A stretch of 64,000 nucleotides of DNA from Bacteroidota bacterium (GTDB lineage: Bacteria; Bacteroidota; Ignavibacteria; UBA10030; UBA6906), in NCBI GenBank assembly GCA_030835135.1, contig JAUQWO010000046.1:186001-250000 (forward strand), given 5' to 3'. The notes beneath the pieces were generated by a model. That model had not been told where the DNA came from, did no database searches, and worked only from the letters and a program-made list of their open reading frames with translations. Positions 1 to 64,000 of the stretch are shown in pieces (within the stretch, counting starts at the first letter, position 1; every line of letters starts with the position of its first letter). Both the position numbers and the translations under genes were made by a program.

Positions 1-345
1 CTTGATCGTCGTCGGCCGCGCACCGTCGCGGATGATGCCGTGTGTCGGGAATCCCTGCTCCCGCACCAGATCGACAAGGATGCCGCCCGTGTGATCGTCA
101 CCGATCAACCCGACCAGCACCGGCACGCCGCCGAGCGCGTGGATGTTGTTCGCGACGTTCGCCGCGCCGCCGAGTCGCGTGGATTCCGACTCCACCTCCA
201 CTACCGGCACCGGGGCCTCGGGGGAAACGCGCCGCACCGCGCCCCAGGTATAATGGTCGACCATCAGGTCGCCCAGGACGGCGATCTTCTTCCCCGCGAA
301 CCTTGCGAGGATCGTATCAAGTTCTTGTTCAGTGAATGTGGTCAT
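1..345 (-). CDS. hldE: D-glycero-beta-D-manno-heptose-7-phosphate kinase (N-terminal part)
   Basis: PfkB-family sugar kinase, cut by the window edge; the first 115 residues are present, starting at ATG 345. The frame reads MTTFTEQELDTILARFAGKK, then the nucleotide-fold start IAVLGDLMVDHYTWGAV, RISPEAPVPV-like RVSPEAPVPVVEVE and the glycine pair with LGGAANVANN, which is the typical RfaE/HldE kinase-domain N-terminus. This enzyme phosphorylates heptose-7-phosphate at C1 in the ADP-heptose pathway for LPS core. Whether a cytidylyltransferase domain follows cannot be seen. It lies 49 bp downstream of aroK on the same strand and is probably the last visible member of that run. Confidence 0.88.
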   Translation of the reverse strand, partial: MTTFTEQELDTILARFAGKKIAVLGDLMVDHYTWGAVRRVSPEAPVPVVEVESESTRLGGAANVANNIHALGGVPVLVGLIGDDHTGGILVDLVREQGFPTHGIIRDGARPTTIK

Positions 346-394
346 AAGGCTCTGCAATCAATATAGAGATGCCGGCTGCCAGACGCAAGAAGGG

Positions 395-955
395 CTATTT
401 CAACACGGGGATCAACATCCGCACGAGATGGTCCACCGTCAACCCCAGCCGCTGCTCGTCCGCGAACACGATGATATCCGCCTGCTCGTACAACGGCTCC
501 CTCCGCTTGAACAGCGCCATCATCCGCTCCCGCAGCGCGGCTTCGGGGAGGCGATCCCCATGCTCATCCATGAGGAGCGGACGGTCGGTCTTGTGTTGCA
601 GCCGTTTGAGGAGCTCGTCCGGAGGCACCTTCAGATAGATGAGAATGCCGGAGCGGGCGATGCTCGCCATCGCCGCGGGTTCGGCCAGCGTCCCACCGCC
701 GAGCGCGACCACCATCTTTTCGTGCAGCGCGAGATCTTCCAGCACTGCAAGCTCTTCACGCCGGAAGAATGTCTCGCCCTCCTCCTGAAAGATGCGCTTC
801 ACTGACCTGTTGTTGCGCTGTTCGATGAGCCGGTCAAGGTCGGCGAACTGATAGCCGATGGAGTTCGCAAGGATGGGGCCGATGGTGCTCTTGCCGCATC
901 CCATGAACCCGGTGAGGAAGATCCTGCCTTTGCGCGGACGCAGATCCGTGGTCAT
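395..955 (-). CDS. aroK: Shikimate kinase
   Basis: Cytoplasmic kinase (186 aa) that phosphorylates shikimate at the 3-hydroxyl in chorismate synthesis. The P-loop GFMGCGKST is at residues 16-24, the shikimate-binding DLD at 39-41, and GGGTL and a lid region with RRxPLYEQAD follow; the length is normal. The frame is open further upstream, but ATG 955 is chosen because the family begins just before the P-loop and the upstream part has no similarity. This ATG overlaps the stop of the methyltransferase gene as ATGA, so the two are probably translationally coupled. It belongs to a minus-strand run with hldE downstream. Confidence 0.93.
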   Translation of the reverse strand: MTTDLRPRKGRIFLTGFMGCGKSTIGPILANSIGYQFADLDRLIEQRNNRSVKRIFQEEGETFFRREELAVLEDLALHEKMVVALGGGTLAEPAAMASIARSGILIYLKVPPDELLKRLQHKTDRPLLMDEHGDRLPEAALRERMMALFKRREPLYEQADIIVFADEQRLGLTVDHLVRMLIPVLK

Positions 956-1677
956 GCTGCACCTGCGGAACGGAGGCGGGCAACCCGCACGGTGGAGGTC
1001 CTGCCGCGACGTTCGACGGTGCGTCCATCGACGTCCACATGCCAGCCATCCTGCGCCGCCAGTGCGAAGAAGTCCTGTCCGAGCGTGCGGTCGGGTTCGG
1101 CAAGCCACGCTTCTCCATGCTCGCCGACCGTTGCGCGGAGACAGGCAAGCAGCGGGAGAAAATTGCGCCGCTCATACACGATGTCCGCGCCGAGCACGAC
1201 ATCGTGCACACCGAACTCTTCCGGCGCGCGCCAGTCGCCCGTGCGGAAGGTACACCGGGCGAACTCCGGGGCGGTCAGGTTCTCGCGCGCATTCCATGCG
1301 GCGAACGCCATCGCATCCTCCTCATGGTCCGAGAAGAGCACGCGGGCGCCGGCTGCCGCCGCACACACGCCGGTGAGCCCGAGTCCGCACCCGAGATCGA
1401 GCACGCGCTTGCCCGCAAGGTCCGGCGACGCGAGGCAACGTTCCGCCAGGACGAGCGCGGACGTCCAGAGCTCGGCCCAGTACGGCAGACGTTCATCGAT
1501 GGCGAATGTTGCCGGCGTGATGGCGTCGAGAAGCACATTGGGATCGCGCACGGTCAGGACCCGGAAGGAGCGTCCACCGATGCGGTGGTCGCCGATGACC
1601 GTATCGAAGCGGGAGCGGATGTCCCGGAAGGTATCGTCAGAAACTGTATGCTGCTCCAAGCTGAATGACCATCCCAT
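952..1677 (-). CDS. Class I SAM-dependent methyltransferase (Methyltransf_16-like)
   Basis: About 241 aa. SAM-binding motif I, VLDLGCGLG, is at residues 92-100. It is preceded by a PYWAELWTSALVLAE segment, and the downstream VVLGADIVYE matches motif IV of the lysine/nicotinamide-N-methyltransferase-like (METTL21/ETFB-KMT) group. Substrate unknown; a protein lysine is a reasonable guess from the family. The start is uncertain: ATG 1677 overlaps the 3' end of the beta-barrel gene by about 40 bp, and a TTG at 1659 would shorten the overlap. The 3' end overlaps aroK by 4 bp (ATGA). Confidence 0.72.
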   Translation of the reverse strand: MGWSFSLEQHTVSDDTFRDIRSRFDTVIGDHRIGGRSFRVLTVRDPNVLLDAITPATFAIDERLPYWAELWTSALVLAERCLASPDLAGKRVLDLGCGLGLTGVCAAAAGARVLFSDHEEDAMAFAAWNARENLTAPEFARCTFRTGDWRAPEEFGVHDVVLGADIVYERRNFLPLLACLRATVGEHGEAWLAEPDRTLGQDFFALAAQDGWHVDVDGRTVERRGRTSTVRVARLRSAGAA

Positions 1678-2347
1678 CCGAATGAATACGTGACTCCAGT
1701 GGCCTGGCGGGAAGTGTGACCTGTGTGGCGCCATAGCGGACGGATGGCGTGGCGAAGACATTGGTCGTTGCGAACTGCGCATCGCGGAATTTCAATTCCG
1801 CGGACAGCGAGAACGCCCCGGTGAACCGGTATCCGACACCGCCGAGGACATGGATGCCGTACCCCGGACGCGAGAGTGTGGTCACGGCTGTGGCACCCGC
1901 AAGCGCATACTGCCGCTCGCCGAAGTACACACCCGCCCCTCCCCCCATGAACACGCCGAACGCGCCGTCCGTGATCGGGATGTGAAAGTACCCTGTCACC
2001 TCCACGGGCACGATCCAGTAGCCGTCCTCTTCCGGCACGGTGCGCCCGGCACCCACGCGCACATCCTGTGTCGCACTGCTCACGATGCGGTCCGCCGAGA
2101 GTCCCACGGAAAGCATCGAGCCCGGGATGCGGTACCGCACCTCCGCGCCGAGGCCGAAGAAATCCGTGAACGACGTGGACCGGGAGCGGACGATGGGATC
2201 GGTCGCCGTGGCATCGGGGTAGAGGTGCCCGAGTGTGGAGAGGTTTCCTTTGAGGACCACTGAAAACGCGTGCTCCTGCGCCGTTCCGTACGCGAACGGG
2301 CAGGAGCACACAACCATTGTCAGAAGCAGTGAACGAACGGCCCGCAT
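1637..2347 (-). CDS. Outer-membrane beta-barrel protein
   Basis: Protein of 236 aa with an N-terminal signal peptide (MRAVRSLLLTMVVCSCPFAY, probable cleavage after YGTA). Alternating hydrophobic beta strands and a C-terminal aromatic (GAAYSF-stop) follow, typical of small porin-fold proteins of the OprF/Omp_b-brl type. Start ATG 2347 is preceded by AAGGAAGGG at good spacing; a TTG further upstream lacks this. I do not recognise a named family. It sits 28 bp after the ppiD-like gene on the same strand, which suits co-expression of a periplasmic chaperone with an outer-membrane client, although the link is inference. Confidence 0.7.
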   Translation of the reverse strand: MRAVRSLLLTMVVCSCPFAYGTAQEHAFSVVLKGNLSTLGHLYPDATATDPIVRSRSTSFTDFFGLGAEVRYRIPGSMLSVGLSADRIVSSATQDVRVGAGRTVPEEDGYWIVPVEVTGYFHIPITDGAFGVFMGGGAGVYFGERQYALAGATAVTTLSRPGYGIHVLGGVGYRFTGAFSLSAELKFRDAQFATTNVFATPSVRYGATQVTLPARPLESRIHSDGMVIQLGAAYSF

Positions 2348-2375
2348 CGCATCACCCTTCCTTCGCAACCGGGTC

Positions 2376-4511
2376 TCAGCGGAAGAACTGGTCCCGATGA
2401 TCCTCGATATCCGCCTTCTCTTTCAGCGATGTCAGCCAGTCAGAGAAGAAACGGTTTCTCTTCTCCTGCAGCAGACGCGTCTTGATCATGTCGCGTTGCA
2501 TGTTGTACGCGGACGAATCGAACGGCGACACGGACAGGAGCTGGACCAGGAACGCGCCGCGCGTGTTCTTCACCACCGGCGAGATCTGTCCGGGCTGCAG
2601 CGAGGCGACCGTGCCGAGGAACGACGGCTCGCGTCCGACGCCGGGGACCATGCCGCCCAGCGTGAACGACGGGATCTCCTGCACCGGGACGGCCGGGTTG
2701 ATCGCGGCGACCTTGCGCAGACTGTCGCCCTGCGCCAGCTTCGCACGCACCTCGTCCGCCATCGTCTTCACCTTCGCGATCTTCTTCTCGCGCAGGGCCA
2801 GAGGACGGATGGCATCCTTCAGTTCGTCCAGCGGACGCACACCGGCGTCCTTGATCTCGGCGACCGACAGCACGGCATACCCGCCGGGGATCGTGTACGG
2901 CTCGCTCACATCGCCCACCTTCGCCTTGAAGGCCCAGCGGGTGACGCCCTGATGCACGCCGATGCCAGGGATGACCGCACTCTTCTCCTGGATCTGCGCA
3001 TCCTTCACCTCGAAGCCCATCTGCTGTGCTTCGGGGCCGAACGACGTTTCGCGCGCATTGAACGCGAAGTCCTTCGCGCGGTCGAACAACTCATTCTTGG
3101 TCTGACTGCTCGTTTCGATCTTGATCGCGAGATGCGACAGCTTCAGTTCGCGCGCATCGCGTGCCAGGACCTTGATGATGTGAAGGCCGTACGGGGTACG
3201 GACCGGCCCCACCACCTGTCCCGGTTTCGCGGCGAACGCGGCCTTTTCGAACTCCGGCACCATGCGGTTCTTGCCGAACCAGCCCACATCGCCACCGCGC
3301 TGGGCCGAGCCGAAGTCCTTCGAGTACTGCCGCGCCAGCATGCCGAATTCCTTGCCCGACTGGATCTCGCGCATCAGATTCCTTGCCAGGGCATACACCT
3401 GAGCGGTATCGGCGCCTTGCTCGAACGGCAGGAGGATCTGGCTCGCATGCACATAGGTGTCGGATCCCTGACGCTGGTCCAGGATCTTCACGAGATGGTA
3501 GCCATCCTGATCCTGCACCGGCCCGACGACCGAACCCTTCGGCGCACCGAACACCACGCCGTCCAGCACCGCGCTCAGCTCGCCATGACGGAACCAGGCG
3601 CCACTGTCCGGTTTGCCGGTGAACGTGTTCACGAGCTCGACGAAGTCCGCACCCTCGGCGGCCTTCTTTGCTGCATCATCGATATCCTGCTTGCGCATCG
3701 ACGTATCGCTGGCCGACGGCTTTTCGAGGAACAGCACATACTGGAGCTTGCGTGTCGGCTCCACCTTGTACTGGTCCAGGTTCTCGTCGTAGTACGCCTT
3801 GATGTCGGCATCGGACACCTGCACATCGGCATCGGGCACGAGTACGCCCGCATCGAACGGCGCATAGAGCACGCTGTACCGGCGGGTCTGGTCGTTGTAG
3901 CGCTGCTGGAGCTCGCCTTCGGTCACGCGGACCGACGCGAGGATGACGCTCTGGAGCTTCTCCTGGACGCGGCGCTGGCGGAGGTTACCTTCATACTGTT
4001 TGAGCCACTTCGTGCCGAACTCGGCATCGCGACCTTCGGGGTCCTGGATGAACTGGTTCGGGTTCGCGAGGAACTGCTCGAACACTTCGCGGCGGAACTG
4101 GCCGGTCGAGTCCACGAAATTCCGCTTCAGGTCCTCGGGCGGATTGTCGCCGCGCACCCAGTCCACGAGCTCCTGATCGGTCACGGCGAGGCCGAGACGC
4201 TGAACCTCTTCCTCGACCAGGTGCTGGGTCACGAGATTGTCCCACACCTGTTCACGGATCTGGACCATCTGGTTCTCATCGGGCTCGGTGCCGGTCTGCG
4301 CCTTCTGATTGTCCGCGAACTGCTTCACGAGTTCGGTGAACTGTGTGTACTTGATCTGGGTGCCGTTGACGGATCCGATGACATCGGACTGTCCCCCGGA
4401 CATGCCGAGGTAGTCCATCCCCCATTCGAAGACGATCGTGATGATGAATGCGATGAGGAGTCCGAACAGAACGTAGGGCATGCTGTCACGCATGCGGGTC
4501 ATGATAGGCAT
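2376..4511 (-). CDS. PpiD/SurA-type peptidylprolyl isomerase, membrane-anchored
   Basis: Periplasmic folding factor of 711 aa. A single N-terminal membrane anchor (residues about 11-35, PYVLFGLLIAFIITIVFEW) is followed by a SurA_N-like helical region, then two parvulin repeats. One repeat contains GSVVGPVQDQDGYHLVKILD and the other DVGWFGKNRMVPEFEKA...VVGPVRTPYGLHIIKV. A C-terminal extension follows. The architecture matches PpiD. Start ATG 4511 has AAGGAG upstream at long spacing; ATG 4502 is an alternative. It is transcribed divergently from secD, and the shared intergenic region has a good promoter for each side. The likely role is to assist proteins leaving the Sec channel. Confidence 0.9.
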   Translation of the reverse strand: MPIMTRMRDSMPYVLFGLLIAFIITIVFEWGMDYLGMSGGQSDVIGSVNGTQIKYTQFTELVKQFADNQKAQTGTEPDENQMVQIREQVWDNLVTQHLVEEEVQRLGLAVTDQELVDWVRGDNPPEDLKRNFVDSTGQFRREVFEQFLANPNQFIQDPEGRDAEFGTKWLKQYEGNLRQRRVQEKLQSVILASVRVTEGELQQRYNDQTRRYSVLYAPFDAGVLVPDADVQVSDADIKAYYDENLDQYKVEPTRKLQYVLFLEKPSASDTSMRKQDIDDAAKKAAEGADFVELVNTFTGKPDSGAWFRHGELSAVLDGVVFGAPKGSVVGPVQDQDGYHLVKILDQRQGSDTYVHASQILLPFEQGADTAQVYALARNLMREIQSGKEFGMLARQYSKDFGSAQRGGDVGWFGKNRMVPEFEKAAFAAKPGQVVGPVRTPYGLHIIKVLARDARELKLSHLAIKIETSSQTKNELFDRAKDFAFNARETSFGPEAQQMGFEVKDAQIQEKSAVIPGIGVHQGVTRWAFKAKVGDVSEPYTIPGGYAVLSVAEIKDAGVRPLDELKDAIRPLALREKKIAKVKTMADEVRAKLAQGDSLRKVAAINPAVPVQEIPSFTLGGMVPGVGREPSFLGTVASLQPGQISPVVKNTRGAFLVQLLSVSPFDSSAYNMQRDMIKTRLLQEKRNRFFSDWLTSLKEKADIEDHRDQFFR

Positions 4512-4559
4512 AGGGAGAAACGAGCTCCTTGAAACGGGAATACACGTGATATGCTTGAA

Positions 4560-4588
4560 AATATACGGGATGTACGCCGGAAAAGCAA
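4560..4588 (-). promoter_or_regulatory. Sigma-70-type promoter for the ppiD-like run
   Basis: On the minus strand, -35 TTGCTT (4583-4588) and -10 TATATT (4560-4565) are separated by exactly 17 bp. It lies about 50 bp upstream of ATG 4511. The -10 sequence is identical to that of the divergent secD promoter. Confidence 0.6.
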
Positions 4589-4597
4589 TCATTTTTA

Positions 4598-4626
4598 TTG
4601 ACTTTTCGGGGGGTTGCTCGTATATT
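4598..4626 (+). promoter_or_regulatory. Sigma-70-type promoter for secD
   Basis: -35 TTGACT (4598-4603) and -10 TATATT (4621-4626) have a 17-bp spacer, ending 47 bp before the GTG start of secD. Only 9 bp separate its -35 box from that of the divergent promoter, so one RNA polymerase may exclude another. Confidence 0.65.
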
Positions 4627-4673
4627 TATGGGCTTCATTACGAGTCCCCGAACGCTTTCCCCCGGAGGTTGCA

Positions 4674-6524
4674 GTGCTCAACAAGTACAAAACACCGATA
4701 CTCATCACTCTGGCCGCAGTGGGCCTTGCCCTGTACTTCTTGTACCCGACGTACAAGGATAGCGAGATGCGCAAGGAACTGGCCGGGTTACGTGGTGCGG
4801 ACAGTCTGGCGTACCTCGAGAAGAATGATGCCGAGATCCGCGAGAACCGCGCGAAGCGCATCAAGCTGGGCCTCGACCTGCAGGGCGGCATGCGCGTCGT
4901 GCTCGAGGTGAACGTGCTCAAGCTTATCGAAGACCTCGGTAAGAATAGAGACGACGTGTTCGCCCAGATCATGAAAGAGGTCCGCGAGGAAGCACGCAGC
5001 TCCGACGAGTCCCCCGTGGTCATCCTGCGCCGCAAGTTCGAAGAGCGCCAGATCCGCATGAGCCGGTATTACGGCAGCCTGCGCGATGACAACGACAAGA
5101 TCGCGGCGTTCCTCGAGGACGAGTCCAAGAAGGCCATCGACCGCGGCATGGAGATCGTCGGCAACCGCGTCGATCAGTATGGCGTGTCCGAGCCCGTGAT
5201 CCAGAAACTCGGCGGCACCCGCATCAATGTGGAACTCCCGGGCGTGAGCAAGGAAGCCGAAGTGCGCTCCCTGTTGCAGGGCACCGCGCTCCTCGAGTTC
5301 AAGCTGCTCAAGGAACCCGAGGTCGCGTACCGGATCATGACCGCCGTGGATCTCGCCATCGCGGCAGCAACGACCGATACCACGGATACGACCGCGACCT
5401 TCGCGGCTGCCGGCGACACCACGACGATCACGACCCCCGAAGGCGAGATGACCGCGGCGCAGTTCTCCCGCAAGCACCCCTTCTTCACGGTCGCGCTCGT
5501 GAACCCGCAGTATCCGGGCGAAGCGATGGTCCAGGAAGAGAACCGCGACAAGATCCGCCGCTGGCTGGAGATCGAAAGCGTGCAGCGCGCGATCCCGAAC
5601 GACGTCCAGTTCGTCTGGAGCGCCAAGACCCGCACCGTCGAGGCCGGCAAGAAATACTATACGCTGTACCCGGTGAAGAAGAATGCCGAGCTGACCGGCG
5701 GCGTGATCACCAACGCCCGCGCCACCCTCGACCCGAGCTTCAACCAGCCCGTGGTCACGATGGAAATGAACAGCGAAGGGTCGCGCCAGTGGGCACAGAT
5801 CACCGGCGCCAATGTCGGGAAGCGTATCGCGATCGTGCTGGATGACGCCGTCTTCTCCGCGCCGAACGTGCGCGGCAAGATCACCGGCGGCCACTCCCAG
5901 ATCGAAGGCATGGACAACCTCGACGAGGCCCGCCTCCTCGAGATCGTCCTGAAGGCCGGTGCCCTCCCCGCTCCCGTCGAGATCATCGAGCAGAGGTCCA
6001 TCGGACCGTCCCTCGGCGAAGACTCCATCCGCACGGGGATCTTCTCGTCCCTGCTCGCCACGGTGCTGACCATCATCTTCATGGCGGTCTACTACCGGAC
6101 CGGCGGCATGGTCGCCGACGTTGCGGTGGTGTTCTGCCTCCTGTTCCTGATCGCCGTCCTCGCGGCGTTCCAGGGCACGCTCACCCTCCCCGGCATCGCG
6201 GGTATCATCCTGACCCTGGCGGTGGCGGTGGACGCGAACGTGCTGATCTACGAGCGTATCCGTGAGGAAGCAGCAACGGGGAAGACGCTCCGCGCGGCGA
6301 TCGACGCGGGCTATGAGAAGGCGTTCAGCGCCATTTTCGACTCGAACCTGACGACATTCATCTCAGGTGTCATTCTGTTCCAGTTCGGCTCCGGTCCGGT
6401 CCAGGGCTTCGCACTCACCCTGATGATCGGTATCGTCGCCAGTATGTTCAGCGCCATCTACATCACGCGCATGATCTTCAACATGCTGACAGACAAATAC
6501 GGATCAAAAGTTTCCTTCGGTTAA
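4674..6524 (+). CDS. secD: Protein translocase subunit SecD
   Basis: Inner-membrane subunit (616 aa) that uses proton flow to help release proteins exported by SecYEG. The first membrane helix is ILITLAAVGLALYFLYP; the D1 motif LGLDLQGGMRVVLEV and a large periplasmic P1 domain follow. Five C-terminal helices come after a DSIRTGIFSS segment and include VAVDANVLIYERIREE. The start is GTG 4674 with GGAGG five bases upstream; the open frame to 4614 overlaps the promoter. A Thr/Asp/Ala-rich insertion (TTDTTDTTATFAAAGDTTT) lies in the periplasmic domain. secF follows after 24 bp. Confidence 0.97.
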   Translation: MLNKYKTPILITLAAVGLALYFLYPTYKDSEMRKELAGLRGADSLAYLEKNDAEIRENRAKRIKLGLDLQGGMRVVLEVNVLKLIEDLGKNRDDVFAQIMKEVREEARSSDESPVVILRRKFEERQIRMSRYYGSLRDDNDKIAAFLEDESKKAIDRGMEIVGNRVDQYGVSEPVIQKLGGTRINVELPGVSKEAEVRSLLQGTALLEFKLLKEPEVAYRIMTAVDLAIAAATTDTTDTTATFAAAGDTTTITTPEGEMTAAQFSRKHPFFTVALVNPQYPGEAMVQEENRDKIRRWLEIESVQRAIPNDVQFVWSAKTRTVEAGKKYYTLYPVKKNAELTGGVITNARATLDPSFNQPVVTMEMNSEGSRQWAQITGANVGKRIAIVLDDAVFSAPNVRGKITGGHSQIEGMDNLDEARLLEIVLKAGALPAPVEIIEQRSIGPSLGEDSIRTGIFSSLLATVLTIIFMAVYYRTGGMVADVAVVFCLLFLIAVLAAFQGTLTLPGIAGIILTLAVAVDANVLIYERIREEAATGKTLRAAIDAGYEKAFSAIFDSNLTTFISGVILFQFGSGPVQGFALTLMIGIVASMFSAIYITRMIFNMLTDKYGSKVSFG

Positions 6525-6548
6525 TCGACTACTCGGGAGATTTCAGTA

Positions 6549-7466
6549 ATGCGTCTGTTCGGCAAAACGAACATCGATTTCATGGGACAGCGGAAGATCT
6601 GGTACATGGTCTCCCTCAGCGTCATCCTCATCGGGATGGTGTCCCTTTTCATCAAAGGTATCGACTACGGTATCGACTTCCTCGGTGGCACGGAACTCAT
6701 CGTCCAGTTCAACGAGCCCGTGCAGATCGGCGACGTACGCACGGCAATGGACCGCGTCGGCCTCGGCCGCGCGGAGATCAAGACCTTCGGCAGTCCGCGC
6801 GATATCCTCGTGCGGACGGTAGAGCAGGCCGAGGGGAACGTGATCGGCGATAGGATCCAGAGCGCCCTGAAGGAACAGTTCCCGTCGAACCCCTATACGG
6901 TCCTCAAAGAGGATAAGATCGGACCGAAGATCGGCGCCGAGCTGCGCATGAACGCGATGTATGCGATCATCGCCACGCTCATCGCGATCTGGCTGTACGT
7001 CGGGTTCCGGTTCAAGTTCACCTACGGCGTCGGCGCTGTGGTCGCGCTGTTCCACGACGTGCTTGTGACCCTCGGCATGATCTCGGTCTTCGATGGCGTC
7101 TTCAACCTCGAGATCTCGCAGAACATGATCGCGGCGTTCCTGACCCTCGTCGGCCTCTCGGTGAACGACACCGTCGTCATCTTCGACCGTATCCGCGAGA
7201 ACCAGAAGATCTTTCGCAGCATGCCGCTGACCGAACTGATCAACAAGAGCCTGAACGAGACCCTGAGCCGCACCATCATCACGTCCGGCACGATCTTCCT
7301 CGTGCTTGTCGTGATGCTGTTCTTCGGCGGCGAAGTGATCCGCGGGTTCTCGTTCGCGCTCACCATCGGTATCGTCACCGGTACGTATTCGTCGATCTAC
7401 ATGGCAAGCGCGGTCGTCCTCGAGTGGTCGCTGCGTACGCGCAGGGATGCGAAGCTCATCGATTGA
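6549..7466 (+). CDS. secF: Protein translocase subunit SecF
   Basis: Partner of SecD, 305 aa. It has an N-terminal helix, the SecF signature GIDFLGGTELIVQF, a short periplasmic domain and five C-terminal helices with VGLSVNDTVVIFDRIREN. The length is typical. A GGGAGA Shine-Dalgarno lies nine bases before ATG 6549. It is cotranscribed with secD. The small STAS gene starts 25 bp after its stop and is probably in the same transcript, which ends at the terminator near 7853-7889. Confidence 0.97.
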   Translation: MRLFGKTNIDFMGQRKIWYMVSLSVILIGMVSLFIKGIDYGIDFLGGTELIVQFNEPVQIGDVRTAMDRVGLGRAEIKTFGSPRDILVRTVEQAEGNVIGDRIQSALKEQFPSNPYTVLKEDKIGPKIGAELRMNAMYAIIATLIAIWLYVGFRFKFTYGVGAVVALFHDVLVTLGMISVFDGVFNLEISQNMIAAFLTLVGLSVNDTVVIFDRIRENQKIFRSMPLTELINKSLNETLSRTIITSGTIFLVLVVMLFFGGEVIRGFSFALTIGIVTGTYSSIYMASAVVLEWSLRTRRDAKLID

Positions 7467-7491
7467 GTCGTTCCACCACGCGGAGAAGCCA

Positions 7492-7833
7492 ATGAAGTCC
7501 TCGGTGAGTGAACAGGGCAGCGTGACGGTCGTCCACCTGGAAGGCAACCTGATGGGCGGCCCCGATGCCACCGCACTGAACAGCAAGCTGCACGAGCTGG
7601 TCGAGGCGGGACGGAAGCAGGTGGTCGTGGACCTGAAGGGCGTCGAGTTCATCAACAGCTCCGGGCTCGGGCTCCTGATCGGCGGCGCAAGCCTGCTGAA
7701 GAACGCCGGCGGCGGACTCAAGCTGGCCTGCGCGTCGGAGAAGATCACCGCGCTGATCAAGATCACCCGGCTCGGACCGGTGTTCGAATCGTTCACCTCG
7801 GTGGACGATGCAGTGACAAGCTTTACCCGGTGA
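7492..7833 (+). CDS. STAS-domain protein (anti-sigma factor antagonist type)
   Basis: A 113-aa single STAS domain. VVVDLKGVEFINSSGLGLLI contains the Ser-Ser-Gly-Leu motif whose first serine is phosphorylated in SpoIIAA/RsbV proteins, so partner-switching regulation with a kinase is the expected mechanism. Start ATG 7492 has GGAGAAG just upstream; the open frame extends into secF but without a ribosome site. No RsbW-like kinase or sigma factor is nearby. A strong terminator follows, which closes the secDF transcript. Confidence 0.85.
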   Translation: MKSSVSEQGSVTVVHLEGNLMGGPDATALNSKLHELVEAGRKQVVVDLKGVEFINSSGLGLLIGGASLLKNAGGGLKLACASEKITALIKITRLGPVFESFTSVDDAVTSFTR

Positions 7834-7852
7834 CGGGCACTACCCGTCACCC

Positions 7853-7889
7853 CTCCGGCCCTTCCCTGTGCGGGGCCGGAGTTTTTTTT
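7853..7889 (+). terminator. Rho-independent terminator after the STAS gene
   Basis: Perfect 9-bp stem CTCCGGCCC / GGGCCGGAG (7853-7861 and 7873-7881) followed directly by eight T residues (7882-7889). It ends the secD-secF-STAS transcript and separates it from purA. Confidence 0.93.
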
Positions 7890-7922
7890 GCCGTCCCATC
7901 CTCCACTTGCGGGTGAACCATC

Positions 7923-9197
7923 ATGCCTGTTCAGATCATCCTCGGCGCCCAATGGGGCGATGAAGGCAAAGGCAAGGTCGTTGATATGCTCGCGGAACAG
8001 GCCGATGTCGTCGCCCGCTACCAGGGCGGCGCGAACGCCGGCCATACCGTGTGCATCGGCGACAAACAGTACGTCCTCCACCTCCTCCCCTCCGGGATGT
8101 TCCACGAGTCGTGCACCTGCGTCATCGGCAACGGCGTCGTGATCGACCCCGCCGCCCTCATGGGCGAGATCGCACAGCTGGAGGCCGCCGGCATCCGCGT
8201 CAAGGGCCGCCTGCTCATCAGCCATAACGCCCACCTGATCATGCCGTATCACAAACAGCTGGACGTGATCCGCGAACAGACCAGCGCACGCATCGGTACC
8301 ACCGGCCGCGGCATCGGACCGGCATACATCGACAAGTTCATGCGCGCGGGCATCCGCATCGTGGACCTGCTCGACCGCGACACGCTGGCACGCAAACTCA
8401 AGGCGAACATCGAGGAGAAGAACCAGATCCTCACGAAGGTGCACGGCGCGACGAAGATCGATGTGGACGCCATCATCACCGAATACCAGGAATTCGATCA
8501 GAAGATCGACGAGTACATCACCGATACGTCGCTCTATCTGTTCCAGGTCCTCCGCGACGGCAAACGCGTGATCGCCGAAGGTGCGCAGGGTGCACTGCTG
8601 GACGTGGACCACGGCACGTATCCGTTCGTCACGTCGTCCAACCCGACCTCCGGCGGCGCCTGCACGGGCCTCGGCATCCCGCCCACCGCCGTGAGCGAGG
8701 TGATCGGCGTCGCGAAGGCCTACTGTACCCGCGTGGGCGACGGACCGGTCCCGACGGAACTGAACGATGCCACCGGCACGCGCCTCCGCGAAGCCGGCCA
8801 TGAATTCGGTGCCACCACCGGACGTCCGCGCCGCTGCGGCTGGTACGACGCCGTGGCGATGCAGTACTCCACCCGCATCAATGGCATCAGCCGGCTCGTC
8901 GTGACCAAACTCGACGTGCTCGACGGCTTCGATGAGGTCCGCATGTGCACGGGCTACGAAGTGGCGGGCAAGCGCCTCCGTTCGTTCCCGACCGACGTCC
9001 GCACCCTCGATCAGGTCCGTCCGCTCTATGAATCGTTCGAAGGGTGGAAGACCCCGGTCACCGGTGCGACCGCCTACGAAGAACTCCCGCGGCAGGCGAA
9101 GACCTATCTGACCGCGCTGGCGCGTTATACCGGCGCCCCGCTGTGGCTCGTATCCGTCGGTCCGCGCCGCGATCAATCGCTCTTTCTGCCATCGTGA
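7923..9197 (+). CDS. purA: Adenylosuccinate synthetase
   Basis: Makes adenylosuccinate from IMP and aspartate using GTP, the first committed step to AMP. 424 aa, full length. Family signatures are clear: GAQWGDEGKGKVVD at residues 8-21 (IMP and GTP site), GANAGHT, IGTTGRGIGPAY, and later QGALLDVDHGTYPFVTSSN and TTGRPRRCGWYDAVA. ATG 7923 is preceded by a GGTGA-like site. The gene lies between a terminator and an orphan histidine kinase that begins 20 bp later, so those two probably share a transcript. Confidence 0.98.
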   Translation: MPVQIILGAQWGDEGKGKVVDMLAEQADVVARYQGGANAGHTVCIGDKQYVLHLLPSGMFHESCTCVIGNGVVIDPAALMGEIAQLEAAGIRVKGRLLISHNAHLIMPYHKQLDVIREQTSARIGTTGRGIGPAYIDKFMRAGIRIVDLLDRDTLARKLKANIEEKNQILTKVHGATKIDVDAIITEYQEFDQKIDEYITDTSLYLFQVLRDGKRVIAEGAQGALLDVDHGTYPFVTSSNPTSGGACTGLGIPPTAVSEVIGVAKAYCTRVGDGPVPTELNDATGTRLREAGHEFGATTGRPRRCGWYDAVAMQYSTRINGISRLVVTKLDVLDGFDEVRMCTGYEVAGKRLRSFPTDVRTLDQVRPLYESFEGWKTPVTGATAYEELPRQAKTYLTALARYTGAPLWLVSVGPRRDQSLFLPS

Positions 9198-9217
9198 AAT
9201 AGTCTCTACGGAGCCGT

Positions 9218-10414
9218 ATGAGCATGCCCGCAGCGGGACTCCCGATCGGACGCGCAGGGAATTTCCGGATCCTCCTGCTGATCCTTGCCTCCGTGTTCGT
9301 CATCGCGCTGCTCCTCTTCTCGCAGCGCATCACCGAACAGCTCCTCTCCCGAGAACGCGAGATCGTCGCCCTCTATGCGCGGTCGCTCGAATACGTTGCG
9401 AGCAACGACCCGAACGCCGGCGACCTCACTTTCGCCTTCGAAGTGATCCGCGCGATCGACTTCCCCATGGTGCTCACGGATACGATGAACACCATGCAGT
9501 ACTTCAAGAACATCGATACCGCCGGACTGGCGCCGGAAGCGAAGACCGCCCTCTTCAAGCGTCTGATCGCGGCAATGGACGAGCAGAACCGTCCGATCCG
9601 CGTCTCCATCAACGACACCCTGGTCGTGAACTACGTGCACTACGGCGAATCGGACCTGATCCGGCAACTCCGCTGGCTCCCGGTGAGCGAGCTCGCCATC
9701 GCCCTCGTGTTCATCCTCATCGCGTACATCGGGTTCAGCTACATCAAGCGGAGCGAACAGAGCAACATCTGGGTCGGCATGGCCAAGGAGACCGCCCACC
9801 AGCTCGGCACGCCGCTCTCCAGTCTCATGGGATGGATGGAACGGCTCCGCGTGGACGCCGCCGCGTCTCCGCGCATCGTGGAGACGGTGAGCGAGATGGA
9901 GCACGATGTGTCGCGCCTGAACAAGGTGGCGGCGCGCTTCTCCAAGATCGGCTCCACCCCGAACCTCAAGGAAGAGAACATCAACGAGGTGATCGAAGGG
10001 GTGATCGCGTACATCGCCAAACGCATCCCGCGGTCGGGCAAGCGCGTGGACCTCGTGATCGAAACGCCGGGGACGTTCACGGCGCGGATCAACCGCGAGC
10101 TGTTCGAGTGGGTGGTCGAGAACCTGATGAAGAATGCGCTGGATGCGATGGAGGGGAGCGACGGGAAGATCAGCTTCGCGCTCACGCGTGTGAACGGGCG
10201 TGTGTACATCGACGTCTCGGACACCGGGAAGGGCATCGACCCGAAACTCCACAAGGAGATCTTCCGGCCGGGCTACAGCACCAAGAAGCGCGGCTGGGGA
10301 CTCGGCCTCACGCTCGCCAAGCGGATCATCGAGGAGTACCACAAGGGGAAGCTATTCGTCCGGCAGAGTTCCCTCGGACAGGGCACGACGTTCCGGATCC
10401 GGCTCGACTCCTAA
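9218..10414 (+). CDS. Membrane sensor histidine kinase, orphan
   Basis: 398 aa. Two membrane helices (residues about 17-35 and 155-175) flank an extracytoplasmic domain of about 120 residues of unknown fold. The HisKA-type H-box is AKETAHQLGTPLSSLMGW with the phospho-acceptor at H194. The ATPase domain shows ENLMKNALDAM (N box), DVSDTGKGID (G1) and GWGLGLTLAKRI (G2). All catalytic motifs are intact, so it is probably active. Start ATG 9218 has GGAG upstream. No response regulator is adjacent. It is likely cotranscribed with purA, but the biological link is unknown. A palindromic repeat follows the stop. Confidence 0.93.
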   Translation: MSMPAAGLPIGRAGNFRILLLILASVFVIALLLFSQRITEQLLSREREIVALYARSLEYVASNDPNAGDLTFAFEVIRAIDFPMVLTDTMNTMQYFKNIDTAGLAPEAKTALFKRLIAAMDEQNRPIRVSINDTLVVNYVHYGESDLIRQLRWLPVSELAIALVFILIAYIGFSYIKRSEQSNIWVGMAKETAHQLGTPLSSLMGWMERLRVDAAASPRIVETVSEMEHDVSRLNKVAARFSKIGSTPNLKEENINEVIEGVIAYIAKRIPRSGKRVDLVIETPGTFTARINRELFEWVVENLMKNALDAMEGSDGKISFALTRVNGRVYIDVSDTGKGIDPKLHKEIFRPGYSTKKRGWGLGLTLAKRIIEEYHKGKLFVRQSSLGQGTTFRIRLDS

Positions 10415-10419
10415 TTCAA

Positions 10420-10464
10420 GACAATTCAGAATTCAGATATCTGATATCGGATATCTGAATTGTC
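10420..10464. repeat. AT-rich palindromic repeat, family A copy 1
   Basis: 12-bp arms AATTCAGATATC (10430-10441) and GATATCTGAATT (10450-10461), with GACAATTCAG before and TGTC after extending the symmetry. It lies between the convergent histidine kinase and TauE genes, so a bidirectional terminator role is possible. It is related to 17303-17343. Confidence 0.8.
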
Positions 10465-10495
10465 CTTTCCTTCAAGGCCCGCCGCATCATCCACC

Positions 10496-11284
10496 TCAGA
10501 GAAGTCCGCTGGCCAGCGCGATCCCGATCCCCAGAAGCAGGATCCCCGCGGCAACCCGGATTCCCTCCATCGTCACCTTGTGAAGATAGCGTTTGCCGAT
10601 TGCAACCCCGCCCGTCGCGCCGACGATACCCGCGATGACGAGCAGCCAATCATCCGTTCCGAGCATCCCGGCATGCCGGGCCATTATGAAGGTCCATCCG
10701 TACACCAGCAGCCGGGCCGCATCCACCATCATCCCGATCACCGCGTTCGTGGCCACGAACGACTCCGGCGTTCCGCCGGTCCGGACAAGGAACGCTGAGC
10801 GCAGGGCGCCCTGATGACCGGAGAATCCGCCAAAGAACCCTGAGAGGATGCCTCCCGGCACCAGCCACTTCCGGTCCATGCGAAGGCCGCGGAGAGCCGG
10901 ATGGAGTTCGGCGACCGCAAAAGCGAGGATGAGAAGCCCCATCGAGAGCTTGATCGGAGTGATCTCAGCAACAGCCGTTCCGATCCGGTAGGTCGCAAGA
11001 GGCGCGTATCCCGCCATACCCGTCAATGCCCACGCACCAACGAATGAAGCGATGAGGGCCGGCAGCCCGAAGCGGATCACGAGCCCCCGGTCTGCGCCAC
11101 CGCCCAGGACGATCACCTTCACGATATTGTTCGACGCGTGAACAAGAGCTGTTGCTGCAACGGCCACCTCCAGCGGGAGGAAGAGCGCGAACACGGGCAT
11201 CAGCAATGTTCCAAGACCGAACCCCGAATAGAGGGTCAGAAGCGAAACACCGCAGGCGGCAAGAACGATGACAGGGTATTCCAT
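10496..11284 (-). CDS. TauE/SafE-family membrane permease
   Basis: Polytopic inner-membrane protein of 262 aa with about eight hydrophobic segments and internal pseudo-repeats. GFGLGTLLMPVFALFLPLEVAVAATALVH-type sequence near the N-terminus and GFFGGFSGHQGALRSAFLV in the middle are characteristic of the TauE/SafE (DUF81) family, which export sulfite or organosulfonates or move other anions. The substrate cannot be told here. Start ATG 11284 has no obvious ribosome site. Upstream, on the opposite strand, lies a decayed gene fragment, and beyond that nrfA. Confidence 0.88.
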   Translation of the reverse strand: MEYPVIVLAACGVSLLTLYSGFGLGTLLMPVFALFLPLEVAVAATALVHASNNIVKVIVLGGGADRGLVIRFGLPALIASFVGAWALTGMAGYAPLATYRIGTAVAEITPIKLSMGLLILAFAVAELHPALRGLRMDRKWLVPGGILSGFFGGFSGHQGALRSAFLVRTGGTPESFVATNAVIGMMVDAARLLVYGWTFIMARHAGMLGTDDWLLVIAGIVGATGGVAIGKRYLHKVTMEGIRVAAGILLLGIGIALASGLL

Positions 11285-11287
11285 TGG

Positions 11288-11422
11288 GGGGAGTCGCCGG
11301 GTGATTGGATGCAGTATGCACTCCGGGAGGCCTTTCGCCAGGAGGCAGCGAACGCAGTCATTCTCGGGACTGATATCCCCGAAGTCGATCTCCCGCTCGT
11401 CGCCTCAGCCTTCCGTTCCCTA
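11288..11422 (+). pseudogene. Remnant of a DUF2064/TIGR04282-type glycosyltransferase
   Basis: The plus strand encodes about 45 residues, including QYALREAFRQEAANAVILG, TDIPEVDLPLVASAFRSL. These resemble the central GTD(I/C)P..D segment of DUF2064 glycosyltransferases (arsenosugar-cluster associated). No start, upstream nucleotide-binding region or downstream DGGYYLIG-like motif is present, and the fragment is squeezed between the TauE and nrfA genes. I read it as the leftover of a deleted gene. The family match is from memory and covers a short stretch. Confidence 0.45.
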
Positions 11423-11451
11423 ACCGCCAGCAACGCATCGGCCACAGGACG

Positions 11452-12921
11452 TCAATACCCTGCTTCCCTCGTGCGCGCCTTCGCATCCCACGCCGGCACA
11501 ACGTCCTTGAGGAACGCGGCTTTCTCCCCGTGCGCCTTCACGACATCGAATCCGATGTACCGCTGTGCCTTCTCTTTCGTTGACACATCCGGCAGCGCGA
11601 AGGGCTCCAGAATGCCTTTGCGGGCGAGGATCCGGAGCAACTCCGCGTGCGCTTCCTGCGCCTTGGCGATGGACGTCGCCAGGGCACGCAGCGCCTCCGC
11701 CGGCGAGTGGAATCCCATGCCGTTCGCCGCCGCCACCCAGTCCCACCGCCACTGCGCATGACGGATCAGCGTGAGCACCGGCTTCATCTCGCTCTCCCCC
11801 GCCCCGTTATCCCACGCATGCTTCGCCTCCAGATGCGCACGCACCAACGCGTTCTCCGCCAGCGTCAGGAGTTCCCGCACGCGGTCCTGCCGGTCCTCCA
11901 CGTTGCGCGTCAGCTCCTGTTCGGATTCGCGGTGACACACCTGGCAGGAGCCCGCGATGTTCGCCAGCGGGCTACGCATCCAGTGATTGGAGAACTTCAC
12001 CCCGCCTTCACTCTTGTACGGCATGTGGCAATCGGCACACGAGATCCCGCGCTGCGCGTGGATACCGGTGCGGTACAGCTCGTAATCGGGATGCTGCGCC
12101 TTGAGCACCGGCACCCTGCTCAGGGCATGCACGAAATCTACATGTCCCACCGAATCATAGTACGCCTCCATGGCGTCCGGCGAGAACCCCTTGTCCCAGG
12201 GGAACGTGAGGTACTTGTCTTCTTTCCCCTTGAAGTAGTATTCCACATGGCATTGTGCGCACACGAGGGAACGCATCTCCTGATGTGATGCATCCTCGAT
12301 CCGTTTCCCCTGCCGCGCGAACGCTTCCACCAGGGCCGGGCGGGTGATCCGCAGGTTCATGGTCTTCGGATCGTGGCAGTCCTGGCACCCGATGTGGTTC
12401 ACGATGTCCGGCCCGAGGTCGGTCCACGTCGACTTGTAGAACGCCGCGGCTCCCATCTTGCTCATCACCCGCGGGACATCGGTACTCTTGCACGTCCAGC
12501 ATGTTGCCGGCTGCGGCACACCGGTCCGGAGCGTGTTGCGGATATCTTCGATCGCGTAGTAATGTCCGCGCGCCTGATTGTAGTCGCGCGAGAATGCGTA
12601 CCCGGCCCAGAGGATCACCGGCCGCGGGTCTTCGGCGAGGATGTCGCGCATCCGCGACCCGCCGTACTTGCTCTGGAAGGAGGTATCGCGTGTTGCGATG
12701 TACGACTGATACTCGCGCGGGTAGTTCTCACCCCAGACGCTGTTCCTGGGCTCCCACTCAGCGATCTCGCGTACCGGCTGCAGCCTGATCCCCTTCTCCG
12801 CACGTCGCTCGATGATGGAAGCGCCGAAGAGCCCGGCAAGAAAGACGATGACGACCGTACCGCCGAACAGGGCCCAGCCCGTCCATGGTTTCGTCCTGAT
12901 GAGTTCCCGGATCGTGATCAT
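11452..12921 (-). CDS. nrfA: Ammonia-forming cytochrome c nitrite reductase (pentaheme)
   Basis: Catalytic subunit (489 aa) reducing nitrite to ammonium with six electrons. It carries the special lysine-ligated active-site heme CWTCK (residues 141-145) and four CXXCH hemes at 179-183 (CQDCH), 221-225 (CAQCH), 295-299 (CADCH) and 326-330 (CQVCH). An N-terminal helix (about 15-35) acts as an uncleaved anchor or signal. GGAGG precedes ATG 12921. nrfH lies 27 bp upstream on the same strand, the standard nrfHA pair, so quinol-driven periplasmic ammonification is expected. No accessory heme-lyase genes are nearby. Confidence 0.97.
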   Translation of the reverse strand: MITIRELIRTKPWTGWALFGGTVVIVFLAGLFGASIIERRAEKGIRLQPVREIAEWEPRNSVWGENYPREYQSYIATRDTSFQSKYGGSRMRDILAEDPRPVILWAGYAFSRDYNQARGHYYAIEDIRNTLRTGVPQPATCWTCKSTDVPRVMSKMGAAAFYKSTWTDLGPDIVNHIGCQDCHDPKTMNLRITRPALVEAFARQGKRIEDASHQEMRSLVCAQCHVEYYFKGKEDKYLTFPWDKGFSPDAMEAYYDSVGHVDFVHALSRVPVLKAQHPDYELYRTGIHAQRGISCADCHMPYKSEGGVKFSNHWMRSPLANIAGSCQVCHRESEQELTRNVEDRQDRVRELLTLAENALVRAHLEAKHAWDNGAGESEMKPVLTLIRHAQWRWDWVAAANGMGFHSPAEALRALATSIAKAQEAHAELLRILARKGILEPFALPDVSTKEKAQRYIGFDVVKAHGEKAAFLKDVVPAWDAKARTREAGY

Positions 12922-12948
12922 AGATGCCTCCAGCGGTCGTCGCTTGGT

Positions 12949-13551
12949 TCATTCAACATGGTTCAGGGAGTCGCCGCTCAACCACGGCGGCACGATCGGC
13001 GAAAGTTGTGGGACGCGGGCGTCCGGTGTGGACGCGAGACTGTTCACCGTGCCGTGCGGTGTTTCCCGGTGACATCCCCAGCACAGGTGCCCCTGCCCGT
13101 GCCGTGAGCCGTCGAACGTCACCGCACCCACCGTCACGTCGTTCACCAGCGGCTCGTGACACCGGATGCAGTTCTCCTGCACCACGGTCTTCCCTGCCTC
13201 CCGGATCTGGATCACCTGAGGTTCCAGGCGGAACGTGAAGACATAGGCGTGCCGCATGCCATCCTGTGCCTTGAAGGCGTACGTCCGGAACACGTTATCG
13301 TGGGGGACGTGACAGTCGGTGCAGGTGGCAAAGCGTCCATGACTACTGTGCTGCCAGGTCGCGAACTGCGGCGACATGACATGGCAGTTGACGCACGTGA
13401 GCGGATCGCTGGAGAGGTAGGAGGTGGCGTTCGAGATATGGAGCACGACGAGCGCGAGGCCGCAGAACAGTCCGAGGGTGATGATGACCGGGACCTTCCA
13501 CTGAGGCGGCGGGATGAAGGCCCGGATCAGGCGGCGCAGAAAAAGTGACAT
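12949..13551 (-). CDS. nrfH: Tetraheme quinol dehydrogenase NrfH
   Basis: NapC/NirT-family membrane cytochrome, 200 aa, that oxidises menaquinol and passes electrons to NrfA. One N-terminal helix (VPVIITLGLFCGLALVVLHI) precedes four heme sites: CVNCH, CTDCH, CIRCH and CWGCH. HVMSPQFATW after heme 1 is typical of NrfH, where a methionine ligates that heme. Start ATG 13551 is chosen over an upstream GTG at 13593 because the family begins just before the helix; the ribosome site is weak. A possible promoter lies 40 bp upstream. Confidence 0.95.
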   Translation of the reverse strand: MSLFLRRLIRAFIPPPQWKVPVIITLGLFCGLALVVLHISNATSYLSSDPLTCVNCHVMSPQFATWQHSSHGRFATCTDCHVPHDNVFRTYAFKAQDGMRHAYVFTFRLEPQVIQIREAGKTVVQENCIRCHEPLVNDVTVGAVTFDGSRHGQGHLCWGCHRETPHGTVNSLASTPDARVPQLSPIVPPWLSGDSLNHVE

Positions 13552-13591
13552 TGGCACTGCTCGGGTAGTATCGTGGTGCCCCCCACGCCTC

Positions 13592-13620
13592 ACTATCGCA
13601 CGATTTCACGAAAGATGCAA
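13592..13620 (-). promoter_or_regulatory. Possible promoter for nrfHA
   Basis: Minus strand: -35 TTGCAT (13615-13620), 17-bp spacer, -10 GATAGT (13592-13597), about 40 bp before the nrfH ATG. The match is moderate, and I see no clear FNR or NarL box. Confidence 0.35.
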
Positions 13621-13653
13621 GTGCCCCGGGGAGGGGACAATGAACGACGAATG

Positions 13654-13670
13654 AAGAACTAAGAGTTCTT
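13654..13670. repeat. Palindromic repeat, family B copy 1
   Basis: AAGAACT-AAG-AGTTCTT, a 7-bp inverted repeat. It overlaps the 3' end of the glycosylase gene and supplies its last codons and stop. It is related to longer copies at 20127-20157 and 30742-30779. Confidence 0.7.
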
Positions 13671-14375
13671 GATCCGTAATTGGCTCTGTGCCTTCCGAAA
13701 CACTTCCCGCAACATCGTCCGCGTGAGTTTTCCGGTGAATGTGTTCTGCTGCGATGGATGAAACGTGCCGATGAACGTGTACGCACCCAGACGGTACACC
13801 ACCCCGTGCCCGAACTTCGGCATGGCCTTGTATTCGATACGCCCCATCGCCTTGAATGCTTTCAACGCCGCTTCGAACCCGATCTTCCCGAGTCCCACCA
13901 CCACGCGCACGTTCGGCAGCAACCCGACCTCGGCATGCAGATGATCGCGGCACTGCAGCAGTTCTTCACGCAGCGGCTTGTTCGCGGGAGGCGCACAGCG
14001 TAACGCGGCGACAATGTAGCAGTCGTGCAGGGTCAGCCCGTCGTCCACTCCCACCGACTCCGGCTGATTCGCGAACCCGGTTTCGTGCAGCGCGCGCGCA
14101 AGCCACGAGCCGCTCTCATCCCCCGTGAACATCCGCCCCGTCCGGTTCCCGCCATGTGCGGCCGGCGCAAGACCCACCAGCAGCACGCGTGCCGCGGGAT
14201 CCCCGAACCCGGGGAGCGGCTTCCCCCAGTACTCTTCGTTCGCGTACTTGCGCTTCTTTTCCGTCGCGGTTTGCTCTCTCCACGCCACCAGACGCGGACA
14301 ACGCCGGCATACAACGATATGCCGGTGCAGGGCATGCAACCCCGCACCGGCATTCCGCGACCGCTTCGGCGTCAC
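13659..14375 (-). CDS. Family 5 uracil-DNA glycosylase (UdgB type)
   Basis: DNA repair enzyme of about 238 aa that removes uracil and other deaminated bases. The motif GLAPAAHGGNRTGRMFTGD is the family-5 active-site signature, and HPSQQNTFTGKLT supplies the second catalytic motif. C23 and C26 (CRRC) plus the later RCAPP and LQC cysteines fit the 4Fe-4S cluster of families 4 and 5. The GTG start at 14375 overlaps the stop of the upstream peptidase gene by one base (TAGTG); a TTG twelve codons later is an alternative. The last residues, RIKNS, come from an inverted repeat. Confidence 0.93.
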   Translation of the reverse strand: MTPKRSRNAGAGLHALHRHIVVCRRCPRLVAWREQTATEKKRKYANEEYWGKPLPGFGDPAARVLLVGLAPAAHGGNRTGRMFTGDESGSWLARALHETGFANQPESVGVDDGLTLHDCYIVAALRCAPPANKPLREELLQCRDHLHAEVGLLPNVRVVVGLGKIGFEAALKAFKAMGRIEYKAMPKFGHGVVYRLGAYTFIGTFHPSQQNTFTGKLTRTMLREVFRKAQSQLRIKNS

Positions 14376-15838
14376 TACTTCATCCCTTCGACGACCGGTG
14401 CCTTGCCCAGCACATCCTCAACGGTGAGGTTCGTCACCGGCGCAAGTTTCAGCGCCGCGATCTTCGCTTCGATCCCGGCACGGTCGCCCACCAGCACGAT
14501 CGACATCTTCGCCGGATCGATGTAGCGCTTCGCCACGCGCTGCACATCCGCCACCGTCACTGCCTGGATGCGGCGCACGAATTGCGAGAAATAGTCCGCC
14601 GGCAGATCGTAGATCACCATCTCTTCGAGCTTCGCCGCCAGGTCGCCCACGGTCTGAAACTCACCGGGGAACCCGAGCGCCACATAGTTCTTCGCGCGCT
14701 CCAGTTCGGCATCGGGCACGGGGGCAAGGATCCCCTGCAGCTCCTTCATGAACTCCAGCAGTGCCGAATCCGTGACCGCGGACTGCACGCCGGCTGCCGC
14801 GAGGAACGGACCGGGCAACACGCGGAAACCGAACGACGACCCGGCGCCGTACGTGTAGCCATGTTCTTCCCGGAGGTTTTGGTTGAGGCGCGAGCTGAAC
14901 GACCCGCCCAGGACCGTGTTCATGACCGTCAACGCATAGAAGTCCTCCGTCACCCGCGGTGCACCCACGCGGCCGATCCGGATCTCGGTCTGTGCCGCAC
15001 CCGGCTTGTCCACGATCGTGATCGTCCGCTTGTCCAGCTGCACGATCGGCGGCAATGCCGGCGGCGCACCCGGGATGCCGCGCCACGCACCGAACGCGCC
15101 TTCCAGTTTCTCCTTCATCTGCGGCACGGTCACATCCCCGACCACGATCAGGAAAGCATTGGATGGCTGGAAATACTGTGTATGGAATGCACGGAGGTCC
15201 TCCACTTTCATCGCGCGGATGGACGCTTCATCGCCGAGCACCGGCACGCCATACGGATGCACGGTGCCGTACACGGACCGGTTGAACATCACCGTCGCCA
15301 GCGAGCGCGGCTCGTCGCGCCATTGCACCAGCGATGTCAGCCGCGACTTCCTCTTGCGGTCAAGCTCGCTCTGCGCGAACGCGGGACGAAGTGCGACATC
15401 GGCCTGGAGGGCGAGGGCCGCATCGAGCTTCGCGACCGGCACGCCCATCGCGACCGATGATGTATGCATTCCCGCGGCAACGCCGATCTGCGCGCCGAGG
15501 AAGTCAATGGCATCCGCCAGCTGCAATGCATCCAACGTGCCGGCGCCTTCCATCATCATGGCCGCGGTCATGGAGGCAAGTCCGGACCGCCCGGCGGGGT
15601 CCATCGCGGAGCCGGTGCGGACGACCAGGTTCACCTGCACGAGCGGCACCTGATGTTTCTCGAGGAGAACGACCTGGAGGCCGTTGGAGAGCACGAACTT
15701 CTCGACGCGGGGCATGGTGAACGACGGCGCGGGGCCGGGCTTCGGCGGACCGCTCCGGTCGGGCTTCTGGGCAGTGGCGATGCAGGCAAGGCCGGCGATC
15801 AGGACGCCTGTGACAAGTGTACGCAGGATGGTTCTCAT
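14375..15838 (-). CDS. M16-family peptidase homologue, non-catalytic subunit
   Basis: Secreted protein (487 aa, signal peptide TILRTLVTGVLIAGLACIATA) with two M16 domains. The HXXEH zinc site of active members is replaced by ASMTAAMMMEG, so it cannot bind zinc there. The second domain keeps LNQNLREEHGYTYGAGSSF, the Arg/Tyr motif the inactive half contributes to substrate binding. It therefore looks like the partner of the catalytic subunit encoded just upstream. ATG 15838 has GGAGG ten bases upstream; a GTG at 15844 would overlap the preceding stop as GTGA. Confidence 0.9.
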   Translation of the reverse strand: MRTILRTLVTGVLIAGLACIATAQKPDRSGPPKPGPAPSFTMPRVEKFVLSNGLQVVLLEKHQVPLVQVNLVVRTGSAMDPAGRSGLASMTAAMMMEGAGTLDALQLADAIDFLGAQIGVAAGMHTSSVAMGVPVAKLDAALALQADVALRPAFAQSELDRKRKSRLTSLVQWRDEPRSLATVMFNRSVYGTVHPYGVPVLGDEASIRAMKVEDLRAFHTQYFQPSNAFLIVVGDVTVPQMKEKLEGAFGAWRGIPGAPPALPPIVQLDKRTITIVDKPGAAQTEIRIGRVGAPRVTEDFYALTVMNTVLGGSFSSRLNQNLREEHGYTYGAGSSFGFRVLPGPFLAAAGVQSAVTDSALLEFMKELQGILAPVPDAELERAKNYVALGFPGEFQTVGDLAAKLEEMVIYDLPADYFSQFVRRIQAVTVADVQRVAKRYIDPAKMSIVLVGDRAGIEAKIAALKLAPVTNLTVEDVLGKAPVVEGMK

Positions 15839-15840
15839 GA

Positions 15841-17208
15841 TCACTTCGCCTCCTTCCGGGCCGGCGACGCCAGCTCAGGTTTGCCTTTCGGGATCACGCT
15901 CAGCACAACGCGGTTGTCGTCGCGCAGATACGTCTGTGCCGCGGACCGGACGTCGCCCGGCCCCAGCGCGCGGTAGCGTGCAAGGTCCTCGTTGAAGTAG
16001 TCGGGGTTGCCGGTCTCGGTGAGATAATTGTTGAGCTGGTCCACCTTGCCGCCGAACCCACCCACGGATTCGAGACGGCGGAGGAAGCCTGCTTCATACT
16101 GGTTCACGGCACGGTCCAGCTCGCGCTGCGCCACGCCGTCCTGCAACAGCCGGTGCAGTTCTTCCGTGATCACTTTCTCCACTTCCGCCAGCGTATGTCC
16201 GGCACGCGCGGTGGCCACGATCTGGAAACTGGAGCCGAGGTGCGCGGAGCCCTGATACGCACTCACGTCCTGCGCGATCTGCAGTTCATAGACGAGGCGC
16301 TTGAACAGCCGGGAATTCTTGCCGCCGGCAAGGACATTCGCAACGACATCCAGTTCGGCATCACCGGGGGTGAAGATGGCGGGTGAGTGCCATGCCATGT
16401 ACAACCGCGGGAGCTGCACTTTGTCTTCGAGCACGAGCTGCTTCTCCGCACCCAGGAAGGCGACCGGCGCGCCGGGAGGCGGTACGGGCGGGCCCGCGGG
16501 CACGTCACTGAACCATTTCTCCACGAGTGCACGCGTCTTCACCGGATCGATGTCGCCTCCGATACTCAGGCTCGCATTGTTCGGACCGTAGTACTTCCTG
16601 AAGAAGTCCACGACGTCGTCGTAGCTCGCCGCGGACAGGTCCTCCATGGAACCGATGGTCGGCCAGTGATACGGGTGATCGTCCGGATACAGGTTCTCGT
16701 CGATGCGGATCGAGGCCATGCCATACGGGCGGTTCTCGTACGATTGCCGGCGTTCGTTCTTCACGACATCGCGCTGGCCATCCACCTTGGCGGGCGACAT
16801 CGCGTCCAGGAGAAAGCCCATGCGGTCCGACTCCACGAACAGCGCGAGCTCGAGCGCATTGGACGGGACGTTGATCCAGTAGTTGGTCCGGTCGGAGTTC
16901 GTCGAGCCGTTGTTATCGCCGCCCGCCATTTCCAGCCACTGGTCGTACTTCCCCTCCGGCACGTGGCCGGAGCCTTCGTACATGATATGCTCGAACAGAT
17001 GGGCGAAGCCGGTACGGCCGGGCTTCTCACGGCCCGAGCCGACGTGATAGTACACGTTCACACTCACGGTCGGGGTGGTGTGGTCCTCGTGCAGAATGAC
17101 GGTCAGGCCATTCGGCAGCGTGAACCGGGTATATGGCACGTTGATGCCCGTCTCTCCCGCAACCGCAACGGACGCGGTGAGGACGAGTGCCAGAAGGAGT
17201 CGCTTCAT
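15841..17208 (-). CDS. M16-family zinc peptidase, catalytic subunit
   Basis: Secreted metallopeptidase of 455 aa with a short signal peptide (MKRLLLALVLTASVAVA). The inverted zinc motif HLFEH is at residues 70-74 and the third ligand is probably E152 in KNERRQ. RTGFAHLFEHIMYEGSGHV and the GGDNNGSTNSDRTNYW segment are typical of the M16B (PqqL/mitochondrial-processing-like) group. It ends directly at the start of the non-catalytic homologue, so the two probably form a heterodimer. The substrate is unknown; peptide degradation or processing in the periplasm is likely. Confidence 0.93.
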   Translation of the reverse strand: MKRLLLALVLTASVAVAGETGINVPYTRFTLPNGLTVILHEDHTTPTVSVNVYYHVGSGREKPGRTGFAHLFEHIMYEGSGHVPEGKYDQWLEMAGGDNNGSTNSDRTNYWINVPSNALELALFVESDRMGFLLDAMSPAKVDGQRDVVKNERRQSYENRPYGMASIRIDENLYPDDHPYHWPTIGSMEDLSAASYDDVVDFFRKYYGPNNASLSIGGDIDPVKTRALVEKWFSDVPAGPPVPPPGAPVAFLGAEKQLVLEDKVQLPRLYMAWHSPAIFTPGDAELDVVANVLAGGKNSRLFKRLVYELQIAQDVSAYQGSAHLGSSFQIVATARAGHTLAEVEKVITEELHRLLQDGVAQRELDRAVNQYEAGFLRRLESVGGFGGKVDQLNNYLTETGNPDYFNEDLARYRALGPGDVRSAAQTYLRDDNRVVLSVIPKGKPELASPARKEAK

Positions 17209-17302
17209 GAGACCTCCGGGTTTATTGGATCGATGGAGCGGAGAAGTGGTCGTAACTCTTGTTATACGAGTTGTCTTCGTTCCGAGTTGCGAATGCTGAA
17301 CC

Positions 17303-17343
17303 CAATTCAGATATCAGATATCTGAATTCAGCTATCTGAATTG
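17303..17343. repeat. AT-rich palindromic repeat, family A copy 2
   Basis: Starts CAATTCAGATATCAGATATC and ends TATCTGAATTG. It is built from the same AATTCAGATATCTGAATT-like module as 10420-10464 and sits between the M14 and M16 peptidase genes. Confidence 0.8.
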
Positions 17344-20097
17344 GTCTGTCCCCCAACCGGGTCCCAGCAGTATCGCATTGATCAGCAACCGCTCCGTTGC
17401 CGGGAACGATGCACGGAACGACGCTTCCCCGGCGAACAGGACGATCTGTCCTCTCCCCTTCTTCTCCCGCGTGAGGTACGCCGTGCGTGCCCACCGGTCG
17501 CGTGCCTCCGGCCACAGCAACCCGGCCACACGCAATTCGGAGGACGCGGCGAAACGTCCGGCGGTCTGCACCGGGTCGCGCGTCAGGAACGCAGAGGACG
17601 TGAACATGTTCGCGGCAACGGCCGTGCCCGCACCGAACGAGAGCCAGTGCTCTTCGTCGAGGTTCACCCGCATCATCGCGCCCCGTGGCATGAACAGCCG
17701 TCCGCGTTCATCCTGGATCGCAAGTTCCTTCTCCGTGGATGCGGTCCCACGCGCTCTGCGCGCGGTATCCGCCGGCGCACGGCCGCTCCAGAGGGCGATG
17801 CTGTCGATCGCCGGCCGCTCCGCACGCGCCTCGAGGTCTGCTGCCCGGATGAACAGGTCCAGTTCCTTCAATGCCTGGTGTCGCAGCCGCACGTCGCTCA
17901 GTCCGGTGGCCGTATCGGCGATGGCCGCGGCACCGCCCCCGATGCCGATCAGCGTGCCGCCCTCTTCCACCCATGTGCGCAGACGCGCCACGCCGCCCTT
18001 GCCGATGGCGCCGGCGAGACCCCGCGCATCACCGATCGAAGGGAGGATGATCACGGAGTAGCGGCGGAGATCGGCGGAACCGACGGACGTCACCTGCAGG
18101 AATGATGCCCTGAGCCGGAGCTGGTCGTCAAGCATGAGCCACGTCGCGCCGAAGGACGTGCTTCCCACGCCGGGTCCACCGAGTAACGCGACCCGCGGAG
18201 GATGCAGCAACACGAAATCGTTCCCGCCGAGATCGGGACCGGCTGTACTCAACGCCGTGCCGATGGCGCGGATGGTCACTCCGGGCTGCGTGGCGATCCG
18301 ATCGAGCACGCGGCCGAGCGAATCGGCGTTCTCGTTCACGCGGATGAGCAGCGTGCCGCGCGGATACGACCGGCCTTCCAGCGCAAACGGTTCCCGTGCC
18401 GAACGCACGCGCACATCGCTTTCGAAGAGCCGGGCAAGGGTGACGACACCGCGGTCGTCGTACGGAATAAGGTAGCCGTACGGTGCCGGTGCGGACTCCC
18501 TCACACCCGCCGGCGTCTGCACGCTGGTCACCGGGGTCGTGGCCACATCGGGTTCCGTCGGCAGCGCATAGGCATCGAGCCCGTAAGCGATCGGGAGGGA
18601 CCACGCGGTGATATCGTACAGACGGGAATCACCCTTCTTCTCCAGGTCCTTCCGCTCCTCCTGCAGGAACGCCGTGGTCATGCGGGGATCGAATTCCAGG
18701 ATGGCGCGTGCGAGGCGCGCCGACGGCTGATCCATCGGCACGATGTAGCTGCCGCGCGGGATCATCACGCTCTTCGGGGCACCACCCATCGCGGGGGTGG
18801 CGTGCGTGGCAGTGACGTCACGACCGGTCTGCACCACTTCGATCCCCTGCTGGAGGAGCACCGACACCAGACGGTCCGCCCTGGCCGGATTCTCTTCGCG
18901 TACGAATGCATAGGCGCGTGCCTGCCCGGGGAGCGGACGCATGGCGTCGCGGCGCGCGGCGGCGTACCGTTCCAGCAGCTCCACGCGGTGTCGTGCGGCG
19001 GTCTGACAGTTGGCGAGTGCGCTCACCACATGATGGTGCACGGTTTCGCGGAATCCGAGTGTCGTGCCATCGGGCCGCGCCACCGGCGTGCCGCGCACGC
19101 CGGCCTGCTCATACAGGATGCCGACGGCGTCGAGGTAGTGTCCCCAGGAGTTGGCATAGCCCGGAAACCAATCGTCGTTCCACTCACGCGTGTAGTAACT
19201 CCATCCGAACCGGTCGAAGGCACGCGCCTGGTCCTTCGAGAAGACCGACCACCAGTGGCGGGAGTGCGAGGAGACGTTCGGGTTGATCGGCTCGCGGGGC
19301 GGCGAGAAGAGATACGTATCGTACGGCCCCATCTCGTGCGCATCGATGAACACCTGGGGGCGCCACTCCACCACGGCTTTCACGCGCGCGCGCGTCTCGG
19401 GATGCGTCAGCACGAACCAGTCGCGATTGAGATCGAAGAGGTAGTGACCGCCGCGACCGCCGGGCCAGATGCCTGTATGATGGATGCTCTGCGCATCGGT
19501 GTTCTCCACGGCGCCGGACCATTGCTGGAGTTGTGCGAGGAACCGTTCGCGCCCGTCCGGATTCTCCATGGGATCGAGGATGACGACGAGGTTCTTCAGC
19601 AGGACCTGCGTGGTCGTGTCGGTGCCTGCCGCAAGCTGGTATGCCACGTTCACGGCCGCATCCACGGAGGAGAGTTCATCGCCGTGGATCCCGAAGCCGA
19701 TCCAGACGACGGCCGGGAGGGTGCGGGCCAGGTCTTTCGCCGCCGACTCGGAGCACTGCCGTGGATCGGCGAGTCGCGCATGATCGGCCTTGATGCGGTC
19801 GAGCGCCGCGAGGTTCGTGGGGTCAGAGATCGTGAGGTAGTACTGCGGGCGGCTCTCGGTGGTTTGACCCATGGGCACCATGCGCACGCGGGGTGATGTT
19901 GATGCGAGACGCCGGCAGTAGTCGATCACCTGATCATACCGCATCGGGTACTCCGCGGGGCCTCGACCGGTGACGGCGGTCGGCGCGGGTACCGACGGAT
20001 CATACGTCCCACCGGCAGACAGCGGTGTGGGGAACGGCTGGGCGGTGCACAGCGTCGTGACGGTCAGGGCAAGCGCGAGCAAGGTGAGGCGTGGCAT
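17332..20097 (-). CDS. Large secreted M14-family zinc carboxypeptidase
   Basis: 921 aa with a signal peptide (MPRLTLLALALTVTTLCTA). The N-terminal half is an M14 domain: GIHGDELSS supplies the HXXE zinc ligands, NPDGRERF and DLNRDWF follow in the expected order, and IDAHEMG carries the third histidine. The C-terminal half (from about residue 470) contains a glutamine-amidotransferase/ThuA-like fold suggested by GVVTLARLFESDVRVR and LLGGPGVGS, but is not identified with certainty. This two-domain layout is common among Bacteroidota/Ignavibacteria exoproteases. The 3' end overlaps the family A repeat, which encodes its last residues. Confidence 0.88.
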   Translation of the reverse strand: MPRLTLLALALTVTTLCTAQPFPTPLSAGGTYDPSVPAPTAVTGRGPAEYPMRYDQVIDYCRRLASTSPRVRMVPMGQTTESRPQYYLTISDPTNLAALDRIKADHARLADPRQCSESAAKDLARTLPAVVWIGFGIHGDELSSVDAAVNVAYQLAAGTDTTTQVLLKNLVVILDPMENPDGRERFLAQLQQWSGAVENTDAQSIHHTGIWPGGRGGHYLFDLNRDWFVLTHPETRARVKAVVEWRPQVFIDAHEMGPYDTYLFSPPREPINPNVSSHSRHWWSVFSKDQARAFDRFGWSYYTREWNDDWFPGYANSWGHYLDAVGILYEQAGVRGTPVARPDGTTLGFRETVHHHVVSALANCQTAARHRVELLERYAAARRDAMRPLPGQARAYAFVREENPARADRLVSVLLQQGIEVVQTGRDVTATHATPAMGGAPKSVMIPRGSYIVPMDQPSARLARAILEFDPRMTTAFLQEERKDLEKKGDSRLYDITAWSLPIAYGLDAYALPTEPDVATTPVTSVQTPAGVRESAPAPYGYLIPYDDRGVVTLARLFESDVRVRSAREPFALEGRSYPRGTLLIRVNENADSLGRVLDRIATQPGVTIRAIGTALSTAGPDLGGNDFVLLHPPRVALLGGPGVGSTSFGATWLMLDDQLRLRASFLQVTSVGSADLRRYSVIILPSIGDARGLAGAIGKGGVARLRTWVEEGGTLIGIGGGAAAIADTATGLSDVRLRHQALKELDLFIRAADLEARAERPAIDSIALWSGRAPADTARRARGTASTEKELAIQDERGRLFMPRGAMMRVNLDEEHWLSFGAGTAVAANMFTSSAFLTRDPVQTAGRFAASSELRVAGLLWPEARDRWARTAYLTREKKGRGQIVLFAGEASFRASFPATERLLINAILLGPGWGTDQFR

Positions 20098-20126
20098 GGG
20101 GTGGTCCTTTCAATACGAAGAACAGC

Positions 20127-20157
20127 AAGAACTAAGAATTCGGAATTCTTAGTTCTT
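20127..20157. repeat. Palindromic repeat, family B copy 2
   Basis: Perfect 15-bp arms AAGAACTAAGAATTC (20127-20141) and GAATTCTTAGTTCTT (20143-20157) around one G. It sits in the 86-bp gap between the M14 peptidase and the pseudokinase, both on the minus strand. Confidence 0.85.
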
Positions 20158-20183
20158 AATTTGACGCAGGGTACACGGCCGGG

Positions 20184-21104
20184 TCAATGACTCAGTGCCC
20201 ACACAAGGATACCTGTTGCAATGAGGATCAGCGTCACCGCAGCTGCAATGACCCATCCGCGCAGCCGGTTCCAGCGGTTGCGGCCGCTCCCCCGCACTTC
20301 GAATGGCCAGTGGCCGAGCAGCGACTGCACCTCGCTCATGTCCTTCGGGCGTCGCTCGGGATCGAAGGCCAGGCAGCGCTTGCAGAGCTCCGACAGCGAG
20401 CCGGGGACTTCAGGGCGGAGTTCGGCAGCGGACTTGAGGTCTTCGTTGATGATCGTAGAGAGCCGGTTCAGCAGTCGCGGACCCTGGATCGGCATCTGTC
20501 CCGTGAGCATCTGGTAGGTGATCAGGCCGAACGCCCAGATATCCGAACGCTCGTCGGGGTAGCAGCCGCGCATCTGTTCGGGTGCGCGGTAATCGGGGCC
20601 GGTCTCTTCGCGTTCATCGCGCCGTTCGGTCTCATGAGGGAGACCGAAGTCCAGGATCTTCACCACGCCGTCGCCGGTCACCATGATCGTTGCAGGGTCC
20701 AGGTGGCCGTGGATCACGTCATTCGCGTGCGCAACGACCAGCCCTTCGGCGAGTTGCTGGGCGATCGCGATGGCGTCTTCCACGCGCAGCGGTCCGCGTA
20801 CAAGCTTGTCACGCACCGTCTCGCCGTCGTAACAGATCATGGAGATGAAGATGCGGCCGTCGTCCGTGGTGGCGATATCGGTGATCGTGCAGAGGTTCGG
20901 ATGGTCGAGTCCCGAGGCGGAGCGTGCCGTACGGAGGAAATGCTCGCGCTGTTCGGGATCGCGGACGACATCGGGGGGGACGATGCGCAGAGCGACGATG
21001 CGGTGGGACCGGAGGTCTTCGGCGCGGTACAGATCACCCGTGCCGCCGCCGGAGATCCATTCCAGTATCCTGTAGTGCCCTATCGTCTGTCCCGTTGCGA
21101 TCAT
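20184..21104 (-). CDS. Membrane-anchored Ser/Thr kinase-like protein, predicted pseudokinase
   Basis: 306 aa: a bacterial PknB-like kinase fold followed by a C-terminal membrane helix (about 284-304). The glycine loop ISGGGTGDLYRAE and DFG (152-154) with DYRAPEQMRG and SDIWAFGLI are conserved. The catalytic positions are not: the VAIK lysine is R40 (VALRIV), the alpha-C glutamate is T59, and the HRDLKPEN loop reads HGHLDPAT, giving H134, D136 and T139 for Asp, Lys and Asn. It should therefore not phosphorylate, though it may bind nucleotide or a partner. Start is uncertain between ATG 21104, 21110 and 21146. Confidence 0.85.
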   Translation of the reverse strand: MIATGQTIGHYRILEWISGGGTGDLYRAEDLRSHRIVALRIVPPDVVRDPEQREHFLRTARSASGLDHPNLCTITDIATTDDGRIFISMICYDGETVRDKLVRGPLRVEDAIAIAQQLAEGLVVAHANDVIHGHLDPATIMVTGDGVVKILDFGLPHETERRDEREETGPDYRAPEQMRGCYPDERSDIWAFGLITYQMLTGQMPIQGPRLLNRLSTIINEDLKSAAELRPEVPGSLSELCKRCLAFDPERRPKDMSEVQSLLGHWPFEVRGSGRNRWNRLRGWVIAAAVTLILIATGILVWALSH

Positions 21105-21162
21105 GTGCATTTCATTCTGTACGATTTCGGATATGGATGCATGCACCCGTGCATCGGCGATC

Positions 21163-21210
21163 CATCACCCGTGCAGGGGTGGACCCGCACGGGGGACCGC
21201 CCCTGTGATG
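21163..21210. repeat. GC-rich hairpin repeat, family D copy 1
   Basis: Core CAGGGGTGGACCCGCACG continues to GGGGACCGCCCCTG (21174-21205), with flanking CATCA and TGATG extending the stem. It sits in the gap upstream of the pseudokinase and resembles the hairpin at 33250-33283. Confidence 0.7.
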
Positions 21211-21248
21211 ACGTGACGATCATGTGTTCGTCGCCACGACGAACATCA

Positions 21249-21986
21249 TCATCGCGCGGCCCACATGCTGCGGGCAAGCACGATGTCATGCCCGCCGGCG
21301 CTCATCCGGTGCGTGTAGGCGCCGGGACCGGCGGCATAGGTATCGATCCTGACCGCATCCCCGAACTGCGCCTGGCGCTTGTACTCCACGTCCAGCTCTG
21401 TGATCCCTCCGCCGCGCCACACATCCTCCGGAACGGCCTCTGCCAGCCACTCCACATAATGGACGTTGTTCACGTGGTCGTTCATGTCGAGGTCCGACCG
21501 CCGCACGCGGAATTCCGCCGAGAACACCGGATCGCCATCCGGATGGATCGCCGGGAACGGGTCCGCCACGGCATGGGGGATATCCACGATATGTTCGCGC
21601 CCGAGGATGTTCTCCACCGTCACCGGCCGTTTGCGGTTGATGTCGATCAGAAGCCAGTAGCTCGTGGCGGCAACGAACGCCGTGTCGACACCGTTCACAT
21701 ACAACCGGAAGTCGCGCTGTGCGAACCGGCTGACGATGCCCGAAGGCCATGTCTCGGCGATGAGGCGCGTGCGCCCCATGGGCGGCTCGGCGGAGCGCAA
21801 TTGCAGCCGTGCGAGCATCCAGGTGAGGGAGCGGGAAAGGAGTGCTTCGGTATCGAACCCGAGGTCCACCGCATTCAGCTCAGCGGCTTCCTGCAGATAC
21901 CGGTAGATGACCCACACGGGCATACTGCCCCGGTGGTCGAGTTCGTAGGATTTCAGTTCAAGGGGGTATCGGCCAGGCGTTTTCAT
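21249..21986 (-). CDS. Acyl-ACP thioesterase (FatA-like)
   Basis: About 245 aa, releasing fatty acids from acyl carrier protein. It is a double hot-dog protein. The second half carries RRSDLDMNDHVNNVHYVEW, which has the DxNxHVNN active-site motif of the plant-type and bacterial acyl-ACP thioesterase family, and TSYWLLIDINRKRPV is the typical hinge. Start ATG 21986 (MKTPGRYPLELKSYELD) fits the family N-terminus; the open frame runs 14 codons further up. It follows the fused ABC permease by 50 bp on the same strand and may be in that transcript. No other lipid genes are nearby. Confidence 0.88.
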   Translation of the reverse strand: MKTPGRYPLELKSYELDHRGSMPVWVIYRYLQEAAELNAVDLGFDTEALLSRSLTWMLARLQLRSAEPPMGRTRLIAETWPSGIVSRFAQRDFRLYVNGVDTAFVAATSYWLLIDINRKRPVTVENILGREHIVDIPHAVADPFPAIHPDGDPVFSAEFRVRRSDLDMNDHVNNVHYVEWLAEAVPEDVWRGGGITELDVEYKRQAQFGDAVRIDTYAAGPGAYTHRMSAGGHDIVLARSMWAAR

Positions 21987-22036
21987 GGGTGCGTCGTTCA
22001 AGATACGGAGGGACGCACCCTCATGCAAGCCGCTGG

Positions 22037-24499
22037 CTATGCCCGGGTAGAATTCTCATGCACCAATCGCACCGCCAGGGCATTCACGCCCGACAGCACA
22101 ACCCCGCACACAGCAAGCACCCCCAACGCAGGAAGCACGTGCACGAACGACAGCCCTTCCAACGCCAGGGCCCGGTACGCGATCATCGCATGGGTCGTAG
22201 GTAGACAGAGCGCGAACATCCGCACCCCCCACGGCATCGCCTGCAACGGCCAGCTCCCGCCGGAAAGCAATAGGATCGGCATGGACGTGAAGAACAGGAC
22301 CTGCACAACCCCGATCTTGTCCCTGACCATCGCACCGGCAAGCGTTCCCAGAAGCGCCGCATTCCACGCGATCAGGATCCCGAGCAGCGACACGCCGATC
22401 ACTGACGCCGGACGGGGAATGCCAAGCCATGGATGGGTGGCAACCACCGACACCACCAGCCATGCTGCCCCCGCGACGATGTACGGTACCAACCTCGACT
22501 GCACATGCGTGGCGCGTAACACAAATCCCTTCACCCCACGCTCCATCGCCGAGGAGGCAACGAGCGCATCGGTGTGGTCATCGGCATGCTTCGCCGCCGA
22601 CATCCCCGCACCCAGCGCCACGACCTGATGTACCAGAAGAATGATGAGCAACGGCACCACGAACAGCGCATAGTTGGAACCAGGATTGAAGAGCATCCGG
22701 GTCTGCAACTCCACCGGCGCATACGATGCCCGCACGGCCCCGGCCGACACGCCCCTCCGCATCATGCGGTCCATGCTCACCATGGCCCCGGTGGTGCCCA
22801 GCACCGTCTGCACGCCCTTCCACGCATAATTGCCGATGATGATGTTGGAAGTGTTCACGAACACCGGCACCGCTGCCTGCTTCCCCTGCTTCAGATCCGA
22901 TTCGAACCCGCGCGGGATCACCACAACTGCCCAGCACTCCTCGCGGACCAGCATATCCCGCACCGGGCCTGCGTCGGAGATCACCCCGCTCACCGCAAGC
23001 GCCTCATGCGCATCAAGCGCACGGATGACGGCCCTGCTCGCCGCCGTATGGCTCTCATCCACCACAACGACAGGCAGGTCATTCACCTTCGCACGGATGT
23101 ACGTGAGTCCGAAGACCAGCGAATATACCAGAGGCGCGATCACCAGCACCAGGAGGATGTTCCTGTCGGATGCCATCCGGTGAAGCTCTTCTTTGATCGG
23201 ATGCGTGGCACCAGGGAGCGCAGGTGTGGTCTCAGGAATGCCGGAAGGCGTGGATGAAACATGAGCGGCGTTCGCGTGCGCAGAGAAAGGACCCGGGATG
23301 CCAGACGATCTACGCGAAGCGGAGTCTTCAGATACCCGCCCGGACAAACGCCAGACCCGCCTGCGCAGCCGGATCATCATAACGGCCGCGGCAACCACGA
23401 TCATCACGCAGAGCACAACAAGCTGGATGGTGATGTCGGACCAGCCGGCCCCGTACATCACCAGCCGGCGCCATGCGGTCAGGAACGGCGTCAACGGCAC
23501 GATCGCACCCACCCACCGCGCCGGTGAGGTCATGGCCAGCGCAGGGAACGTGTATCCCGAGACCAGGAACGCCGGCGACGAAACAAGGAACGTGATCTGG
23601 ATAGCGGTCTCGCGATGCTCGAAGAACGAAGAGATCATCATCGCCACCAGCCCCATCGCAACGAGCATCAGGAGCCCGGATACGATGCCGGCAAGGACCG
23701 ATCCGGTGTACGGAATGCCTACCAGTCCGAAGAGCCCCGTGAAGAACACCACACCCCACACCACCCCGATCGCGACATACACCGCCAGCTTCCCGGCGGC
23801 GATCACACCCAGACTCCACCCCTCAGCCAGCAGTTCCCTGATGCGTCCCGTCCGGAACTCCCGCACCCACGTGAGCGCAGCACCGATCACGACCACCTGC
23901 TGCAGCAACGCGGCCAGGATGCCCGGCACGAAGAAATCGCTGTAGGTCTGCGCCGGATTGAACAGGTTATGCCCCTGCAGCACCACCGGCTGCACCAGGG
24001 CCAGACCGCTCTCGCCCAGCGCCCCGCCACGCACCGCCTTCTGCATCGCCGTCCCCGCCGCGATGGTCCCCGCGGTGGTGCTGGCGGCCTTCAGCAGCGC
24101 ATTGCCGGACACCATATTGCTGTTATCAAGATAGAGGAGAAGCTGCGACTGCTTCCCCTGCTTGAGCTCCGTTTCGAACCCGCTCCGGATCACAAGCAGA
24201 CCGGTATACGTCCCCCGGCGCATGATCTCTTCGGATGTCGCGGAGGGTTCCTCCACCGGCACAACGGTCATGGCCTGATGCGCATCGAAGGCGCGGATGA
24301 GCATGCGCGAGGTGGCCGTGCGGTCCTCATCGATCACACCCACCGGCAGGTCCTCGACGATCCGGTGTGCGTACATCGCGGTAAGGACCACCCCCACGAT
24401 CAGCGGCATGAGCGTGACTGCCACCAGCGTCCAGCGGTCGGCCAGGATCTCCCGCACCTCTCTCCGCGCAATGCGGCCTATGGCCTGAAGGGTGTTCAT
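22037..24499 (-). CDS. Fused tandem ABC-2-type permease (YbhS/YbhR-like)
   Basis: 820 aa comprising two complete ABC-2 permeases in one chain. The halves (about 1-385 and 433-820) share motifs in the same order: DLPVGVIDEDRTATSR and DLPVVVVDESHTAASR; ETELKQGKQ and ESDLKQGKQ; NLFNPAQTYSDFF and MLFNPGSNYALFV. Each half has one N-terminal helix, a large outside loop and five C-terminal helices, like drug-export permeases partnered with HlyD adaptors. The linker (about 385-432) is polar and Ser/Pro/Ala-rich. Start ATG 24499 lies 5 bp after the adaptor gene. Relatives are usually two separate genes with an ATPase; no ATPase is encoded here. Confidence 0.93.
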   Translation of the reverse strand: MNTLQAIGRIARREVREILADRWTLVAVTLMPLIVGVVLTAMYAHRIVEDLPVGVIDEDRTATSRMLIRAFDAHQAMTVVPVEEPSATSEEIMRRGTYTGLLVIRSGFETELKQGKQSQLLLYLDNSNMVSGNALLKAASTTAGTIAAGTAMQKAVRGGALGESGLALVQPVVLQGHNLFNPAQTYSDFFVPGILAALLQQVVVIGAALTWVREFRTGRIRELLAEGWSLGVIAAGKLAVYVAIGVVWGVVFFTGLFGLVGIPYTGSVLAGIVSGLLMLVAMGLVAMMISSFFEHRETAIQITFLVSSPAFLVSGYTFPALAMTSPARWVGAIVPLTPFLTAWRRLVMYGAGWSDITIQLVVLCVMIVVAAAVMMIRLRRRVWRLSGRVSEDSASRRSSGIPGPFSAHANAAHVSSTPSGIPETTPALPGATHPIKEELHRMASDRNILLVLVIAPLVYSLVFGLTYIRAKVNDLPVVVVDESHTAASRAVIRALDAHEALAVSGVISDAGPVRDMLVREECWAVVVIPRGFESDLKQGKQAAVPVFVNTSNIIIGNYAWKGVQTVLGTTGAMVSMDRMMRRGVSAGAVRASYAPVELQTRMLFNPGSNYALFVVPLLIILLVHQVVALGAGMSAAKHADDHTDALVASSAMERGVKGFVLRATHVQSRLVPYIVAGAAWLVVSVVATHPWLGIPRPASVIGVSLLGILIAWNAALLGTLAGAMVRDKIGVVQVLFFTSMPILLLSGGSWPLQAMPWGVRMFALCLPTTHAMIAYRALALEGLSFVHVLPALGVLAVCGVVLSGVNALAVRLVHENSTRA

Positions 24500-24504
24500 G
24501 GGGA

Positions 24505-25506
24505 TCAGTTCTGGAGTGGGACAAGGACCGTGGAGCCCTCGAACACCGGGTCCATGGGGCCGGCCGGTACGAGTTTCACTTCGAATGTGCGCATGTCGAA
24601 CGTGTTCGTCTCGTTCGTCGCCTTGCGTGTCGCAAAGTCCGCCAGCACACTCACCCGCGCCACGCGGAACGGGATGCGGGCATCGCCGCGCGACGGCACA
24701 ACGCATTCCAGGATGTCGCCGACATGCAGCGCGCCCACCGCGCGCTCCCCGACGTTCGCCACGACCCACCACTTCGCCGGGTCCACGATGGTCAGCAACG
24801 GATACCCCGCTGAGACCAGCTCGCCGGGATCGGCGATGCACTTCTCCACGATCCCATGCAACGGGGCACGGAGGGAGGTCTCGTCATAGTAGCTCTCGGC
24901 CTCGGCAACGGCATTGCGGGCCTGGAGCGCGAGCGAGCCCGCCGCTTCCTTCTCCTCATCGCGCGCGCCACGGCGCACCATCTGATACCGCTCGAATGCC
25001 GCATCGCGCTGCTCCACTGCCGCGCGGTACTTGAAGTCCACTTCGTCCCACTGCTGCGACGAGATCACGCCCTGCTCGTGCAACGGCTTCATCCGGTCGT
25101 AGGTCTTCTTCATCACCTGCATGCCCCAGTCGGCCTGGTGGTACGCCTTCTCCGCCATTGCCACCTCTTCCTTGCGGGCGCCGTGGAGCGCCATGGCATA
25201 GCGGGCCTCGGCGGCCGACAACGCCGCACGGGCCTGTCCGACCTTCGCACTCACCTCGCGATTCTCGAACAGAAGGAGTGTATCGCCCGCGGCAACGCTG
25301 TCACCTTCTTCCACGCGGAACGCCTTGATGCGCGCCGGGATCTTCGCGGCGACATCGATATGCGTGGCCTCCACGGTGCCCGTTGCATAGCGTGTATGGT
25401 CGGTGGTGGCATACGACACCACGGCCACGACGAGCGCCAGGACGACGGTGACGGGGACGAACCACAACAACGGATAGGATCTGAGGGTCTTTTTCAGCGT
25501 GTTCAT
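24505..25506 (-). CDS. HlyD-family periplasmic adaptor
   Basis: Membrane-fusion protein of 333 aa. One N-terminal helix (LLWFVPVTVVLALVVAVVSY), a biotinyl-lipoyl-like domain (GTVEATHIDVAAKIPARIKA, and later SLRAPLHGIVEK), and between them an alpha-helical hairpin of about 110 residues rich in Ala/Glu/Arg. It is like the YbhG/EmrA adaptors that join an inner-membrane exporter to TolC. It lies 15 bp after the TolC gene and 5 bp before the permease, so these are one operon. Confidence 0.93.
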   Translation of the reverse strand: MNTLKKTLRSYPLLWFVPVTVVLALVVAVVSYATTDHTRYATGTVEATHIDVAAKIPARIKAFRVEEGDSVAAGDTLLLFENREVSAKVGQARAALSAAEARYAMALHGARKEEVAMAEKAYHQADWGMQVMKKTYDRMKPLHEQGVISSQQWDEVDFKYRAAVEQRDAAFERYQMVRRGARDEEKEAAGSLALQARNAVAEAESYYDETSLRAPLHGIVEKCIADPGELVSAGYPLLTIVDPAKWWVVANVGERAVGALHVGDILECVVPSRGDARIPFRVARVSVLADFATRKATNETNTFDMRTFEVKLVPAGPMDPVFEGSTVLVPLQN

Positions 25507-25521
25507 GTTCTCTCCATCGGT

Positions 25522-26898
25522 TCAGAATACACCAAGGAACAGGGCATCGGTACGAGCGACCGAACGGGTGAGTTCGATCGTAGCCGTGCGATAATTATAG
25601 AGGGCGAGCGCGAGGGAGGTCTTCCCCGCCACCACCGCCGTCTGGGCGTCCAGCACCTCCAGAGACGTCCCGCTACCGGTCGAGAACCGCAGGTCAGCCA
25701 TCCGCAGCGCCTCCAGCGCCAGGCGGAGCGACGTTGTCGCCGCGGCGATCTGCTGCTCGGCGGTGGTCTTGTCGGCGTGGTACTTCCGCACCTCCAGGGC
25801 GATGCTGTTCCCCACCTCATCGCCCATGTTGTTCAATTTCTCCTCCTGGATGTCGTACACCTGCGACGATGCCAGGTCCTTCAGTCCGTTGAAGATCGTC
25901 AGACTCGCGCTCACGCCCACCACCCAGCGGGGATCGAGCTGCGTGAGCGACTTCTCGATGAATTCATACCGGGCAAAGGCACCGATCTGCGGCAGCATCT
26001 TGCCGAACTCCGCGCTGGACATCGCACGGACGGCCTCGCGCTTCTCCTCTACGGAGCGGATCTCGGGGCGCGCGCCGCGCGCTTCTGCGATGGCGCTGTC
26101 CAGGTCCACCGGATATGGCACGTACGTGAGCGAGTCGGTGAGCGCAAGCTGCACGGAATCCGGGAACGCGAGTTGCTTCTTCAGGAGGGCATACGCCAGG
26201 AGCCGGCCGTTGCGCGACTCTTCCAACGATCTTTTCGCCTCGCTGAGAGCGAGATCGGCGCGGATGCGGTCGTACTGTGTCGCGATCCCCTGCTGCTGCA
26301 AGAGACCCACCCGGTGCTGGTGTGCGGTGACGGTGGCATATGCCTCTTCCCGCGCGGCCAGCAGACGGTCCGCGAGCAGACACTGATGATATGCCACGAG
26401 TGTCGAGGCCACAGCACGCTGCATCGCCAGCGTATCCTGTGCCGTGGCATCCTTCACCAGATGGCGCGAGGCACGGATGGCGGAAGCGATTCGGAAGCCG
26501 GTGAACAGCGGCACGGTGGCGGTCACATCGGCGCGCGTGGTGGCACGATCCAGAAGGTGGACCGGCGGCACCGTGATGGTGACGCCGGCCGGCGGCAGCG
26601 GCAGCCTGATCGGGTTCACGCTCAGCGCGATATCGTCGTCGAGGTAGCTGTAGCGTGCATTCGCTGTGATGGTGGGGACGTAATCCCGCCAGGCGCGGCT
26701 GAGTTGTTTCTCGGATGCGAGGACGTCCTGATGGGCGGCGAGGACCAGCGGGTTCGCCTCGATGACCCGTTCTGCTGCCTGCCCGAGCCCGATGGCCACC
26801 GGGGCCTGTGCTCCGGCAACGAGCGGCATCGTGAGGATCAGTAGTATGAGCGCCAGGGCCCGGCAGACCGGACCGCAGCTGCGTGGATCTCTGTTCAT
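25522..26898 (-). CDS. TolC-family outer-membrane efflux protein
   Basis: 458 aa with a signal peptide (LALILLILTMPLVAGAQA). Two repeats of the outer-membrane efflux (OEP) domain are visible, each with long amphipathic helices, and the C-terminal repeat contains FSTGSGTSLEVLDAQTAVV, a strong TolC family signature. It forms the outer-membrane duct for the HlyD/ABC-2 exporter downstream. Start ATG 26898 overlaps the stop of the STAS gene as ATGA, implying translational coupling. The frame remains open well upstream but without signal or family similarity. Confidence 0.93.
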   Translation of the reverse strand: MNRDPRSCGPVCRALALILLILTMPLVAGAQAPVAIGLGQAAERVIEANPLVLAAHQDVLASEKQLSRAWRDYVPTITANARYSYLDDDIALSVNPIRLPLPPAGVTITVPPVHLLDRATTRADVTATVPLFTGFRIASAIRASRHLVKDATAQDTLAMQRAVASTLVAYHQCLLADRLLAAREEAYATVTAHQHRVGLLQQQGIATQYDRIRADLALSEAKRSLEESRNGRLLAYALLKKQLAFPDSVQLALTDSLTYVPYPVDLDSAIAEARGARPEIRSVEEKREAVRAMSSAEFGKMLPQIGAFARYEFIEKSLTQLDPRWVVGVSASLTIFNGLKDLASSQVYDIQEEKLNNMGDEVGNSIALEVRKYHADKTTAEQQIAAATTSLRLALEALRMADLRFSTGSGTSLEVLDAQTAVVAGKTSLALALYNYRTATIELTRSVARTDALFLGVF

Positions 26899-27191
26899 GA
26901 TGGTTGCGTACTCCCTGAATGCGTCGTGGGCAGAAGTCCGAGATGCCATGCGACGGCCACCGGCAGGCCGTGGAACACCGCGCCGTTCTCTTTCATCGAG
27001 CGCAGGAGTGCCAGCCCGGTTGCATCGGCGCCGGTCATCCCGGCACAATCGAGAACGAACCGCGTGATCCTGCTTGCGCGGGCTTCGGCAATGACATCGC
27101 GCAGGGCGCCGGCGTGCGCTTCGTCCAGCATCCCTTCGAGCCGGAGATGCAGCGTCGATGAACCTTCGCTTGTTGTCGTGATATGTATCAT
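26895..27191 (-). CDS. STAS-domain protein heading the efflux operon
   Basis: 98 aa, one STAS fold: strands LHLRLEGMLDE and FVLDCAGMTGADATGLALLR align with SpoIIAA/MlaB. The usual phospho-site (D/N)SSG is ADATG here, so regulation by serine phosphorylation looks lost or changed. GAGG lies nine bases before ATG 27191. It overlaps the TolC gene by 4 bp, so it is made with the exporter. STAS proteins such as MlaB bind ABC transporter complexes, so a structural role in the missing-ATPase transporter is possible but unproven. Confidence 0.75.
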   Translation of the reverse strand: MIHITTTSEGSSTLHLRLEGMLDEAHAGALRDVIAEARASRITRFVLDCAGMTGADATGLALLRSMKENGAVFHGLPVAVAWHLGLLPTTHSGSTQPS

Positions 27192-27421
27192 GATCGCCTC
27201 GTGCTTCTGTTGCCACACGTATCGCAAGACCCATGCCACGCCCCATGTGGCGTATGCGGGCCGATCCAGCGGCCTGGGTCACCGTGCGCACCGCGCCGCG
27301 TGACCCCACCGTGGGATTCCGCCGTGGAAATCCGCGGGTTGCGATTGCGGGGGCTATCAAGTATCTTGGGTTACAGCAAAAAGCAATTGCCGATTGCGGA
27401 TAGCCACCTGACGATCGTCAA

Positions 27422-27535
27422 TTGAACGACGGACGGTGGGTTGAACGACAGACCTTGGGTTGAACGACGGACGGTGGGTTGAACGACGGACCTTGGGTTG
27501 AACGACAGACCTTGGGTTGAACGACGGACGGTGGA
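27422..27535. repeat. Minisatellite, six 19-bp units
   Basis: Six contiguous units of 19 bp. Two types occur: TTGAACGACGGACGGTGGG (units 1, 3, 6) and TTGAACGAC(A/G)GACCTTGGG (units 2, 4, 5). There is no spacer between units. The regular length suggests slippage or unequal recombination, so copy number may vary between strains. Confidence 0.95.
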
Positions 27536-27656
27536 GGGACCCCGGGGATGCTCCCCGGACCGTTTCTCCACTCCGTGGACGCCGCAGGGGAATCGTTCCC
27601 CATACCGCTTATCGAAGAATTTGGAGAAACGGGGAGGGGAGCGCCCCGGGGGCCCC
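27536..27656 (+). repeat. Duplicated intergenic element, copy 1
   Basis: Ungapped match of about 80% (my count, about 24 mismatches in 121) to 28815-28935. The best blocks are 27564-27584 (identical) and 27611-27642 (two mismatches). It contains hairpins CCGGGGA-TGC-TCCCCGG, TCCAC-TCC-GTGGA and GGGGAA-TCG-TTCCCC. It ends 48 bp before the glycosidase-like gene start. Confidence 0.88.
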
Positions 27657-27704
27657 TATACAACGAGCGATGGATAACGAATAACGAATAGCGAACAATG
27701 GACA

Positions 27705-28775
27705 ATGAAGACCCGCCTTCCGATCCTGATCCTCATAGCAATAATCTCGATGGCGTTCGTCATGCCCACTGACAAGGAATTCACACTCGAGAAGCGCGGC
27801 GTGGTCCTGCCGCTCGGCCCGAAAGGCGCATGGGACGCAGGCATGGTCGAGTCCCCCGTTATCTGGTTCGACTCCACCGCCGGCCGCTTCGCCATGGTCT
27901 ACACCGGCTACGCCCGCGTCCGCGAGGACATCCGCGGCTACAAGGCCGTCGCCAAACCGCAGGTCGGACTTGCATGGTCCGACGACCTGATGCACTGGGA
28001 GAAGGACCCGCGCAATCCGATCTTCGGCCCCAGCGGCATCCCCGGCACACCCGATGCCGAAGGAACGCCCGGACCGTTCGTGATCAAAGCGCAGGGGAGG
28101 TACTTCCTCTTCTACTTCGGCACCACGAGTAAAGGCTACGAGCGCGGGACGAAGGCGATGAACGTCGCCACCTCCACCGACCTCGTCACGTGGAAGCGCC
28201 ATGAAGGCAACCCCATCATCGCACCTGCCGGCAACGGTTGGCGGAAGGATGCCATCTGGCATCCGAACGTCATCGCGCACAGCGGCAAATACTATCTCTT
28301 CTTCAATGCCTCCGGTGTTGTGAACGGACACGAAGAAGAGTACATCGGCTACGCCGTCTCCGCCGATCTCTTGCACTGGGACGTGCGCGACGCCGACTGT
28401 CCGCTGCTCGTCGGCAGCATGAAGCCCGGTGCCTGGGATGCCACGGGGCGCACGGGTGATCCGAGCGTCTTCTTCGCCGGCGAGCGCTGGTTCATGGCCT
28501 ACTACAGCTGGGACCGGACGAATGCGCAGGACGGCATTGCGTGGACTACTCAGCAGGAGTTCCCTCTCGGCTGGCGCACCGTGCCGCAGAACCCGATACT
28601 CCGCATCGGCCCTCCGGGCTCCTTCGACGCCGTTCATGCCGCCAAACCGTTCGTGTTCATTCACAACGGCATCTACCACCACTATTATACAGCGGTGGCG
28701 GACGACGAGCGCCGCGAGATCGCGTTGGCGACGGCGCCGTTGAAACAGATAGAGCAATTGCCAATCGCCGACTGA
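27705..28775 (+). CDS. Secreted five-bladed beta-propeller glycosidase-like protein (GH32/43/130 fold)
   Basis: 356 aa with an N-terminal signal segment (LPILILIAIISMAFVMPT). Repeated blades include GLAWSDDLMHWEKDPRNPI, NVATSTDLVTWKRHEGNPI, WHPNVIAHSGKYYLFFNAS and DPSVFFAGERWFMAYYSWD, the S/T-DLxxW and D-P-x-V patterns of GH43/GH32/GH130 propellers. Acidic residues exist in the expected places, but the exact family and substrate cannot be fixed by eye. The last residues, KQIEQLPIAD, and the stop come from a sequence also found at 27381. The gene is bracketed by two copies of one intergenic element. Confidence 0.82.
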   Translation: MKTRLPILILIAIISMAFVMPTDKEFTLEKRGVVLPLGPKGAWDAGMVESPVIWFDSTAGRFAMVYTGYARVREDIRGYKAVAKPQVGLAWSDDLMHWEKDPRNPIFGPSGIPGTPDAEGTPGPFVIKAQGRYFLFYFGTTSKGYERGTKAMNVATSTDLVTWKRHEGNPIIAPAGNGWRKDAIWHPNVIAHSGKYYLFFNASGVVNGHEEEYIGYAVSADLLHWDVRDADCPLLVGSMKPGAWDATGRTGDPSVFFAGERWFMAYYSWDRTNAQDGIAWTTQQEFPLGWRTVPQNPILRIGPPGSFDAVHAAKPFVFIHNGIYHHYYTAVADDERREIALATAPLKQIEQLPIAD

Positions 28776-28814
28776 GAATTGTCGATCGCCGGAGGAACGG
28801 AATGCTGGTGCAAG

Positions 28815-28935
28815 GGGACCCGGGGGTTGCTCCTCGAGCCGGTTCTCCACTCCGTGGACGCCGGACAGTGATCGTGGTGTATGCTGCTGATCGAAGAATT
28901 TGGGGAAACGGAGAGGGGAGCACCACCGGGGCCCC
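28815..28935 (+). repeat. Duplicated intergenic element, copy 2
   Basis: Pairs with 27536-27656 at a constant offset of 1279 bp. The TCCAC-TCC-GTGGA hairpin and the segment ATCGAAGAATTTGGGGAAAC are kept. It ends 36 bp before the gamma-glutamyltransferase start, the same placement as copy 1 before its gene. Confidence 0.88.
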
Positions 28936-28971
28936 ACAAACCAACAAGCAATGAAGAACGAACAACGGATG

Positions 28972-30729
28972 ATGAATACCCGCCACTTCGTACTGAAGTG
29001 TACCGTAGCGATCGTGCTGGCGCTCGCTCTGCCCGCCTGCGCGCCGCACGCACGCCGCGACGCCGCCCCCACTTCCGCCATCCCACCGTCCTGGGAGTTC
29101 TCTCACGTTCCTTCTCCCGTCACCGGCGCCAACGGCATGGTCGCCAGCGACCAGCCGCTCGCATCCGAAGCCGGCGTGCAGGTCATGCGCCAGGGAGGCA
29201 ACGCCGTCGACGCTGCGGTCGCCACGGCCTTCGCACTGGCAGTGGTGCTGCCTGAAGCAGGCAACATCGGCGGCGGCGGATTCATGGTCGTGCGCATGGC
29301 CGATGGCACCAACGCATCCCTCGACTTCCGCGAGAAGGCCCCCCTGGCCGCATCGCGCGACATGTATCTCGATGCGCAGGGGAACACGACCGACCGCTCC
29401 ATCATCGGACATCTCGCAGCGGGCGTGCCCGGAAGCGTCGCCGGCATGTACGAAGCACACAAGCGTTTCGGCAAACTCCCCTGGCACACCGTCGTCGAGC
29501 CCGCCATCCGCCTTGCGGCCGACGGCTTCATCGTCACGAAGGACCTTGCAGAGAACGTGCGCGACGACTCCTCGCGTCTCGCCCGCTTCCCCGCTTCGGC
29601 ACAACTGTTCCTCCCGGGCGGCACACCGCTCCGCGCCGGCACGCTCTGGCGCAACGCCGATCTCGCCGCCTCGCTCCAGCGCATTGCCACCGAAGGCCCG
29701 CGCGGATTCTACGAAGGCACCACCGCAGACCTGATCGTGGAAGAGATGCGCCGCGGGAACGGCCTCATCACGCACGACGACCTGAAGCAGTACACCGCCG
29801 TGTGGCGCACGCCGGTCACCACCATGTACCGGAAGCACACCATCATCTCCATGCCGCCGCCGTCCTCCGGCGGCACCACCATCGCGCTGATGGCGCACAT
29901 GCTCGAGCGGTACGACATGCGCGCACTTGGCTGGCATTCGCCCGAAGGGATACACCTGACCGTCGAGGCCATGCGGCGGGCATTCGCGGACCGCAACCAC
30001 TGGTTCGGCGATCCCGACTTCGTGCGCATCCCGGTGGACCGCCTGATGTCGCAGCAGTACGCTGACCTCCGCGGTGCGACGATCGATCCCGAGAAAGCAA
30101 CGCCGTCCAGTGCCGTCAGCCACGGCCCCGCCGGACCGGCTCAGGAGAGCATGCACACCACGCACTACTCCGTGGCCGATGCCGAAGGGAACATGGTCGC
30201 GGTCACCACCACCGTGAACCTGGGCTTCGGCTCCGCTGTTACAGTGACGGGGGCCGGGTTCCTCCTTAATAATGAGATGGATGACTTTGCTTCGAAGCCC
30301 GGCAGCCCCAACGTCTTCGGACTCGTCCAGGGCGAAGCCAATGCCATCGCCCCGGGTAAGCGCATCCTGTCGTCGATGAGTCCAACGATCGTATTGGATC
30401 CCGCTGGCGAGCCGCTCCTGATCACCGGTGCCTCCGGCGGCCCGCGCATCATCACAGCGGTCTTCCAGGTGATCACAAACGTGGTCGATCACGGCATGGA
30501 CATCACCCCGGCGGTCATGGCGCCGCGGTTCCATCATCAGCACCTGCCGGACATGATCATTCTGGAGAACGGCGGCTACAACGCCGGGACCGTGGCAGCG
30601 CTGCAGGACATGGGGCACGCCACGAAGGGCATCCGGCATCTGGCGATCTCGGCATCCATCCTCCGGTCGAACGGTGTGTGGCGCGGCAGTGCTGATCTGC
30701 GTACCGGAGGTGTAGCGGTTGGTTTTTGA
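28972..30729 (+). CDS. ggt: Gamma-glutamyltransferase, lipoprotein type
   Basis: Ntn-hydrolase that cleaves the gamma-glutamyl bond of glutathione and related compounds in the periplasm. 585 aa; the signal ends in LALPAC, a lipobox-like site at C23. QGGNAVDAAVATAFAL, GNIGGGGFMVVR and PAIRLAADGF are family signatures, and MHTTHYSVADAEGNMVA holds the self-processing and catalytic threonine (T396 or T397). NEMDDF, SSMSPTIV and GASGGPRIITAV follow in order. Start ATG 28972 is chosen by alignment with the start of the preceding gene (ATGAATACCCGCC against ATGAAGACCCGCC); ATG 28969 and 28951 are alternatives. Confidence 0.94.
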   Translation: MNTRHFVLKCTVAIVLALALPACAPHARRDAAPTSAIPPSWEFSHVPSPVTGANGMVASDQPLASEAGVQVMRQGGNAVDAAVATAFALAVVLPEAGNIGGGGFMVVRMADGTNASLDFREKAPLAASRDMYLDAQGNTTDRSIIGHLAAGVPGSVAGMYEAHKRFGKLPWHTVVEPAIRLAADGFIVTKDLAENVRDDSSRLARFPASAQLFLPGGTPLRAGTLWRNADLAASLQRIATEGPRGFYEGTTADLIVEEMRRGNGLITHDDLKQYTAVWRTPVTTMYRKHTIISMPPPSSGGTTIALMAHMLERYDMRALGWHSPEGIHLTVEAMRRAFADRNHWFGDPDFVRIPVDRLMSQQYADLRGATIDPEKATPSSAVSHGPAGPAQESMHTTHYSVADAEGNMVAVTTTVNLGFGSAVTVTGAGFLLNNEMDDFASKPGSPNVFGLVQGEANAIAPGKRILSSMSPTIVLDPAGEPLLITGASGGPRIITAVFQVITNVVDHGMDITPAVMAPRFHHQHLPDMIILENGGYNAGTVAALQDMGHATKGIRHLAISASILRSNGVWRGSADLRTGGVAVGF

Positions 30730-30741
30730 GTGAGTGGCAAT

Positions 30742-30779
30742 AAGAATTGAGAACTAAGAATTCTTAGTTCTTCATTCTT
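30742..30779. repeat. Palindromic repeat, family B copy 3
   Basis: A perfect 22-bp palindrome AGAACTAAGAATTCTTAGTTCT is flanked by AAGAATTG on the left and TCATTCTT on the right, which extends the symmetry. It lies between ggt and the TIGR03546 gene, both on the plus strand. Confidence 0.88.
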
Positions 30780-30807
30780 GTTTGAAATCATCAAGGGAGA
30801 ACGAACA

Positions 30808-31332
30808 ATGTTCTGGCTCAAACTCATACGCGATTTCATCAAGATCCTGCGGGAAGGGCAGACGCCGGCGCAGGTGGCAGGCGGGTTCGCGCTCGGCTCC
30901 ATCCTCGGCCTCTCCCCCATGCTCACTCTCCAGGGGATCGTGGTCTGGTTCGTGATCCTCATCCTGGACGTCAACCTGTCCGCGGCGTTCGTCGCGCTCA
31001 CGGTCTTCAGCCTGTTCGCGTTCCTGCTCGACCCGGCATTCCACTGGGTCGGCTACCAGATCCTTACGAACATCGATGCGCTGAAGGCATTCTGGACCAC
31101 GCTCTACAACGCCCCGGTCGCCCCCCTCACCCGCTTCAATAATACGGTCGTGATGGGGAGCTTCATCAGCGCGCTCATCTTGTTCCTTCCGGTGTACATC
31201 GGGATGAAGAAGTTCGTCGTGGCCTACCGCGCGCACGTGGGCGCGAAGATAGAGAAATGGAAAGTGTACCAGTGGGTCAAACGGAGCACACTGGTGCAAT
31301 GGTACGAGAAACTTCGCGACCTGGGGGGCTGA
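30808..31332 (+). CDS. TIGR03546-family membrane protein
   Basis: 174 aa with three or four membrane segments. LRDFIKILREGQTPAQVAGGF-like sequence near the N-terminus and ALGSILGLSPMLTLQGIVVW identify TIGR03546, a family of unknown function that is normally encoded beside TIGR03545, as here. AGGGAGA lies just before ATG 30808; the frame is open ten codons further without a ribosome site. The next gene begins 3 bp after the stop. Confidence 0.88.
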   Translation: MFWLKLIRDFIKILREGQTPAQVAGGFALGSILGLSPMLTLQGIVVWFVILILDVNLSAAFVALTVFSLFAFLLDPAFHWVGYQILTNIDALKAFWTTLYNAPVAPLTRFNNTVVMGSFISALILFLPVYIGMKKFVVAYRAHVGAKIEKWKVYQWVKRSTLVQWYEKLRDLGG

Positions 31333-31335
31333 GCC

Positions 31336-33198
31336 ATGAGAAAGAAATTCATCCTGTACGTCCTCATCCCCGCGATCATCATCGGGATCGTGGTCTACAT
31401 CTTCATCGACCGCTGGGTGGAAGCCGGACTCGAAACCGCCGGCGAGTCGATGGTCGGCGCGAAGGTCGAGATCGACGACCTGACACTCTCCCTCTTCCCC
31501 CTCGGCGTGAAGTTCGAGCGGATGCAGGTGGCCAACCCGGACGACCCGTGGAAGAACATCTTCGAGACCCGCCACGTGGCGTTCACCATGGACGCCGGAC
31601 AGATCCTGCGCGGGAAGTATATCATCGAGACCATGGAGGTCAAGGACCTCGTCATCGGCACCAGGCGCACCACCGATGGCACGTTGCCCGGCGGCAGGCC
31701 GAAGAAGGACGCCACATCCGACAGCAGGTCGTTCTCCGCGCTGGCCGAGGACGTGCTCACGCGGAGCGTGGAGAAGACCCCCATCTTCGACCCGGCCATG
31801 CTGCGCAACGGCGTCAACATCGACAGTCTGCTGAAGGCCGTCGACCTCAAGACGCTGAAGCACATCGATACCCTCAAGGCGCGGGCAGCCACGGCAACGG
31901 CGCAGTGGCAGTCCACGCTCGCCGACGTGGACCAGACGAAGCAGCGGCTGGCCATCATGGACTCCAGCATCCGGTCCATCGATGTCAATAAGCTCAAGGA
32001 CGTGCCCACGATCCTCTCCGCCATCCAGACCGTGGACAACACCCGCAAGGGGCTCAACGATATCGTCACCACGTACAACACCCGCCGCGATGCCATCACC
32101 GGCGAGATCAAACAGATCTCCACGGCCGTCGGCGAGATCGACGACATCGCGAAGGCCGACTACCAGCGCGTGCTGAGCCTCGCGCGTCTCCCCGACATCA
32201 ACGCCATCGGCATCGCCGAGGCGCTCGTGGGCAAGCAGATGGTGCAGGACGTCCGGACCTATCTCGCGTACGTGGACATGGCGCGGGAGAAGATCAGGAA
32301 CTATCAGGAGTCGCAGCCGAAGGAGGAGACGCCGCCGCGGATGAAAGGGCAGGACATTCACTTCCCCGTCGACCGCCAATATCCGAAGTACTGGATCAAG
32401 ACCATCGCGATCTCGGGTGGCGAGGACGCGAAGCAGAACCCCGACTTCTTCTATGCTACGGGCAAGATACTGAACGTGAGCAGCGACCAGCGCGTCACCG
32501 GATTGCCGCTCACCGTCGACCTCACCGGTGCGCGCGGTTCCGGCGTGAAGGCCACGCTCGGTGCGCTCTTCGACCGCCGCAAGGAGGAACCGCTGGATGA
32601 GTACCGCGCCAGCATCACCGGTGTACCGCTCGCCGGGTTCGCCATCGGAAGCCAGGACTTCCTGCCGGCCACCATCACCGGGGCAAAGCTTGGCACCGCG
32701 GTCGAGGTGCGCATCCCGGGGCGCAGCTTCGATGCGAAGACCCAGCTCGCGTTCCGCACGATGACCATCGCGTATGCCGCGCCGGCGAAGAACGTGGGCG
32801 AGCGGCTCGCGCGGGAGGTGCTGGCTGGCGTGAGCGGGTTCGATGTGGACCTGCGGCTGTGGAACTCGTCCGAGGGGTTCAAGATGGCACTGGCCACCGA
32901 TCTGGACGAGCAGTTCTCGGCGAGGGTGAAAGCTGTACTCGGAGCGGAGCTGGCGAAGCTGCAAAACGAGCTGAAGGCGAAGGTCAACGGCATCATCGCG
33001 CAGAAGCGGGCGGAGTTCGACAAGCTCTATGCGGCGAAAAAGGCCGAGGCCGAGCAGAAGCTGGCGCAGTACACCTCGATCGTGAACGAGAAGGTGGCGA
33101 TGGTGGATGCGAAGAAGAAGGAGCTGGAGGCGCAGTTGGAGAAGGCGAAGAAGGGCGGGGTGGAAGATGCGGTGAGGAAGCTCTTTAAGAAGCCGTGA
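31336..33198 (+). CDS. TIGR03545-family protein (AsmA-like, membrane-anchored)
   Basis: 620 aa with one N-terminal helix (FILYVLIPAIIIGIVVYIF) and a large periplasmic region. The first 120 residues (VGAKVEIDDLTLSLFPLGVK, and FERMQVANPDDPWKNIFE) resemble the start of AsmA/TamB-type proteins. A helical middle part contains GLNDIVTTYNTRRDAI, and the C-terminus (from about 520) is a charged Lys/Glu/Ala coiled coil. TIGR03545 and TIGR03546 act as an obligatory gene pair; the role is unknown, with outer-membrane lipid traffic a guess from the AsmA-like part. Confidence 0.85.
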   Translation: MRKKFILYVLIPAIIIGIVVYIFIDRWVEAGLETAGESMVGAKVEIDDLTLSLFPLGVKFERMQVANPDDPWKNIFETRHVAFTMDAGQILRGKYIIETMEVKDLVIGTRRTTDGTLPGGRPKKDATSDSRSFSALAEDVLTRSVEKTPIFDPAMLRNGVNIDSLLKAVDLKTLKHIDTLKARAATATAQWQSTLADVDQTKQRLAIMDSSIRSIDVNKLKDVPTILSAIQTVDNTRKGLNDIVTTYNTRRDAITGEIKQISTAVGEIDDIAKADYQRVLSLARLPDINAIGIAEALVGKQMVQDVRTYLAYVDMAREKIRNYQESQPKEETPPRMKGQDIHFPVDRQYPKYWIKTIAISGGEDAKQNPDFFYATGKILNVSSDQRVTGLPLTVDLTGARGSGVKATLGALFDRRKEEPLDEYRASITGVPLAGFAIGSQDFLPATITGAKLGTAVEVRIPGRSFDAKTQLAFRTMTIAYAAPAKNVGERLAREVLAGVSGFDVDLRLWNSSEGFKMALATDLDEQFSARVKAVLGAELAKLQNELKAKVNGIIAQKRAEFDKLYAAKKAEAEQKLAQYTSIVNEKVAMVDAKKKELEAQLEKAKKGGVEDAVRKLFKKP

Positions 33199-33249
33199 CC
33201 CCTTGTGGGGCAGGCGCGCCTGTGTTACGCCTGTATCACGGTTGACTTC

Positions 33250-33283
33250 GTAGGGGCGGTCCCGCACGCGGGACAGCCCCTAC
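33250..33283. repeat. GC-rich hairpin repeat, family D copy 2
   Basis: Outer arms GTAGGGGC and GCCCCTAC, and inner arms GTCCCGC and GCGGGAC around AC. The sequence differs from the 21174-21205 copy at only a few positions. It follows the TIGR03545 gene and could stop transcription, but lacks a T-run. Confidence 0.8.
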
Positions 33284-33474
33284 ACACGACATCGGTATCA
33301 TTTCCGCGTCACATATCCCCCCCCAACCAAGCCACCGATACCGTCCCGACACCACCGGTTTCATTCCCAGACTATTATAGATACAACGGTTTCCCCCCAC
33401 TGAACCCCCGTTCCCGGAACCCGCACTCCCCTCCCGTTTTTTCCCTCATTACCGTGAAAATCCCTCGAAATCAC

Positions 33475-33490
33475 TGGCACGCTATTCGCC
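33475..33490 (+). promoter_or_regulatory. Sigma-54-like promoter upstream of the glycan locus
   Basis: TGGCACGCTATTCGCC has the -24 GG and -12 GC dinucleotides exactly 10 bp apart and the TGGCACG element intact; the -12 side is TCGC rather than TTGC. It lies about 128 bp before the first glycan gene. Confidence 0.4.
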
Positions 33491-33617
33491 ATACACTGTG
33501 AGTTAACTCCACGATCGTCAATGTACCCATCGCGCCCCCGGTTCGGCAACGCCGACGAACCCGGCGCGCCGATGCATTCCTGGATCTCACACTGTACTCT
33601 GCAACGGGTGAGCGTCT

Positions 33618-35651
33618 ATGACCGCCAATGATCTGCTCCGGATGGGGAACAAGAACGGCCGGATCCGCAAGTTCCTGCTGCTCCGCAACCGGCATCTGCT
33701 CGCCGTGGATACCCTCGGGCTCCTGTGCATCCCCTCGGTAGCATACGTCCTCCGCACGGAATCCGTCGAAGGGCTCGCACGCCTGTGGGAACCCCTGGCC
33801 GTCTATACGCTCGGGATGATCCTCCTCAAATGGTTCATCTTCTACGCCGGACGGCTCTACAGCACCCTCTGGGCCTACACGAGCGTGCACGAACTCCTCC
33901 TCGTGGCCCGCACCATCGGGATCTCAGCCATCGCCGAACTGGCGATCTCCTACGGCATCTTCTACAGCTATGGCGATGTTCCCCCGGGCTTCCCCCGCTC
34001 ACTCCCGATCCTCAGCGCGCTGATCACCTTCTTCTACATCACCGGCATCCGGTTCTCCGTCCGTGTGATCTACTCCGCCATCACCAAGAAGGATGGTTAC
34101 GACGGCGCGATGAAACGCGTCCTCATCGCGGGCGCGGGAACTGCAGGCGTCATGATCGCTCGCGAACTGCAGGCCAACCCGCACCTCGGTATGATCCCCC
34201 TCGGCTTCGTGGACGACGACCCCAAGAAGGGTTCGAAGCTCCTCTGCGGTATCCCGGTGTTCGGCGTGATCGCGGACATCCCCTGGATCACCAACTCCCG
34301 CGGCGTCGAAGAGGTGATCGTTGCGATGCCCACAGCACCGGGCGAGGTCTTCCGCCGCGTCGACCGGCTCTGCAAAGAGGCCGGGATTCCGAGCAAGACC
34401 ACACCCGGACTCTACGAACTCGCGAGCGGTGCCGCAACGATCGAGTCCGTCCGCCAGATCCAGCTCGAAGACCTTCTCCGCCGTGACGTGGTCGGGTCCG
34501 ACCCCAGCATGGTCAGCGCCACCATCGCCGGCAAACGCGTGCTCGTTACCGGGGCCGGCGGCTCTATCGGCAGCGAGATCGTCCGCCAGCTGAAAGGGTT
34601 CCGTCCTTCCGAACTCGTCATCCTCGGACACGGCGAGACGTCTATCTTCCACATAATGAAGGAGATGGAAGAGCACCGCGTCGCCGGCACAACGGTCATC
34701 CCCATCGTTGCGGACATCCGCGACAGGGAACGGATCGACCAGGTCTTCCAGAACCACCATCCGGAGATCATCTTCCACGCCGCGGCCCACAAGCACGTCT
34801 GGCTGATGGAACAGAACCTCCCCGATGCCGTCACGAACAACGTCATGGGCACACGGGTGATGGTCACGCTCGCCGAGAAGTACAGGGTCCCCCGGTTCGT
34901 GATGATCTCCAGCGACAAAGCGGTGAACCCCACAAGCGTCATGGGCGTCACGAAGCGCGTCGCCGAACTGATCGTGCAGGACGCCGCAAACCGCTCGGGA
35001 CTCGGGTTCATCACCGTGCGCTTCGGGAATGTCCTGGGCAGCAGGGGCAGCGTCATCCCGATCTTCCGTCAACAGATCGCGGCGGGCGGACCGGTGACCG
35101 TGACGCATCCCGAGGTGACCCGCTACTTCATGACCATCCCCGAAGCCGTGCATCTCGTTCTCCAGGCCGGATCCATGGGCACGGGCGGCGAGGTGTTCGT
35201 ACTCGATATGGGGAAGCAACTGAAGGTCCTCGATGTCGCCCGCGATGTGATCCGTCTCAGCGGACATACCGAGGAAGAGGTGGGCATCGCGTTCACAGGC
35301 CTGAAGCCCGGCGAGAGGATGTATGAGGAGCTCTTCTATGAGACCGACACCATCGAGACCACGGCGCACCCGATGGTGAGCGTGTCGCGGTACAACTACG
35401 CCGGCGAGTATGCCTCGCGCAAACCCCGGAACGGCACGGCGGTGTATGAAGCGGACCTGCGCATGGATGTGGACACACTCGTCGCCGCGGCACACCAGGG
35501 CGACCACGACCTGATGAATGCGGTCATCAAACAGATCGTCCCGCAGTACACGCCCGCGCACGAATACATGGCCGTCGATCCGGCGGCCACCCCGACCACA
35601 CCCATCGGCCAGACGCCGCAACGACCGGTGATCATTCCCAACGGCCGATGA
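33618..35651 (+). CDS. Membrane-bound UDP-GlcNAc 4,6-dehydratase-like enzyme (PglF/CapD/FlaA1 family)
   Basis: 677 aa. Four N-terminal membrane helices are followed by a CoA-binding-like Rossmann region (VLIAGAGTAGVMIARELQ) and a catalytic SDR domain with VLVTGAGGSIGSEIVRQL. The active-site segment SSDKAVNPTSVMGVTKR is typical of the dehydratases that start UDP-bacillosamine-type sugar synthesis. VRFGNVLGSRGSVIP and FTGLKPGERMYEEL are also diagnostic. A PglE-like aminotransferase and PglC-like transferase are in the minus-strand half of the locus. The stop overlaps the next start (ATGA). Confidence 0.93.
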   Translation: MTANDLLRMGNKNGRIRKFLLLRNRHLLAVDTLGLLCIPSVAYVLRTESVEGLARLWEPLAVYTLGMILLKWFIFYAGRLYSTLWAYTSVHELLLVARTIGISAIAELAISYGIFYSYGDVPPGFPRSLPILSALITFFYITGIRFSVRVIYSAITKKDGYDGAMKRVLIAGAGTAGVMIARELQANPHLGMIPLGFVDDDPKKGSKLLCGIPVFGVIADIPWITNSRGVEEVIVAMPTAPGEVFRRVDRLCKEAGIPSKTTPGLYELASGAATIESVRQIQLEDLLRRDVVGSDPSMVSATIAGKRVLVTGAGGSIGSEIVRQLKGFRPSELVILGHGETSIFHIMKEMEEHRVAGTTVIPIVADIRDRERIDQVFQNHHPEIIFHAAAHKHVWLMEQNLPDAVTNNVMGTRVMVTLAEKYRVPRFVMISSDKAVNPTSVMGVTKRVAELIVQDAANRSGLGFITVRFGNVLGSRGSVIPIFRQQIAAGGPVTVTHPEVTRYFMTIPEAVHLVLQAGSMGTGGEVFVLDMGKQLKVLDVARDVIRLSGHTEEEVGIAFTGLKPGERMYEELFYETDTIETTAHPMVSVSRYNYAGEYASRKPRNGTAVYEADLRMDVDTLVAAAHQGDHDLMNAVIKQIVPQYTPAHEYMAVDPAATPTTPIGQTPQRPVIIPNGR

Positions 35652-36643
35652 CCATCGACACCGGACATGAGATCGACCGGATCTGCCGCGTGATCTGCGG
35701 ACAGGTCCGCACCACCCTCCGTAAACAGGGTGCCGTCGTGGCCGTTTCCGGAGGCATCGACAGCTCCGTCTGTGCCGCACTGTGCGCGCGCGCCCTTGGC
35801 AAGGGACACGTGCTCGCCCTTGCCCTCCCCGAACGTCACTCTTCCGCGGCGGCGGGTACATTGGCGCAGGAACTCTGCGCCGGACTGGGCATCGAACTCC
35901 TTACCGTCCCCATCGAAGGCGTGCTCGAAGAGGCCGGATGCTACCGGAGCCAGGCCGATGCCATGCAGCAGGCCTTCCCGGCATACCGCACCGGCGATCC
36001 ATTCAAGATCGTCCTCCCCTCCCTGCTCACGGGCGACCGCCTGAACGTCCCCCGCGTGACATGGCTCCCGCCGGGCGGCACGGAACAGACCGCCCGCATC
36101 CCGCGCGGTGCCTATCTGCAACTCGTGGCAGCAACCAACTTCAAGCAGCGCACACGTACCATGACGGCGTACTTCCACGCCGACCGGCTCAACCGCGCCG
36201 TGTGCGGCACCCCGAACCGGCTGGAGTACGACCAGGGCTTCTTCGTCAAAGGAGGCGACGGACTCTCCGACTTCGCCCCCATCGCGCATCTGTACAAATC
36301 GCAGGTGTACGCACTCGGGGCCGCGCTCGGACTTCCACAGAGCATCCTGCAGCGCCGGCCAACCACGGACACGTTCCCGCTGGAGCAAACGCAGGAAGAG
36401 TTCTACTTCTCCGCGCCGTATCACATCATGGATGCATGTCTCGCAGGCGTGAACCGCGGACAGACATCCGCACAGGTGGCAGCCTCGACCGGTCTCACAC
36501 CCGACCAGATCGCACGCATCTTCACCGACATCGAAGCCAAACGCCGCGCCACGCAACATCTCCACCTCCGCGCACTTACCGTGGAACCGATCGACCCCAT
36601 CGAGGGACGCACCCGACAGGCGATCACCGGGAGCAGACGCTGA
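35648..36643 (+). CDS. NAD synthase-like ATP-dependent amidoligase
   Basis: 331 aa, a single NadE-type domain without the nitrilase glutaminase. The ATP pyrophosphatase loop AVSGGIDSSV is at residues 32-41. The C-terminal half has RPTTDTFPLEQTQEEFYF, matching the NadE subgroup found in polysaccharide gene clusters rather than the usual TADL-type sequence. It may be NAD synthase, or may amidate a sugar acid or other carboxylate in this locus. It overlaps the dehydratase by 4 bp and the amidotransferase gene by 1 bp, so it is clearly part of this operon. Confidence 0.85.
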   Translation: MTIDTGHEIDRICRVICGQVRTTLRKQGAVVAVSGGIDSSVCAALCARALGKGHVLALALPERHSSAAAGTLAQELCAGLGIELLTVPIEGVLEEAGCYRSQADAMQQAFPAYRTGDPFKIVLPSLLTGDRLNVPRVTWLPPGGTEQTARIPRGAYLQLVAATNFKQRTRTMTAYFHADRLNRAVCGTPNRLEYDQGFFVKGGDGLSDFAPIAHLYKSQVYALGAALGLPQSILQRRPTTDTFPLEQTQEEFYFSAPYHIMDACLAGVNRGQTSAQVAASTGLTPDQIARIFTDIEAKRRATQHLHLRALTVEPIDPIEGRTRQAITGSRR

Positions 36644-38649
36644 TGTGCGGCATCGCCGGGATATTCTCCAGGGGATCGCAACCCACACCCCCCTCCCGTG
36701 AACTGCTCGTGCAGATGATCTCCGCACTCCGTCACCGCGGACCGGATGCCTACGGCCTGTACCGTGACGGGGTATGCGGGCTCGCCCATGCGCGGCTCTC
36801 CATCGTGGACCTTGCCTCCGGCGATCAGCCGATGAGCACGGAAGACGGAAAGCTGACCATCGTGTTCAACGGCGAGATCTACAACTTTGTCGAGCTCCGC
36901 GACGAATTGGAGAAGCGCGGGCACCGGTTCAGGACCCGCTCGGATACCGAAGTGATCCTGCATGCGTACCGCCAGTGGGGGAAGGAGTGCTTCCACCGCT
37001 TCAACGGTCAGTGGGCGCTGGCACTGCGCGACACCGCCACCGGTGAACTGCTCCTGTGCCGCGACCGTGTCGGCGTCCGGCCTCTCTATTATTTGTGTCA
37101 GAAGCAGCGGATCAGGTTCGCCAGCGAGATCAAGGCATTCTTCGTGGATCCATCCGTGCAACGCACTGTGCGTCCGACAGCGCTTGCAGAAACGTTCACC
37201 TACTGGTCACCCCTCACGCCCGCCACCTTCTTCGAAGGGATCGAGGAGGTTTCCCCGGGCTCCTTCCTGCTCATCCACCGCGATGGCACGACGTCGGTGA
37301 AACGCTACTGGGAGCCCCCGTTCAGTGAGGAACCTGCGGAGACCGGTTCCCGCACGCTCCGGAGGACGGCCGGCGAACTCCAGGAACTGCTCCAGGATGC
37401 GGTGCGCCTCCGCATGATCCGCGCCGATGTGCCGGTTGGGAGTTATCTCTCGGGCGGGCTGGACAGTTCGGTGATCGCCGCGCTCGCGAGAGAGCACGCC
37501 ACCGGCGACTTCCACACATTCTCCGTCCGCTTCACCGATCCGCAGTTCGACGAGACATCGTATCAGCGGATGATGGCCGACCGGCTCGGCTGCACGCATC
37601 ACGACATCGTCATCGCGCACAGCGATATTGCCCGTGTCTTTCCGGATGTGGTCCGTCACGCGGAGCAACCGCTGCTGCGCACCGCCCCGGCGCCGTTGTT
37701 CCTGCTGTCGGACCTGGTGCGTCAGCATGGCATCAAGACCGTGCTCACCGGCGAAGGTGCAGACGAGTTCCTTGCGGGCTATGACATCTTCCGGGAAGCG
37801 AAGATCCGCGCATTCTGGTCGCGCGACCCCGGGTCGCGTATGCGGCCGGCACTCTTCGACCGCATCTATCCGTACCTCTCGCGCTCGCCGCAACAGGTGC
37901 GCACACTGGCCCTCGCGTTCTGGAAGATCGGCATGGAGAACACTGTGGATCCGTTCTACTCCCATGAACGCAGGTGGACCACCAGCGGCACACTCCGCCG
38001 ATTCCTCACGAGAGACGTCGCAGCCGCGGGACTGCCCGGCGAGCTTCCGCTCCTTCTGCCGAATGACTTCACCGCCTTCGATCCGTTGAAGCGGGCACAA
38101 TACATCGAGATCGCCACGTTCTTTTCGCAGTATCTCCTCTCGGCACAGGGTGACCGCATGCTCATGGCACACAGCGTCGAAGGACGCTTCCCCTTCCTCG
38201 ATGCCCGCGTGATGGAATACTGTTGCCGCATCCCCGCCGCTCAGTTGCTTCCGGGGTTGAAGGAGAAGGCCGTCCTGAAGACCCTCGGCACCGGGCTCGT
38301 TCCCGATGCGATCCGTACCAGGCCGAAGCAGCCATACCGGGCACCGGATGCCCTCTGCTTTGTCGGGCCGGATGCTCCGGATTGGGTGGATGAGGTGCTC
38401 GCGCCGGAAACTCTGGTTTCATCGGGGTTCTTCGAACCGACCATGGTAGCGGGGCTCCATGACAAGCTCACGCTGTCCTTCCTCAGGAATGGGCAGAATG
38501 CGTCACCCAGCAACGCGGACAACATGGCAATGGTTGGCATCCTGTCGGCACAGCTTTTGTACACAACCATGATCAGCAACCCTGCCGCCGCGGCCGCTCC
38601 CGGAAGCTGGCGGCTGACAGTGGACATACAGAACGGCGTTGCGGCCTGA
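36643..38649 (+). CDS. asnB: Asparagine synthase-like glutamine amidotransferase
   Basis: 668 aa. The N-terminal class II glutaminase domain begins MCGIAGIFSRG, where C2 is the nucleophile; RHRGPDAYG, LAHARLSIVDL and FNGEIYN complete it. The synthetase domain has the pyrophosphatase loop SYLSGGLDSSVIAALA and LTGEGADEFLAGYD. Such proteins in surface-glycan loci amidate sugar carboxylates (WbpS/WbpG logic) or belong to the asparagine-synthase group of exosortase loci. The C-terminus (about 560-668) is longer than in housekeeping AsnB. The real start is ATG 36643; the frame is open far upstream over nadE. Confidence 0.92.
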   Translation: MCGIAGIFSRGSQPTPPSRELLVQMISALRHRGPDAYGLYRDGVCGLAHARLSIVDLASGDQPMSTEDGKLTIVFNGEIYNFVELRDELEKRGHRFRTRSDTEVILHAYRQWGKECFHRFNGQWALALRDTATGELLLCRDRVGVRPLYYLCQKQRIRFASEIKAFFVDPSVQRTVRPTALAETFTYWSPLTPATFFEGIEEVSPGSFLLIHRDGTTSVKRYWEPPFSEEPAETGSRTLRRTAGELQELLQDAVRLRMIRADVPVGSYLSGGLDSSVIAALAREHATGDFHTFSVRFTDPQFDETSYQRMMADRLGCTHHDIVIAHSDIARVFPDVVRHAEQPLLRTAPAPLFLLSDLVRQHGIKTVLTGEGADEFLAGYDIFREAKIRAFWSRDPGSRMRPALFDRIYPYLSRSPQQVRTLALAFWKIGMENTVDPFYSHERRWTTSGTLRRFLTRDVAAAGLPGELPLLLPNDFTAFDPLKRAQYIEIATFFSQYLLSAQGDRMLMAHSVEGRFPFLDARVMEYCCRIPAAQLLPGLKEKAVLKTLGTGLVPDAIRTRPKQPYRAPDALCFVGPDAPDWVDEVLAPETLVSSGFFEPTMVAGLHDKLTLSFLRNGQNASPSNADNMAMVGILSAQLLYTTMISNPAAAAAPGSWRLTVDIQNGVAA

Positions 38650-38686
38650 CCGCATCGCGGACATCTTTCCTTTCCTCAGAGCACCA

Positions 38687-38953
38687 ATGACCGAGCAACA
38701 GATCCATGATGCGGTCCGCGAGTTCCTGCAGACCAGGATCATCTTCGACACCACGCGCGCTATCGCCAGCGACGAATCGTTCCTCGCATCGGGCATCCTC
38801 GACTCCACCGGCGTCCTGGAGCTCATTGCGTTCCTCGAGGACACGTACGGCATACATTTCCAGGACGATGAACTCGTGGCGGCCAACTTCGATTCGCTCG
38901 GCAGGGTCGCGTCGTTCGTCGCACGCAAAGTGAACGCCCCCGAAGTGCACTAG
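38687..38953 (+). CDS. Acyl carrier protein
   Basis: 88 aa, acidic and helical. The phosphopantetheine site is the serine in SGILDSTGVLELIAFLE, where DST replaces the common DSL. It starts at ATG 38687, 37 bp after the amidotransferase stop, and an acyl-AMP ligase begins 9 bp after it, so the ligase probably loads this carrier. It is not the housekeeping AcpP. The likely role is to deliver an acyl or aminoacyl group to a sugar through one of the FemAB/GNAT transferases of this locus (inference). Confidence 0.9.
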   Translation: MTEQQIHDAVREFLQTRIIFDTTRAIASDESFLASGILDSTGVLELIAFLEDTYGIHFQDDELVAANFDSLGRVASFVARKVNAPEVH

Positions 38954-38962
38954 GAATTCTCC

Positions 38963-40519
38963 GTGACCCTGCACGACCATCTCCGAGCAGCCGCTGCACA
39001 GCGCGGCGGACACACGGCGCTCATCTGCGGAGGCACATCCTCCACGTACGCCGAGATACTTGCTTCGGCGGAACGTCTTGCCACGACCCTCGCCCTGCTC
39101 GAGGTCGACCGGAGAGAGCGGGTAGCCGTCTATCTCGGCAACACCCCCGAGGCCGTGATCGCCATGTACGCCACATGGATCGCCGGTGGGTGCGTGGTGC
39201 CCATCGGGCTGGCAACGCCCGTGGAACGATGCATCGCGCAGGCACGGCATGCCGGAGCCACCGTCCTCATCGCACCCGGGAGCCGTGCAGCGTCGATCGC
39301 CGCGGCCATGTCATCCGATGACAGCATGCTCGACATCCTCTGGGTCGGCGCGCCGGCGTCGCCCGCGCGGGGGATGCGCTGGGACAGACAGACGGGTTGC
39401 GACCCCTGGATCGAGGGTCAACTGAAAGAACGTGCCGGAGGACCTATCCCCCGCCCCGTGACCGATGCGTCGGACCTCGCGGCCATCATCTATACCTCCG
39501 GCTCTTCCGGCACGCCCAAGGGCGTCACGCACACGCACGGCAGCGCGACGGCCGCGATCGAGAGCATCGTGGAGTATCTGGACAACGGCCCGGACGACGT
39601 GATCCTCTCCGTGCTGCAACTGAATTTCAGTTACGGCATCCTGCAGTTGCTGGCCACCGTACGCACCCAGGCAACGCTCGTTCTGGAGAACGGGTTCGGG
39701 TATCCGTACGAAGTGGTGAAGCAGTTCCGGCGGTACGGGGTCACCGGCTTTGCCGGGGCACCCACGATCTGGGCGATGCTGCTGCAACTGAAGGACATCA
39801 CCCCGGAGGCGTTCGCAACCGTGCGCTACATCACCAATGCTGCCGCGGCGATACCCGCGCCGTTCGTCCCGCGGCTTGCGGCGCTCTTCTCGAACGCGCG
39901 CATCTATCTCATGCACGGGATGACGGAGTGTTTCCGGACGGCCTATCTGCCGCCGGCGGAGGTGCTCACCGACCCCACATCCATTGGCAGACCGATGCGC
40001 GACGTGGAACTGTGGTTGGAGGATGAGGACGGGCAGCGGCTCGGACCGGGCGCGACAGGCGAACTCGTCATTGCCGGGCCGACACTCATGGCGGGCTACT
40101 GGAATGATCCGGAGGGAACCGAACGGATGCTGCGCCCTCGCACCGATGCACCGGGGCGTGCGCTGCACTCGGGCGACATCTTCCGTACCGACGAACGCGG
40201 GTACTTCTACTTCGTGGCGCGCAAGGACGACATCATCAAGAGCAGGGGGGAGAAGGTCAGTCCGGTGGAGGTGGAGGGAGTGATCTACCAACTGCCGGAG
40301 GTGCGGGAATGCAGGGTGATCGGCATACCGGACCCGGTGCTGGGGCACCGCCTGCGGGCAGAGATCATTCTGCGCGAGGGGTTGTCGCTGGAAGACACGA
40401 AGGTGAAGGCACAGTGCATCCGGCACCTCGAACCCTTCAAGGTGCCGCAGGAGGTTGCGTTCGTTACCGAGCTGCCGAAGACCGCGGGAGGGAAGATCGT
40501 GCGGGGGAATCGGGGTTGA
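38963..40519 (+). CDS. Acyl-AMP ligase (acyl-CoA/ACP synthetase family)
   Basis: 518 aa ANL-superfamily adenylating enzyme. AIIYTSGSSGTPKGVTHTH is the phosphate-binding loop, HGMTECFR the A5 motif, and GDIFRTDERGYFYFVARKDD with IKSRGEKVSPVEVE the hinge; the catalytic lysine is in TAGGKIVRG near the C-terminus. The GTG start at 38963 has AGGA nine bases upstream. It resembles the exosortase-locus-associated acyl ligases. The paired carrier protein upstream is the likely acceptor; the acid it activates is unknown. It is the last gene of the plus-strand half and converges on a hybrid kinase. Confidence 0.93.
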   Translation: MTLHDHLRAAAAQRGGHTALICGGTSSTYAEILASAERLATTLALLEVDRRERVAVYLGNTPEAVIAMYATWIAGGCVVPIGLATPVERCIAQARHAGATVLIAPGSRAASIAAAMSSDDSMLDILWVGAPASPARGMRWDRQTGCDPWIEGQLKERAGGPIPRPVTDASDLAAIIYTSGSSGTPKGVTHTHGSATAAIESIVEYLDNGPDDVILSVLQLNFSYGILQLLATVRTQATLVLENGFGYPYEVVKQFRRYGVTGFAGAPTIWAMLLQLKDITPEAFATVRYITNAAAAIPAPFVPRLAALFSNARIYLMHGMTECFRTAYLPPAEVLTDPTSIGRPMRDVELWLEDEDGQRLGPGATGELVIAGPTLMAGYWNDPEGTERMLRPRTDAPGRALHSGDIFRTDERGYFYFVARKDDIIKSRGEKVSPVEVEGVIYQLPEVRECRVIGIPDPVLGHRLRAEIILREGLSLEDTKVKAQCIRHLEPFKVPQEVAFVTELPKTAGGKIVRGNRG

Positions 40520-40545
40520 CGGGGAGCGGGTTCTGAAAGGACCTG

Positions 40546-43041
40546 TCACCGCAGAGCCCGCTTCACGATCGCCTGCAGCTCCGACTGCGCAAAAGGCTTT
40601 GGCAGACACATGCTGAGGCCCTGCGACAGGAGCTGCTCCCGTTCGCCGGGAAGCGTGTACCCGGTGACCGCAATGATCGGGACCGTCTGATACCCGGGCA
40701 GCCGGCGGATCTCCCGCGTCGTCTCGATGCCGTCCGGCGGTACCCCGAGATTGATGTCCATCAGGATGGCCTGGTACTTCTTCGCGCGCGCCATGCGGAT
40801 CGCGGTCGAGCCGTTCCGCGCATGTTCTGTCCGGCAGAACGGACTGAGCGCGTTGACCATGACCGTCTTGTTGATGAAATTGTCCTCAACGATCAACACG
40901 TCCAGGGGCCCTGTCCGGCGCTCCCACGAAACATCGGGTTGCTGGCCTTCCGGCGATGATGCAGGCGATGCACCGTCCGCCCGGTGAAGCCAGAGGGAGA
41001 ATGTCGAGCCCACACCCGGCGTGCTGGCAACCAGGAGACTCCCGTCGAGGAGAGAGGCCAGCCTCCCCGCAACGGTGAGGCCGAGGCCGCTCCCCTCGAA
41101 TCTCCTGCTCGCGCCCTCGCTCACCTGCCGGAACTCCTCGAAGACCGTCTCCAGCTTGTCCGCGGGGATCCCGATCCCCGTATCGCACACCTCGATGCAG
41201 CACCGTCCTGCCGCATCCGTATCCTGCGCGCGGACACGGATCGTCACGCTTCCCTCACTCGTGAACTTCACGGCATTGTCGGCAAGGAACGAAAGGATCG
41301 CGAACAACGCATCTTCATCTGCCATGGCCACGCATGGTCTCTCGCCGGTGTCGGAGGAAAGCATGAGCCCCTTTTCCTCCGCGGCCGGCCGGAATTGCTC
41401 GAGCACCCGGTCGACGACGGGGGGCACGCTCACCGGTACGCGGGTGATCTCCACCTCCCCGGAACTGAGGTGGGCAAGTTTCAGGATCGACTCAAGGGTG
41501 TTCAGGAGGCGGCGTCCGGATGTTGCGATGCCTTCCACCTGACGCTTGAGATCCTCGTCTTCCGCCTGTTCACTGATGATCTCCGCCAGGCCCAGTATCC
41601 CTGTGAGCGGGGTCCGGAACTCATGGCTGAGGTTCATGAGCAACGCGGACTTCGCCCGGCTCGACTCTTCCGCGGACCGCCGTGCGCGTTCCATCGCCGC
41701 GGCGGCCTCCTTCTGCGCGGAAATGTCCCGGACGATCGCCAGAAGCAGTCTTCCCGGCGGGGCCTTCAGGCTGATGAGCGACACCTCGGCGAAGAACAGG
41801 CTGCCATCGCCTCTCGTATGCAGCCACTCGAACTTCTGCTGCTGCCCGCCCACGGCCGCAGTGATCAGTTCCCGCGCACGGTCGGCCGACGGGAAACCAT
41901 CCGGCTGCCCGGGGGGAGAGAGGTCAACAGGCGATGTATGGACGAGCTGGTCCCGGCTCCTCCCGAAGAGGACCTCTGCCTGCGCATTGCAGTCGAGGAT
42001 CGTCTCCTCCTCCATCAGGAGGATCGCGTCGCCGGCTTCTTCGAAGAGTGTTCGGTACTTGTGCTCGCTCTCACGGAGCGCGTGCTCGCCGGCGGCACGG
42101 TCGGTGACGTCGCGTACCGCCGCCAGGATGCGCGGTGCGTGCCCGATCTCCGCGTAGGTCAACGTCAGATCAACCGGATAGGTCGAGCCGTCTTTACGTC
42201 TGTGGACCGCCTCGTGGCGGATGACCCGTTCATGCCGGATCCTCTCCATCATTCCCGCAACGTGTGCCCCGGCCGCCCCCGAGACCTCCTCGATGTTCCT
42301 GCCGACGAGTTCCTCCCGGCTGTAGCCGGTCTGGATGCATGCCGCGGCATTCACATTCACGATCGTCCCGGCAAGGTCGGTGATGAACACTCCTTCGCCG
42401 ATCGCATTGAACAGGATCTGGTATTCAACTTCCGAGTGCAGGAGGGTGGTGCGAGCCCTGAGGATCGTACCGCCCTGCGCACGGAGCTGGTCGATCAGGA
42501 ACCGGAGGAGAACCGCCAGCGAAAGGAACGCCGACACCACCATCACGAGCCGGTTGTAGAACGCGGCCCCGTCGCTTCGCACCTGCGTCAACACGCCCGT
42601 CTGATGCAGCACGGAGAAGGTGATGTACGATGCCAGCGAGAGGAGGACAACGATGATCTGCGCGGTGGTCCCGAGGAGGATCGCAGAGAGCACGATCGCA
42701 ACGATATACGTCAGGGTGAGGGGGGTCCCCCCGCCGCCGTTGACCGTGCCATAGACAGAGACGAGGATCAGGACCGCGACAGGAACATAGCGTCCGGTCT
42801 GCCAGTACCCTCTCCTGCACGCGTACCAGGCCACACTGTAGCACAGGAAGATGACCGTGATGAGGATGGGGATCTCGCGGGTGACCATGCCCGCCCAGAA
42901 GCCCGCCAGGGAAGCGAGGGCAAAGACTGCGGCGAGGACCGACAGTGCCGCAAGGATCGTCTTCGTCATGAACTCCAGACGGGCTTCTTCCGCGTGGACG
43001 GTCAGCTCATGCAGGCCAGGATCCTGGATCGCGTCATGCAT
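40546..43041 (-). CDS. Hybrid sensor histidine kinase with PAS domains and receiver
   Basis: About 831 aa. The N-terminus has about six membrane helices (residues 25-195), then two PAS domains (FNAIGEGVFITDLAGTIVNV and FEEAGDAILLMEEETILDCN). HisKA follows with H-box LLMNLSHEFRTPLTGILGLA, then the ATPase domain (DNAVKFTSEGS, CDTGIGIPADKL, GSGLGLTVAG). A C-terminal receiver has LIVEDNFINKT and phospho-aspartate in LMDINLGVPPDG. No DNA-binding output is in the protein. Start ATG 43041 has GGGAG upstream; ATG 43065 is an alternative. Its place between the two halves of the glycan locus suggests it senses envelope state. Confidence 0.93.
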   Translation of the reverse strand: MHDAIQDPGLHELTVHAEEARLEFMTKTILAALSVLAAVFALASLAGFWAGMVTREIPILITVIFLCYSVAWYACRRGYWQTGRYVPVAVLILVSVYGTVNGGGGTPLTLTYIVAIVLSAILLGTTAQIIVVLLSLASYITFSVLHQTGVLTQVRSDGAAFYNRLVMVVSAFLSLAVLLRFLIDQLRAQGGTILRARTTLLHSEVEYQILFNAIGEGVFITDLAGTIVNVNAAACIQTGYSREELVGRNIEEVSGAAGAHVAGMMERIRHERVIRHEAVHRRKDGSTYPVDLTLTYAEIGHAPRILAAVRDVTDRAAGEHALRESEHKYRTLFEEAGDAILLMEEETILDCNAQAEVLFGRSRDQLVHTSPVDLSPPGQPDGFPSADRARELITAAVGGQQQKFEWLHTRGDGSLFFAEVSLISLKAPPGRLLLAIVRDISAQKEAAAAMERARRSAEESSRAKSALLMNLSHEFRTPLTGILGLAEIISEQAEDEDLKRQVEGIATSGRRLLNTLESILKLAHLSSGEVEITRVPVSVPPVVDRVLEQFRPAAEEKGLMLSSDTGERPCVAMADEDALFAILSFLADNAVKFTSEGSVTIRVRAQDTDAAGRCCIEVCDTGIGIPADKLETVFEEFRQVSEGASRRFEGSGLGLTVAGRLASLLDGSLLVASTPGVGSTFSLWLHRADGASPASSPEGQQPDVSWERRTGPLDVLIVEDNFINKTVMVNALSPFCRTEHARNGSTAIRMARAKKYQAILMDINLGVPPDGIETTREIRRLPGYQTVPIIAVTGYTLPGEREQLLSQGLSMCLPKPFAQSELQAIVKRALR

Positions 43042-43382
43042 CGGTTGCATCTCCCGACTTCCCATTCCCCACTGCCCCCTCCCGATCGGTCATGGTCCGG
43101 GGCAGGGATTCGGTTCACCCGTTCATCGGGTGTGGCACGATCGGGCCCGTGTGTACGAAAAAAGCAAGGCCTCCCCGTCGACGACGAAGAGGCCTGAAGT
43201 CAGGGTCTTCCCGGGGATCGATCACCTGATGATACGGCGAGATTCGGGGAAGGTCAAGTGAATGTAACCCGGGCCGAATTCCGGGTCGAATTCCTTGGAA
43301 TATGTCAGGACGGGAGATCACGTCCGGCACCTCGCATCGTACACGGCGCCGCAACGGGATCACACCTGTACAGCACCCTCAC
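43042..43382. other. Intergenic region of 341 bp
   Basis: No gene seen. It holds a small inverted repeat CACCCG-TTCAT-CGGGTG (43116-43132), about 75 bp upstream of the hybrid kinase start and a possible regulatory site, and a minus-strand terminator (43158-43195). Beyond that is unremarkable sequence up to the zinc-ribbon stop. Confidence 0.6.
43158..43195 (-). terminator. Rho-independent terminator after the zinc-ribbon gene
   Basis: Minus strand: 7-bp stem AGGCCTC/GAGGCCT (43189-43195 and 43167-43173) followed by TTGC and six T residues (43158-43163). Confidence 0.8.
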
Positions 43383-43616
43383 TCAGGGCAGGTTCTGCAC
43401 CTGCACAAGCAATCTGCCGCACACCGGGCAGAACCGCGCGGTGGGATACACGATCGGTTCCCTGCACTGCGGACACTCCTCCATGAGTTTCTCGCCGCAC
43501 ACGATACAGTACACCTGATTCTCGGAGACACCGCAGAAATTGCCGCAGCTCCCGCAGAGCCTGTATCGCTCCTGCACAACCTGGTGCTTGTTGTGCACTT
43601 CCTGTGAAGTTGACAT
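43383..43616 (-). CDS. Small double zinc-ribbon protein
   Basis: 77 aa. Two zinc ribbons are formed by CGSCGNFC with YCIVCGEK, and by CPQCREP with FCPVCGRL. Such small proteins bind zinc and often contact nucleic acid or protein; no specific function is recognised. Start ATG 43616 has a weak site; a -10-like TATAAA (43680-43685, minus strand) lies about 65 bp upstream. It is a separate unit between the two halves of the glycan locus, with its own terminator downstream. Confidence 0.78.
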   Translation of the reverse strand: MSTSQEVHNKHQVVQERYRLCGSCGNFCGVSENQVYCIVCGEKLMEECPQCREPIVYPTARFCPVCGRLLVQVQNLP

Positions 43617-43830
43617 AGCAGACCACATTGGTGAGAAGAGTGGAGGATTGTACAGCCGCGCAGGTACGGCTGCTGTAACTTTATACCACTACTGTGCCAG
43701 AAAGCACCCCTGAAAAGGGGATAACTATGGGGAAAAACCGACCGATCCGTCTGAAAGAGTAACAGAAGGAACCCGGACCGAAACCCTGGTTGAAGACAGA
43801 AAACTTCGCTCCAGCTTACGGTTCCAGCGG

Positions 43831-44265
43831 CTATGGACCATCTGGAGGGATCATCCCCCCGTCCGGTCCGCGATCCTCCCCCCGCTGGTTCCTCTTCCAG
43901 ATCCGGTAGAACCACACGATAACCGCAATGTTCACGATCCACAACACGATCTGCAGCCACACCCGCACGTTCCACCCGTACCACTGCCTGTCCGGATCGT
44001 GCGTCAATGAATCGACCCCAAGATGCAACGCATACATCGGGATGTAGATCAAATGCTCCCTGAGCGCGCCAATGTGGGCGCTGTCATATATCTGGCCCGA
44101 TCGCCTGACGATCATCCCATACAATCCGAGGAGGTCAGGCAGGACACCCAGCACTCCGCCCGCGGCCGCCAGCGTAACGAGCACGTACTTCCTCCGCACC
44201 CACGCGATGAACGGGACAAGCATCATCAATGCACCCTGGGTGGCATGGCTGAGTGGATCAGCCAC
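43831..44265 (-). CDS. Small integral membrane protein, unknown function
   Basis: 144 aa with three or four hydrophobic segments (GALMMLVPFIAWV, VLVTLAAAGGVLGVLPDLLGL, LIYIPMYALHLGV, VWLQIVLWIVNIAVIVWFY) and a Gly/Pro/Asp-rich tail. HATQG, PDLLG and HLGVDSLTHDPD suggest distant similarity to YdjM/LexA-regulated metal-dependent hydrolase-like membrane proteins, but I cannot assign it. It overlaps the 3' end of the aminotransferase gene by 8 bp and so probably ends the long minus-strand operon. Confidence 0.65.
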   Translation of the reverse strand: MADPLSHATQGALMMLVPFIAWVRRKYVLVTLAAAGGVLGVLPDLLGLYGMIVRRSGQIYDSAHIGALREHLIYIPMYALHLGVDSLTHDPDRQWYGWNVRVWLQIVLWIVNIAVIVWFYRIWKRNQRGEDRGPDGGMIPPDGP

Positions 44266-45421
44266 GGCTCACCTTCGCATAGTGCAGGATGGCGCCAGCC
44301 ACACGGTCCAGGTCCGCATCGGTCATCCCCGAACCCGAAGGCAGACACAACCCCTTCGCGAAGATTTCCGCGCACACCGCACCGCCAATGCACTCGCGGT
44401 CCGCGAACACCGGCTGCAGATGCATGGGTTTCCACACCGGGCGCGTCTCGATGTTCTCCTTCTCGAGCTCCAGCCGCAACTCTTCATTCGTAAAGCCCGC
44501 TCTCGAATGTTCGATGGTGATGCAGGTGAGCCACCGGTTGGACCGTCCGTACGGTGCCTCGGGCATGAACGTGATCCCCTCGATCGATCCCAGCGCCTTT
44601 TCATAGAACGCACTGATCGCCCGCCGCTTGTCGACCTTAGCTTCCAGGTGCTCCAGCTGCGCGCGTCCGACCGCGGCAAGCAGGTTGCTGAGACGGTAGT
44701 TGTACCCGATGGCCGTATGCTGATAGTACGGGAACGGGTCGCGCGCCTGCGTTGCCAGGTACCGCGCACGGGCAACATATGCTTCGTTCTTCGAGACCAG
44801 CATGCCGCCGCCGCTGGTCGTGATGACCTTGTTCCCGTTGAAGGAGAAGACCCCCATGGCCCCGAACGACCCGAGCGGCGTGCCCTTGTACGTGGCACCG
44901 AGCGCTTCAGCGGCATCCTCGATCACCGGGATGCCATACCGCGCACATGCCGCGAGGATCGGATCGTAGTCCGCCGACTGCCCGTACAGATCGACGACGA
45001 TCACCGCCCTGGGCAACTTCCCCGCCTTCGCCCTGGCCTCCAGTGCTTCGGCCAGCAATGCGGGATCCATATTCCATGTCGCCCGGTCGCAGTCGATGAG
45101 AACCGGCGCGGCACCGCAGTATGTAATCGCGTTCACTGATGCAGCGAAGGTGAGATCTGAACAGAACACTTCGTCTCCGGGGGCGACGCCCAGATTCAAC
45201 AGGGCAAGATGGAGGCCTGCCGTGCCACTGGCGAGCGCAACCGCAGCCGGTAGGTGGAAGCGCGAGCATACGTCTTGCTCAAATGCCTCAACGTGGGGGC
45301 CAAGCGTGGTGATCCAGTTGGAATCGAATGCATTGAGCAGCATCTCCTTCTCTCTGCCATCCAGATGAGGGGGTGAGAGATAGATGCGCTTCTGCGAAGG
45401 TTCAGCCGGCGTGGTAGACAT
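44258..45421 (-). CDS. DegT/DnrJ/EryC1 aminotransferase, PglE/EpsN-like
   Basis: PLP-dependent sugar aminotransferase, 387 aa. The start of the mature fold (RIYLSPPHLDGREKEMLL, DSNWITTLGPHVEAFE) is characteristic of the group that aminates UDP-4-keto-6-deoxy-GlcNAc. SGTAGLHLAL, EDAAEALGATYKG and the PLP lysine in FSFNGNKVITTSGGG are intact. It would use the product of the PglF-like dehydratase at 33618. It might alternatively supply the 3-amino group in the Wbp pathway (WbpE role). Start ATG 45421 has AAGGATC just before it. Confidence 0.92.
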   Translation of the reverse strand: MSTTPAEPSQKRIYLSPPHLDGREKEMLLNAFDSNWITTLGPHVEAFEQDVCSRFHLPAAVALASGTAGLHLALLNLGVAPGDEVFCSDLTFAASVNAITYCGAAPVLIDCDRATWNMDPALLAEALEARAKAGKLPRAVIVVDLYGQSADYDPILAACARYGIPVIEDAAEALGATYKGTPLGSFGAMGVFSFNGNKVITTSGGGMLVSKNEAYVARARYLATQARDPFPYYQHTAIGYNYRLSNLLAAVGRAQLEHLEAKVDKRRAISAFYEKALGSIEGITFMPEAPYGRSNRWLTCITIEHSRAGFTNEELRLELEKENIETRPVWKPMHLQPVFADRECIGGAVCAEIFAKGLCLPSGSGMTDADLDRVAGAILHYAKVSRG

Positions 45422-45508
45422 GATCCTTGAACGGTAGTGAACAGCGACAGCGTGAACAGATGGTCTGCCCCGGAGCATCCGGAGGAGTGGATTGGCCGGT
45501 CGGCCCCG

Positions 45509-46126
45509 CTAGGATCCGGGGCCCATGAATTCCGGTGAAGAGAAGTGGCCTTCCTGGCCTATGCCATCACGGCGAATGACCTTCCAGAGGGTTTTCATCA
45601 GGATGGACAGATCGAGCATGAACGACAGATGATCGACGTACCACACATCCATGGACAGCTTCAGGTCCCAGGCGATGTCGTTCCGGCCATTCACCTGCGC
45701 CCACCCGGTGATCCCCGGCTTCACATCATGCCTGCGGTTCTGCTCCTTCGAATACCGGGGCAGATACCGCATGAGGAGCGGCCGGGGCCCCACGAGACTC
45801 ATGTCACCAAGGAGGACGTTGAACAGCTCGGGGAGTTCATCCACACTCAGGCTCCGCACGATCTGCCCCACCCTCGTCGCCCGATCCTCATCGGGCAGCA
45901 ATTCTCCGCCGGCGTCCCGTGCGTCGGTCATGGTGCGGAACTTATAGATGATGAACGGCCGGCCCAGATACCCCGGCCGCTCCTGACGGAAAATGACCCG
46001 CGGCCCGAGCGATACCCGCAACACCACCCAGAGCACCAGAAAGAACGGCGTCAACACGACGAGTGCGATCAGCGCAATGACGCGGTCCAGCACACCCTTG
46101 ATGCATGTCCGGTACAGGTTCTTCAT
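45509..46126 (-). CDS. Initiating phosphoglycosyl transferase (PglC/EpsL/WcaJ-C type)
   Basis: 205 aa, a monotopic membrane enzyme that moves a sugar phosphate from a UDP-sugar to undecaprenyl phosphate to begin glycan assembly. It has an N-terminal membrane hairpin (VIALIALVVLTPFFLVLWVVL), FRQERPGYLGRPFIIYKFRTM, the catalytic Asp-Glu pair in LSVDELPELFNVLLGDMSLV and GPRPLLM. Short length without the long N-terminal membrane domain fits PglC. Start ATG 46126; the frame is open upstream but has no similarity. With PglF- and PglE-like genes in the locus, a bacillosamine-like first sugar is likely. Confidence 0.93.
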   Translation of the reverse strand: MKNLYRTCIKGVLDRVIALIALVVLTPFFLVLWVVLRVSLGPRVIFRQERPGYLGRPFIIYKFRTMTDARDAGGELLPDEDRATRVGQIVRSLSVDELPELFNVLLGDMSLVGPRPLLMRYLPRYSKEQNRRHDVKPGITGWAQVNGRNDIAWDLKLSMDVWYVDHLSFMLDLSILMKTLWKVIRRDGIGQEGHFSSPEFMGPGS

Positions 46127-46139
46127 GGCAGCGCGGGCC

Positions 46140-47237
46140 TCACTCTCCCTTCCTGGCGGCATTCGCTCTGTAGGCGGGGAAGAAGTGCTCGTCCGGCACT
46201 TCCAACCCCTGTGCAAGAAGACGCTGCCTGCGTGCAAAGACCAGAGCCTGATACAGCGCCGGCTGCAGTATGTTCTTCCACACGAGAAAATCGTGACGGC
46301 GGTCCGAGAACCCGCTCTTGAACGCGAACAACCCATCCTCTTTCGATCCCACCCCACCGCCAAGGTGGAGGTAATGCGCCCCGGCAGCCGTTGCCCACCG
46401 CCGCGCTTCATCTACCACCAGCTTCGAGCCGGCGTGCTGCAGCCCCACCGCGGTGCTCCCGGCAAGATGGAACTGCACGATCGTGCCGGTGCGGATGAAC
46501 AACCCGGCGGAACACGGCTCGCCCTCACATGTGGCAATGAACAATTGCAGATGCGAACCCAGCGACGCCCGCAGCTCTTCGAAGTACTCCCGACTGAAGA
46601 AGTACCGCGCGTCCGCACCTACACGCGTCATGGTCTCATAGTACAATGCGATGAACGTTGCATAGTGGGCAAGCGTCGCGTCATGGAAGACCTCGCACCC
46701 CTGCCGCACCGCGCTCCGGATCCCCTCGCGGTGACCCTTCCTGTACGCCAGCACCTGGACCCCTTCCGGCTCCGTGAGATCGATCGAGACCGTCTGCCCC
46801 ATCTTTTCCAGCATCCCTACGGAGCCGATCCGCGCGGCATTGCCCAGGACCGGACTCATGCGGGAGAACATGCACACGACGTGCATTCCGCGGGCGGCGT
46901 CTTCCACCGCCTTCTGAAACCGGTCGATGAACCCCTCACGCTCCACCGCCCGGGCATTCCACACCGGACCGGGATAGCCGTATACCGAGGTCATGTCGCG
47001 GTGCCCCGCGCCGGCGGTTGCCAATCCATCGATCGCCGCGATCTCGCGAACAATGAACGGCCAGGCCGCCACCGCATCCCCTTCCTGATAGGCGAACAGC
47101 ATACCGCTCCCCTTCTCCTGCGGCTCCGACAGGACGTGATACTCGGGCAGGTGGTAGAAGTCGTACTCCCCGCACCGCTTCACGATGCGCATCCACGCTC
47201 CGGGCTCGTTCGCCGGTATGATGTCCAGATGCGTCAC
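46140..47237 (-). CDS. FemAB-like transferase 1 (GNAT fold)
   Basis: About 365 aa with the double-GNAT FemAB/PEP-CTERM-associated architecture. DMTSVYGYPGPVWNA in the first half and YLHLGGGVGSKEDGLFAFKS in the second are family marks. FemAB proteins transfer amino acids from aminoacyl-tRNA or acyl groups to amines on glycans or peptides. It is a close paralogue of 48098-49219. The start is uncertain: GTG 47237 has AGAGGTGA directly upstream, and GTG 47273 is an alternative. It lies downstream of a GNAT gene. Confidence 0.83.
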   Translation of the reverse strand: MTHLDIIPANEPGAWMRIVKRCGEYDFYHLPEYHVLSEPQEKGSGMLFAYQEGDAVAAWPFIVREIAAIDGLATAGAGHRDMTSVYGYPGPVWNARAVEREGFIDRFQKAVEDAARGMHVVCMFSRMSPVLGNAARIGSVGMLEKMGQTVSIDLTEPEGVQVLAYRKGHREGIRSAVRQGCEVFHDATLAHYATFIALYYETMTRVGADARYFFSREYFEELRASLGSHLQLFIATCEGEPCSAGLFIRTGTIVQFHLAGSTAVGLQHAGSKLVVDEARRWATAAGAHYLHLGGGVGSKEDGLFAFKSGFSDRRHDFLVWKNILQPALYQALVFARRQRLLAQGLEVPDEHFFPAYRANAARKGE

Positions 47238-47293
47238 GTCACCTCTGTCCTGGATGATCTCCTGATGTGTCACGCTGAGCGATCTCCCGCGTG

Positions 47294-48046
47294 TCAGAAC
47301 GCGACCGTCGCGGGAACGGGTCCCCGGTGCCCCGGGAGGCTTGCCGCGAATTGCGCGAACGACCGCAGATCGGTACACGACGACACCGGCAGCACTTCCC
47401 GTACCGGCACCCCGAACCGCCTGCGCTCCACCCTGATCCGCCGGGGCACAAACCCCATGCGGGCAAAACTCATGAACGAATTCGTGTTGGTCACGGGTAT
47501 CGAGGTATGGATGCGTGTCACTCCCGCAGCCCGCGCGATCTCTACGAGTGACTCAACCGCTGAAGACAACACCCCGGTGCCCCTGTACTTCGGGAACACA
47601 TATGCGTTCTCCATCAACGCCTCATCCGCCGCGAGCGATGGATACCAGTCGCCGTAGATGCGCCGCACTGCCCCGTTCTGGTCGGGCAGGATGAGCCATT
47701 GCACCACCCGCACGATGCCGCCGGCATCCGCGATCGCATAACAGGTGCGTACGCCCGTCGCAAGCATGGTCAGCCGCCGCGAGGCCTCGTGACGCTCATG
47801 CGATGGCATCGAACGGTCCGCAAGCACCGCGGATAGCGTCGGCTCTTCCGGTCCCGCCACCGGATGCGCAACGAGCGGTACCCGGAACCGGCCGGGCCCG
47901 GCAAAGGTCCCGACATCCAGCACCGCATCCACATACACATGCGTGCTGAACCCCTTCTGCCGGATCTGCGCCACGAGCTCCTTCCAGAGCCCATGCGTGA
48001 GCATCAGCCGGAATGACTTCGTCGCATGTTCGATACCGTGCAGCAT
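47294..48046 (-). CDS. GNAT-family N-acetyltransferase
   Basis: About 250 aa. The C-terminal half has the acetyl-CoA-binding pattern (ENAYVFPKYRGTGVLSSAVE, ARAAGVTRIHTSIPVTNTNS, FMSFARMGFVPRR). The N-terminal half is a separate alpha/beta region with no family I can name. It probably acylates an amino-sugar or a related substrate. Start ATG 48046 is chosen after AAAGGTTGCGGG; ATG 48064 and 48088 are in frame. It sits between two FemAB paralogues, with small gaps on both sides. Confidence 0.78.
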   Translation of the reverse strand: MLHGIEHATKSFRLMLTHGLWKELVAQIRQKGFSTHVYVDAVLDVGTFAGPGRFRVPLVAHPVAGPEEPTLSAVLADRSMPSHERHEASRRLTMLATGVRTCYAIADAGGIVRVVQWLILPDQNGAVRRIYGDWYPSLAADEALMENAYVFPKYRGTGVLSSAVESLVEIARAAGVTRIHTSIPVTNTNSFMSFARMGFVPRRIRVERRRFGVPVREVLPVSSCTDLRSFAQFAASLPGHRGPVPATVAF

Positions 48047-48097
48047 GATCCCGCAACCTTTCATCGCGCCCATCCGCGGGCGCGGCATACCTGCATG

Positions 48098-49219
48098 TCA
48101 CGAGTCCGCGGTTAAATTCCCGGCGAAGGCATCGCTTCTGTAGAGAGGGAAGAACGATGGATCGCCCATGTGCTGTCCATGCTCCGCACAGTGCGCCGTC
48201 CGCGCAGCCGTCAGCCGGTCATACACATCCGGAAGTAGAATGCTCTTCCAGATGTAGAACTCATGCCGCACGTGGGAGAAGCCGGCCTTGAAATGAAAGA
48301 GACTGTCCTTCTGCACCCCGCGCCCGCCACCCAGATGCAACCAGTGCGCGCCGATGCCGGTCCCCCACTTCCGGGCCTCATCGATCACCATCTTGCTGAG
48401 GGAGTGATGCAACCCTTCCTCCGTGCTGCCGCCGAGATGGTAATGGATCATCCCGCCGTTGGACAGGAACATTGCTGCCGAGGATATCTCCTCCCCCTTA
48501 CCGGCAACGAACAGAAGCACCTTCGGCCCGAGATCCTCGACGAGCATCCTGAAGTACTCGTGCGCGAAGAAATACTGCTGCGACGCGTGTGCCCGTTCCA
48601 TGGTGCTGTGATACAGACGGATGAATTCCCCGACGTGGTCCAACCGTTCATCCAGGCGCGCACGGTAGCCAAGCGCATGGGCGCGGTGGATGCCGGCGCG
48701 GTGGTTCATGCGGTAGTGCGCGGCCTGCTCCAACGGCTCCCCGGAGAGATCGATGGAGATCGTCTGGCCCTTATGCTGCAGCGGCGCGCCGGTCCCCTCC
48801 CACGGTGCCACCCCGAAGATCGGATGCATCCGGGAGAACATGCTCACCACGCGCATCTCCTTCAACGCATCTTCCATCACGCTGCGGAATCGCACGAAGA
48901 ATCCCTGTTGCGCCTCCGCGGCGGCGTTCCAGACCGGACCCGGATAGCCGTACACGGACGTGGCGTCCCGATACCCATCACCGGCCACCCCGAGCCCCTC
49001 CACCGTAGCGATCTGCCGGATGAGCAGCGGCCATGCCGCCACGGCGGCGGCTTCGCGGTACACGAAGAGCAAGGCATCCCCATCGCCGTGCGCCTCCGAA
49101 AGCCGGTGGTACTCCGGCATGTGGTACACATCCCACTGCCCGCACTCCCCGAGGACGTTCGTCCATCGGGACGCCTGTGCAAGCGGAATGAACTCCGACT
49201 CCCCCTGTGTGGTCACCAT
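48098..49219 (-). CDS. FemAB-like transferase 2 (GNAT fold)
   Basis: 373 aa, paralogous to 46140-47237: DATSVYGYPGPVWNA and WLHLGGGRGVQKDSLFHFKA match motifs there in the same order, and CGQWDVYHMPEYHRLSE matches CGEYDFYHLPEYHVLSE. Double GNAT fold, cytoplasmic. The two paralogues with the GNAT gene between them form a FemAB-GNAT-FemAB trio, probably acylating or aminoacylating more than one position of the repeat unit. It starts 13 bp after the stop of a glycosyltransferase gene. Confidence 0.85.
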   Translation of the reverse strand: MVTTQGESEFIPLAQASRWTNVLGECGQWDVYHMPEYHRLSEAHGDGDALLFVYREAAAVAAWPLLIRQIATVEGLGVAGDGYRDATSVYGYPGPVWNAAAEAQQGFFVRFRSVMEDALKEMRVVSMFSRMHPIFGVAPWEGTGAPLQHKGQTISIDLSGEPLEQAAHYRMNHRAGIHRAHALGYRARLDERLDHVGEFIRLYHSTMERAHASQQYFFAHEYFRMLVEDLGPKVLLFVAGKGEEISSAAMFLSNGGMIHYHLGGSTEEGLHHSLSKMVIDEARKWGTGIGAHWLHLGGGRGVQKDSLFHFKAGFSHVRHEFYIWKSILLPDVYDRLTAARTAHCAEHGQHMGDPSFFPLYRSDAFAGNLTADS

Positions 49220-49232
49220 CGTCCGCTCTGTG

Positions 49233-50474
49233 TCAGGATTTCTTCAGGAACGCAAGGTACTGCTCCGCAAGGATGCGGTAATCGTTGTGCGTGCGCACGA
49301 ACTCCGCGCCACGCTGCCCCATGGCATGCAGCGCCCCGGGCGTGACCAGCATCAACTGCCGCACCGCATGCGCGAGGGATGGCGGGTCCTCCGGCGGCAC
49401 AGTGATCCCGCAATCCGCCTGCGCCACCATGTCATTGCTCGCTTCCACCGCATGAATGATCGGCTTCGCAGCAAGCATGTAGTCCATCAATTTGTTCGGA
49501 CTCACGCCATACCGGTACAGCGGCTTCTTCCGCCAGACGATCAGCGCAACATCCACACCGGCAAGGAACCCCTGCACGCATTTCTTGGGGATCGGCGGGA
49601 GAAAATGCATGTTCGTCAAACCGAGATCGGCAGCGCGTTTCTTCAGGCGCTCCTTCTCGCCCCCCTGCCCGATCAGGACGAACGCCGCACTCGTATCGCG
49701 CAGGATCTGTGCGGCATCCACAACCACATCAAGACCGTTAGCGATACCGTGCGATCCGGCATACCCCACAAGGAACCGACCTTCGTTCCGGAGGCGCGAC
49801 AGCACGTTCCCGACCTCCTCCGGAAGCTCCGCGTGCTCCTGTGGCTCGAGATCGACGCCCTGCGGAACGCACATCCACCGCTCGGGCCGGAGCCCGCGCT
49901 CCTGCATGTACTCCAGCGAGTTGGGCAGCGTCGTCACAACCCGGTCCGCCGTGCGGTAGGCGATGTTCTCCACCGCCTTGAACAGCAACACGAGGGGATT
50001 GCGCGGCCCGTACCCGCCCAGATCGGTCAGCGTCAGGGGCCACAGGTCGCGCACCTCGCGCACGGCGATCCCTCCGGACAAGCGGGCGATCCGCCGCACC
50101 GGCAGGAAATCCAACGCATGCGTGGAGCCGGAGATGACGATGTCGGGCCGAAGCTCCTTCGCGATCCGTCTCCCGTGTTGCCAGAGCCGGACCATGAATG
50201 CCGCCATATTGATCATCCGCCCGATCCCGTTCCCGGCATACCGCGGCGTCTTCAGGATCTCGTACCGGATACCGTTCTCCGTCTCCACCCGGTGACTCCC
50301 CTGCATCTCCGGCACACTGAGAAAGAGATGGGAATACGATGCGACCACGATCGTGACCGTATGCCCCTGCTTCACCCATTCATGGGCAAGGTAGATGGGC
50401 CTGGACCTCGGGCAGTACTTCTCCGGCCCCATGTACTGATAGGCCATGACGATATGCAACGGTGTGCGGGTCAT
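49233..50474 (-). CDS. Glycosyltransferase family 4 protein
   Basis: 413 aa GT-B enzyme. The N-terminal domain carries YMGPEKYCPRSRPIYLAHEW, typical of WbuB/WbnE-like GT4 enzymes. The C-terminal domain has FLVGYAGSHGIANGLDVVVD and LIGQGGEKERL, then GVSPNKLMDYMLAAKPIIHA with the EX7E-like nucleotide-sugar site. Such enzymes commonly add the second sugar after a PglC-type transferase (PglA-like). Start ATG 50474; the frame is open upstream over the T9SS gene end. It follows that gene by 17 bp. Confidence 0.92.
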   Translation of the reverse strand: MTRTPLHIVMAYQYMGPEKYCPRSRPIYLAHEWVKQGHTVTIVVASYSHLFLSVPEMQGSHRVETENGIRYEILKTPRYAGNGIGRMINMAAFMVRLWQHGRRIAKELRPDIVISGSTHALDFLPVRRIARLSGGIAVREVRDLWPLTLTDLGGYGPRNPLVLLFKAVENIAYRTADRVVTTLPNSLEYMQERGLRPERWMCVPQGVDLEPQEHAELPEEVGNVLSRLRNEGRFLVGYAGSHGIANGLDVVVDAAQILRDTSAAFVLIGQGGEKERLKKRAADLGLTNMHFLPPIPKKCVQGFLAGVDVALIVWRKKPLYRYGVSPNKLMDYMLAAKPIIHAVEASNDMVAQADCGITVPPEDPPSLAHAVRQLMLVTPGALHAMGQRGAEFVRTHNDYRILAEQYLAFLKKS

Positions 50475-50491
50475 GATGGTCCTGTGTGCCC

Positions 50492-52258
50492 CTATCGCAC
50501 CAGCCGCAATTCCTGCACCGCGGAGGCGTTCCCGCAACGGATCCTGCAGAAGTATGCGCCGGTGGGAAATGATGCCGCGTTCCAAACCAGTGTATGGGGC
50601 CCCGCCTCTTCGTAGGCAGACCGCAGCGACGCGACGTGTGCGCCGAGCACGTTCACGATCTCCACCACGACATGTGTGGACGCGGTGAGTACGTACGAGA
50701 TGGTGGTGCTGGTGCGGAACGGATTCGGATAGATGCGGAAGTTTTCGATCTCCGGTTGCCGCGTCATGGAAGTGTCGTCCGGGGCCCCCGAGGTCCGGAA
50801 TGCCCACGGTCCCGCATACGCGCTTGTTCCCCCCGCATTGAGTGCACGCACCCGCCAGAAGTGCCGCTGCTGGGGGGCAAGCCTGGGAAGATGCACGGTC
50901 GTGTCGGCCAAGGTAGAGTCATCGAAGCTCATCGCTGAACCGAACAGCGAATCGCCGGTCACCTGTACGTGATAGGTGCTCGCCCCGAAAGAGCCAAACC
51001 ACATGAGTTCGGGTGTGAGCGGCACATCGATGGCGCCATCGAGCGGCGAGCGGAGCTGCGGCGCCGCGGGTGGATCGGGTGTGAACGTCAGATAATACTG
51101 CAGGTCGCCGTCGCGGCGGTCGGGCTGTCCCCACTGGTCCCACCCCTGCCACGTGCCGCCGGTGGTGAACTGCGCATAGCCATCGATGAACAACGCCGAC
51201 TTGAAATCGATCGACGACCCGCTTCCCTTCCTGATCGGATACAGGTCGTACGTACTGGATGCTGCACAACGGAACTCCAGCATGTATTTCTGTCCGCCGC
51301 CCAGGAGCTTGTTGCCCACCGGGATCGTCACCCAGGAATACGCCGTGCCCACCTTCGATGCTGCCAGCGCACCCCGTGCCACCGTGGCCCCTGCCATGGT
51401 CTGGATCTCGGCGATCAGTGAATCCGTTCCCGACAGCCGGCGCACACGCACCGACACCTGAGCCACGGGCTGATCGGCCGCGGTCATGGTGAAGACCTGT
51501 CGCACCGCACTCGTGCCGGAGACCGTCCTGGGATTCTCGCTCCACACCTCCATGTACCCGACCCCGTCGCTGAATCCATCCATATAGTTCAGCTCCAGGA
51601 TGGGTGTGTAGCTGTCCGATTGCCCCGTACTGATGTTCGTCCAGGAACCCGGATTGGTCCGCGACCCGAGGAGCTGGAACCAGTCGGGGTCGGCAAGGGT
51701 CGGCTGACACGGGATAAGCCCCTTGCGCATCCACAGGCTGTTCACGGAGACATAGTTGCTCACGGGGTCGGCATCGGGATTGGTGATCACCACATGATAG
51801 ATGGAACCCTTGCGCAACTGCACGGGCGATGGGAAGGTGAGGAGCGGGAAGCTCCCTTTGTTCATCGGATCGGTGTGCGTGTACGAGGCGAGCGTCTCCC
51901 CCGAGGGACGATGCCGCGACGTGCCGTCATCAGGCTGTATCCTCACGAGCAGCGAACCGCCCGTCCCGCCATTGTACCCCGATGAGCTGCTGGACCAGAT
52001 CACGTAGAGCCGCACCGACGCGAGGAGTCCCGAGTGCGTCGCACGGAACCCGAACGACGTCGTGGTCTGAAACGGCCCGCCGATACGCGTGTTGGACAGC
52101 GCATCCGCGCTCAGCCCGGACCCCAGGTATTGCGGGGTGGCGATGAGCAACCGGACACGTGTCGCCGCGATGCCGGGGAGAGGGGCTTCACTCCCGTTGA
52201 AGGCGAAGAGGAAGACCGCAAAGGCAGTCCATTGCCAGAGCATCTGCGGCACATGCAT
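50492..52258 (-). CDS. T9SS cargo protein 1, tandem paralogue
   Basis: About 588 aa. A signal peptide (LWQWTAFAVFLFAF) is followed by a large beta-rich region beginning GLSADALSNTRIGGP, a FN3-like domain (SPLDGAIDVPLTPELMWFGS) and a C-terminal type A T9SS sorting domain: FRIYPNPFRTSTTISYVL, VVVEIVNVLGAHVASL, GAYFCRIRCGN. It should be exported through T9SS and anchored or released at the surface. Its paralogue lies immediately upstream. Starts at ATG 52258 or 52285; neither has a good ribosome site. It lies between two glycosyltransferase genes, which is unusual for a cargo protein. Confidence 0.85.
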   Translation of the reverse strand: MHVPQMLWQWTAFAVFLFAFNGSEAPLPGIAATRVRLLIATPQYLGSGLSADALSNTRIGGPFQTTTSFGFRATHSGLLASVRLYVIWSSSSSGYNGGTGGSLLVRIQPDDGTSRHRPSGETLASYTHTDPMNKGSFPLLTFPSPVQLRKGSIYHVVITNPDADPVSNYVSVNSLWMRKGLIPCQPTLADPDWFQLLGSRTNPGSWTNISTGQSDSYTPILELNYMDGFSDGVGYMEVWSENPRTVSGTSAVRQVFTMTAADQPVAQVSVRVRRLSGTDSLIAEIQTMAGATVARGALAASKVGTAYSWVTIPVGNKLLGGGQKYMLEFRCAASSTYDLYPIRKGSGSSIDFKSALFIDGYAQFTTGGTWQGWDQWGQPDRRDGDLQYYLTFTPDPPAAPQLRSPLDGAIDVPLTPELMWFGSFGASTYHVQVTGDSLFGSAMSFDDSTLADTTVHLPRLAPQQRHFWRVRALNAGGTSAYAGPWAFRTSGAPDDTSMTRQPEIENFRIYPNPFRTSTTISYVLTASTHVVVEIVNVLGAHVASLRSAYEEAGPHTLVWNAASFPTGAYFCRIRCGNASAVQELRLVR

Positions 52259-52366
52259 CCTTGAGGTTCGCTTGTGTTTGCGCATACAGCGAAGGAGTGA
52301 TGCGATCCGGGCGGATCCCCGGTAGAAGCGGCCGGGGACCCGTGGGGTCAATGAAGAGATACGGCT

Positions 52367-54109
52367 TTATCGGACAAGATTCAAACCAGAGGTCACATGC
52401 GCGGCGCCAGCGCGCAGCACGCAAAAATATCTGCCGGCGGCCTTTCCCCGTGCATCCCACTGCACACGGTAGGAACCCGCGGACTGCCGGGCGTCCACGA
52501 GCCGCGCCACCATCGAGCCGAGCACGTCATACACCTCGATCGACACATCCGCTGCCACGTCCAGATGATACTGGATCGTGGTGCTGGGGTTGAACGGGTT
52601 GGGGTAGTTCACCACGCTCAATGGCCCCCCGTCTCCCGGCACCATTTCCACGCTCTCGGACTTCGGCACCGCAACATAGAACGAGACCACGGTAGAATAC
52701 TCGCTGGAACCGCTGCCGCCATTGGCACGCACGCGGAAGTAATACGTAGCACCCAACACCGGCGGGGCAAACTGCGCCGATGTATCCGTCACGCTGGTGT
52801 CCATCGCCGTTGCGGCGAACAATGAATCGCGGCTCACCTGCAAACGGTACGACGTGGCGCCGGACGACGGGTGCCAGGTCAGACGAACGGACGGCGAGGA
52901 GGTCACGCTTCCCGCACCAGGTTCATCGGGATCGGGCACACCCGGCACTTCATCCGCCGTTGCAAAGACGAATTGCAGATCGGCGTCCAGGCGGTTGGTG
53001 CCACCCCACTGGTCCCAACCCGTCCACGTCCCGTTCGTCGTGAACTGCGCATACCCATCGGCGAAGTACGACGACGCCGAGAACTGCACGTTCGATGAGC
53101 TCCCCTCGCGGAGCGGGAATGTTTCGTACGTGGTCCCCGCGGGGGACTGCAGCGTCAGGTTGTAGCGGCCCCCCTTCGTCAGCGTGCGCAGCGCGGAGAA
53201 CGTGTACGTCACCCACACATACTCCGTCCCAATGCCGGCAATGGTGCCGCTCTCGACCAGGGTGCCGTTGTTGCGCTCCAGCCGCACGGTGAGGGGCGCC
53301 GTGCCAGAGACCCGCCGCACGCGGAGAGCAACGCTCGTCACACGCCGGTCGGCCCCGCTCACCGTGAACGTCTCCCGCACCGAGGAGGAGCCAACGATCT
53401 GTTTCGTGCTCTCCGTCCACACTTCCATATAGCCGTTGCCCGTGCTATACCCATCCGCGTAGTGCAATTCCAGGATCGGCGTGTAGCTGTCCGAACCGCC
53501 GTTCTCGACAGGCCTCCACGAATCTGCCTGCGTGCTGAACGCAAGGAGCTGAAACCAGTCCTCGTCCGCGAACGCCGGTTGCCGCGGCGTGTCGCCATTG
53601 CGCTTCCAGAGACTGTTCACCGACACGAAGTTCGTCACCGGGTCCGGGTCCGGGTTGGTGATCACGATATGATAGAGCTCACCCGCCATCAATTGCGGTG
53701 GAGTGGCGAACGTCAGGACCGGAAAGTTGCTCTTGCTCATCGGATCGGTGTGGAGATACGAAGCCAGCGTCTGTCCTGACGGGTGATGGTCCGTGGTGCC
53801 GTCGTCCGTCTGGATCCGGAACAGCAGCGACCCACCCGTGCCACCGTTGTACCCGGAATTGCTCGCGGACCAGATCACATACGGCTGTATCGCAGCGAGC
53901 GTCCCGGAGTGTGTCGCACGGAACCCGTACGACGCGATGAAGCTCCACGGCCCGCCGATCCTGGTATTGGACAGCGCATCGGCACTGAGTCCAGGTCCGT
54001 ACGTACCACCCATGGCGTTCTGACGAACGCAAGCCAGCATTACACACATCGTCCACAGCAGCGCATGCTGAAACGCGCGCGGCCGCCGGTCACTTCTGAT
54101 GATCTCCAC
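52367..54109 (-). CDS. T9SS cargo protein 2, tandem paralogue
   Basis: About 580 aa, same layout as its neighbour: a signal sequence (FQHALLWTMCVMLACVRQ), GLSADALSNTRIGGP, SGYNGGTGGSLLFRIQ, GYAQFTTNGTWTGWDQWG (GYAQFTTGGTWQGWDQWG in the other copy), an FN3-like domain with PSVRLTWHPSSGATSYRLQ, and a sorting domain with VVNYPNPFNPSTTIQYHL and VYDVLGSMVARL. GTG 54109 is chosen because GAGGGGTGG lies just upstream; GTG 54136 is possible. Function unknown; the shared beta domain may bind or coat the glycan made by this operon (inference). Confidence 0.85.
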   Translation of the reverse strand: MEIIRSDRRPRAFQHALLWTMCVMLACVRQNAMGGTYGPGLSADALSNTRIGGPWSFIASYGFRATHSGTLAAIQPYVIWSASNSGYNGGTGGSLLFRIQTDDGTTDHHPSGQTLASYLHTDPMSKSNFPVLTFATPPQLMAGELYHIVITNPDPDPVTNFVSVNSLWKRNGDTPRQPAFADEDWFQLLAFSTQADSWRPVENGGSDSYTPILELHYADGYSTGNGYMEVWTESTKQIVGSSSVRETFTVSGADRRVTSVALRVRRVSGTAPLTVRLERNNGTLVESGTIAGIGTEYVWVTYTFSALRTLTKGGRYNLTLQSPAGTTYETFPLREGSSSNVQFSASSYFADGYAQFTTNGTWTGWDQWGGTNRLDADLQFVFATADEVPGVPDPDEPGAGSVTSSPSVRLTWHPSSGATSYRLQVSRDSLFAATAMDTSVTDTSAQFAPPVLGATYYFRVRANGGSGSSEYSTVVSFYVAVPKSESVEMVPGDGGPLSVVNYPNPFNPSTTIQYHLDVAADVSIEVYDVLGSMVARLVDARQSAGSYRVQWDARGKAAGRYFCVLRAGAAHVTSGLNLVR

Positions 54110-54229
54110 CCGCCACCCCTCGTGAGTACACGACACAGTGTAGAGGACGTGATGGAGCGCACGTCCTGCATATGCGTCATGTCGTCACACGGCATGCCAC
54201 GGGCGGGGAGTGCCAATCAGAGCTGTTTT

Positions 54230-55426
54230 CTATGCTGTTCGGACACCCTTCACACTTTTTTTCAAGATCGCGCTGTACACTCCTTCAAGTTTCCGTAACT
54301 CGTTGTCCCAGTTGAAATGCTTCGCCACTGCCGCGCGGCCGTTCTCGCCGAGCCTGCGCGCCAGCGTGGGGTCATCGATCAACCGTCGCACGGCCGTCGC
54401 CACTTCCTGCGGAGAGCGCGGGTCGATGCAGTAACCGCACTGGAGGTCCTCCACGATCGTCTTATACAACGGAAAATTTGAGGCCAGGATGGGCATGCCG
54501 AGGCACATATATTCGAAGATCTTCGTCGGGTACGAGCCCATGTAGTTCGGGATCGGGGCAAGGAGCGCCGTTCCCAGCGTACATCCTGCCATGATCTCCC
54601 ACCCCTGATGCGCCTCCATGTAACCTCGTACGTTCACATCCTGGAGCCCGTATGTACGGACACGGTCCCCGATCTCGCGGCGGTGATCTTCCTGGATCGG
54701 CCCGATGAGTTCCATGCCGACCTGGTACCCCTGTGTCTTCAACAGGTGCAGCGCCTCAATGAGCACCAGCGTGCCGCGCAAGGGGGAGACCGCACCGAAG
54801 TACCCGATCGCCGGCTCCGCCCTCCGCGTTACCTTCACCGCCCGGAGTTCATCCAGCAGCGGCATATTCAACACCACGGCGCTCTTCCGCGAACGCGAGT
54901 AGTGCCGCACGTACGAATCCTCCGCAAAGACGATCGGCATGCCGATAAGCAGCAGCCACTCGAGCACCACCACCGAAACGGAGATCGGTCGGCGGACGAG
55001 GCGCGGGAGCCATGCTTTGTCCAGGATGGCGCCGGGGAGGTTCTCGTGCATATCGAAGACCACCTTCTTCCCCAACAGCCGCAGCAACTGTCCCCAGGGC
55101 AACAGTTCGGGATCATGAAGATGGTACAGGTCGGCGCGGAGCGACAGCGCCGCGGTGAACGCATGCCAGCAACCCAGCGACATGCGCATCAGCCGGTTCC
55201 GGTATTTGGGCATGGGCACCAGCGTCACGCCGGACCTGGTTCCGGCCTCGGCATCCGGCGCAACGAGGAAGACCTCATAGCCGTTCTTCGCCAGCGATCT
55301 GCATTCCTTCTGGAAGATGCGGATATCGTCCGGTGTATGGACGGCCGTGATGTGCACGATCCGTGGCCGTTTGCCCGGCGGACTGGCGCCTGCCGCCAAC
55401 GCGGTGTGTGTATTCTCAGAAGCCAT
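54230..55426 (-). CDS. Glycosyltransferase family 4 protein
   Basis: 398 aa GT-B fold. The N-terminal domain has VHITAVHTPDDIRIFQKECR and LYHLHDPELLPWG, the C-terminal domain AIGYFGAVSPLRGTLVLIEA and SYPTKIFEYMCLGMPILAS, with the conserved Lys/Glu nucleotide-sugar site in KIFEYM. It is probably a retaining transferase adding a sugar to the lipid-linked repeat on the cytoplasmic side. It follows the ChbG-like deacetylase gene by 23 bp and precedes the T9SS pair by about 120 bp. Confidence 0.92.
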   Translation of the reverse strand: MASENTHTALAAGASPPGKRPRIVHITAVHTPDDIRIFQKECRSLAKNGYEVFLVAPDAEAGTRSGVTLVPMPKYRNRLMRMSLGCWHAFTAALSLRADLYHLHDPELLPWGQLLRLLGKKVVFDMHENLPGAILDKAWLPRLVRRPISVSVVVLEWLLLIGMPIVFAEDSYVRHYSRSRKSAVVLNMPLLDELRAVKVTRRAEPAIGYFGAVSPLRGTLVLIEALHLLKTQGYQVGMELIGPIQEDHRREIGDRVRTYGLQDVNVRGYMEAHQGWEIMAGCTLGTALLAPIPNYMGSYPTKIFEYMCLGMPILASNFPLYKTIVEDLQCGYCIDPRSPQEVATAVRRLIDDPTLARRLGENGRAAVAKHFNWDNELRKLEGVYSAILKKSVKGVRTA

Positions 55427-55449
55427 TCATCCCGGCCTGTGAAGCTGCT

Positions 55450-56208
55450 TTATGATAGTGGAGTGAAGGCAAAATCATGTGCCAGGCGTTCCAGCATGGA
55501 CCGTGTGTGGTACCCATTGATCGCATCGATGAGTTCGCCCGTTTCCGAGTACCCCGGGTGGATCATGATCTCGTACGTTCCCGGCGTATGCGCCTCCGCG
55601 GGGGACAACGCCAGGAACGCGGAGAGATCCCCGAAGTGATCGGTGACCGCAAAACCTTTCCACGACAGGTACTTCGTGAAGCCAAGCTTGTATGCGCCCC
55701 GGAGCGGGTCCACGCGGTGCAGGTTCGCGGACGTGCGCACCCGCCGTACGTTGAACCCCTTGAGGGCCGGCTCCAGCAACCGGAACAAGGCAAGGTTCGT
55801 GTGCACATGCCTGTGGGAATCGGCGTGAGTGGCGGCGAGGCCGTGTTGCCGGCAGCGGGCGATCTGCGCTTTCGCTTCTCTGGCGACACACTCCCTATCA
55901 ACGGATGAGAACAGCACCCCCTTCCGCTGGTAGGAGAACCGGCCGTCCGCGTCACAGAAGCGCCGGTTGCGTTTGATACCGTTGGTGAGCGGCACCCCTT
56001 CCGACAGGTTCAGGTGGACCCCCACGCGATGGGCAAACTTGTGCTGCTGTGCCAGTTCACACGCCTCGTCGAATCCCGGCATGTTGGCCATCGCGGTCGT
56101 GTTCGTCGCAAGTCCGGACGCCATGCATTCTACGATCGCCCGGTTCACAGTGTCCGAGCGGCCGAAGTCATCCGCGTTCACGCTCATCTGCTGGACGGAG
56201 CTCTTCAA
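55450..56208 (-). CDS. ChbG/YdjC-like carbohydrate deacetylase
   Basis: About 252 aa. SVNADDFGRSDTVN near the start, VGVHLNLSEGVPL and THADSHRHVHT give the aspartate and histidine metal ligands of YdjC/ChbG enzymes, which remove N-acetyl groups from amino-sugars. TTG 56208 is the proposed start: GGGGG lies seven bases upstream, and it overlaps the FemAB stop as TTGA. ATG 56187 would leave only three residues before NADDFG, short for the first strand. The tight coupling to a FemAB gene suggests deacetylation followed by new N-acylation. Confidence 0.88.
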   Translation of the reverse strand: MKSSVQQMSVNADDFGRSDTVNRAIVECMASGLATNTTAMANMPGFDEACELAQQHKFAHRVGVHLNLSEGVPLTNGIKRNRRFCDADGRFSYQRKGVLFSSVDRECVAREAKAQIARCRQHGLAATHADSHRHVHTNLALFRLLEPALKGFNVRRVRTSANLHRVDPLRGAYKLGFTKYLSWKGFAVTDHFGDLSAFLALSPAEAHTPGTYEIMIHPGYSETGELIDAINGYHTRSMLERLAHDFAFTPLS

Positions 56209-56963
56209 TAGTTCGCCCCCATCATAGCAAGCACCTTGCACGCAACGGTGCCGGCAAGCGACAGCGGCACCGTATACGAGTACACCGGAGCAACACTTCC
56301 ACCGAACGCCATCTTGAACTGCGCGATCTTCTTCGTCTCCTCGGTCTTGCCGGTAGCATCCAGTCCGCCCATATCGTACACCGTGAGGCCAAGATCCCGG
56401 AATGCCACCATATCGTTCCAGTGCAGAAACCTGTTTGCGCGCATGATCGCTTTGCTCCGGGGGTCGTCCTTCAGTTGGCGGAAGTGCGACGCGGAGTACA
56501 GCAGCACTGCCCGTTCCGGCGTGCGGAGATAGGCATGCCATGCGAGCATGATCCCATCGTTGAACGCGATGTTCGTGATCGCCAGCCGTTGCTTTTCGGT
56601 GAGGAGGAACAGCCGCTGGCGGAAGATCTTCTCCAGCCCTTTCGTTGCCGCAAAGTCATCGTAGTAGTCGCAGAACGCACCGATCACCGCCGGCGTGCAC
56701 GTCACATCGCACGTGCACGTCATCTCATCCTTCATTGCCTTCTTCACCATCTGCCGGGTGGTCTCGTTCATGCCGGCAAAGAGCGCCTCTTCGGATTGCT
56801 TCAGGTCGATCACCAGACAATGGCCGGGGCGTTCGCGCCCCTGAAGCGAGGCCACGGGGGTGGAGGTCGTCATGCGGTGGATATCCGCCTTCACCGGACC
56901 ATCCATCGCCGGTTCGTAATACGACTCCGCCACGCGGAGGCCGTTCCGCCGGAAGGTGATCAT
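56205..56963 (-). CDS. FemAB-like transferase 3 (short form)
   Basis: 252 aa, shorter than the usual 340-400 of the family. RPGHCLVIDLKQSEEALFA, NETTRQMVKKAMKDE and the C-terminal LTVYDMGGLDATG, TEETKKIAQFKMAFGGS follow the FemAB/GNAT pattern; the first GNAT half is reduced. It begins just after the O-antigen ligase stop and overlaps the deacetylase start, so the three are translationally linked. Confidence 0.8.
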   Translation of the reverse strand: MITFRRNGLRVAESYYEPAMDGPVKADIHRMTTSTPVASLQGRERPGHCLVIDLKQSEEALFAGMNETTRQMVKKAMKDEMTCTCDVTCTPAVIGAFCDYYDDFAATKGLEKIFRQRLFLLTEKQRLAITNIAFNDGIMLAWHAYLRTPERAVLLYSASHFRQLKDDPRSKAIMRANRFLHWNDMVAFRDLGLTVYDMGGLDATGKTEETKKIAQFKMAFGGSVAPVYSYTVPLSLAGTVACKVLAMMGANY

Positions 56964-56964
56964 G

Positions 56965-58248
56965 TTATGCTCCCGCCGCTTCCCTGGTCACCGCGGCTGC
57001 CTTCACGCTGCCTGCTGCCGGGGCCGTCGCCGGCGCCGCCAACGGTGTCGCCACCGGCGTCTTGCGCAGCGTGCTCAGGTCATGAACCCCCACCATCGAA
57101 GCGAGCGCAAGCAGGGTATAGAGGAGGCGGTTGTCGTTGAAATCGCCGCTCACCTGGGCATTCACGAACATGAACACCGCGAGGAGGAAGACCCACTGGT
57201 CGTTCACGCTCCGAGACGCCCGGGCTTGTTTGCCGGCCCTCCTGAAAATGACATAGAGCGCGAGGAGGACCAGAGCACCGGACACCCATCCACCTTCCAG
57301 GAAGATCTCCACGATGAGGTTGTGGGGATAGGTGATGCCCATCTCCTGCGCCATCTCCGCAAACCCGCCCCATCCGATGCCGAGGGGGGTGACGGCCCCC
57401 TTCTTCACCGAGATCTTGAGGGCACGGATACGGGTCGCGGCCGAGGCATTCTCCCTGGTATCCTCGAAGGGGTCGTTCCTGATCGACTCCTCCATGCGGC
57501 TCCTGGATCCTTCGGGGGCGATCTCCGAGCCGATGAGCAGTGCCAGCGCGAACAGTCCAACGGTCAGGAGCATCACGAGCCACTGTTGCACCGTCCGGGC
57601 ATTGAACATCAGAAAGAACAGGATGAGCGTCACCCCGATGGCGATGAGCGGACCGCGGGAGCCGGAGGCGAAGATGACGGGCACCAGGACCAGCAGCGCA
57701 GCTGCCTTTATCAGAAGCCGGAGCCACCGTCTCTTCCCCTGCGTAACGAGGAAACCGATGAGGGCGATACCGCTGGCGCGGCCCAGAGCGATCGTATTGG
57801 AGCCCATTGCCTCCAGTCGCGCATCCTGTTTGAACGTCCCCATCTCGGTCCAGAGAGTAACCATGGCGTCGGCGACGATCATGAGAGCGATCAGCGTCAG
57901 CGCCCGCCGGAATATCCGCAGATCGTTGCGTTCCGTGATGAGCAGCAGCGGGGCAGCGCAGGCGAGGAGCGTGAGCGTGAACATACGGCTCGACTTCTCG
58001 ATCGCGTAGTCCGTCCATACCGTCCAGAGGAGCGGGATGGCGAACAGGGAGACCCCGATGATCAGCCACACGAGCTGCTTCTGGTACCGCACATCCATCC
58101 GCAGCACGCGCCAGATCGAGAAGAGGGTCAGCGCACCGGCCGCGGCCACCGTCAGGTCGAACGGTATCCATGCCAGCCGCTCATCGGCTTTGAACTCGCC
58201 CACCAGCAGATACACCGCCAGAAAGATCGCCGGCACACTGCACTCCAC
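56965..58248 (-). CDS. O-antigen ligase/polymerase (Wzy_C family)
   Basis: 427 aa with about ten to twelve membrane segments. ASGSRGPLIAIGVTLILFF and ITYPHNLIVEIFLEGGWVSG are the Wzy_C signature and its HN..E motif on the outer face. It either joins finished glycan to an acceptor (WaaL or PglL-like) or polymerises repeats (Wzy); these cannot be separated by eye. The C-terminus is an Ala/Pro-rich tail. The start is a GTG at 58248, 35 bp after the flippase gene. Confidence 0.9.
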   Translation of the reverse strand: MECSVPAIFLAVYLLVGEFKADERLAWIPFDLTVAAAGALTLFSIWRVLRMDVRYQKQLVWLIIGVSLFAIPLLWTVWTDYAIEKSSRMFTLTLLACAAPLLLITERNDLRIFRRALTLIALMIVADAMVTLWTEMGTFKQDARLEAMGSNTIALGRASGIALIGFLVTQGKRRWLRLLIKAAALLVLVPVIFASGSRGPLIAIGVTLILFFLMFNARTVQQWLVMLLTVGLFALALLIGSEIAPEGSRSRMEESIRNDPFEDTRENASAATRIRALKISVKKGAVTPLGIGWGGFAEMAQEMGITYPHNLIVEIFLEGGWVSGALVLLALYVIFRRAGKQARASRSVNDQWVFLLAVFMFVNAQVSGDFNDNRLLYTLLALASMVGVHDLSTLRKTPVATPLAAPATAPAAGSVKAAAVTREAAGA

Positions 58249-58283
58249 AGAGACTGTTGAACGTTCACATCAGAGGGACCGGC

Positions 58284-59645
58284 TCAGGAGCCGGACGGTG
58301 TGGCGTGCGGTCGTCCGCCACGCACCACCCACCACACCGTGATCATACTCATCAGATAGAACACCGACGACCCCGCGGCGAAGCACGCCACGCCCCAGAT
58401 CGGCTCCAGCGACAGATACTCCGCGAGCAACAAAGGCCCAAGTACCAACGGAGCGCGCAGCACCTCCCGCAGCAAGTGGAGCTCCTGCCGTTCGAACACC
58501 GTGAGCGCCGGATGCGTCGGGCTCGCCACCGCGGTGATGAAGTACATCGGCGCGAGGGGGATGAGGTACATCGCCGAATGCGACCATTGCGGGCCGAAGA
58601 TCACGGGAAAGAGCCAGTGCGCCGTGGCAAGCATGAACACCACGAACGGAAGGCTGAGCATCGCCATGCGTCCCACCAGTTGCCACAGCAGACCGCGCTG
58701 CCTGTGAAGATCGTCCTTCCCGATGCCGGCGGACCTGCTGAAGTACACATCCGCCGTTGCACTCGAGAGGAGGCTCAGTGGCCCCCCCACCACCAGCGAG
58801 CAGAGCGCCACCCATCCGGCGATCTCGGTGCCATAGATGCGGGCGATGAACAGCGGACCCAGCAGGCCGGAGCTGCTCAAGAGTCCTGACCCGGTGGAGA
58901 GGAGCGGGAACTTCCTGTACCGGACCGCCGCCTCAATCATTTTTGCCCATGACACATGCCTGAGCGGGGCTGAAGCATCCCGCGAGAGGATACGTGCGAG
59001 GGAGAAGCCGCCCGCGCTCCTGCCCACGATATCGCCGAAGATCAGGCCTGCCGGACCGAGGCGGGCGGCACCGAGTCCGAGCTGCACCACCACCTGTCCC
59101 ACCCCCTGACTCACCTTCGTGCGGGCCAGCACTGCGAACTGTTCCTTCCTGATCGCCCAGTAGCTCAGCACCTTGTAGGACGACAGAGCAAAGAGCGACA
59201 GTGGCAGGGCCCAGAGGTAGGAGCCGAGGGCCGGGAGGCGGAACCACGCACCGACCGCGTCTGCCATGAACAGCGCCGGCACACAGAGCAGCACGATCAC
59301 CAATATCAGGATACCGAGGCACAGAGCCACAAGGTTTGCCCCCTCACCGTCGTCCTTCGGCAGAGGGATCCCTTGTTCATAGGAAAGGCAGCTCACAGTA
59401 CCAAGCACTCCCAAGAGCGACCCGAATGACGCCTGCACACCGAAATCGTCTGGTGTATACAGCCGCGTGATCAGAGGCGCCGTCACCACCGCCAGAAGCT
59501 GTCCGGCCACCGTCCCGCCCGCAAGCAGGAACACATTGCGGGCGAATCCGCCCGGCACCAACACACGCTGGAGCGGCGGGAACCATTCGGCGGCGCGTGT
59601 CAGGGCTCCCGTCATCCAGCGTTTGGCCGCACTGGCCTCGCTCAT
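58284..59645 (-). CDS. wzx: Polysaccharide flippase (Wzx-like)
   Basis: 453 aa, about 12 membrane helices, polysaccharide biosynthesis (MATE/MVF-like) superfamily. GGTVAGQLLAVVTAPLITRLY, TPDDFGVQASFGSLLGVLG, and EQGIPLPKDDGEGANLVAL are typical. It moves the lipid-linked repeat across the inner membrane. ATG 59645 overlaps the WbpD stop as ATGA. Together with the Wzy_C gene this indicates Wzx/Wzy-type assembly. Confidence 0.93.
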   Translation of the reverse strand: MSEASAAKRWMTGALTRAAEWFPPLQRVLVPGGFARNVFLLAGGTVAGQLLAVVTAPLITRLYTPDDFGVQASFGSLLGVLGTVSCLSYEQGIPLPKDDGEGANLVALCLGILILVIVLLCVPALFMADAVGAWFRLPALGSYLWALPLSLFALSSYKVLSYWAIRKEQFAVLARTKVSQGVGQVVVQLGLGAARLGPAGLIFGDIVGRSAGGFSLARILSRDASAPLRHVSWAKMIEAAVRYRKFPLLSTGSGLLSSSGLLGPLFIARIYGTEIAGWVALCSLVVGGPLSLLSSATADVYFSRSAGIGKDDLHRQRGLLWQLVGRMAMLSLPFVVFMLATAHWLFPVIFGPQWSHSAMYLIPLAPMYFITAVASPTHPALTVFERQELHLLREVLRAPLVLGPLLLAEYLSLEPIWGVACFAAGSSVFYLMSMITVWWVVRGGRPHATPSGS

Positions 59646-60220
59646 GCCACTTCACGCACGAGGTTGTTCTCGAGTTTGTATCGTTTTTGTGCCTTCTCGC
59701 AGAACGCAAAGCCGTCCTTGTCGAACGACAGCTTGCGTCCCGCCTCGCTCATCCATCCGGCGATGCGTGCCGGGTTCCCCACCACCAGCGCGAAATCCGG
59801 GATATCCTTCGTCACCACCGCGCCGGCACCGATGAACGCAAAGCGGCCGATCGTATGTCCGCACACGATCGTCGAGTTCGCGCCCAGTGAGGCGCCTTCT
59901 TTCACGAGCGTCGGCTTGTAGAACTCCTTCCCCACCTGGGGGTACTTCGAGCGGGGGTCCGAGATGTTCGTGAATACCATCGACGGTCCGCAGAAGACAT
60001 AATCCTCCAGGACCACCCCCTCGTACACCGACACGTTGTTCTGGATCTTCACGAAATTCCCGATCGTCACGTTGTTCGCGACGTTCACATTCTGGCCGAG
60101 GATGCATTTCTGTCCGATCTTCGCACCCGACTGCACATGGGAGAAATGCCAGATCTTCGTCCCCTCGCCGATCTCGCAGGGCTCATCCACGTATGCCGAT
60201 TCATGCTTGAAGTATGCCAT
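59642..60220 (-). CDS. wbpD: WbpD-like UDP-2-acetamido-3-amino-glucuronate N-acetyltransferase
   Basis: 192 aa left-handed beta-helix enzyme with hexapeptide repeats (IGQKCILGQNVNVANNVTIG, GASLGANSTIVCGHTIG). HESAYVDEPCEIGEGTKIWH and FSHVQSGAKIG are the family N-terminus, and MVFTNISDPRSKYPQVGKE is characteristic of WbpD/WlbB. It acetylates the 3-amino group of UDP-GlcNAc(3NH2)A after WbpB and WbpE. wbpB lies 29 bp upstream. Confidence 0.93.
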   Translation of the reverse strand: MAYFKHESAYVDEPCEIGEGTKIWHFSHVQSGAKIGQKCILGQNVNVANNVTIGNFVKIQNNVSVYEGVVLEDYVFCGPSMVFTNISDPRSKYPQVGKEFYKPTLVKEGASLGANSTIVCGHTIGRFAFIGAGAVVTKDIPDFALVVGNPARIAGWMSEAGRKLSFDKDGFAFCEKAQKRYKLENNLVREVA

Positions 60221-60249
60221 ACATCAATTCCTGTTCGTGATACGAAATG

Positions 60250-61245
60250 TCATGGATGGGCGACCGCCATGTCGTCCTGGGTGAGGTAGGATGCCATGGA
60301 GCGGAGCAGCACCGGATGTGCCGATGCATTCGCCGGGGAGATCGCCGTCGAGCGGATGCGATGCACCAGTTCGATCGCACCACGCGCATCACCGATGCCG
60401 AACCCCTTCCCCTCCAGCGTCCGTTCGTACACACGTGTATGCAGGTCTGTGAATCCTTCCGTGAACTCGATCTCCTTCCCGCCCACCGTGATCGAGCGGA
60501 ACGTCGTCTTCGCACCCTCCACCGCCGAAGGCGGGAGATCCGCAGTATCCGCCGAGAGAAACCACCGCACATTCGCATTCTTCAGTTCGAGGTAGCCCGC
60601 CATCCGTTTCGGTTCCTTCAGGTGCACCAGGCAGCGGTCTGCCGGACCGAAAAGCCAGAGGAGGAGATCGAAGAAATGTACCCCGATGTTCGTGGCGATG
60701 CCGCCCGAGCGCTCCTCACTCCCCTTCCACGACACGTCGTACCAGTGTCCGCGGGATGTCACGTAGGTCAGCACCACCTCATGCTTGTGCGCAGCGCCTT
60801 CTGCCTGAAGCTTCTCCCGCAGTTCCATGAGGGCCGGGTGCACGCGGAGCTGGAGTATCGTATACACCTTCCGTTCCGTCTCCCGTTCGCACTCTTCCAG
60901 CGCATCCAGATTCCAGGGATTGATCACCAGCGGCTTCTCGCAAATTGCATCCGCGCCCACGCGGAGGGCAAGGCGGATATGCGCATCGTGAAGGTAATTC
61001 GGCGAGCAGATCGAGAGGTAGTGGAGGCGTTGTTCCACCGGCCCGCGGCGGAGCTTATCCAGGTATCGGTCGAATCGTTCAAATTCGGGGAAGTACCGCA
61101 CGCCGAACGAGAACGAATCCAGTATCCCCACCGAATCGTGCGGATCAAGAGCTGCCACAAGCTGGTTGCCCGTATCGCGGATCGCGCGGAGGTGGCGTGG
61201 GGCGATATACCCCGCCACGCCGGTGATAGCAAAATTCTTTCTCAT
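60250..61245 (-). CDS. wbpB: WbpB-like UDP-GlcNAcA 3-dehydrogenase
   Basis: 331 aa Gfo/Idh/MocA oxidoreductase. RKNFAITGVAGYIAPRHLRA gives the Rossmann start in the form found in WbpB/WlbA, LSICSPNYLHDAHIRLAL and ADAICEKPLVINPWNL hold the EKP motif, and GGIATNIGVHFFDLLLWLFG the sugar site. It oxidises C3 of UDP-GlcNAcA using NAD. Start ATG 61245; the frame is open 15 codons upstream. WbpD follows, and WbpA is three genes upstream. Confidence 0.94.
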   Translation of the reverse strand: MRKNFAITGVAGYIAPRHLRAIRDTGNQLVAALDPHDSVGILDSFSFGVRYFPEFERFDRYLDKLRRGPVEQRLHYLSICSPNYLHDAHIRLALRVGADAICEKPLVINPWNLDALEECERETERKVYTILQLRVHPALMELREKLQAEGAAHKHEVVLTYVTSRGHWYDVSWKGSEERSGGIATNIGVHFFDLLLWLFGPADRCLVHLKEPKRMAGYLELKNANVRWFLSADTADLPPSAVEGAKTTFRSITVGGKEIEFTEGFTDLHTRVYERTLEGKGFGIGDARGAIELVHRIRSTAISPANASAHPVLLRSMASYLTQDDMAVAHP

Positions 61246-61270
61246 TCGAATACTCTCAGATATGCTTTCC

Positions 61271-62275
61271 TTACTGCTGTCCGAAACCACGCACGTGTTG
61301 TTTCAGTGCAACCAGGTTCTTGCCGCCGCTTCGCATGAATTCGATCAGGGCGAAACGCGACTTCCGTCCCCAGGGAACGTGGAGTTCCTGTCCGCCGTAC
61401 TTCCGTTTGTATTCCCCTCCGCCACCCATATCGTACTTCGTGACGCCCCGTGCCTTCCAGTAGCGCATCGCGAACCACTGGATCGCCTCGTTGGGGTGGA
61501 GGTACTGATGGGTGCGCCAGCTTGCACCCCCCCAGAAGATCATTGTATCGTTCAGGGCCGGAAAGATCGCCGTCGCGATGCAGCGCCCCTCGCGGTCGCG
61601 TGCCCGCACGAGAAGAAGATTGCCGGAGGGGTGTACATGCTCGATCAGCATCCGGACCCGCTCGATAGGATACGTGGGGACAAGCTGCTGCTTGGCGAAC
61701 ACATCTTCGAGCTGCGCGTAGTAGTCATCGGCAAAGGACAGGTCATTGGCTACCTCGATCCTGATGCCGGACGATTCAGCCTTCCGAATGTACCGGCGCC
61801 GCCCGGCATCCATGCCAGCAAGGATACTCTCCTCGGTCCGGGAGAGGTCGACCTCGAACCCCGTGGACCGTCTGGCATCGTACTGGAACCCTGCCGCATC
61901 GAAGTCGTCCGTCGTGATGTGCCGGTCCATGATCTCCACATGGATGCAGTTCAGCTCGCGGAAGGCGAACCGTTCCAGGGCAAGGAGGGCATCCACACGC
62001 GACACAGAAGCGGGGAGATTGAAGCCCATGTAACTGGTGGTCCATCCCGGGAAGGGAGATCCCAGGATCCGGAACCCGTGCTTCTTCACGATCAGTCCCG
62101 TGAACCTGCCAACAGGCGTTGCACCAACGTTCACGGACGCGATCACCGGTTCGGCATTCTGTGCGCGGGCGACGAATGCCAGCCACTCGTTTGTCTGGTA
62201 GACCGTCCGATCCGCAAAGCCGGTATTGGGCAGCGACTCGTCGAAGCCTATCCGTGTCAGCGACAGCTTACTCAT
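61271..62275 (-). CDS. FemAB-like transferase 4, in the Wbp cassette
   Basis: 334 aa with the double GNAT fold: VYQTNEWLAFVARAQ, GSPFPGWTTSYMGFNLP in the first half, MDAGRRRYIRKAESSGIRI and VTKYDMGGGGEYKRKYGGQE in the second. It is placed between a deacetylase and wbpB with gaps of only 14 and 25 bp. In the Porphyromonas Wbp/Vim pathway an analogous transferase adds serine or glycine to the 2-amino group of the linking sugar; that role fits here but is inference. Start ATG 62275. Confidence 0.83.
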   Translation of the reverse strand: MSKLSLTRIGFDESLPNTGFADRTVYQTNEWLAFVARAQNAEPVIASVNVGATPVGRFTGLIVKKHGFRILGSPFPGWTTSYMGFNLPASVSRVDALLALERFAFRELNCIHVEIMDRHITTDDFDAAGFQYDARRSTGFEVDLSRTEESILAGMDAGRRRYIRKAESSGIRIEVANDLSFADDYYAQLEDVFAKQQLVPTYPIERVRMLIEHVHPSGNLLLVRARDREGRCIATAIFPALNDTMIFWGGASWRTHQYLHPNEAIQWFAMRYWKARGVTKYDMGGGGEYKRKYGGQELHVPWGRKSRFALIEFMRSGGKNLVALKQHVRGFGQQ

Positions 62276-62289
62276 GGCAGAACATCCTG

Positions 62290-63231
62290 TTACGTCGTCC
62301 CCCGGAAGACCTTTTCCATGAGCCATTTCCGTTCGAGGCGGGTACGCTCACGAGAGGAGATCACATGGTCGCCACGTTGCTTGAGGATATGGTCCAGCAG
62401 GGTAGACACAGGTACGAACCATCCGTTCTTCTTGCTGAGGCGCTGCATCAGCCGCACGAACTCCGGATCCAGCCTGCCATTCTGAAGGAAGTCCTCTCTG
62501 CCGAAGTGCGTATACATGATGCAGGCGCCCCCTTCTTCCTCCAGCCGGTCCTGGTTCTCCTCGCTGACGGTTCTGCAGAAAAGCCGGCAGTTCGCCCCTT
62601 CGGACGATGCGAACCAGTAGTTCACGAACGGCCGGTCCTTGTCGTGATACGGCATCGCCGGACACGCCTTCAGCGTATTAATGTCAGAGTACACGAAGTT
62701 GCGCACGTACCTCACGCGTTCCTTGCACTTGTCACCCCAGAAGTATTCGCTGAACTCGTCCGTCCCCCGGAACTGCCCATGGTGGCGGTACCGTGTCAGG
62801 AGGTTATACGCGAGCTTGTTCAGTCCGCTCAATCGTTCGTCACCCCAGTGGATGGAATCCATACACCACGCGTGATTCGCAAACACGTTCGGATAGTGAC
62901 CGAATAACTCCACGAACCGTGTGAGCCCTCCTATCGCCTGAGGCCGCTTCGAAGAATGGAACGTCGCGTTGTGATAGCCGATCTCGAACCCTTGCGCAGC
63001 CAGCTGACGAACCCAGGCCAGATACTCCTCATCGGCGCACGTGGATCCTCCAAAGACAGGCTCGTCGCCGCCTTTGATCGGCCACACGGATTTCGTCGTG
63101 ATCACCCCACAATCGTGCAGGAACCCGTAGAGAGGCGGGCCGTTGTGGACGGTTGTCAGGTCCGTGTCGTCGAACACCGTGAAGGCGAACTTCTTGCCCT
63201 CCGGCCACGTGATACGTGGTACAGCACTCAC
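62290..63231 (-). CDS. Polysaccharide deacetylase-like (NodB-fold) enzyme
   Basis: About 313 aa. KFAFTVFDDTDLTTVHNGPP holds the paired aspartates of NodB motif 1 in an unusual FDDTD form, and EIGYHNATFHSSKRP the histidine pair of motif 2. YTHFGREDFLQNGR and LFGHYPNVFANHAWCMDS follow. It probably removes an acetyl group from a nucleotide- or lipid-linked amino-sugar, preparing an amine for the FemAB protein encoded 14 bp downstream. The GTG start at 63231 has GGGGGTGG just upstream and falls 13 bp after the wbpA stop; the frame is open further up inside wbpA. Confidence 0.78.
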   Translation of the reverse strand: MSAVPRITWPEGKKFAFTVFDDTDLTTVHNGPPLYGFLHDCGVITTKSVWPIKGGDEPVFGGSTCADEEYLAWVRQLAAQGFEIGYHNATFHSSKRPQAIGGLTRFVELFGHYPNVFANHAWCMDSIHWGDERLSGLNKLAYNLLTRYRHHGQFRGTDEFSEYFWGDKCKERVRYVRNFVYSDINTLKACPAMPYHDKDRPFVNYWFASSEGANCRLFCRTVSEENQDRLEEEGGACIMYTHFGREDFLQNGRLDPEFVRLMQRLSKKNGWFVPVSTLLDHILKQRGDHVISSRERTRLERKWLMEKVFRGTT

Positions 63232-63244
63232 GCCACCCCCAGCA

Positions 63245-64000
63245 TTATGCTTTGTAGACCCTGACGCCCTTGCCCCGTACCACATTCCGCGTATCGAGGA
63301 TGGGCACATTGAGCGAACCGAAATCAATGGACTTGTATTCATCGTGGGCTGTGGAGACCAGCACCAGATCGAAGTTGTCGGAGATCGTTACGCTCCTCCG
63401 GCCGGCGAACTTGGACCACTCGCGGGATGGACGTATCACCGGGACATACGGATCGTTATAGCTCACGGTCGCCCCGAGCCGTTCCAGTTTCTCAATGAGG
63501 TGGTACGACGGAGATTCCCGGTCGTCGTCGACGTTCGCCTTGTAGGCGAGCCCGAGGAGGAGGATCTTTGCCCCGTTCACGGACTTCTTGTGCTCGTTCA
63601 GCACCTCCATCGCCCGGTGGACCACAAAGTCGGGCATGGATGTATTGATCTCACCGGCGAGCTCGATGAACTTTGTTTCGGCCTCATACTCACGTGCCTT
63701 CCACGTGAGGTAAAACGGGTCGATCGGGATGCAATGCCCGCCCAGGCCGGGGCCGGGATAGAACGGCATGAAACCGAACGGCTTGGTCTTTGCGGCTTCG
63801 ATCACCTCCCACACATCGATACCCATCTTCATGAACGTCATCTTCAGTTCGTTCACCAGGGCGATATTCACAGCGCGGAAGGTGTTTTCGAGGAGTTTCG
63901 TGGCCTCTGCGGCCCTTGTGGAGGACACTGGGACAGTTCCCACGACCACCTGCTGGTAGAGTCTTTCCGCCACGGCGAGTCCCTCCGGAGACGTTGCGCC
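63245..64000 (-). CDS. wbpA: UDP-N-acetyl-D-glucosamine 6-dehydrogenase WbpA-like (C-terminal part)
   Basis: The C-terminal 251 residues of a nucleotide-sugar dehydrogenase; the gene runs off the window. TRAAEATKLLENTFRAVNIA and NELKMTFMKMGIDVWEVIEA are the central helix region, GPGLGGHCIPIDPFYLTW holds the catalytic cysteine, and LLLGLAYKANVDDDRESPSY begins the UDP-binding C-domain. It makes UDP-GlcNAcA, the substrate for WbpB. It is the first visible gene of the long minus-strand operon; the operon promoter is outside the window. Confidence 0.93.
   Translation of the reverse strand, partial: GATSPEGLAVAERLYQQVVVGTVPVSSTRAAEATKLLENTFRAVNIALVNELKMTFMKMGIDVWEVIEAAKTKPFGFMPFYPGPGLGGHCIPIDPFYLTWKAREYEAETKFIELAGEINTSMPDFVVHRAMEVLNEHKKSVNGAKILLLGLAYKANVDDDRESPSYHLIEKLERLGATVSYNDPYVPVIRPSREWSKFAGRRSVTISDNFDLVLVSTAHDEYKSIDFGSLNVPILDTRNVVRGKGVRVYKA

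Follow-up and report, generated by a model that had tools for sequence, protein, structure and literature searches.

All of the genes described here between 44.3 and 64 kb lie on the minus strand of the window, the 64,000-nucleotide stretch of DNA that was analysed. Two adjacent genes encode the proteins P0001 and P0002, which have the same architecture and share a block of 350 residues. The features of the pair are as follows:

50492..52285, minus strand: P0001, T9SS cargo paralogue 1, with a signal-peptide-like N-terminus, the two-module block, an FN3-like stretch and a type A sorting domain (reading frame open to 52351)
51080..52123, minus strand: shared 350-residue block in P0001, aa 77-424
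52367..54109, minus strand: P0002, T9SS cargo paralogue 2, architecture as in P0001 (reading frame open to 54136)
52955..53998, minus strand: shared 350-residue block in P0002, aa 47-394
52955..53461, minus strand: module 2 of the block in P0002, with a confident jelly-roll core

Identity between the two proteins is 48% over 551 aa (E 1e-172) and rises to 58% within the N-terminal 350-residue block, a degree that reflects paralogy, not chance. Both end in a sorting domain that scores above the curated cut-offs, with 32.0 bits for P0001 and 27.9 bits for P0002 against the type A domain TIGR04183 of NCBIfam (cut-off 23), and 30.6 and 28.8 bits against PF18962 of Pfam (cut-off 27). The original prediction of a tandem, paralogous pair of T9SS cargo proteins is therefore borne out, and the motifs that it quoted, including GYAQFTT.GTW.GWDQWG, are found in the pair. 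Its FN3-like domains are less certain, as the Pfam match in P0002 is sub-threshold (22.6 bits, cut-off 25) and P0001 has only an FN3-like stretch at the equivalent position. In both proteins this stretch precedes the sorting domain. By eye, the N-termini are basic and then hydrophobic. P0002 probably begins with the GTG at 54109, which closely follows a GAGGGG and agrees with the right-hand end of the pair as first drawn. The sortase PorU is also encoded in the genome (G000:C69, 965 bits, cut-off 420).

The pair resembles the PorU-anchored type A cargo of the Bacteroidota in its signal-peptide-like start, modular β-rich body and TIGR04183 C-terminus, and in the presence of PorU in the genome. 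What sets it apart is that its genes lie within an operon for polysaccharide biosynthesis and that it carries an unnamed two-module block. Searches of Pfam and NCBIfam found no known catalytic domain and no β-helix in either protein, and NCBIfam gave no match to a PEP-CTERM signal. A match to DUF4082 (PF13313), in P0001 only, stayed under the gathering cut-off (14.5 bits, cut-off 28.4), and the sole PHROGs match was of a major tail protein to the FN3 region of P0002.

The polysaccharide cassette around the pair

As first proposed, the pair sits between two glycosyltransferase genes on the same strand, both of which are GT4-type. These belong to a longer row of polysaccharide genes:

44258..45478, minus strand: DegT aminotransferase, nearer to perosamine-synthase-like enzymes than to WbpE
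45509..46150, minus strand: initiating sugar-phosphate transferase (Bac_transf)
46140..47378, minus strand: FemAB/GNAT-type acyltransferase 1
48098..49219, minus strand: FemAB/GNAT-type acyltransferase 2 (FemAB2), 47% identical to the one at 46140
49233..50474, minus strand: GT4b, GT4 glycosyltransferase, starting 17 bp past the P0001 stop
54230..55426, minus strand: GT4a, GT4 glycosyltransferase, ending 120 bp before P0002
55450..56172, minus strand: YdjC-like carbohydrate deacetylase
56205..56963, minus strand: FemAB-like protein 3
56965..58248, minus strand: Wzy/O-antigen-ligase-like membrane protein
58284..59645, minus strand: Wzx-type flippase, assigned by eye from the translation
59642..60220, minus strand: WbpD-type N-acetyltransferase (3mqg, E 3e-63)
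60250..61290, minus strand: WbpB (3oa2, E 3e-109)
61271..62326, minus strand: FemAB protein 4, a VimA-like candidate with a weak TIGR03019 match
62290..63231, minus strand: CE4/DUF2334-like deacetylase candidate, a VimE-like candidate
63245..64000, minus strand: UDP-sugar 6-dehydrogenase, WbpA-type, a family-level match that runs past the window end
G000:C12:251786-254164, beyond the window: Wzc

Past the window end lie genes for proteins that were named by eye as NusG-like regulator, Wza-like and Wzc-like. P0001 and P0002 thus sit inside a strain-specific Wzx/Wzy/Wzc-type polysaccharide cassette. Polysaccharide loci are usually strain-specific, and this one is taken to be so because, at the thresholds applied, none of the family's 20 other genomes gave a strong match to GT4a, GT4b or FemAB2. 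The shared block found none there either. Conservation of the pair with its neighbouring glycan genes, which had been put forward as a check on their association, was therefore not seen in the family.

The junctions around the pair are short, with 120 bp between GT4a and P0002, 81 bp between P0002 and P0001, and 17 bp between P0001 and GT4b. No terminator-like site was found on the minus strand from 49.2 to 55.4 kb. Promoter-like sites are no commoner than in shuffled sequence, and the sole one on the minus strand, at 56156, is upstream, lies within another reading frame and is no better than those in shuffles. The GC content of P0001 and P0002 equals that of their neighbours (63.1%), and Rfam gave no match in the 40-64 kb region. 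Co-transcription of the pair with the glycan genes is thus plausible.

Occurrence and fold of the shared block

The block consists of two β-sandwich modules and is rare and unnamed. Only two copies occur in the whole genome, whereas the sorting domain or FN3 region finds at least 150 matches in the same genome. It is present in 2 of the 98 genomes of the order and in 1 of 395 sampled across the phylum, that one being this genome. Searches of Pfam, NCBIfam and PHROGs placed the block in no described family, and a profile of four block sequences found no match in the PDB at E up to 10. Carbohydrate-binding module families in Pfam, NCBIfam and the PDB gave no sequence match to P0001 or P0002.

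One other bacterial protein carries the block, a 1240-residue T9SS protein (L024/L026) of MAG Zod_Metabat.377 from the same order, in which a β-helix stands in front. Its gene has a pyrophosphatase and metX/metY-like genes as neighbours, but no glycan genes. The first part of this protein shares 64% identity over 725 residues with a second T9SS protein of its own genome, and that paralogue is encoded directly upstream of wzc, at about 2 kb, with wza, a nusG-like gene, wbpA, wbpB and wbpD following. One finding that was to refute the original prediction was that homologues lie mostly outside glycan loci. The single bacterial homologue does lie outside one, but it is a paralogue of a Wzc-linked protein.

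The third occurrence is in a 2132-residue phage structural protein, whose gene is next to a terminase-like one on a viral contig. The parts of this protein that flank the block have, by eye, the look of a pectate-lyase-type β-helix, while Pfam reports only Ig-type domains. Phage and plasmid searches with the block gave no match, five plasmid matches being to the FN3/sorting domain only, and the remaining viral scans turned up nothing beyond that one contig.

Structure prediction for the shared N-terminal domain, suggested at the outset, succeeded in part. The block as a whole is modelled poorly (mean pLDDT 56), with module 1 at low confidence, and its fold matches were left unused. Modelled alone, module 2 has a confident jelly-roll core at residues 18-117 (pLDDT about 70-92). 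The best structural match of this core is the central fibre of mycobacteriophage Douge (Z 11.0, 2.2 Å over 116 residues), followed by a phi812 baseplate protein (Z 9.8), a porphyran-binding CBM (Z 8.8) and CBM6-type modules (Z 7.7-7.8), although only the Douge fibre clearly exceeds the background described for the tool. Foldseek results for module 2 were concordant, with CBM6 and phage fibres among them. The predicted jelly-roll favours a binding module, but the fold alone is no proof of sugar binding. Modules 1 and 2 were also considered as an internal duplication, which was unsupported (hhalign E 0.22). Among the receptor-binding fibres of phages, it is the Douge central fibre with which the core shares its jelly-roll. 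The match to the GTA head spike fibre domain (NF048003), in P0001 only, is under the family cut-off (16.5 bits, E 0.009, cut-off 36), and P0001 is not a virion protein here.

T9SS cargo around the Wzc genes of the order

The surroundings of Wzc genes in the order were searched with a sorting-domain HMM built from the cargo of this genome. As controls, 40 stretches from the same genomes, covering 565 kb, held 13 cargo genes, or one per 43 kb. A same-strand T9SS cargo gene lies directly upstream of 20 of the 32 Wzc genes for which 2.5 kb or more of upstream sequence was available, compared with 0.9 expected, where the cargo gene was required to end within 2.5 kb. The binomial probability of this count is about 2e-23 (5e-19 if the control density is set to its upper bound), values that should not be taken at face value as the 2.5 kb cut-off was picked after the data had been seen and the genomes are related. 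By family, the upstream gene is found at 14/18, 1/2, 2/7 and 3/5 of the Wzc genes, and both Wzc loci of this genome carry one. The proteins encoded there have several unrelated architectures, including giants of about 2,500-3,400 residues, β-helix proteins, DUF4874/DUF4832 proteins and short ones. The NCBIfam sorting domain was present in 9 of the 10 that were checked, the tenth scoring 22.5 bits against a cut-off of 23. This link between cargo and Wzc is the strongest result of the analysis and is more interesting than the position of the pair itself. Among the papers listed from an incomplete collection of open full texts, none describes it in its title or the opening of its abstract.

Downstream of Wzc, on the biosynthetic side, same-strand cargo numbers 6 genes in 432 kb, the pair included, against 5.0 expected, so siting within the biosynthetic part is not recurrent in the order. 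Tandem cargo is ordinary in this genome, as another array, of four genes, is found at G000:C63.

Possible roles of the pair

The best explanation, to which we give an even chance, is that P0001 and P0002 are T9SS-exported surface proteins that bind, coat or cross-link the polysaccharide of their own cassette. The pair would be expressed together with this strain-specific cassette, presumably by co-transcription, and its products exported by the T9SS and probably anchored covalently at the surface by PorU. Tandem carbohydrate-binding-like β-sandwich modules would be displayed on an FN3-like spacer, and it is probably with these proteins that the polysaccharide is bound, coated or cross-linked with some specificity. 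Their role would then be that of matrix or coat proteins in a layer of exopolysaccharide or O-antigen, as part of a swappable cassette. This explanation is favoured by the sorting domains above cut-off, the presence of PorU, the tight same-strand packing and the equal GC. Further evidence comes from the fold matches of module 2, from the block having as its only relatives a T9SS β-helix protein and a phage structural protein, and from the kinship of L024/L026 with a Wzc-linked T9SS protein, seen together with the order-wide association upstream of Wzc. Against it are the lack of enrichment in placement, the lack of conservation of the arrangement and the position of L024/L026 outside a glycan locus, along with the absence of any known CBM by sequence, the weak model of the whole block and the fact that a jelly-roll does not show sugar binding. 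The original prediction had gone further, calling the proteins dedicated substrates, coats or binders of the glycan. Their nature as T9SS cargo, their packing without an internal terminator, their GC and their binding-module-like fold agree with that description, but their placement is at chance level and the arrangement is not conserved, so that dedication is something we infer, and dedicated glycan binders are a plausible reading of the sequences.

The main rival is chance, which we consider rather unlikely. One of many cargo genes may have landed in a recombining cassette and been duplicated there, with a function unrelated to the polysaccharide, for example adhesion or the binding of external glycans. 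Cargo is abundant, with the sorting-domain/FN3 matches noted above falling in 4.9 Mb, and the control density, the count downstream of Wzc, the tandem array elsewhere and the homologue in an unrelated locus are all in keeping with such an event. It accounts less well for how tightly the pair is packed between two glycosyltransferases, with 17 bp to the next start and no terminator-like site, and for the other bacterial block protein being a paralogue of a Wzc-linked T9SS protein.

Most work on T9SS cargo has dealt with enzymes, adhesins and gliding proteins. It is possible, and we put this forward only tentatively, that T9SS and Wzx/Wzy/Wzc export are coupled in the order. Matrix proteins exported by the T9SS would be encoded at the polysaccharide loci themselves, in most cases a short way upstream of wzc and in this window inside the biosynthetic operon, giving swappable protein-plus-glycan cassettes. 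These would be the T9SS counterpart of the PEP-CTERM/EpsH (exosortase) system, in which surface proteins with a C-terminal sorting signal are tied to exopolysaccharide loci (PMC1569441). Both involve sorted surface proteins at polysaccharide loci, with relatives of FemAB and acyl ligases nearby, but here the signal is the T9SS domain, the sortase is PorU, and it is the cargo genes, not the sortase, that are found at the polysaccharide loci. A reproducible link to polysaccharide export would indicate a class of exported matrix proteins, each paired with a particular glycan, and would supply a rule for predicting the function of many uncharacterised cargo proteins in these genomes. It would also help to explain how the protein and glycan layers of the surface change jointly between strains.

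Alternatively, the locus may make the linking sugar onto which PorU attaches cargo, in which case the genes for the cargo and for its anchor would move together. In P. gingivalis, the sugar that T9SS cargo is attached to is produced by WbpA, WbpB, WbpD and WbpE together with VimA and VimE, and VimA matches the PEP-CTERM-associated FemAB family (PMC7468200). The window has a comparable row of wbpA, a CE4-like candidate, a FemAB gene with the weak TIGR03019 match, wbpB and wbpD, and PorU is present. These activities are among those of the published pathway. VimA and VimE have only candidate counterparts here, and WbpE is unlinked, at G000:C86 (E 2e-114 to WbpE). The DegT enzyme of the locus was rejected for this role, being more like perosamine-type aminotransferases. 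WbpB occurs in just 8 of the 98 genomes of an order that is full of T9SS cargo, so the patchy Wbp pathway is not the order's general anchor, and its locus was demoted from a general cause of co-location to a rival. The VimE-like candidate has no Pfam match (a homologue matches DUF2334 weakly) and occurs in only three genomes of the phylum sample, one of them being this genome. Since O-antigens commonly contain the Wbp sugar too, the Wbp genes are more likely to make a diacetamido-uronic acid of the polysaccharide, and the linking-sugar explanation is improbable for this strain. It is similarly doubtful that the pair has an enzymatic or enzyme-accessory role in trimming or modifying the polysaccharide at the cell surface, as both proteins lack a β-helix and any known catalytic domain, even though the block in the order relative follows a right-handed β-helix, a fold that is often seen in lyases and hydrolases of polysaccharides.

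Type IX cargo genes upstream of wzc

Among the 32 loci of the order in which the polysaccharide-export gene wzc is preceded by at least 2.5 kb of sequence, 20 carry a same-strand T9SS cargo gene upstream that ends no more than 2.5 kb away, against 0.9 expected from the cargo density of control stretches. These loci, designated by sequence handles, are L025, L044, L047, L048, L051, L054, L055, L058, L059, L060, L064, L066, L070, L072, L073, L076, L079, L082, L084, and L085.

Protein families in the upstream position

Several kinds of protein were seen upstream of wzc. Giant T9SS proteins of about 2,500 to 3,400 aa with Ig/TIG-like repeats are found across genera of one family, and share 57-66% identity with one another over about 2,300-2,800 residues. 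In three genomes of one genus, T9SS-tailed proteins of a single family lie about 0.2 kb upstream of wzc, and the L070 member contains DUF4874/DUF4832. In L025, an adjacent paralogous pair of secreted-looking proteins, both with a GYYPEDVNMNGQVKYSGS-NDRS repeat, sits amid T9SS cargo genes.

Proteins upstream of wzc
L066:6051-16304, giant T9SS protein
L064:3055-11892, giant T9SS protein
L055:4746-12113, giant T9SS protein
L079:444-8084, giant T9SS protein
L070:1598-3469, T9SS-tailed family
L072:1988-3859, T9SS-tailed family
L073:15665-17569, T9SS-tailed family
L025:8405-11008, paralogous pair

The 350-residue block common to the window cargo paralogues P0001 and P0002 also occurs, at 35% identity, in a 2132-residue protein (L029:2901-9299) of viral contig IMGVR_UViG_3300050821_000628.

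Conserved and variable parts of the loci

The sugar genes wbpA, wbpB, and wbpD form a conserved core in loci that otherwise vary. Between families of the order these three retain 58-80% identity, whereas the linked Wzc retains only about 36%.

wbpA/wbpB/wbpD regions compared
Window 59642-64000
L047:11834-15091
L051:10867-14041

The window polysaccharide locus holds a second tandem paralogous pair, FemAB-type acyltransferases (46140-47378 and 48098-49219) with 47% identity, a divergence about equal to that of P0001 and P0002. Adjoining the locus is an acyl-CoA ligase (38963-40519), whose top NCBIfam match, TIGR03098 (exosortase-A-associated ligase), scores 386 bits, below the cut-off of 592.
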